21,223 nucleotides of DNA from a virus: positions 1 through 21,223 of the IMG/VR virus record IMGVR_UViG_3300020411_001915. One strand, given 5' to 3'. The translations under genes and the position numbers were made by a program. This document shows positions 1 through 21,223 of the stretch, piece by piece. A model generated the notes under the pieces. That model did not search any database. It saw nothing but the letters and a program-made list of their open reading frames with translations, and was not told the origin of the DNA. Each line of letters opens with the position of its first letter. Within the stretch, counting starts at the first letter, position 1.

Positions 1-2
1 AT

Positions 3-1007
3 AATATTAGTATAATTGATGGTGGATCTGGTTGGCAAACACTAGATGCTGTGCCAGATGTGTATATTACCGCCCCCTTAACCACCACAGGTAAGAGAGC
101 AACAGTAACTGCTCAATTTGTAGGCGGTGCGATGACTGGTATTCAGGTAACTGACGGAGGATCTGGGTATTCTTCCTCATCTCCACCACAGTTACAGATA
201 AGAAATGTGCACAAGGTAGTGGATCGTACCATAGATAACGGTGCATATAGATCAACATATGCGGATGATATAAGAACATATCTACTTTCTTTACCAGAAG
301 GTGACTCAGTATCAACTGCTGCTACGTTAAGAGCTCTAGAAAATCTACCTGAGAACTTTTTTGATCAATATAAGGTAGCAGACTTCAGTGTTAAGGGTGA
401 TCCAAACGCTCAACGTGTTAGAAAAAAGGCTCAAAGGATGTATAGTGACACTGCTACAAACCCATTAAGGGAATCCAATAGAATTGATGACTTAGATATG
501 AGTGTAGTAGACAATAGTACTGTAATACCTACGGAATTAAAGGATACTCTTAGGCAATATCTCCGTGATGAGAACCATAGAAGTAGAATGCAGCATATAG
601 ATGATATAACACAAAAGATTATTCCCGAATATAGTAACCATGATGAGCGTTATGTTACTACTATACAGGGTAGAATTAGTGAATTACCTCATGCGTCAGA
701 GTATACTAAGTACATGATGAAGCAATATAGACCCGATCCTCAAGATAGTATAGATATTAATATAACATTATCATGTAGTACCGTGGAAAGTGGGTGTGGG
801 CATATCACATGTCCTGCACCTCCAGGATCATCTCCTGGTCCATACCAGTCATTTTCTATGTCTGGGTTACTTGGAGATGGATGCAAACCGTGGACTGCGT
901 CGGGAACGATGAAAGTGTGGAATGATTTGACCAGAGCTAATGCAGCATGGTCAGCTGCAATAGCAGCATACGGAAACCCTTACGATACAGGAATGTATTT
1001 ACCCTAA
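3..1007 (+). CDS. Virion structural protein with GGSGY repeats, 3' part only
   Basis: The reading frame is open at the left edge, so the gene starts upstream of the window; 334 residues are visible. The GTG at 51 is not a likely start because the coding pattern continues in front of it. The first ~65 residues hold two copies of the beta-rich repeat seen in the giant gene downstream (DGGSGW, then VTDGGSGY followed by a Pro-rich strand). The middle (about residues 75-240) is charged and probably helical, with many Arg, Asp and Glu. The last 90 residues are rich in Gly, Pro, Ser and Cys and end GNPYDTGMYLP. The stop overlaps the start of the PAAR-like gene (TAATG). Position before a spike-tip gene and upstream of gp25/gp6 suggests a baseplate hub or spike-associated protein, but I do not recognise the family. 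I saw no lysozyme motif in the visible part. Confidence 0.7.
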   Translation, partial: NISIIDGGSGWQTLDAVPDVYITAPLTTTGKRATVTAQFVGGAMTGIQVTDGGSGYSSSSPPQLQIRNVHKVVDRTIDNGAYRSTYADDIRTYLLSLPEGDSVSTAATLRALENLPENFFDQYKVADFSVKGDPNAQRVRKKAQRMYSDTATNPLRESNRIDDLDMSVVDNSTVIPTELKDTLRQYLRDENHRSRMQHIDDITQKIIPEYSNHDERYVTTIQGRISELPHASEYTKYMMKQYRPDPQDSIDINITLSCSTVESGCGHITCPAPPGSSPGPYQSFSMSGLLGDGCKPWTASGTMKVWNDLTRANAAWSAAIAAYGNPYDTGMYLP

Positions 1008-1546
1008 TGGCAATAGGAGCAGCGTTATTTAAAGGCAATTGTAGCGGTCATGGCACTGGTAGCGGATCTATGCACCATCCAGGACTAGGTGGAGGAACAC
1101 TTGGTGGATGCCCTCACTCACCAACAGCAGGGCAAATTGTTGCTTGTTCAGTAGCACAGATGGATGCTGTTACAACTTGGAAGCCTACTGAGCAAAAACC
1201 TAGACAAAAGTTAGAAAGGAGTGTTATAATAAACAACAAGATCCCTATCATAGATAGAGATGAGCTTGTTCTACACCCTACTAAAACAAAACACAAAACT
1301 ACTTCCGTTGGCAACAAGTGTTATACCGTCAGATCAAGTCCTGCGTGGCATTGCACGGAGGGTATATCAGGTGGTAGAGAGTCTTCAGAGGGACATCAGC
1401 GTAGATGTTACTCTAGTACGAAGACAGTATGGATTACAGGCAAACTTGCTGGTAGAATAGGTGACGATTTAGGTGAGGATACAACTGAGTGGCCTTGCTT
1501 ATCAACTATCTCAGGTGGGAGTAAAGACGTTTTTATTGGAGATTAA
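1007..1546 (+). CDS. PAAR-like spike-tip protein (T4 gp5.4 role)
   Basis: This 179-residue protein probably caps the central tail spike. PAAR proteins form a sharp metal-bound cone on the gp5/VgrG needle. The C-terminal 42 residues read like a PAAR repeat: TVWITGKLAGRIGDDLG (140-156), then Cys164 and ISGGSKDVFIGD (168-179), matching the family pattern in which a gly-rich turn and 'GS-x-x-VFI-G' close the fold. A less clear copy lies around VIINNKIPIIDRDELVLH (73-90). The N-terminal 50 residues are rich in Gly, His and Cys. In all there are 7 Cys and more than 8 His, candidates for metal binding. I chose the ATG at 1007 because it overlaps the preceding stop (TAATG). The in-frame ATG at 947 would overlap the upstream gene by 60 bases. 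It is longer than simple PAAR proteins (roughly 90-100 residues), so an insertion is likely. Assignment rests on motif reading. Confidence 0.65.
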   Translation: MAIGAALFKGNCSGHGTGSGSMHHPGLGGGTLGGCPHSPTAGQIVACSVAQMDAVTTWKPTEQKPRQKLERSVIINNKIPIIDRDELVLHPTKTKHKTTSVGNKCYTVRSSPAWHCTEGISGGRESSEGHQRRCYSSTKTVWITGKLAGRIGDDLGEDTTEWPCLSTISGGSKDVFIGD

Positions 1547-1548
1547 TT

Positions 1549-1701
1549 ATGCCAAAGTTCAAAAATGGTGGTGCGTGGAGTAATACTGATTACATTATTC
1601 CGCAACCAAAAAAGACTCGTCAAGGAAGAAGTCCTCATACTAAGTTGAGTGCTACTTCACGTAATGCAAAGAAGAAAGCCTATCGAGGACAGGGTAGATA
1701 A
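1549..1701 (+). CDS. Small basic protein, 50 residues, unknown function
   Basis: The ATG lies 2 bases after the PAAR-like stop and is preceded by GGAG at 1538-1541, a good Shine-Dalgarno at normal distance. The stop overlaps the next start (TAATG at 1699-1703). The product has 13 Lys/Arg and only one acidic residue, with Gly, Ser, Asn and aromatic residues (start MPKFKNGGAW; end KKKAYRGQGR). It has no hydrophobic segment, so it is not a membrane protein. The strong charge suggests binding to nucleic acid or to an acidic virion protein. From memory, short basic proteins ending in a similar YRGQG motif occur in T4-like marine phages, which I cannot verify here. Its tight fit between two coupled genes with its own ribosome binding site is the main argument that it is real. 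Confidence 0.72.
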   Translation: MPKFKNGGAWSNTDYIIPQPKKTRQGRSPHTKLSATSRNAKKKAYRGQGR

Positions 1702-3158
1702 TGGGCATTATTAATCAGAAAAAGAACCCTGACAGAGAATTTAAATCCTCTGTTGTACAAAGGGAGGGTAATTCTGGTATTGCTGATGAATCATATGATT
1801 ATAGAATACCTAAAGGTGTTCCACCAGTACCAAGAGCATCAATACCAAGAGATGATACACAAAGAGAACCTGCAAATTGGTATTTGAATCCAGAAGAGTC
1901 TTCTAGACCCATTGTCCCTCATGTTGGTGGGTGGATGGAGAAGAAACTAAGTGGGGAGCAAATGAAGTTCCTTTGGGATATGATTGGTAAGAAGAGAGAA
2001 AGTTGCGGTTATATGCTTGCTGGTCATGTGATGGATAGTTTCTACCTTGACGATGAGGGAGATTATTTTTACACAAACGTCTTGGATCCATTGATGCAAG
2101 AGTATATCCATAATTTTGGTAATCCAGGAGATAAAATAGCAGTTAATAACTTACATCCTTATTGTTTACATAGATGGTGGGTAAATTATCAGCGTCAAGG
2201 TGAATATAACCCTACTCATGACCATACTGGGTGTTTTAGTTTTGTTGTTTGGATGAAAATTCCGTTTACTAATGAGGAACAGAACGAAACAGGTGATACT
2301 GAGCAAGTTCAAATTGCTAAAAGAGCAGGATTAAATTCGGGTCATGCTTCAAATGGAAATTTTGAATTCCATTACACTGATATTTTTGGTGCTAATCATT
2401 CATTTTGGTATGATATGGGACGACCATTAGAAGGTACTATGCTTCTATTCCCATCAAATTTCAAACATCAGGTATATCCATTTTTTAATAATGATGAATT
2501 TAGAATTTCTATATCTGGTAATATTGTTCTTAACACCAATACAAGAATACCTGTAGAAATGAATACGGATATAGCTGACTTGATGGATAAGGATAAATTG
2601 GAGAGAAATAATGTTAGTACTGGTACTTCTATAGTATCTCTACCAGAACATACAGGTAAGAAAATTGGTGAATATCATTATCCACCATATAATGATGTTA
2701 ATGAGATATTATTTAATATCATACAAGATTTGGGACCTGGTAATACAGGAGTAAATCCTGAAGAAGCACATTGCACAATGACTGACTGGGACTTGTATAC
2801 AAGTCAAGAACATGTTAAAACTATGGTGGATTGGGTTCAAAGAATTATTGATGACCAGTTTAATCCTCCAGAGCATGATTTTAAGACAGTAGAGACATGG
2901 GCGGTTACATATAAGGAAGGTGAAGACATAGACTGGCATAGTCATGGAATTAGTTGTTATTCCTTTGTTTATTATGTTAATGTTCCAGAAGGATCATCAC
3001 CCTTGCTATTTCAGAACCCAGAGGGTATAATAGATCCAAGACCAGGTAAGGTAGTTATTTTTGAAAGTAGAATGAAGCACAAGGTTCCACCTAATAAGTG
3101 TAATGGTAGATGTGCTATATCAGGCAACATTTTCCTAAAAAAACATAAAAAATTATGA
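1701..3158 (+). CDS. Two-domain 2-oxoglutarate/Fe(II)-dependent oxygenase
   Basis: The 485-residue protein holds two fused double-stranded beta-helix oxygenase domains. This class uses O2 and 2-oxoglutarate to hydroxylate a substrate, with Fe(II) held by two residues of an HxD/H motif and a distal His, and an Arg binding 2-oxoglutarate. Domain 1: H173-D-H175, distal H256, R268. Domain 2: H413-S-H415, distal H460, R470. Both end with a matching strand, RISISGNIVL and RCAISGNIFL, so they look like a duplication. The HxH form followed by 'SFV' resembles the phage subfamily I associate with Pfam 2OG-FeII_Oxy_5. Domain 1 has about 83 residues between metal ligands against 45 in domain 2, indicating an insertion near residues 190-240. 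Residues 1-75 are polar and Pro-rich, probably disordered. The start overlaps the preceding stop and the stop overlaps heme oxygenase (ATGA). Substrate unknown. Confidence 0.85.
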   Translation: MGIINQKKNPDREFKSSVVQREGNSGIADESYDYRIPKGVPPVPRASIPRDDTQREPANWYLNPEESSRPIVPHVGGWMEKKLSGEQMKFLWDMIGKKRESCGYMLAGHVMDSFYLDDEGDYFYTNVLDPLMQEYIHNFGNPGDKIAVNNLHPYCLHRWWVNYQRQGEYNPTHDHTGCFSFVVWMKIPFTNEEQNETGDTEQVQIAKRAGLNSGHASNGNFEFHYTDIFGANHSFWYDMGRPLEGTMLLFPSNFKHQVYPFFNNDEFRISISGNIVLNTNTRIPVEMNTDIADLMDKDKLERNNVSTGTSIVSLPEHTGKKIGEYHYPPYNDVNEILFNIIQDLGPGNTGVNPEEAHCTMTDWDLYTSQEHVKTMVDWVQRIIDDQFNPPEHDFKTVETWAVTYKEGEDIDWHSHGISCYSFVYYVNVPEGSSPLLFQNPEGIIDPRPGKVVIFESRMKHKVPPNKCNGRCAISGNIFLKKHKKL

Positions 3159-3832
3159 CTTTATCAACTAGATTAAAAGAAGGTACTAAGAAATCTCACA
3201 ATGCAGCAGAAAATACTAAATTTATTGCTGGATTCCTTAAAGGAGTACTAAACCCAGAAGAGTACCGTAAACTAATTACGGACTTTTATTTTGTCTATGA
3301 GACAATGGAGGAAAGGATACAGGAAACTAAAGATCCTCTAGCAAGTACATTGAAACAATGGGGTGCGAAATTATTCCGTACTGCATTTCTTAATAGAGAT
3401 CTTAGGTATTACTATGGTCCTATGTACAGGAGTATGATGACACCATCAGAAGCTTGTAACACATATTGCTATAGACTTAATGAAATTGCAGAGAAGGATC
3501 CATATCTTCTTATAGCACATCATTATACTAGGTATATTGGTGATTTATCAGGTGGTCAAATACTTAAGGGTATTGCTAAGAAGGCGTTAAATCCCCCTGA
3601 AGGAGAGGGATTACACTTTTACGACTTTCCTATGATAGATGATGCAAAGGCGTTTAAAACCGATTATAGAGCAGTTCTAGATGGGTTAGAAGTTAATGAG
3701 CATCAGGTTAATACATTGATTACTGAAGCAAACTATGCATTCAGACTTAACATGTATATTTTTGATGAACTTCAGGGAGATGCTAAAAAAGGACTACTTA
3801 AAGTACTCTGGGCAACTATTACTGGAAAATGA
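3155..3832 (+). CDS. ho1: Heme oxygenase (biliverdin-producing)
   Basis: The 225-residue protein cleaves heme with O2 and electrons (ferredoxin in cyanobacteria) to biliverdin IX-alpha, CO and Fe2+. It is soluble and all-helical. The proximal heme ligand is His15 in KKSHNAAEN. The distal helix carries YTRYIGDLSGGQILKG (124-139), whose GDLSGGQ is the family hallmark. Tyr and Arg in YAFRLNMYIFDEL (194-206) match the conserved C-terminal helix. Length is close to cyanobacterial HO1. The ATG overlaps the upstream oxygenase stop (ATGA) and its own TGA overlaps the next ATG the same way. I see no Shine-Dalgarno ahead of it, so it is probably translated by coupling. ho1 is a known auxiliary gene of cyanophages, where biliverdin feeds phage bilin reductases; no such reductase lies here. 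What is unusual is the position between 2OG oxygenases inside a baseplate gene run. Confidence 0.94.
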   Translation: MTLSTRLKEGTKKSHNAAENTKFIAGFLKGVLNPEEYRKLITDFYFVYETMEERIQETKDPLASTLKQWGAKLFRTAFLNRDLRYYYGPMYRSMMTPSEACNTYCYRLNEIAEKDPYLLIAHHYTRYIGDLSGGQILKGIAKKALNPPEGEGLHFYDFPMIDDAKAFKTDYRAVLDGLEVNEHQVNTLITEANYAFRLNMYIFDELQGDAKKGLLKVLWATITGK

Positions 3833-4425
3833 AAGGCACTTTAGCTAATTTGTATCCAACTCCAATATATTGGGTGGAGAAAGTTGATAACTTTAATGAA
3901 ATACAGAATGAAATTACTACAGCATTAAAAGAAGTTGAATTTGGAATGAAAGGGGATTGGGGTGCAACCCATTTCCTTTCAGACCCAAGTTTTAAAGATA
4001 ATTTCATTATTAAAAATGATTTAAACTTTTTGAGAGATCAAATTGTATATCATTTAGATCATTATATGAAATCTATAAATTTTCCTCATACTAATGGGTA
4101 TATTGGAAGTTCATGGATTTCTTTATTTAAAAAAGGTAATTATGGACATTGCCATCATCATGGTACTAGTGATGTGTCTGGAGTATACTATTATAAAACT
4201 GATGGATCTGATGGTAACATATACTTTGAAAATCCAACTCCTGCTATGACTTCATCTTTTTGCTACAAAGCTTTATGTGAAAGAGAGCAAATAGTTCCTA
4301 GTAATGGTCTGCTTGCTCTATTTCCTGGTTGGTTGATGCATGGTATAACGACAAATCAGACAAATCATGATAGAATGAGTCTATCTTTTAATATAGTCTT
4401 TGATAGAAACGAGAGCACTTATTAA
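3829..4425 (+). CDS. 2OG-Fe(II) oxygenase, single domain, HxH type
   Basis: The 198-residue protein is a single-domain relative of the two-domain oxygenase upstream. Putative ligands are H109 and H111 within GHCHHHGTSDVSGVYYY (106-122), distal H171 in FPGWLMHGI, and R182 in NHDRMSLSFNI for 2-oxoglutarate. Spacing (H111 to H171, 60 residues) and the 'HG-x-S-x-x-S-[GF]-V-Y-Y' pattern match domain 2 of the upstream protein (HSHGISCYSFVYY), so three of the four oxygenase domains here appear related. The N-terminal LYPTPIYWVEKV is a common opening in this phage group. The ATG overlaps the heme oxygenase stop. The stop is 2 bases before the next start. No signal peptide. The substrate is unknown; candidates are a phage or host protein side chain, or a small metabolite. 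Confidence 0.88.
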   Translation: MKGTLANLYPTPIYWVEKVDNFNEIQNEITTALKEVEFGMKGDWGATHFLSDPSFKDNFIIKNDLNFLRDQIVYHLDHYMKSINFPHTNGYIGSSWISLFKKGNYGHCHHHGTSDVSGVYYYKTDGSDGNIYFENPTPAMTSSFCYKALCEREQIVPSNGLLALFPGWLMHGITTNQTNHDRMSLSFNIVFDRNESTY

Positions 4426-4427
4426 TT

Positions 4428-5138
4428 ATGAAAATCAACGCATATGAACATGGGTTTCCATTCATCATTGTAGATGACTATTTTGATGATGAAGAGATGG
4501 AAATGTTGTGGAATGAGGTCGATAATTTGTATAAAGAGGACATTTTCTTAGATCCAGTCGACTCTTATAGTGCTTTTGATGCGAATGGCTTTCTAAAAAA
4601 CAATAAATGCATCCATTTAGACGAATTTTATGGTAAAAATCGAGAAAAATGTGATATTTTACGCATAAATCGCAAAGTTTTTACAAAAGAGGTCTTACAA
4701 CAGGGAAAAAATTGGTTTTTTACCAATTTTATTAAGACTTGCGACTATGATTCCACATTATTGTCATATTACGAGGGTGACAACTATTATAGAGCACATA
4801 CAGATGCATCAACGGTTACTGGTCTATTTTGGTTCTTTAAAGAGCCTAAACAGTTTAGGGGAGGGGAGTTTATATTTCCTGATTATAAGGTTGATATTGA
4901 AGTAATTAACAATAGAATGATATTTTTCCCATCATTTATTAGGCATCGGGTTTTGGAAGTTTATTTAGATCCAAAATTTGAAGGACAAAATATGGGTAGA
5001 TGGTGTATGACACAATTTTTAGATTCTAAGTCAATGGCCGACATGGAAGAGTCTAAAACTAGAAAGGATATAGAAAAAATGCGATTAAAGAAGGAACAAA
5101 TGGATAAGGATGTAAAAAAGGTTATGTTTAATAGATAA
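4428..5138 (+). CDS. 2OG-Fe(II) oxygenase, prolyl-4-hydroxylase-like
   Basis: The 236-residue protein has the classical HxD...H...R arrangement: H124-T-D126 in YRAHTDAS, distal H173 in FIRHRVLEV, and R191 in GRWCMTQFL. GGEFIFP (145-151) is the conserved strand between the ligands. The N-terminus (FIIVDDYFDDEEMEML) is typical of prolyl-4-hydroxylase-like phage enzymes. It therefore belongs to a different branch from the other three oxygenase domains here. After the fold, residues 203-236 are highly charged (MEESKTRKDIEKMRLKKEQ) and probably form a helix or coiled coil for binding a partner. The gene begins 2 bases after the preceding stop, and ends the tightly coupled run; its stop codon lies inside a late promoter motif. 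A perfect 9-bp inverted repeat (4708-4716/4722-4730) lies within the coding sequence, possibly by chance. Confidence 0.87.
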   Translation: MKINAYEHGFPFIIVDDYFDDEEMEMLWNEVDNLYKEDIFLDPVDSYSAFDANGFLKNNKCIHLDEFYGKNREKCDILRINRKVFTKEVLQQGKNWFFTNFIKTCDYDSTLLSYYEGDNYYRAHTDASTVTGLFWFFKEPKQFRGGEFIFPDYKVDIEVINNRMIFFPSFIRHRVLEVYLDPKFEGQNMGRWCMTQFLDSKSMADMEESKTRKDIEKMRLKKEQMDKDVKKVMFNR

Positions 5139-5141
5139 ATA
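5134..5141 (+). promoter_or_regulatory. T4-type late promoter motif GATAAATA
   Basis: GATAAATA fits the NATAAATA late promoter consensus described for T4-like cyanophages (TATAAATA in T4). It includes the TAA stop (5136-5138) of the oxygenase gene. T4 late promoters need only this -10 element, read by the phage sigma (gp55) and the sliding clamp. Transcription would start around 5147, giving a leader of about 20 bases before the ATG at 5167. It faces the small gene, gp25, gp6 and the giant gene, which are expected late genes. I saw no other clear match at gene junctions in the window. Confidence 0.55.
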
Positions 5142-5165
5142 ATAAAGACGTATACCGTCTTTATT
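5141..5165 (+). terminator. Perfect 10-bp hairpin, possible terminator or processing site
   Basis: AATAAAGACG (5141-5150) and CGTCTTTATT (5156-5165) are exact reverse complements around a 5-base loop, TATAC. It fills almost the whole 28-base space between the oxygenase gene and the next ATG. The right arm is T-rich (TCTTTATT), but the stem is only 30% G+C and no uninterrupted T run follows, so it is a weak candidate for factor-independent termination. RNA starting at the overlapping late promoter would begin inside the left arm and could not form the full stem; read-through RNA from upstream could. It may thus end, protect or process the upstream message. Confidence 0.5.
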
Positions 5166-5166
5166 C

Positions 5167-5391
5167 ATGAGTGATCCCATTATATTCAAAAGTATAGTAC
5201 CAAGAGGAAGCTCTGTAGGACCTACTACAGAGGAAATGGAGGCAGCTTATAATAAGACGGATGGAAAGGGTGTGGCAAATAGACCTGTTGATATGTCTGA
5301 AGAATTCCGAAAGAATGGTTGGGAACACTGTAAATATCTAATTACAGACCCAAGAAGTGACTATTATCTTAAAAAAAGGGAAGGTGAATAG
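5167..5391 (+). CDS. Small conserved-context protein, 74 residues, unknown
   Basis: The product is hydrophilic and slightly acidic (many Glu, Asp and Lys), with no membrane segment and one Cys. Notable stretches are IIFKSIVPRGSSVG near the start and FRKNGWEHCKYLITDPRSDY near the end. The ATG at 5167 follows the hairpin directly and has no visible Shine-Dalgarno. The stop overlaps the GTG start of gp25 (TAGTG), so the two are translationally coupled. Position at the head of the gp25-gp6 run suggests a baseplate or assembly role. It is far too short to be a full gp53. I do not recognise a family. Confidence 0.75.
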   Translation: MSDPIIFKSIVPRGSSVGPTTEEMEAAYNKTDGKGVANRPVDMSEEFRKNGWEHCKYLITDPRSDYYLKKREGE

Positions 5392-5816
5392 TGGCATTAA
5401 AACCAATAACAGGAGCAGAATTAACCAAAGATAAATCTAGAAGTTTCGCTGATGTTAATATCGCATTTTCTAAAAATAGGTTTACTGATGATTGTTCAAA
5501 GGTAACAAATGCAAATGCAATCAAACAAGCTATTAAAAATCTAGTTTTAACTAGACCAGGAGAAAAATTATTCAAGAGTAATGTTGGTAGTGGAGTATAT
5601 CAAAGACTATTTGAACAGTTAGATCCCTTTACACTAGATACAATACAAGGTGAGATCATAAATACCATTAACCAATATGAATCTAGAGTGCAGCTTCTAA
5701 GTTGCAAATTAACTCCATTTTATACTGCAGGTAAAGTTTCAGTAACCGTTAGATATAAGGTTGTTGGATTGCCTATTACCGAGTCTATATCATTCGTATT
5801 ACAGAGACCTAGTTAA
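5391..5816 (+). CDS. 25: Baseplate wedge protein gp25
   Basis: The 141-residue protein matches T4 gp25 (132 residues) in size and layout and belongs to the GPW/gp25 family. gp25 starts sheath assembly on the baseplate and links the inner wedge to the sheath initiator ring. The conserved core is AIKNLVLTRPGEKLFKSNVG (47-66) followed by SGVYQRLFEQLDPFT (67-81), where the Arg-Pro-Gly-Glu turn and the following Asn-x-Gly-x-Gly are family hallmarks. The C-terminal half is alternating beta strands, as expected. The start is GTG at 5391, overlapping the upstream stop, with a purine-rich site (GGGAAGG) shortly before it. The gene ends directly against gp6 (TAA immediately followed by ATG). Confidence 0.92.
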   Translation: MALKPITGAELTKDKSRSFADVNIAFSKNRFTDDCSKVTNANAIKQAIKNLVLTRPGEKLFKSNVGSGVYQRLFEQLDPFTLDTIQGEIINTINQYESRVQLLSCKLTPFYTAGKVSVTVRYKVVGLPITESISFVLQRPS

Positions 5817-7841
5817 ATGCAACCGAATAAGTTAACAGCATTAGACTTTGAAGATATCAAAGCTTCTATAAAATCATATCTGAGAACTAGAGATGAGTTT
5901 ACAGATTATGACTTTAATGGATCCACATTATCATATCTCGTTGATGTTTTAGCGTACAATAGCTATTATTCTGCATTTATGTCTAATATGGCAATGAATG
6001 AAGTATTTTTGCCATCATCTACAATTAGAGATAATGTTGTTAATATTGCTAAACTATTAAATTATGTTCCTAGATCAATTACATGTGCTAAAGCATGTGT
6101 GATGTTGGAAGTACAGACATCTCAAACTAATCAGGCATATCCTAGTTCAGTTACCTTAAAAAGAGGACCAGTTGCAAGAGGTAGTAATTATATTTGGAAT
6201 ATTTTAGAAGATATTACAGTAGAGGTTGATACTGTAACTGGTAAAGCAACATTTCCTTCAGTTACTATTAATGAAGGGTCTATAATCAATTTTTCGTATA
6301 CTGTTAATACTTTCCAGACTCAAGAATATAAAATCCCTTCTGAAGACGCTGATATAGAAACTTTAAGAGTTACAGTTAAAGCTAACGAATCTTCTACCAC
6401 TTCAGACCTTTATAACATGGTAGAAACTGTTACCAACCTAAGTGGTAATACACGTAGTTACTTCCTCTCTGAAGGCGAGGATATGAGGTATCAGGTAAGA
6501 TTTGGTGATGATAGTATTGGTAGGAAATTGAAAGATGGTGAAGTTATTAATTTTGAATATTTGACTTGTTCTGGAAAAGAAGCAAATGAAGTAACTGGTT
6601 TTGGTTATATTGGAACTATGGAAGATAGTAACAATATAGCAGTAGCTAACTCCGATATTATTCTTCATACTAAACAACGTTCTCAAATGGGTGATGACCC
6701 AGAAACAATAGAATCTATTAAGTATATGGCTCCAAGATTCTATGCTTCTCAATACAGAGCAGTAACAGCACAGGATTACGCTGTTATTACTAAAAATCTT
6801 TATTCTAATGCTGAGTCTGTTGTTGCTTATGGTGGAGATTCTTTAACACCTCCGATATACGGTAAAGTATACGTTGCTGTTAAAACTAAGACTGGATCTC
6901 TTTTGAACGACCAATCTAAGAAGGATTTACAGACAAAATTAAGATCATATTCAATGGCATCTATAGATCCTGTTGTTATCGATCCAGATGAGCTTTATAT
7001 CTATCCTAAAGTCTTTGTTCTTTATGATACTGGTGTAACGAGTAATACTTCTGATATTAAAACAAATATTCAGAATGCTATTAATGATTGGGCTACTCAA
7101 ACACAAATTAATAATTTCAACTCTACGTTTAGAAACCAACAGTTCCAAAAAGCAATTGCTTTAGCAGATAAGGCAGTTAGTGACGTTTCTGTTCAAACTT
7201 CTCTTTTAAAGTATATTAGAGCAGATGCCAACCAGACAAATACTTATTGTATTTCTACTGGTGGTGCTCTTTATAATAGTGCTCCTAGTAATACAGATGG
7301 AACATGTAATAAAGAGCCAGTTATACTTTCTGGAAACTTTAGAACTGCTGATAGACCAGGTATCGATCAATTATTTGAAGATGATGGATTTGGTAAACTA
7401 AAAACATTCTATAATACTGGAAATAAGAAGGTATATACTAATAATACTGCTGGTAGTATTAATTACGATACTGGTGAAATATGTATAGGTCCTATTAATA
7501 TTGTTGGTGCAGGCGATGATGTTCCTGATTCAACAAACATGGATTTAACCGATCCTGTAACAGGAATAGGTACTGTTATAGATCCTACTAAATTACCTAC
7601 GAATTTAAACCTCCCAGTACTCTTTATACCAGGCAATAATACGACAATTCCAGCGTCAACGCCTGGTACTATTATTAATGTAGTTAATCCTGAAGTAACG
7701 GTAGCACCAATTGGAACTATTCCACCTACCACTATCCCTCTAAATAGTTTGACACCACAAACATTTAACCAAACACCAACTTTGGTTGAGGTAACTCAGA
7801 TTACTAATACAGGTGATCCAAACAGCTCGACTTGTTTCTAA
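5817..7841 (+). CDS. 6: Baseplate wedge protein gp6
   Basis: The 674-residue protein is close to T4 gp6 (660). gp6 dimers form the inner baseplate ring that widens during sheath contraction and, with gp7, make the core wedge bundle. The N-terminal region (residues about 25-90: FTDYDFNGSTLSYLVDVLAY, then MAMNEVFLPSS and NIAKLLNYVPRS) is the strongly conserved gp6 segment. YRAVTAQDY (313-321) is the baseplate-J-type motif. Residues ~390-490 resemble the C-terminal dimer region. The last ~120 residues are a low-complexity tail rich in Thr, Pro, Ile, Val and Asn, probably extended, ending in SSTCF. The gene abuts gp25 and is followed after 6 bases by the giant gene. Confidence 0.93.
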   Translation: MQPNKLTALDFEDIKASIKSYLRTRDEFTDYDFNGSTLSYLVDVLAYNSYYSAFMSNMAMNEVFLPSSTIRDNVVNIAKLLNYVPRSITCAKACVMLEVQTSQTNQAYPSSVTLKRGPVARGSNYIWNILEDITVEVDTVTGKATFPSVTINEGSIINFSYTVNTFQTQEYKIPSEDADIETLRVTVKANESSTTSDLYNMVETVTNLSGNTRSYFLSEGEDMRYQVRFGDDSIGRKLKDGEVINFEYLTCSGKEANEVTGFGYIGTMEDSNNIAVANSDIILHTKQRSQMGDDPETIESIKYMAPRFYASQYRAVTAQDYAVITKNLYSNAESVVAYGGDSLTPPIYGKVYVAVKTKTGSLLNDQSKKDLQTKLRSYSMASIDPVVIDPDELYIYPKVFVLYDTGVTSNTSDIKTNIQNAINDWATQTQINNFNSTFRNQQFQKAIALADKAVSDVSVQTSLLKYIRADANQTNTYCISTGGALYNSAPSNTDGTCNKEPVILSGNFRTADRPGIDQLFEDDGFGKLKTFYNTGNKKVYTNNTAGSINYDTGEICIGPINIVGAGDDVPDSTNMDLTDPVTGIGTVIDPTKLPTNLNLPVLFIPGNNTTIPASTPGTIINVVNPEVTVAPIGTIPPTTIPLNSLTPQTFNQTPTLVEVTQITNTGDPNSSTCF

Positions 7842-7847
7842 AATTAG

Positions 7848-7997
7848 ATGGCAAATACGAATAAGGTCTCTCAGTCAGTTAAATCATTAACTCCTGATTT
7901 TATTGAACAGGATTATCCACTGTTTAATAAGTTTATTGAGTACTATTATAGATCTCAAGAAAAGACTGGTCTAGGACAGAATATAGTTAATAATTTC
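7848..7997 (+). other. N-terminal YPLF module of giant protein
   Basis: Residues 1-50 include LTPDFIEQDYPLFNKFIEYY and NIVNNFLQYLDIDKLD (46-61 continues the motif). The pattern 'F-x-x-D/E-Y-P-L-F-x-x-F-x-x-Y-Y' followed by a 'DIDKxD' helix opens many phage baseplate-attached proteins that I know from T4-like marine phages. It is the likely attachment end next to gp6. Recognition is from memory of sequence patterns, not a search. Confidence 0.5.
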
Positions 7998-10900
7998 CTA
8001 CAATATCTGGATATTGATAAACTGGATGTTGGGATTCTTGATGGTGCGACAAAGATTGTAGAACCAATAACTGCCACTGATGATAAGATAATTGTAGAGT
8101 CTGTTGATGATTTCTTAGAGAAGAATGGATCATTATTAATTGGTGATGAAGTAGTATATTACGAAAGAACAACAGCTTCACCTAATATTGCGTTAAGTCC
8201 AGGTATTTCATATGAACAGGTCCAGTTAAAATGGACTGGTCTTGCAAGTCCATTATCACTTTTTGATGGTTCTAGACAGAGATTTCCGTTAACATCACAA
8301 GATAATCCTATTGCTCCACCATCTGCACAGCATTTAATTGTTAAAGTGTATGGTGAATTGCAAGTACCTCTTTTAGATTTTACTGTAGATGGTACTGATA
8401 TTGTCTTTACTCAGCCTCCTAGAACAAAATTGGATGCTGATGACACATCTTCCACTACTATAACATATATGAGTGGTTTTATTGAGAGTCCTATAGTACA
8501 AATTGATAATATATCAAATAGTTTTGGTGATGATAAGAGACAATTTACTATTACTAGGAACAATGAGAGATATGAACCAGTTATTGATGAATATGTTTAT
8601 GCGATATATGACAATCAACTTTTAATACCAAAAGAAGAATTTTATATTGACCACGATCAATTTATATTTAAAAATCCACCTTTAAATGGTAGATATTTGG
8701 AATTATTTGCTGTTGAAGCACCAATTCCTTCTTTTGGTGCTGATGCTGTAGGATATGCTCGTATTAATGATAATGGTGAGCTTACAAATATTTCTACAAG
8801 TGTTAATGGTAATAATTATCGATATGAGTATCCACCAAAAGTATCAATTAATAGTTTAACTGGTAGTGGTGCTTCTGCAACAGCACTTGTTAACGGTGTT
8901 AAAGAAGTTAAGTTATTGGATGGTGGTAAAGGTTATAGTGATACTAATCCACCAACTGTAATTGTTCAAGATCCAACTAAACCTGGTGCGAAAACTGCAG
9001 AAATAACAGCAACAGTCACTAATGGAGAAGTTAGTGGTTTAGAAATAGTTAATTCTGGTAGTGGATATACTTTTACACCTAGATTAACTTTTAAGCAACC
9101 AGGTGGGGCAAAAATAGGCATTCCAACGATGATTGGGGGTTCTATTAGTGGATCTATTGAAGTTTTAGATAAGGGATTTGGATATACAACTGTTCCTGAA
9201 ATATATGTTGATGAACCAACAGGTGAAGATGGTATTAAAGCTTCATTACAGGCAGTAATGGTAGATGGTCAAGTTGAAAGTATTAATATATTAAATTCTG
9301 GTCAAGGGTATGAAACTGTTCCTAGAATAGCAATAAAGGATCCTATAGGTGCTCAAGTATTAGAAACTAAGGTTGATGGTGATGGAAGAGTTGTTTCTAT
9401 TGAATTATTGAGTGGTGGTAGTGGATATGATGATGTTCCTTCTGTATACATCTTAGATGATAGAACAGATGGAACTGGAGCATATGCTGGTGGTACTGGA
9501 GCTACTGCAGTTGCATCAATATTCAATGGTAAAATCATTGATATTAATATTGTTAATTTTGGTAGTGGGTATAGTTCTGAACAACCACCAACAATCTTTA
9601 TTCAATCTCCACCATCCGCAGAAGCTTCTGCTACAGTTGGATTGAATCAGGTTACTGGATTTACAGTAAATCAGAATGGTAGTAAGTATACAAAGGCACA
9701 ATTTGAAGGTTGTGCTAGAGCAGCAAGTGGTATTACTGCATATACTGAAGATGGTAACGCAGTTTTCACAAATGACACTGTTGCAACAGCTGCAGAGGTT
9801 GATACTGCAGTAAAATGCTTAGATCAACTCTTTGTTAAGAGACTTCTTGACAAATATACAGAACAATTCCTTCCAGATGTTCCAAGTTTAGATTATACAA
9901 AGATTGATGTAAGAAATGCTATAAAATCAATTAAAGATTTTTATTCATCTAAAGGTACATCTTTTAGTATTGCATATCTCTTTAAGTTATTATATGGTGA
10001 AACTGTAAGTATTTCTTATCCAAAAGATCAAATTATTAAGCCATCCAACGCTACTTGGTCTATTGACACCATTCTTCGTGCATCTTTAGTTAGTGGTGAT
10101 CCTCGTGATATTAAAGATGGACTTATAGTTCAAGAAGCTGATATTGCTGATCCTAATGTTCAAGCAGCAAGTGCTCTTGTAGAGAATTTTATTTCTATTA
10201 AAACCTCTGAATTAGAGATTTTTGAACTTGTTTTATCCGAAGAAACGATTAATGGTACTTTTACTGTACCTTATAAGACGAGATTAGGTGAGCCTTTAAA
10301 CGAAACTGATAGTATTATTACAGTTGACTCTACTATTGGTTGGCCAGAAAGAAATGGTGAGTTTGTTATTGGTGATAGTGAGGTTGTACAATATAAGGAA
10401 AAATCATTAAACCAGTTTATTGAATGTACTCGTTCTGTTAATGGTGTTGTAGAAGATTGGGATTCTGCTACTGAAGTAAAGTCTAATTTTAGAATTTACA
10501 TTAATAAGGGTACTCTTCAAGAAGTTGTGATGAATATTGTTGGTATCGTTGATGCTCAACAAACAACTTTAACTGATACTGGATCTTACTATCTTCCTGG
10601 TGATAAATTAACAGTTTCTAAGTTGGGTGGTACTGGTGTTGGTCCAGATTTGACAACTTGGTTATATAACGTTAAAAAATTAATTGAAGTTACATCTATC
10701 ACTTATGGTGGTGTTAACAATCAATCTGCTACTGTAACTTGTGCTAATCCTCATGGTCTATTGGTTGGGGATCAGGTTACAATTTATGGTGCTAACCCAA
10801 TCATCTATAACGGATCTTTCCTTGTAACATCTAGAGATGGTGAGTATGTTTTCCAATATAATTTGGTACAACCTGCTACTGTTGAACCACAAGGTAATAT

Positions 10901-13900
10901 TCTTGTATCTATTGACCTTAATAAAGGTAAATCTCTTAATAGTGCTATTTTTAATGCTATTAGTCCTTATACTACAAACGTACAGAACTCATTCTTTAAT
11001 GATGATTATGTATATGTTGCTTCTACAGGTATTCCAAACTATGAAATTGGACCTTTCCCAGGATCTGCACTTCTTCCAGGTAACCAGCGTAAGTTAAATA
11101 GGTTCCCTAAACTTGCACAAACAATTTCAACTAAAGACCTTATTAAGCCTGGTCCTATTGGTACATGGGTTAATGGTGTCTCTATATGGTCTTATAAGTC
11201 AGATTTAAGCAAGACATTTGGTGCTGTAACGAGTATTGATATATTAAATCCAGGTAAAGATTATGATGCTGCTTCTCCTCCAGCAATTACTGTATCTGGT
11301 GGTGGAGGTACTGGAGCAACGGCAGCAGTAACTGTTGATGGTTCTATTAGTGAAATTACAGTTACAAATGGTGGTTCTGGTTATACAACCTCACCATTGG
11401 TCTCTATAGTCGGTGGTAATGGATCTGGAGCTGCTGCTACGGCAATTATCACTAAAGGTGAAGTTTCACGTATTCTAATCAATACTGGAGGTACTGGATA
11501 TACTTCACAACCTTCTATTACTATTGTTGGTGGAGGTGGTACTGGAGCACAAGGTACAGCTTCTGTACGTGGTCCTATTAGATCAATTGATGTTACTAAT
11601 GGTGGTAATTCATATACATCAAAACCTAGCATAGCATTAAGTTCTGGTAGTGGTGCTGTTGCACAAGCTATTGTTAATAATGGAAGAATTATATCTATTG
11701 CTATAATTTCTGCTGGTCAAGGTTATACTACTGCACCTGAAATTACTATTCAAGGTGATGGATTTGGTGCTATAGCAAGAGCAACAATTGATGTTGATGG
11801 TGAAAATGCAGGTAGGGTAACTGGAATTGAGATTGTTAACAGAGGTATTAACTATCTTCAGGGTACTACAGTTATTAATCTAACTTCTGTTGGTCAAGAT
11901 GCTTTATTTGAGTCAAATGTATTTGAATGGACTTATAATTTAGAATCTACTTCTATATTTGACGATGCAAGAGGTGGTGTATTTACTGGTTATAATAATG
12001 AGTATGGTGGTGAATATGCTCATCTATCTAATCCTCAGAGAATGAGATATATTTTAGGTGATAACCTTTATAAAGATGCTTATGGTAAAACTTTAGAAAA
12101 AGAAGATCAGTTAGTACACTCTCCTATTATTGGTTGGGCATTTGATGGTAACCCAATTTACGGTCCTTATGGATATACTGATCCAACTGACCAAGGATCT
12201 GCTGTAATTAGACTTAGCACTTCATTTAGATTGCAAGAAAGTCTTGTATTTGATTCAACTACTAATCCATATCCTGTTAGAAGTGATGGACCTCTTCTTA
12301 CAGATGTAGATGCAAATGGAGATTATTTGTATCCTGCAGGTAAATTTGTTGAAGATTATGAATATGTCTTTGGATTAGGTGATTTAGATCAATATAATGG
12401 TCGTTTTTGTAAGACTCCAGATTATCCAGATGGTAGATATTGCTATTTTGTAACTATTGATGCTACAGAAGATGGTAATGCTTTATTCCCATATGTTATT
12501 GGACCAAGTTATAACTCTGTTGTTGATACTTGGAATCTTTCAACTAGTGCTGTACAGCAAAATATACCTTCTGGTGTTGTAAGATATAGAGATCCTTATG
12601 AAAATGTTGATATTGATGTTGAAAGAACACCAAATGCTTCTACTGCAGCATTAACAACTGAAGATGGTGATATTTTGATGTTTGAGGTGGAAGATGTTAA
12701 CCGTGATGGTGTTATTACTGCTGATGAAACTGCAGATCCTGCTCAAATGTTTGAGGAGTCACCATTACAACTCTTTGATTACTTCCCTAAAGTTAAGTTT
12801 GACTCTAAAGTTGATATTGAAGTTGAAACTATAACTAAGTTTGAAGATGCTTCAGTAACTGGATTTACTATTGAAAACCCAGGTAAGAACTATCAGGTTG
12901 ATGATATACTTACATTTGATAATGAAGGTACTGATGGAGCTGGTGTTTCTGCTCGTATTTCTAGAATTAAGGGTGAAGCTATAGATTCTTATACTTTTGA
13001 GAATGTTAATGGATTGAATTATGGTGTTTTAGACACTAATGTTCCTCATAATTTAGTTGCTGGTGATGAAGTATTCGTAGATTATACTCCTATAATGCAA
13101 AATACGAACAAAACTTTTGTTGTTCGTCAGATTAAAGGTATTGAGTCTATTGTAATTGAACAATCTGGTTCTGGATATGATGAAGAGATTCCACCAACAA
13201 TTATTATTGATGGAGATGGTAAATCTGGTAAGTTAGAAGCAGTAGTTAGTTCTGTAGGATCTATTGATACTGTTAATATTATTAACTCTGGATCAGATTA
13301 CACAACAAGTCCTCGTGTTATATTAAGTCATCCACAGATTTTCAAAAAAGCAGATTATTTTGTAACAACGATATCAAATAACAATTATGTTTCTGTTAAT
13401 GATGTCTATGTTAATGAAGAAAAAGAGACATACTATTGTGGTAAAACAAAAGATGCTACTGGAAATACCGTTGCATTTATATCTAAGCATTCTGCTTTAG
13501 GTGTTAAAGAATGGGAAAGAACATTAGAAAGTACGGATGGTCAATATTATACAGAATTCCAAAAGTTATATGTCAATAAAAATCCATTTACTAATGATGA
13601 AATATGGGTTGTAGGTAATAATAGACCAAATGCAAACCTTTTAGATGTTTATAATCCAGATATTATTCTATGTAAGTATACTCAATCCGAAGATGGATTA
13701 GATGCTACTCTAGATTTCCAAAAGGGATATGCTGGTATATCTGGTGCTAATCGTGCAGATTATGTTACTTGTATTGAGAAATACTCTGATATTCGTTATG
13801 TTATTGGTGGTTATACAAATACAAACTCATTAAACCCTGATGATGCCTTTATAGCATCTATCGACACTACAGGTAATTTTGCTGTTAAGAGAAAGATTGC

Positions 13901-16900
13901 ATCTGGAACTTTATCCGAAAGATTGACGGATATGATAATCATTGAGGATAGTGTCTATTTCATTATGGAAACTGCCTCTGGTCCAGATTCTAAGGATATT
14001 AATGTAGCTTTTGGTAAAGCAACGATTGGTATTAATGCAATAACAATAGATTGGATAAAAGAATTAAGTAATACAGTTTATTCTTTCATAAACACTAGTT
14101 TAACAATAGATGAATTTAATGAATTTTATATTACTGCAACTTGCAGACTTAAGTCTGATGATACTACTAAAGATAGTTTCTGGGTAGGTAAATTAAATAC
14201 TGATGGTAATATAATTTGGAATTATCGTTATCTTGCTACTGGTAGAGAATTAACTCTGGTTGATAATTCTATTATTGATATATTTGGTGATCTTAATGTT
14301 GCATATACAAAAGATGATCAAGTTACTAGAAAAACAACTGTAGGAACTGTTAAGATTGGTTATGATGGTACTATGAAGAAGCATAGTACAAATGAGTTTA
14401 ATCAGAATCAAGTTGAAGGTATTACTGCAAAAGCACTTGCTGTAGATGTATCTGGTGATGTATACATTTACGGTCAAACTCAATGGAATAGAAATGAGTT
14501 TATTTTAGATTTTGATGATGGTGGATCTCCTCTTACTGATCTTGCTTCTCATTATACCATTACAGATCAAAGTGCTAATAATTCTATACGTTATGTGAGT
14601 GGTGTAGCAAAGATTGATGGATGTAATGTACCAGCTAATACTCAAACTACTTGGGAAAATGGTCATATTAAAGCATCTTCTTCTGAATTGGGTACTACAT
14701 TGGATGGAGACTTTACCATTCAGATGATGGTATACATCGATGGAGATTCTGGTCTTCCATTTAGTTTAAGTCAAAATTTAATGACTTTATGTCAGATTGG
14801 TAGTTCTCAGGATCCTACTGGTGGTCTTTGGTTGGGATTTGGTACAGGTCGTGGTTTAGATTTAACAATTGCTAATAGTTCAACTCAACTTGTTAATGCT
14901 ACTGCTATTTCAAGTGCTTCTTCTGTAATGCTTAATAATACTTGGATTTCTGTAGCAATAACTAAGTCTGGGAATTTATTCTCGTCATTTGTTAATGGTA
15001 TTCAAGTAGCTAGTGGAACTATATCAAACACATCATTTGCTGGTAAGGATCTATACTTTGGTGTTGGACCTGGATTTGGTGCTGGTGTTAATGACTTTGC
15101 TAAAGATACACAAGGTCAATTCTATCTTGATGATGTTAAATTAAAGAATAGAGCAATAACTCCTACTTCACCAGCTGATATAAATGGACTTCCACAAGCA
15201 TCTCAGTTTGGTTTTGGTTATTCTTGGACAGATACTGCTTGGTTTGATGCTCAAACAAGAAGATATGAATCTGAAGATTATATTGGTTTTGGTTTAAAAA
15301 TTGATAAAAATGCTGATTCGGATCGTTTAGGTGATCAAGGACTACAAACAAATACACAGATTGGATTTGCAAGGGCAGATATTGCTCCTGTTACTGGAAC
15401 TACTTTAAGTATTGGTAGTACTGGTTTTGAATTAGCAGAAGCAGGTTTCCAATCATTAGACTTTGATGATGCTACAACAACTATGTCTCAGGATACAGAG
15501 GCATTAACTTATGTTGCTGATATTTGGAGTGCTAGAACTTCAACTGTTCCTTCTCCAGGATCTCAAAAATTAAAGGTATCTGCTGTTGTTAAGGATAGGT
15601 ACTATATTAAACCTACATCCACAGTTGTTATTAATAACATACAAGAACTTACTTTAAATCAGTCATTTGATTTTACAGTTGGTGCTAAATTAGTACTTCA
15701 AAATCCTAACGGTACGTTTATTAATAGTGGTTATATTATTAAAAAGGATAATTCTGCTAATAAAATATATCTTGCTATTATTCACAATCCTTGGACTGAT
15801 GATTTGGATAATGGTGAATTAATTACACAACAATTCAGTGAGCAAGATAGTTATGGTATTATTGGTCCTCTTCCAAATGATGTTAATGAAATTAAGAATT
15901 ATGTGTTTACTGAGATTAATAACACAACTCCAGGAACATTTGATATAGATCTTTCTACTTTTGATGCACCTTCTGATGTTGGTGGAACTAATAATTTAGA
16001 TGATTTTGCAAAATTAAAGGAATTTGATGTAAATGACTATTCAATTAGAATAGATGAAGTTTCAGGTGGATCTACATATATTCCTGGATCTGTTGTTGAT
16101 ATTACTTCTAGTGATATAACATTTAATACTGCTTATAGCACATGTCAGATTACCAATTTGGCAGGTGTTCTTAAGATCACTTTAACTGCTAATTTAACAA
16201 AGATTCTTCAAGTTAGTTCTGTTGCTAATACAGATGAAGTATACTGTATTACCTCTACAAGTCATTACTTAAGTAATGGTGAAATGATATATGTTGATGG
16301 TAATCCAGCACAAGAATTTGGTGGAACTACCTATGATGAATATGATGGTGCTTTCCCAGTATTAAATGTTATTAGCCCGTTAGAATTTACATATAAGTTA
16401 GATCAAGCTGCTGTAACTTCTCCTTCTACAATAGCATCTAATGTTGACATATTTGTTAAATCTCCTGTCTTAAAAATGTACAATGGTCATCAATATTTGT
16501 TTGACCTAAGTCACTCTTCAATGGTTGGTGGTAATTTATCATTCTCTAAAGATAATCTTTATAAGTTGGAATATTCATTCAACTCTATTGAAAGAATTGG
16601 TATTCCAGGTGTAACTGGTCAAGGACAACCTACACCTACAGTTAAGTTAAAAATTGATCCAGATATTGTTACTAATATTTCATATTATTTTGATCCTTCC
16701 AGAACTGGAGATGATTCTCCTGTAATTGAAGGTAGTTATCTTGATGTTACAAATTCTCCTTATACAGGTAACTTTGTAATTTCAAGTACTGCTGGTGCAA
16801 CTATTACCGAAGGTGCAGATGTATTCAAATTCCTTCTTGCTAATGAACCTGAAGGTGATGCAAATGTAAATCAGGCATCTTACAGTACAAGTTCTCTAAA

Positions 16901-19900
16901 AGCAGTTGGAGCTATCGCAGATGTTCGTATAGTTAATCCTGGCGGATTCTATACCAAATTACCTATTGTTACAGATATACAATCAACAAGAAATATAGAA
17001 AGAGTTCAAATTAATGAACCAGGTACTGAATATGCTGTTGGTGTTTATAATTCTGTTCCTATATTAGGTGATGGTGAAGGTGGTTTAGTTAGTATTGTAG
17101 TTAATGATGGATCGGATGAAGATGGTATTACAATTCCAGGTCAGATACAAGAAGTAGTTGTTACTTCTCCAGGTAAAGCATATACCACTGCTTATATTGA
17201 TATTGAATCAATTGATGGTATTCTTGGACCTGGATTACAAGGATCTGGTGCAGAATTAACTGTTGTTATTCCTCCTTTTGGTACTGAAGCATCTATTTTC
17301 ACTAAAGGTGATAAAGTTGGTAAGATTAAGAAACTTAAGAATAATAACTTTGGTTATGATTATCCTCATGACTATACTTTACGTCCTGAGATTACATTCC
17401 CAATAAATGCTCAGTTAACTTCTACAAGTATTCTTGAAAGTATTACCGTTACAAATCCAGGTTCTGGATATTCATTAGCACCTACTGTAATAATTCAAGG
17501 TGGTGGTGGATTTGGTGCTCAAGCAGAAGCATCTATTAAGAATGGTAGATTGGATAACATTGTTGTTAAAGATCCTGGTGCTGGATATTCTTCTACACCA
17601 CAAGTTAGTTTAAGATCTTCTTTCAATTATGTTGTTAACTTAGACTTAGGTTTATTGCAATTTGCATATCCTCATGGAATACCTAATGGTGCTGAACTTA
17701 CATTGGCAGTGACTGATACTGGAGATGGGGCTGATTTCCCACTATCTGCTGGTGCTACTGGTCGTCTTAATGGAGTTACTACTTACTATGCTATTTCTGG
17801 TTCAGCAAATTCACTAGAAGATGATCAATTAAAAATTGCTATTACTGAAGCTAACGCAGAACTTGGTGACGCACTTACATTTGTTAATGCTGGTGAAGGT
17901 CGTCAGAGTGTATTAACTGAATCTTTCGGTGGTGCTGCTGAAGCTAATGTTATCACATCTACTTTCTTAGAAGGTGAATTGGTTTATCAAGGAGAATCTT
18001 TAGAAGTTGCTACTGCAACTGGATATGTTTCTACAAACTCTGGTTGGCAAGTTGGACCTAGAATTCTTAAGATTGTTGATCATGATGGTGTATTTGCAGA
18101 GAGTGAAAGAATAACTGGTGTTATTTCTAAGTCTTCTGGTATTATTAGTGATCTTAAAGTTGCTCGTGGTGTCTTAGATATTGGTTCTATCACTAAAACT
18201 ACTGGTCAATTTATCGATGATGTTGGTAAGCCATCTGAAATCATTCAAAAGATTCAAGACTCTTACTATTATCAGGACTTCTCTTATGCTGTTAAGTCTG
18301 CTGTTTCTATTAGTGAGTGGAAAGAAATTCTAATCAGAAATGTTCACCCTGCATCGTTTAAGGTGTTTGGTGAGTTAAACTTAAATGAATATGGTCAAAT
18401 TCCTAATAAGGAGACATTCTTCCAGTTAACTAAATCAGTTGAACTTGCTCAAGAAGCAGTTGTTCCTAATATTCAAAGTTTTGCTCTAGTTGAGCCAATT
18501 TATTCAGAATTTAATAATACTGAAGTTTTATTCCGTCAAAAGAGATTGACATCTTCTGAGAATATTCTAACTTCTGTTGTTCAACGTGTTGATAATATTG
18601 ATCACTTATTTGATGGTGAAAGAATTGCATTCCCATTAACAGTTGAAGGTGGAACTGTAGTTGCTAATGCAAACCAGTTAATGATTGTTCTTAACGGTAT
18701 TGTACAAAATCCAAATACAGCATTCCAGATACAAGGTGATTCTATAGTATTCTCTGAACCACCTTCACCACCTGCTAGTGTTAAATATGCTAATCTTACT
18801 ATTAGTCAAATTCAAACATGGGATTTAACATGGACTAACCAAAGTGGTATTTACCCTCTTATTGGTAATAGTCTTGTTGGTACTAGCTCACAAGCTAGAT
18901 TGATTGTAACTTCAGTTACTGGAGATATTATCAGTGGATATATGGATGAAGGTACATTCATTCCTGGTGAATTATGTACTGTTTCTGCAACAGGATTCTC
19001 TGGTAATCTAGTTGATATTACAGCTGTTTCTAATATTGGATTATATATTTACGGAGAAACAGTTACTAATCTTCAAGGTGATACTGCTAAAGTTGAACAA
19101 ATTAACTTAGAAACTGGTGCTGAATCTCCAGTTTGTGATTTACGTTATGCTATTGGACCTTCTACTACTGAATTTGAAGTAGTTCCTGTTGATGGTACTG
19201 GACCACTTCCTGCTGGAACCATTGATGTAGCAGAGAATGATGGATTCAGAATTGGTTCTGAAATTATGGAAGTACTCTCAGTTGTTGATGGATTTGATTC
19301 CACAACATTAACTGTAGTTAGGGGTACGTTAGGAACTCAGGCAACTGCCCAACAAGAGGGTTCTCCAATGTATAGTACTGATATTAATGTTACTGAGGCT
19401 CTTACATTAAGTAAGACTGCTGGTACATATCAGTCTACACCAGGTCTTTATAATATTCAATTGAATGATGTTATTATTGGTGCTAAATCTGGTACTGTAT
19501 CTAGAGTTACAACTGCTAGTGTGTATCAAGATCCTGTTACTGGAGAGTTTATTGGTCAGGTTGATATTTCTCCTGGATCTTCATTCTTTGGACTACTATT
19601 CAACAGAATTACATCTACATCTTATCCAAACGTAGTTATAGATGATATTTCTAAGTCTCAGATTAGTATTGTTGATTTCACTGATAATGCAACTGCATAT
19701 AACACTAACTTCCCATCAAATGAGATAGTTAGTAACTATATCATTCCTTACTCTAATGCAGTAGGAACATTACAAATTGGTGAAGATATTCGTAACTATA
19801 AGATAGAATATGGTAATAATACTGGAGAATTTATTGCTGGTGAAGCTGGTAGAGTTAGAAAGATTTCGATGTATGATAAGGAAGGTGATGGATTCTTCAA

Positions 19901-21223
19901 TGCAGGTCAAATAATTAGAACTCGTGATACTAAGGCTGAGGTTATTGGATATAACCAAGCACGTGGAATTGTATACTTAGGTAAGATTGGTAGAAGTAAG
20001 TCAAATGGTGAAGATTATTTCGAGTTTGACTTTGCAAATGATGCTAAAATTTCTTCCACACAGAAGAAGTTTGGTAATACTTCACTTCAATTAGATGGTT
20101 CTGGAGATTATATCAGTGTTCCATCTACAAGTGAGATGGCTTTTGGTACAGGTGAATATACTATTGAATTTTGGTGCAGACCAGATACTGCTGCATTAGC
20201 AGGTTTATCTGAAATTTATGATACTAGAACATCTGATCCTGAAATCTCTGGTAGAATTTATTTAAATGGTGCTCAGATTCGTTATAATGTTAATGGTTCT
20301 GATGTTGTAACTTCTGGTGCTACTGTAATTCCAACTAATAATACTTGGTATCATATTGCTGTAAGTAGATCTGGAACAACGGTTAAGTTATTCCTTGATG
20401 GGGTTGAAGTAGGATCTGGTACAGATAGTAGTACATATGTTGCTAGACCAATTAGAATTGGATCTAGTTATGCAGCAACCAATTCATTTGCTGGATATAT
20501 TGATGAGTTTAGAATTTCTGATGTAGCAAGATATACTGCTGCATTTACTCCTCCTGCAGGTATTCATCAAGGTGATGTTGATACTAAGGTGTTATTACAC
20601 TTTGATAGTTCTGATGGAGATAAGTTTGTTGATGATTGGTCTGGTGGAGAATCATTTAGTAATAAGGAATACTTCAATAATGATCCTATTGTAGCTTCTA
20701 GACGTTATATTGGTAAGCATACTTATACTGGTGGTACTGTAAGTGGTGCTGTTATTATTCAACAAGGTATAATTGAAAAAGATGTAACTGATGCTACTTA
20801 CAATGGTTTAACAGGAGATTTAGTATTAACTATAGGATCTCATAGTTACACAACATCAAATACTATTAAGATTGTTCCTAATTCATTAACATTTACTTGT
20901 GATATGGATAATAATGCTACTCAGCATACTTATCCACGTATAACTGACCCTGTATATGATACAGCAATTGCAATTACTGCGGTAACTGCTACTACAATTA
21001 CAGTTAATGTTGGTGTAGCAATTCAACAAGGATTTGTTAAGAATACTCACAGATACAATAATGCTGGTCAATTAATTCTTAAGAACTTAGAATTTATTGC
21101 AAAAGAGATTGTATACATGATTAATCAGAAGTTCCCTAACTTTACTGTTATTGGTGGGGATGTTAATTGTGAGGATGATGTTAAAGATATCTGTAGATCT
21201 ATCGTAGCAGATATGCGTAATGG
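7848..21223 (+). CDS. Giant mosaic baseplate/tail structural protein, 3' end beyond window
   Basis: I read one frame from the ATG at 7848 to the window edge without meeting a stop: 4458 complete codons plus 2 bases, so the protein exceeds about 480 kDa. It starts 6 bases after gp6, the place of gp7 in T4, but is over four times as long as T4 gp7 (1032 residues). There is no Shine-Dalgarno, so coupling to gp6 is likely. Order of modules (residues): YPLF domain 1-50; IGDE and LNG modules 60-300; GGxGY repeats 340-615; helical RNAIKSIKDFYSSKGT domain 660-740; HGL module ~959-1010; repeats 1124-1348; YHYH domain 1415-1560; EF-hand-like loop 1616-1627; repeats 1665-1826; probable beta-propeller 1857-2215; LamG 2217-2440; mixed beta modules to 3020; repeats 3021-3258; FSY/HP module 3471-3514; LNG and IGDE modules 3605-3843; LamG 4058-4266; terminal YNGLTGDL module from 4290. 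Codon use strongly favours T in the third position (GGT, GAT, ACT, GTT). Probably wedge plus fibre functions; partly inference. Confidence 0.9.
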   Translation, partial: MANTNKVSQSVKSLTPDFIEQDYPLFNKFIEYYYRSQEKTGLGQNIVNNFLQYLDIDKLDVGILDGATKIVEPITATDDKIIVESVDDFLEKNGSLLIGDEVVYYERTTASPNIALSPGISYEQVQLKWTGLASPLSLFDGSRQRFPLTSQDNPIAPPSAQHLIVKVYGELQVPLLDFTVDGTDIVFTQPPRTKLDADDTSSTTITYMSGFIESPIVQIDNISNSFGDDKRQFTITRNNERYEPVIDEYVYAIYDNQLLIPKEEFYIDHDQFIFKNPPLNGRYLELFAVEAPIPSFGADAVGYARINDNGELTNISTSVNGNNYRYEYPPKVSINSLTGSGASATALVNGVKEVKLLDGGKGYSDTNPPTVIVQDPTKPGAKTAEITATVTNGEVSGLEIVNSGSGYTFTPRLTFKQPGGAKIGIPTMIGGSISGSIEVLDKGFGYTTVPEIYVDEPTGEDGIKASLQAVMVDGQVESINILNSGQGYETVPRIAIKDPIGAQVLETKVDGDGRVVSIELLSGGSGYDDVPSVYILDDRTDGTGAYAGGTGATAVASIFNGKIIDINIVNFGSGYSSEQPPTIFIQSPPSAEASATVGLNQVTGFTVNQNGSKYTKAQFEGCARAASGITAYTEDGNAVFTNDTVATAAEVDTAVKCLDQLFVKRLLDKYTEQFLPDVPSLDYTKIDVRNAIKSIKDFYSSKGTSFSIAYLFKLLYGETVSISYPKDQIIKPSNATWSIDTILRASLVSGDPRDIKDGLIVQEADIADPNVQAASALVENFISIKTSELEIFELVLSEETINGTFTVPYKTRLGEPLNETDSIITVDSTIGWPERNGEFVIGDSEVVQYKEKSLNQFIECTRSVNGVVEDWDSATEVKSNFRIYINKGTLQEVVMNIVGIVDAQQTTLTDTGSYYLPGDKLTVSKLGGTGVGPDLTTWLYNVKKLIEVTSITYGGVNNQSATVTCANPHGLLVGDQVTIYGANPIIYNGSFLVTSRDGEYVFQYNLVQPATVEPQGNILVSIDLNKGKSLNSAIFNAISPYTTNVQNSFFNDDYVYVASTGIPNYEIGPFPGSALLPGNQRKLNRFPKLAQTISTKDLIKPGPIGTWVNGVSIWSYKSDLSKTFGAVTSIDILNPGKDYDAASPPAITVSGGGGTGATAAVTVDGSISEITVTNGGSGYTTSPLVSIVGGNGSGAAATAIITKGEVSRILINTGGTGYTSQPSITIVGGGGTGAQGTASVRGPIRSIDVTNGGNSYTSKPSIALSSGSGAVAQAIVNNGRIISIAIISAGQGYTTAPEITIQGDGFGAIARATIDVDGENAGRVTGIEIVNRGINYLQGTTVINLTSVGQDALFESNVFEWTYNLESTSIFDDARGGVFTGYNNEYGGEYAHLSNPQRMRYILGDNLYKDAYGKTLEKEDQLVHSPIIGWAFDGNPIYGPYGYTDPTDQGSAVIRLSTSFRLQESLVFDSTTNPYPVRSDGPLLTDVDANGDYLYPAGKFVEDYEYVFGLGDLDQYNGRFCKTPDYPDGRYCYFVTIDATEDGNALFPYVIGPSYNSVVDTWNLSTSAVQQNIPSGVVRYRDPYENVDIDVERTPNASTAALTTEDGDILMFEVEDVNRDGVITADETADPAQMFEESPLQLFDYFPKVKFDSKVDIEVETITKFEDASVTGFTIENPGKNYQVDDILTFDNEGTDGAGVSARISRIKGEAIDSYTFENVNGLNYGVLDTNVPHNLVAGDEVFVDYTPIMQNTNKTFVVRQIKGIESIVIEQSGSGYDEEIPPTIIIDGDGKSGKLEAVVSSVGSIDTVNIINSGSDYTTSPRVILSHPQIFKKADYFVTTISNNNYVSVNDVYVNEEKETYYCGKTKDATGNTVAFISKHSALGVKEWERTLESTDGQYYTEFQKLYVNKNPFTNDEIWVVGNNRPNANLLDVYNPDIILCKYTQSEDGLDATLDFQKGYAGISGANRADYVTCIEKYSDIRYVIGGYTNTNSLNPDDAFIASIDTTGNFAVKRKIASGTLSERLTDMIIIEDSVYFIMETASGPDSKDINVAFGKATIGINAITIDWIKELSNTVYSFINTSLTIDEFNEFYITATCRLKSDDTTKDSFWVGKLNTDGNIIWNYRYLATGRELTLVDNSIIDIFGDLNVAYTKDDQVTRKTTVGTVKIGYDGTMKKHSTNEFNQNQVEGITAKALAVDVSGDVYIYGQTQWNRNEFILDFDDGGSPLTDLASHYTITDQSANNSIRYVSGVAKIDGCNVPANTQTTWENGHIKASSSELGTTLDGDFTIQMMVYIDGDSGLPFSLSQNLMTLCQIGSSQDPTGGLWLGFGTGRGLDLTIANSSTQLVNATAISSASSVMLNNTWISVAITKSGNLFSSFVNGIQVASGTISNTSFAGKDLYFGVGPGFGAGVNDFAKDTQGQFYLDDVKLKNRAITPTSPADINGLPQASQFGFGYSWTDTAWFDAQTRRYESEDYIGFGLKIDKNADSDRLGDQGLQTNTQIGFARADIAPVTGTTLSIGSTGFELAEAGFQSLDFDDATTTMSQDTEALTYVADIWSARTSTVPSPGSQKLKVSAVVKDRYYIKPTSTVVINNIQELTLNQSFDFTVGAKLVLQNPNGTFINSGYIIKKDNSANKIYLAIIHNPWTDDLDNGELITQQFSEQDSYGIIGPLPNDVNEIKNYVFTEINNTTPGTFDIDLSTFDAPSDVGGTNNLDDFAKLKEFDVNDYSIRIDEVSGGSTYIPGSVVDITSSDITFNTAYSTCQITNLAGVLKITLTANLTKILQVSSVANTDEVYCITSTSHYLSNGEMIYVDGNPAQEFGGTTYDEYDGAFPVLNVISPLEFTYKLDQAAVTSPSTIASNVDIFVKSPVLKMYNGHQYLFDLSHSSMVGGNLSFSKDNLYKLEYSFNSIERIGIPGVTGQGQPTPTVKLKIDPDIVTNISYYFDPSRTGDDSPVIEGSYLDVTNSPYTGNFVISSTAGATITEGADVFKFLLANEPEGDANVNQASYSTSSLKAVGAIADVRIVNPGGFYTKLPIVTDIQSTRNIERVQINEPGTEYAVGVYNSVPILGDGEGGLVSIVVNDGSDEDGITIPGQIQEVVVTSPGKAYTTAYIDIESIDGILGPGLQGSGAELTVVIPPFGTEASIFTKGDKVGKIKKLKNNNFGYDYPHDYTLRPEITFPINAQLTSTSILESITVTNPGSGYSLAPTVIIQGGGGFGAQAEASIKNGRLDNIVVKDPGAGYSSTPQVSLRSSFNYVVNLDLGLLQFAYPHGIPNGAELTLAVTDTGDGADFPLSAGATGRLNGVTTYYAISGSANSLEDDQLKIAITEANAELGDALTFVNAGEGRQSVLTESFGGAAEANVITSTFLEGELVYQGESLEVATATGYVSTNSGWQVGPRILKIVDHDGVFAESERITGVISKSSGIISDLKVARGVLDIGSITKTTGQFIDDVGKPSEIIQKIQDSYYYQDFSYAVKSAVSISEWKEILIRNVHPASFKVFGELNLNEYGQIPNKETFFQLTKSVELAQEAVVPNIQSFALVEPIYSEFNNTEVLFRQKRLTSSENILTSVVQRVDNIDHLFDGERIAFPLTVEGGTVVANANQLMIVLNGIVQNPNTAFQIQGDSIVFSEPPSPPASVKYANLTISQIQTWDLTWTNQSGIYPLIGNSLVGTSSQARLIVTSVTGDIISGYMDEGTFIPGELCTVSATGFSGNLVDITAVSNIGLYIYGETVTNLQGDTAKVEQINLETGAESPVCDLRYAIGPSTTEFEVVPVDGTGPLPAGTIDVAENDGFRIGSEIMEVLSVVDGFDSTTLTVVRGTLGTQATAQQEGSPMYSTDINVTEALTLSKTAGTYQSTPGLYNIQLNDVIIGAKSGTVSRVTTASVYQDPVTGEFIGQVDISPGSSFFGLLFNRITSTSYPNVVIDDISKSQISIVDFTDNATAYNTNFPSNEIVSNYIIPYSNAVGTLQIGEDIRNYKIEYGNNTGEFIAGEAGRVRKISMYDKEGDGFFNAGQIIRTRDTKAEVIGYNQARGIVYLGKIGRSKSNGEDYFEFDFANDAKISSTQKKFGNTSLQLDGSGDYISVPSTSEMAFGTGEYTIEFWCRPDTAALAGLSEIYDTRTSDPEISGRIYLNGAQIRYNVNGSDVVTSGATVIPTNNTWYHIAVSRSGTTVKLFLDGVEVGSGTDSSTYVARPIRIGSSYAATNSFAGYIDEFRISDVARYTAAFTPPAGIHQGDVDTKVLLHFDSSDGDKFVDDWSGGESFSNKEYFNNDPIVASRRYIGKHTYTGGTVSGAVIIQQGIIEKDVTDATYNGLTGDLVLTIGSHSYTTSNTIKIVPNSLTFTCDMDNNATQHTYPRITDPVYDTAIAITAVTATTITVNVGVAIQQGFVKNTHRYNNAGQLILKNLEFIAKEIVYMINQKFPNFTVIGGDVNCEDDVKDICRSIVADMRN
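8865..9690 (+). repeat. GGxGY protein repeat array 1
   Basis: Six clear copies of a [DN]-x-G-x-G-Y turn begin at 8919 (DGGKGY), 9051 (NSGSGY), 9168 (DKGFGY), 9294 (NSGQGY), 9411 (SGGSGY) and 9555 (NFGSGY), with a weaker seventh (NGSKY) near 9675. Spacing is 117-144 bases, or 39-48 residues. Each copy has the form 'G-x-[IV]-x-x-[IV]-x-[IV]-x-[ND]-x-G-x-G-Y-x-x-x-P-x-[IV]', ending in a Pro-bracketed strand. Such repeats probably stack as a beta-rich shaft. Confidence 0.8.
9837..10070 (+). other. Helical module with RNAIKSIKDFYSSKGT motif
   Basis: Residues ~664-741 are the most helical stretch of the protein: FVKRLLDKYTEQFLPDVP, then VRNAIKSIKDFYSSKGTSFS and IAYLFKLLYGETVSISYPKD. The pattern 'I-x-x-F-Y-x-S-K-G-T-x-x-S-x-x-x-L-F-x-x-L-[FY]' followed by a Tyr-Pro and 'KPSxATW' recurs in phage baseplate-linked proteins as I recall them. 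It lies after repeat array 1 and may be a second attachment or trimerisation point. Function is inferred only. Confidence 0.45.
11217..11890 (+). repeat. GGxGY protein repeat array 2
   Basis: Six copies begin at 11247 (NPGKDY), 11367 (NGGSGY), 11484 (TGGTGY), 11598 (NGGNSY), 11709 (SAGQGY) and 11838 (NRGINY), spaced 111-129 bases (37-43 residues). This is the most regular array: several copies also share a strand ending in GGGGTGA or GNGSGA before the variable turn. The near-constant period suggests recent internal duplication or strong structural constraint. Confidence 0.8.
12090..12518 (+). other. YHYH domain in giant protein
   Basis: Residues ~1415-1557 match the YHYH domain pattern: HSPIIGWAFDGNPIYGPYGY (starting at His1424), then a G-K-F-V-E-D-Y-E-Y segment, LDQYNGRFCKTPDYPDGRYC, a F-V-T strand and FPYVIGPSY (from residue 1547). 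These short blocks in this order are the family signature. YHYH proteins are widespread in marine bacteria and the domain also occurs in cyanophage virion proteins; its function is not established. It is preceded by a conserved YGGEYAHLSNPQRMRYILGD block. Confidence 0.8.
12693..12728 (+). other. EF-hand-like calcium loop (DVNRDGVITADE)
   Basis: Residues 1616-1627 read D-V-N-R-D-G-V-I-T-A-D-E. This fits the 12-residue EF-hand/dockerin-type loop: acidic or Asn at 1, 3 and 5, Gly at 6, Ile at 8 and Glu at 12. It lies shortly after the YHYH domain. Flanking helices are not obvious, so it is probably a lone calcium loop of the kind seen in phage and secreted beta-rich proteins. A degenerate second loop (DKEGDGFFNAGQ) begins at 19875. 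Confidence 0.55.
12840..13325 (+). repeat. GGxGY protein repeats, group 3 (dispersed)
   Basis: Three copies begin at 12876 (NPGKNY), 13161 (QSGSGY) and 13284 (NSGSDY). The first is separated from the others by an HNLVAGDEVFVDY module near 13050, a variant of the HGL module. Same Pro-bracketed strand as in arrays 1 and 2. Confidence 0.7.
13416..14495 (+). other. Probable beta-propeller segment
   Basis: Residues ~1857-2216 lack the Gly-rich repeats and instead show several blades of the form 'Y/F-x-[IV]-G-x-T...A-F-I-S-K-x-x-x-x-G-x-x-x-W-x-R'. Examples are NTVAFISKHSALGVKEWERT, EIWVVGNNRPN, DAFIASIDTTGNFAVKRKIA, SFWVGKLNTDGNIIWNYRY and TVGTVKIGYDGTMKK, the last followed by GDVYIYGQTQWN. This resembles SBBP-type beta-propeller repeats. 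Fold is inferred from pattern; blade number is uncertain (about 6). LamG module 1 follows at once. Confidence 0.45.
14496..15165 (+). other. LamG/concanavalin-like module 1
   Basis: Residues ~2217-2440 show the LamG-like jelly-roll pattern: a start FILDFDDGGSP, a GDFTIQMMVYID strand, a NNTWISVAITKSGNLFSSFV strand with NGIQVASG, and a closing FYLDDVKLKNRAITP. This fold usually binds glycans or proteins and is common in phage adhesins. Confidence 0.7.
16908..17620 (+). repeat. GGxGY protein repeat array 4
   Basis: Copies begin at 16935 (NPGGFY), 17016 (EPGTEY), near 17163 (SPGKAY), 17454 (NPGSGY) and 17571 (DPGAGY). Spacing is less regular than in arrays 1 and 2. The last two copies flank an IIQGGGGFGAQAEA strand and are the best preserved. 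Here the second position of the turn is Pro rather than Gly or Ser in all copies. Confidence 0.7.
18258..18389 (+). other. FSY/HP module of giant protein
   Basis: Residues 3471-3514 read DSYYYQDFSYAVKSAVSISE, then WKEILIRNVHPASFKVFGEL. The pattern 'D-S-x-x-Y-Q-x-F-S-Y-x-[IV]-K-S...W-x-x-x-[IV]-x-x-x-x-H-P-A-x-F-x-x-F-G-E' recurs in phage virion proteins as I recall them, often toward the C-terminus. Here about 950 residues follow, so the giant gene could be a fusion. Confidence 0.5.
20019..20646 (+). other. LamG/concanavalin-like module 2
   Basis: Residues ~4058-4266 are a clear LamG-like domain: FGNTSLQLDGSGDYISVPST, then GEYTIEFWCRPDT, NNTWYHIAVSRSGTTVKLFL with DGVEVGSG, and FAGYIDEFRISDVARYTAAF before a VLLHFDSSDGD strand. 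It is more canonical than module 1. Likely glycan or protein binding at the virion surface. Confidence 0.85.
20750..21223 (+). other. C-terminal YNGLTGDL module, cut by window edge
   Basis: From residue ~4302 the protein reads DATYNGLTGDLVLTIGSHSY, then IKIVPNSLTFTCDMDNNATQ and HTYPRITDPVYDTAIAITAV, followed by a TTITVNVG strand. I recall this block as recurrent in cyanophage virion proteins. It is followed by a helical stretch (LILKNLEFIAKEIVYMINQ) with two Cys (in VNCEDDVKDICRS). The frame is still open at the window end. Confidence 0.55.

What the first reader, a model, noticed from the sequence alone, without database searches (positions are those of the whole stretch)
1701..5138. Oxygenase island: four 2OG/Fe(II) domains around a heme oxygenase, inside a baseplate gene run
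Four coupled genes encode five O2-using active sites. Heme oxygenase releases Fe2+, the cofactor of the other four. One hypothesis is a coordinated system in which heme breakdown supplies iron for enzymes that hydroxylate phage or host proteins late in infection. The neighbouring PAAR-like tip may also need a metal. Sharing one transcript with spike genes argues for virion modification over general metabolism.
Basis: partly seen in the sequence, partly recalled or inferred. Interest (0 to 1): 0.75.

Follow-up and report, generated by a model that had tools for sequence, protein, structure and literature searches.

The report
Heme oxygenase fixed beside phage baseplate
Some uncultured marine cyanobacterial viruses keep a heme-cutting enzyme, usually with iron-dependent oxygenases, at one spot among their tail genes; distantly related versions of the enzyme occupy that spot in related viruses, and it most likely helps make bile pigments rather than modify the virus particle.

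Summary
Genes at 1701-5138 encode OxyA (two 2OG domains), a heme oxygenase (HO), OxyB and OxyC, coupled end to end after wedge-PAAR genes and before gp25. HO and 2OG oxygenases are each familiar in cyanophages; I found no report of this arrangement. In 47 IMG/VR loci anchored on gp6, all 33 with gp6 at least 70% identical to the window carry an HO between PAAR and gp25; none of the 14 more distant ones does. These HOs form three kinds, 25-53% identical between kinds. One clade of baseplate HOs is rejected (p-AU 0.00013), although the gp6 backbones group together (support 87). HO was therefore exchanged, or inserted repeatedly, at one place. 30 of the 33 also have 2OG genes there; the other three have a SET-domain gene.

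The closest large relative (179 kb, one HO) carries adjacent pebS- and pcyA-like genes 82 kb away, so bilin synthesis is the best-supported role for HO. Iron supply to the 2OG enzymes and virion hydroxylation are untested. A late-promoter motif precedes gp25, so only wedge-PAAR plausibly shares the island's transcript. Three of four 2OG domains show HxH instead of HxD. Verdict: new variant of a known kind.

The parts
3..1007 (+). baseplate wedge-like protein (C-terminal part; the gene starts outside the window)
   Evidence: phrog_719 baseplate wedge subunit, 8.2e-83
1007..1546 (+). PAAR-like tip protein
   Evidence: phrog_281, 1.1e-23; no Pfam match
1549..1701 (+). small basic protein of unknown function (phrog_516), left border of the insertion site
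   Evidence: phrog_516, 9e-20; in S-RIM50 the PAAR and 516 homologues are followed directly by gp25, in L270 by an sm74 homologue and gp25
1701..3158 (+). OxyA: fused two-domain 2OG-Fe(II) oxygenase; N domain H173-D-H175/H256/R268, C domain H413-x-H415/H460/R470
   Evidence: PF13759 and PF13640; motif residues invariant in 11 of 11; two separate adjacent genes in the L053 group
3155..3832 (+). HO: heme oxygenase (type I cyanophage ho1)
   Evidence: PF01126 1.8e-66; solved heme oxygenase 1 1we1 1.3e-53; H15 and GDLSGG invariant in 14 of 14
3829..4425 (+). OxyB: 2OG-Fe(II) oxygenase, H109-H-H111/H171/R182
   Evidence: PF13759 7.6e-18; invariant in 11 of 11; model pLDDT 66.7 matches 2rg4, 3bvc and prolyl hydroxylases
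4428..5138 (+). OxyC: 2OG-Fe(II) oxygenase with canonical H124-x-D126/H173/R191
   Evidence: PF13640 6.4e-07; invariant in 11 of 11
5134..5141 (+). T4-type late-promoter motif GATAAATA before sm74/gp25, overlapping the OxyC stop
   Evidence: NATAAATA in the 400 nt before gp25 in 58 of 69 loci, 12.1 expected by shuffling
5141..5165 (+). hairpin AATAAAGACG-TATAC-CGTCTTTATT between promoter motif and sm74 start
   Evidence: sequence; stem sequence differs but can still pair in the L008 group (pairing read by eye)
5167..5391 (+). sm74: small protein of unknown function
   Evidence: phrog_21449, 4.8e-15
5391..5816 (+). gp25 baseplate wedge, right border of the site
   Evidence: PF04965 3.8e-10
5817..7841 (+). 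gp6 baseplate wedge, used as backbone marker
   Evidence: PF21379, phrog_219 4.7e-225

Best explanation
The island is an auxiliary gene cassette, probably expressed late, added at the 3' end of the wedge-PAAR gene run in one clade of uncultured T4-like cyanophages. HO most likely opens heme to biliverdin (plus Fe2+ and CO), which the phage's own PebS/PcyA-type reductases and the host turn into phycobilins during infection. The three 2OG genes are probably active Fe(II)/2OG hydroxylases with unknown substrates, here because this site collects enzymes (2OG, SET, HO). HO itself seems to be selected at this site: the sampled clade members all keep one there although the HO gene was exchanged for, or arrived anew from, distant lineages. 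Shown: gene content, intact motifs, conservation, lineage exchange or repeated arrival, single HO copy in the HO-bearing records searched, FDBR genes in some relatives, a late-promoter motif before gp25. Inferred: enzyme activities, timing, bilin use, that selection is for expression at this locus.
For: HO is a full-length PF01126 protein close to solved heme oxygenase 1 (1we1; cyanobacterial by recall) and lies in a phage HO clade. The 179-kb relative with the same island (gp6 95% identical) has psbA, one HO, and adjacent pebS-like (68.4% to P-RSM6, 55.0% to P-SSM2) and pcyA-like (54.5% to P-RSM6) genes. A 93-kb record with a type III HO at the site also has an adjacent FDBR pair (G020). Sullivan 2010 (PMC3037559, passages) reports cyanophage ho1, pcyA and pebS functional in vitro. 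33 of 33 complete intervals with gp6 at least 70% identical have an HO, 0 of 14 below; types I/II/III 14/11/8. Gp6 backbones carrying it form one clade (SH-aLRT 87, quick tree) while one clade of baseplate HOs is rejected (p-AU 0.00013). Exactly one HO in each of the 17 HO-positive records among 20 searched. Without the island, S-RIM50 has PAAR-516-gp25 in a row.
Against: The FDBR genes lie about 82 kb from HO in the relative and could not be looked for in the window's own genome beyond its 21-kb record. FDBR was found in only 2 of 16 and 1 of 18 records, most of them fragments, and was absent from an 81-kb record with HO at the site (G019). A pelagiphage has 2OG genes-HO-FDBR beside neck genes in a SAR11 host not known (recalled) to make phycobilisomes, where light harvesting is an unlikely reason. 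30 of 33 intervals pair HO with a 2OG gene, which bilin synthesis does not explain. No consensus late promoter was found before the wedge gene in window-type loci, so late timing rests on position. The HO test is on a quick tree with long branches (type III, Mosig).
Confidence: 0.57

Rival explanations
1. One reading: HO frees Fe2+ from heme and this iron loads the four adjacent 2OG sites, which hydroxylate phage tail or host proteins late in infection.
For: 30 of 33 HO-bearing baseplate intervals also hold 2OG genes, including type III HO with a different PF13759 2OG gene beside it (L246). 2OG-HO adjacency recurs at another site (L020, L024) and in pelagiphage Mosig. Overlapping start and stop codons. 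A SET-domain gene, also a possible protein modifier, uses the same site.
Against: HO occurs without a clear 2OG neighbour between nrdA and nrdB and after the capsid gene, and 2OG genes abound elsewhere; my hand arithmetic for 3 of 9 HO locations with a clear 2OG neighbour against an assumed 14% gives p near 0.12. Type III HO with SET and no 2OG at the site exists (3 of 33). Nothing shows protein substrates.
Confidence: 0.1
2. General iron or heme salvage: HO frees host heme iron for phage and host Fe enzymes (class I ribonucleotide reductase, photosystem, 2OG enzymes) or clears heme, independent of its gene neighbours.
For: HO lies between nrdA and nrdB in 28 of 80 loci (also P-RSM6). Iron supply has been discussed in print (PMC11480375, section 14). 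[quoted passage not shown]
Against: The same paper says differences between stations and regions were not large and calls the factors unclear. FDBR genes co-occur in some large relatives.
Confidence: 0.15
3. Tolerant insertion site only: the end of the wedge-PAAR gene run, just before the gp25 promoter motif, accepts any gene, and homologous recombination through conserved flanks swaps contents; neither HO nor 2OG needs to be there.
For: 2OG, SET, HO or none of these occupy the site in different clades. Small genes between gp46 and gp25 are one of four published hot spots for Synechococcus-phage-enriched genes (PMC3037559, passages). Exchange around HO is visible: window versus L006 OxyA dS 1.60 but HO dS 0.18.
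Against: A neutral site should sometimes lose HO; the 33 intervals of the clade (19 clusters of gp6 at 98%) all keep one, through lineage exchange or re-arrival.
Confidence: 0.18

Closest known systems
Cyanophage ho1 (auxiliary heme oxygenase of P-SSM2, P-HM1, P-RSM6 and others)
   Same: Same PF01126 family and same phage clade; the large relative also carries pebS- and pcyA-like genes.
   Different: None of the 11 named phage records whose HO context I read (P-RSM6, P-HM1, P-SSM2, S-SSM6a, MED4-213, AG-345-F15/-L05/-P14/-D19/-E02, Mosig; D19 seen on one side only) has it at the PAAR-gp25 site; they have it between nrdA and nrdB, near psbA, by neck genes or elsewhere.
hemO-pcyX and alaS-hemO-FDBR cassettes of marine and freshwater phages (PMC11480375)
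   Same: Phage heme oxygenase linked to bilin reductases; iron supply is mentioned there too (passages and section 14).
   Different: In the 179-kb relative the FDBR pair is about 82 kb away and the neighbours of HO are 2OG genes.
Cyanophage 2OG-Fe(II) oxygenases (phrog_81, phrog_61; TIGR02466/PF13759 and PF13640 families)
   Same: OxyA and OxyB match phrog_81, OxyC phrog_61; Pfam domains.
   Different: OxyA is a fusion of two domains; TIGR02466 scores of OxyA (55.1) and OxyB (56.8) lie below that model's cut-off of 62.5.
Pelagibacter phage Mosig EXVC030M cluster (2OG-2OG-2OG-HO-FDBR beside neck genes)
   Same: HO directly after 2OG genes, inside a structural gene run.
   Different: Neck rather than baseplate site, FDBR adjacent, HO nearest the type III kind (33% to L246), SAR11 host.

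Membership tests
Heme oxygenase (PF01126, biliverdin-forming HO1 type) | PF01126 domain over gathering score, full length | tested here: met
   224.3 bits against 23, residues 2-205, profile 2-204 of 204
Heme oxygenase (PF01126, biliverdin-forming HO1 type) | proximal heme-binding His and distal GDLSGG helix motif (roles recalled) | tested here: met
   H15 and G129-DLSGG invariant in 14 of 14; aligned with 1we1
Heme oxygenase (PF01126, biliverdin-forming HO1 type) | turnover of heme to biliverdin | not testable with these tools
   needs an enzyme assay
Cyanophage ho1 auxiliary gene | groups with phage HOs apart from host HOs | tested here: met
   87 phage rows against 10 host rows (10 of the 80 cellular loci), support 99, tree rooted on the hosts
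Cyanophage ho1 auxiliary gene | bilin reductase in the same genome | tested here: inconclusive
   present in the 179-kb relative G001; the window's own record is a 21-kb fragment
2OG-Fe(II) oxygenase superfamily | HxD/E...H facial triad (recalled) | tested here: inconclusive
   met by OxyC; not met as written by OxyA N, OxyA C and OxyB, which show invariant HxH...H, as do solved homologues 3bvc and 2rg4; Asp174 between the two His of OxyA N leaves that domain open; no reliable model of the metal site
2OG-Fe(II) oxygenase superfamily | Pfam domain over gathering score and conserved C-terminal Arg (role recalled) | tested here: met
   R268, R470, R182, R191 invariant in 11 of 11
TIGR02466 | score over the curated cut-off | tested here: not met
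   55.1 (OxyA) and 56.8 (OxyB) against 62.5
T4-like cyanophage baseplate module | wedge-PAAR-small gene-gp25-gp6 order | tested here: met
   same order without the island in S-RIM50 and L270; P-RSM1 has another small gene in place of 516

The most novel reading that the evidence does not exclude
The baseplate locus selects for heme oxygenase activity itself. A clade of cyanophages has replaced its HO at this one position with distant HOs while keeping, and re-pairing with, PF13759 2OG enzymes or a SET protein, because late heme opening (iron, CO or biliverdin) directly serves enzymes that modify tail or host proteins.
Probability: 0.12. Interest if true: 0.82.

Novelty: new variant of a known kind. 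Interest (0 to 1): 0.5.

Why it matters
Phage heme oxygenases are usually explained by bilin supply, sometimes by iron; the purpose is still discussed in print. A lineage that keeps an HO at one baseplate site through lineage changes of the gene gives a natural test of what HO is for, and a defined set of 2OG and SET enzymes whose substrates can be sought. If the neighbours modify tail proteins, it would be a route for iron chemistry into virion assembly.

Tried and rejected
OxyA structure: the AlphaFold run on an 11-row alignment failed (mean pLDDT 29.8), so no fold claim is made for it; OxyB gave a moderate model (66.7) and ordinary 2OG matches.

Phage defence or counter-defence reading: PADLOC gave only generic 2OG models marked as CRISPR-associated for OxyA, OxyB and OxyC and none for HO; dropped.

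One vertical HO lineage at the site: rejected by the AU test for all types together and for types I+II (p 0.00013 and 0.00062), but not for type I alone (p 0.44), so no exchange is claimed within type I from the tree.

General HO-2OG linkage outside the baseplate site: counted by hand over nine HO locations (baseplate, nrdA-nrdB, thyX-phoH, after the capsid gene, c62, ndhI-like, c107, psbA side, Mosig neck), assuming about 7% 2OG genes; not significant. Cluster c41 (PF13640 E 0.0076, below cut-off) beside HO at two other sites was counted as weak and left out. The names thyX, phoH, capsid and ndhI are my reading of the sequences printed, not search results; nrdA/nrdB likewise, in line with the P-RSM6 annotation.

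Late promoter of the upstream gene run: looked for and not found as exact NATAAATA before the wedge gene in L010, L012, L013, L015, L017 and L018; present 30 nt before it in L053.

Literature: ten searches listed no paper that I could see placing HO at the PAAR-gp25 site; only open-licence PMC text was searched, and of the papers only passages or one section were read.

Rows dropped: loci without PAAR/516 in the stretch were not counted (47 of the 73 gp6 loci kept). In one search, 37 of the 87 phage rows were kept with its 10 host rows, and 15 further rows were added. The HO loci are the best 80 of 207 matches, so site frequencies among them are biased towards the window's HO.

Full report
What is there. 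The window is a 21,223-base IMG/VR virus record covering the baseplate region of a T4-like cyanophage: wedge protein, PAAR-like protein, a small gene (phrog_516), the island, a 74-aa gene, gp25, gp6 and a giant open frame. The island holds OxyA (485 aa, two 2OG domains), HO (225 aa), OxyB (198 aa) and OxyC (236 aa), with overlapping start and stop codons or a 2-nt gap. All are over the Pfam gathering scores.

Are the enzymes intact? HO aligns nearly along its length with solved heme oxygenase 1 (1we1, 1.3e-53), and H15 and GDLSGG are invariant in 14 aligned phage HOs. In 11-row alignments each 2OG domain has an invariant motif set: OxyA N H173-D-H175/H256/R268; OxyA C H413-x-H415/H460/R470; OxyB H109-H-H111/H171/R182; OxyC H124-x-D126/H173/R191. 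Only OxyC shows the canonical HxD. The same HxH appears in the solved homologues 3bvc and 2rg4, so it looks like a property of the PF13759 kind and not decay; what metal geometry it gives is unknown here. dN is below dS in each window-versus-relative gene pair with an estimate. The OxyB model (pLDDT 66.7, pTM 0.71) matches 2rg4, 3bvc and prolyl hydroxylases; the OxyA model failed.

Where the island sits. In S-RIM50 the PAAR and 516 homologues are followed directly by gp25, and in L270 by a sm74 homologue and gp25; P-RSM1 has PAAR, one other small gene, then gp25. The island is thus an addition between 516 and sm74/gp25. GATAAATA, which fits the cyanophage late promoter NATAAATA (PMC2984593, passages), overlaps the OxyC stop. 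It is present after the island in 16 of 16 window-type loci that reach this point (window included; L006 is cut off) and in 5 of 5 L053-type loci (there just after HO), and absent in L082. In 69 gp6-anchored or comparison loci, 58 have NATAAATA in the 400 nt before gp25 against 12.1 expected by base shuffling; three of these (L252, L255, L257) lie within the SET gene, and S-RIM50 is among the 11 without it. So gp25 very likely has its own late promoter, and the island is the tail of the upstream gene run. No exact NATAAATA was found before the wedge gene in six window-type loci; the L053 locus has one 30 nt before it. Small genes between gp46 and gp25 are one of four published hot spots for Synechococcus-phage-enriched genes (PMC3037559, passages).

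Conservation. Of 80 HO loci (the best 80 of 207 matches), 22 have HO at this site, 28 between nrdA and nrdB, 15 by thyX-phoH, 7 after the capsid gene, and 4, 2 and 2 at three further places (gene names by my reading). To avoid sampling on HO I anchored on gp6: 73 loci, 47 with a complete PAAR/516-to-gp25 interval. All 33 intervals with gp6 at least 70% identical contain an HO: 14 OxyA-HO-OxyB-OxyC, 11 OxyA-HO-OxyB (one with an extra 163-aa gene), 5 HO-2OG, 3 HO-SET. None of the 14 with lower identity does: 9 have none of these genes, 4 2OG-SET, 1 SET. The 33 contain 24 distinct gp6 sequences, 19 clusters at 98%.

Lineage change of HO. The 33 HOs are of three kinds: type I, as in the window (14); type II, 241 aa, 49-51% identical to the window (11); type III, 192-215 aa, 28-33% identical to the window (8). 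Between kinds, full-length matches to the reference sequences run from 25 to 53%. Type I HOs also sit at this site in the L053 group and L082, whose gp6 is only 72-74% identical. On the gp6 tree all HO-bearing backbones group together (support 87, quick tree) with four changes among type I, II, III and none. On the HO tree, holding all baseplate HOs together is rejected (p-AU 0.00013), also for types I+II (0.00062), but not for type I alone (0.44). So either HO was exchanged in place or HOs of different lineages arrived at the same place. Window versus L006 shows local exchange: OxyA dS 1.60, HO dS 0.18. HO-positive records have exactly one HO match (2 of 2; 15 positive among 18), and in G009 the baseplate site lacks HO while HO sits by thyX.

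What it does. The 179-kb relative with the same island has psbA and adjacent pebS-like (68.4% to P-RSM6, 55.0% to P-SSM2) and pcyA-like (54.5% to P-RSM6) genes at 154.8-156.1 kb, about 82 kb from HO. G011 (HO between nrdA and nrdB) and G020 (type III HO at the site) also carry FDBR pairs. Cyanophage ho1, pcyA and pebS work in vitro (Sullivan 2010 citing Dammeyer 2008; passages). I therefore take bilin synthesis as the best-supported role. Against this, most records searched show no FDBR (14 of 16, 17 of 18), most being fragments; and pelagiphage Mosig has 2OG-2OG-2OG-HO-FDBR beside neck genes, where light harvesting by phycobilisomes is unlikely. Iron supply remains open; PMC9983427 considered it and called the pattern unclear (passages). 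Host HO was reported among 12 host proteins still made during S-SM1 infection (review PMC10452541, passages).

The 2OG enzymes. 2OG genes are common in these phages: 3-12 PF13640 and 3-14 PF13759 matches in each of seven records (the two lists overlap), and 76 of 153 cyanophages in a review (PMC10452541, passages). Their presence is therefore expected; their steady pairing with HO at this site (30 of 33) is not fully explained. Across nine HO locations, three have a clear 2OG neighbour against an assumed 14% per location, p near 0.12 by hand, so a general link is not shown.

Verdict. Ordinary parts in an unusual, conserved place, with lineage change of HO as the surprising point. New variant of a known kind.

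Noticed in passing
window 5134-5165 (L008 4160-4190 and others): Late-promoter motif followed at once by a hairpin that ends at the sm74 start; the stem differs on both sides but can still pair in the L008 group (AAAGGGA/TCCCTTT) versus the window (AAAGACG/CGTCTTT).
   Followed up: partly
L069 4469-4756; L252 2512-2796; L082 after HO: A small SET-domain gene (PF00856 for L069 and L252) lies between HO and gp25 in related phages, and with or without a 2OG gene where HO is absent.
   Followed up: partly
window 1701-3158; L053 4651-5433 and 5430-5999: OxyA is a fusion of two 2OG genes that are separate, overlapping neighbours in the L053 group.
   Followed up: yes
L006, L008 around HO: Mosaic boundaries at HO: L006 HO is close to the window but its OxyA is not; L008 is window-like up to HO and L011-like after it.
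   Followed up: partly
L022, L055 and 26 other loci; P-RSM6 (L002): HO sits between nrdA and nrdB in 28 of 80 HO loci, next to the gene of a di-iron enzyme (recalled).
   Followed up: partly
L288 3149-8234 (Pelagibacter phage Mosig EXVC030M): Four genes annotated as 2OG oxygenases, a ferrochelatase, an endonuclease V, HO and a bilin reductase run up to the neck genes in a SAR11 phage.
   Followed up: partly
L063, L064, L067, L074, L081, L083, L084: HO lies shortly downstream of the major capsid gene (by my reading of the sequence) and before a tail protein gene.
   Followed up: no
window 7848-21221: One open frame of at least 4458 codons with many similar G/Y-rich stretches (GSGYxxxPxV), the likely giant wedge protein annotated as gp7 wedge initiator in S-RIM50.
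   Followed up: no
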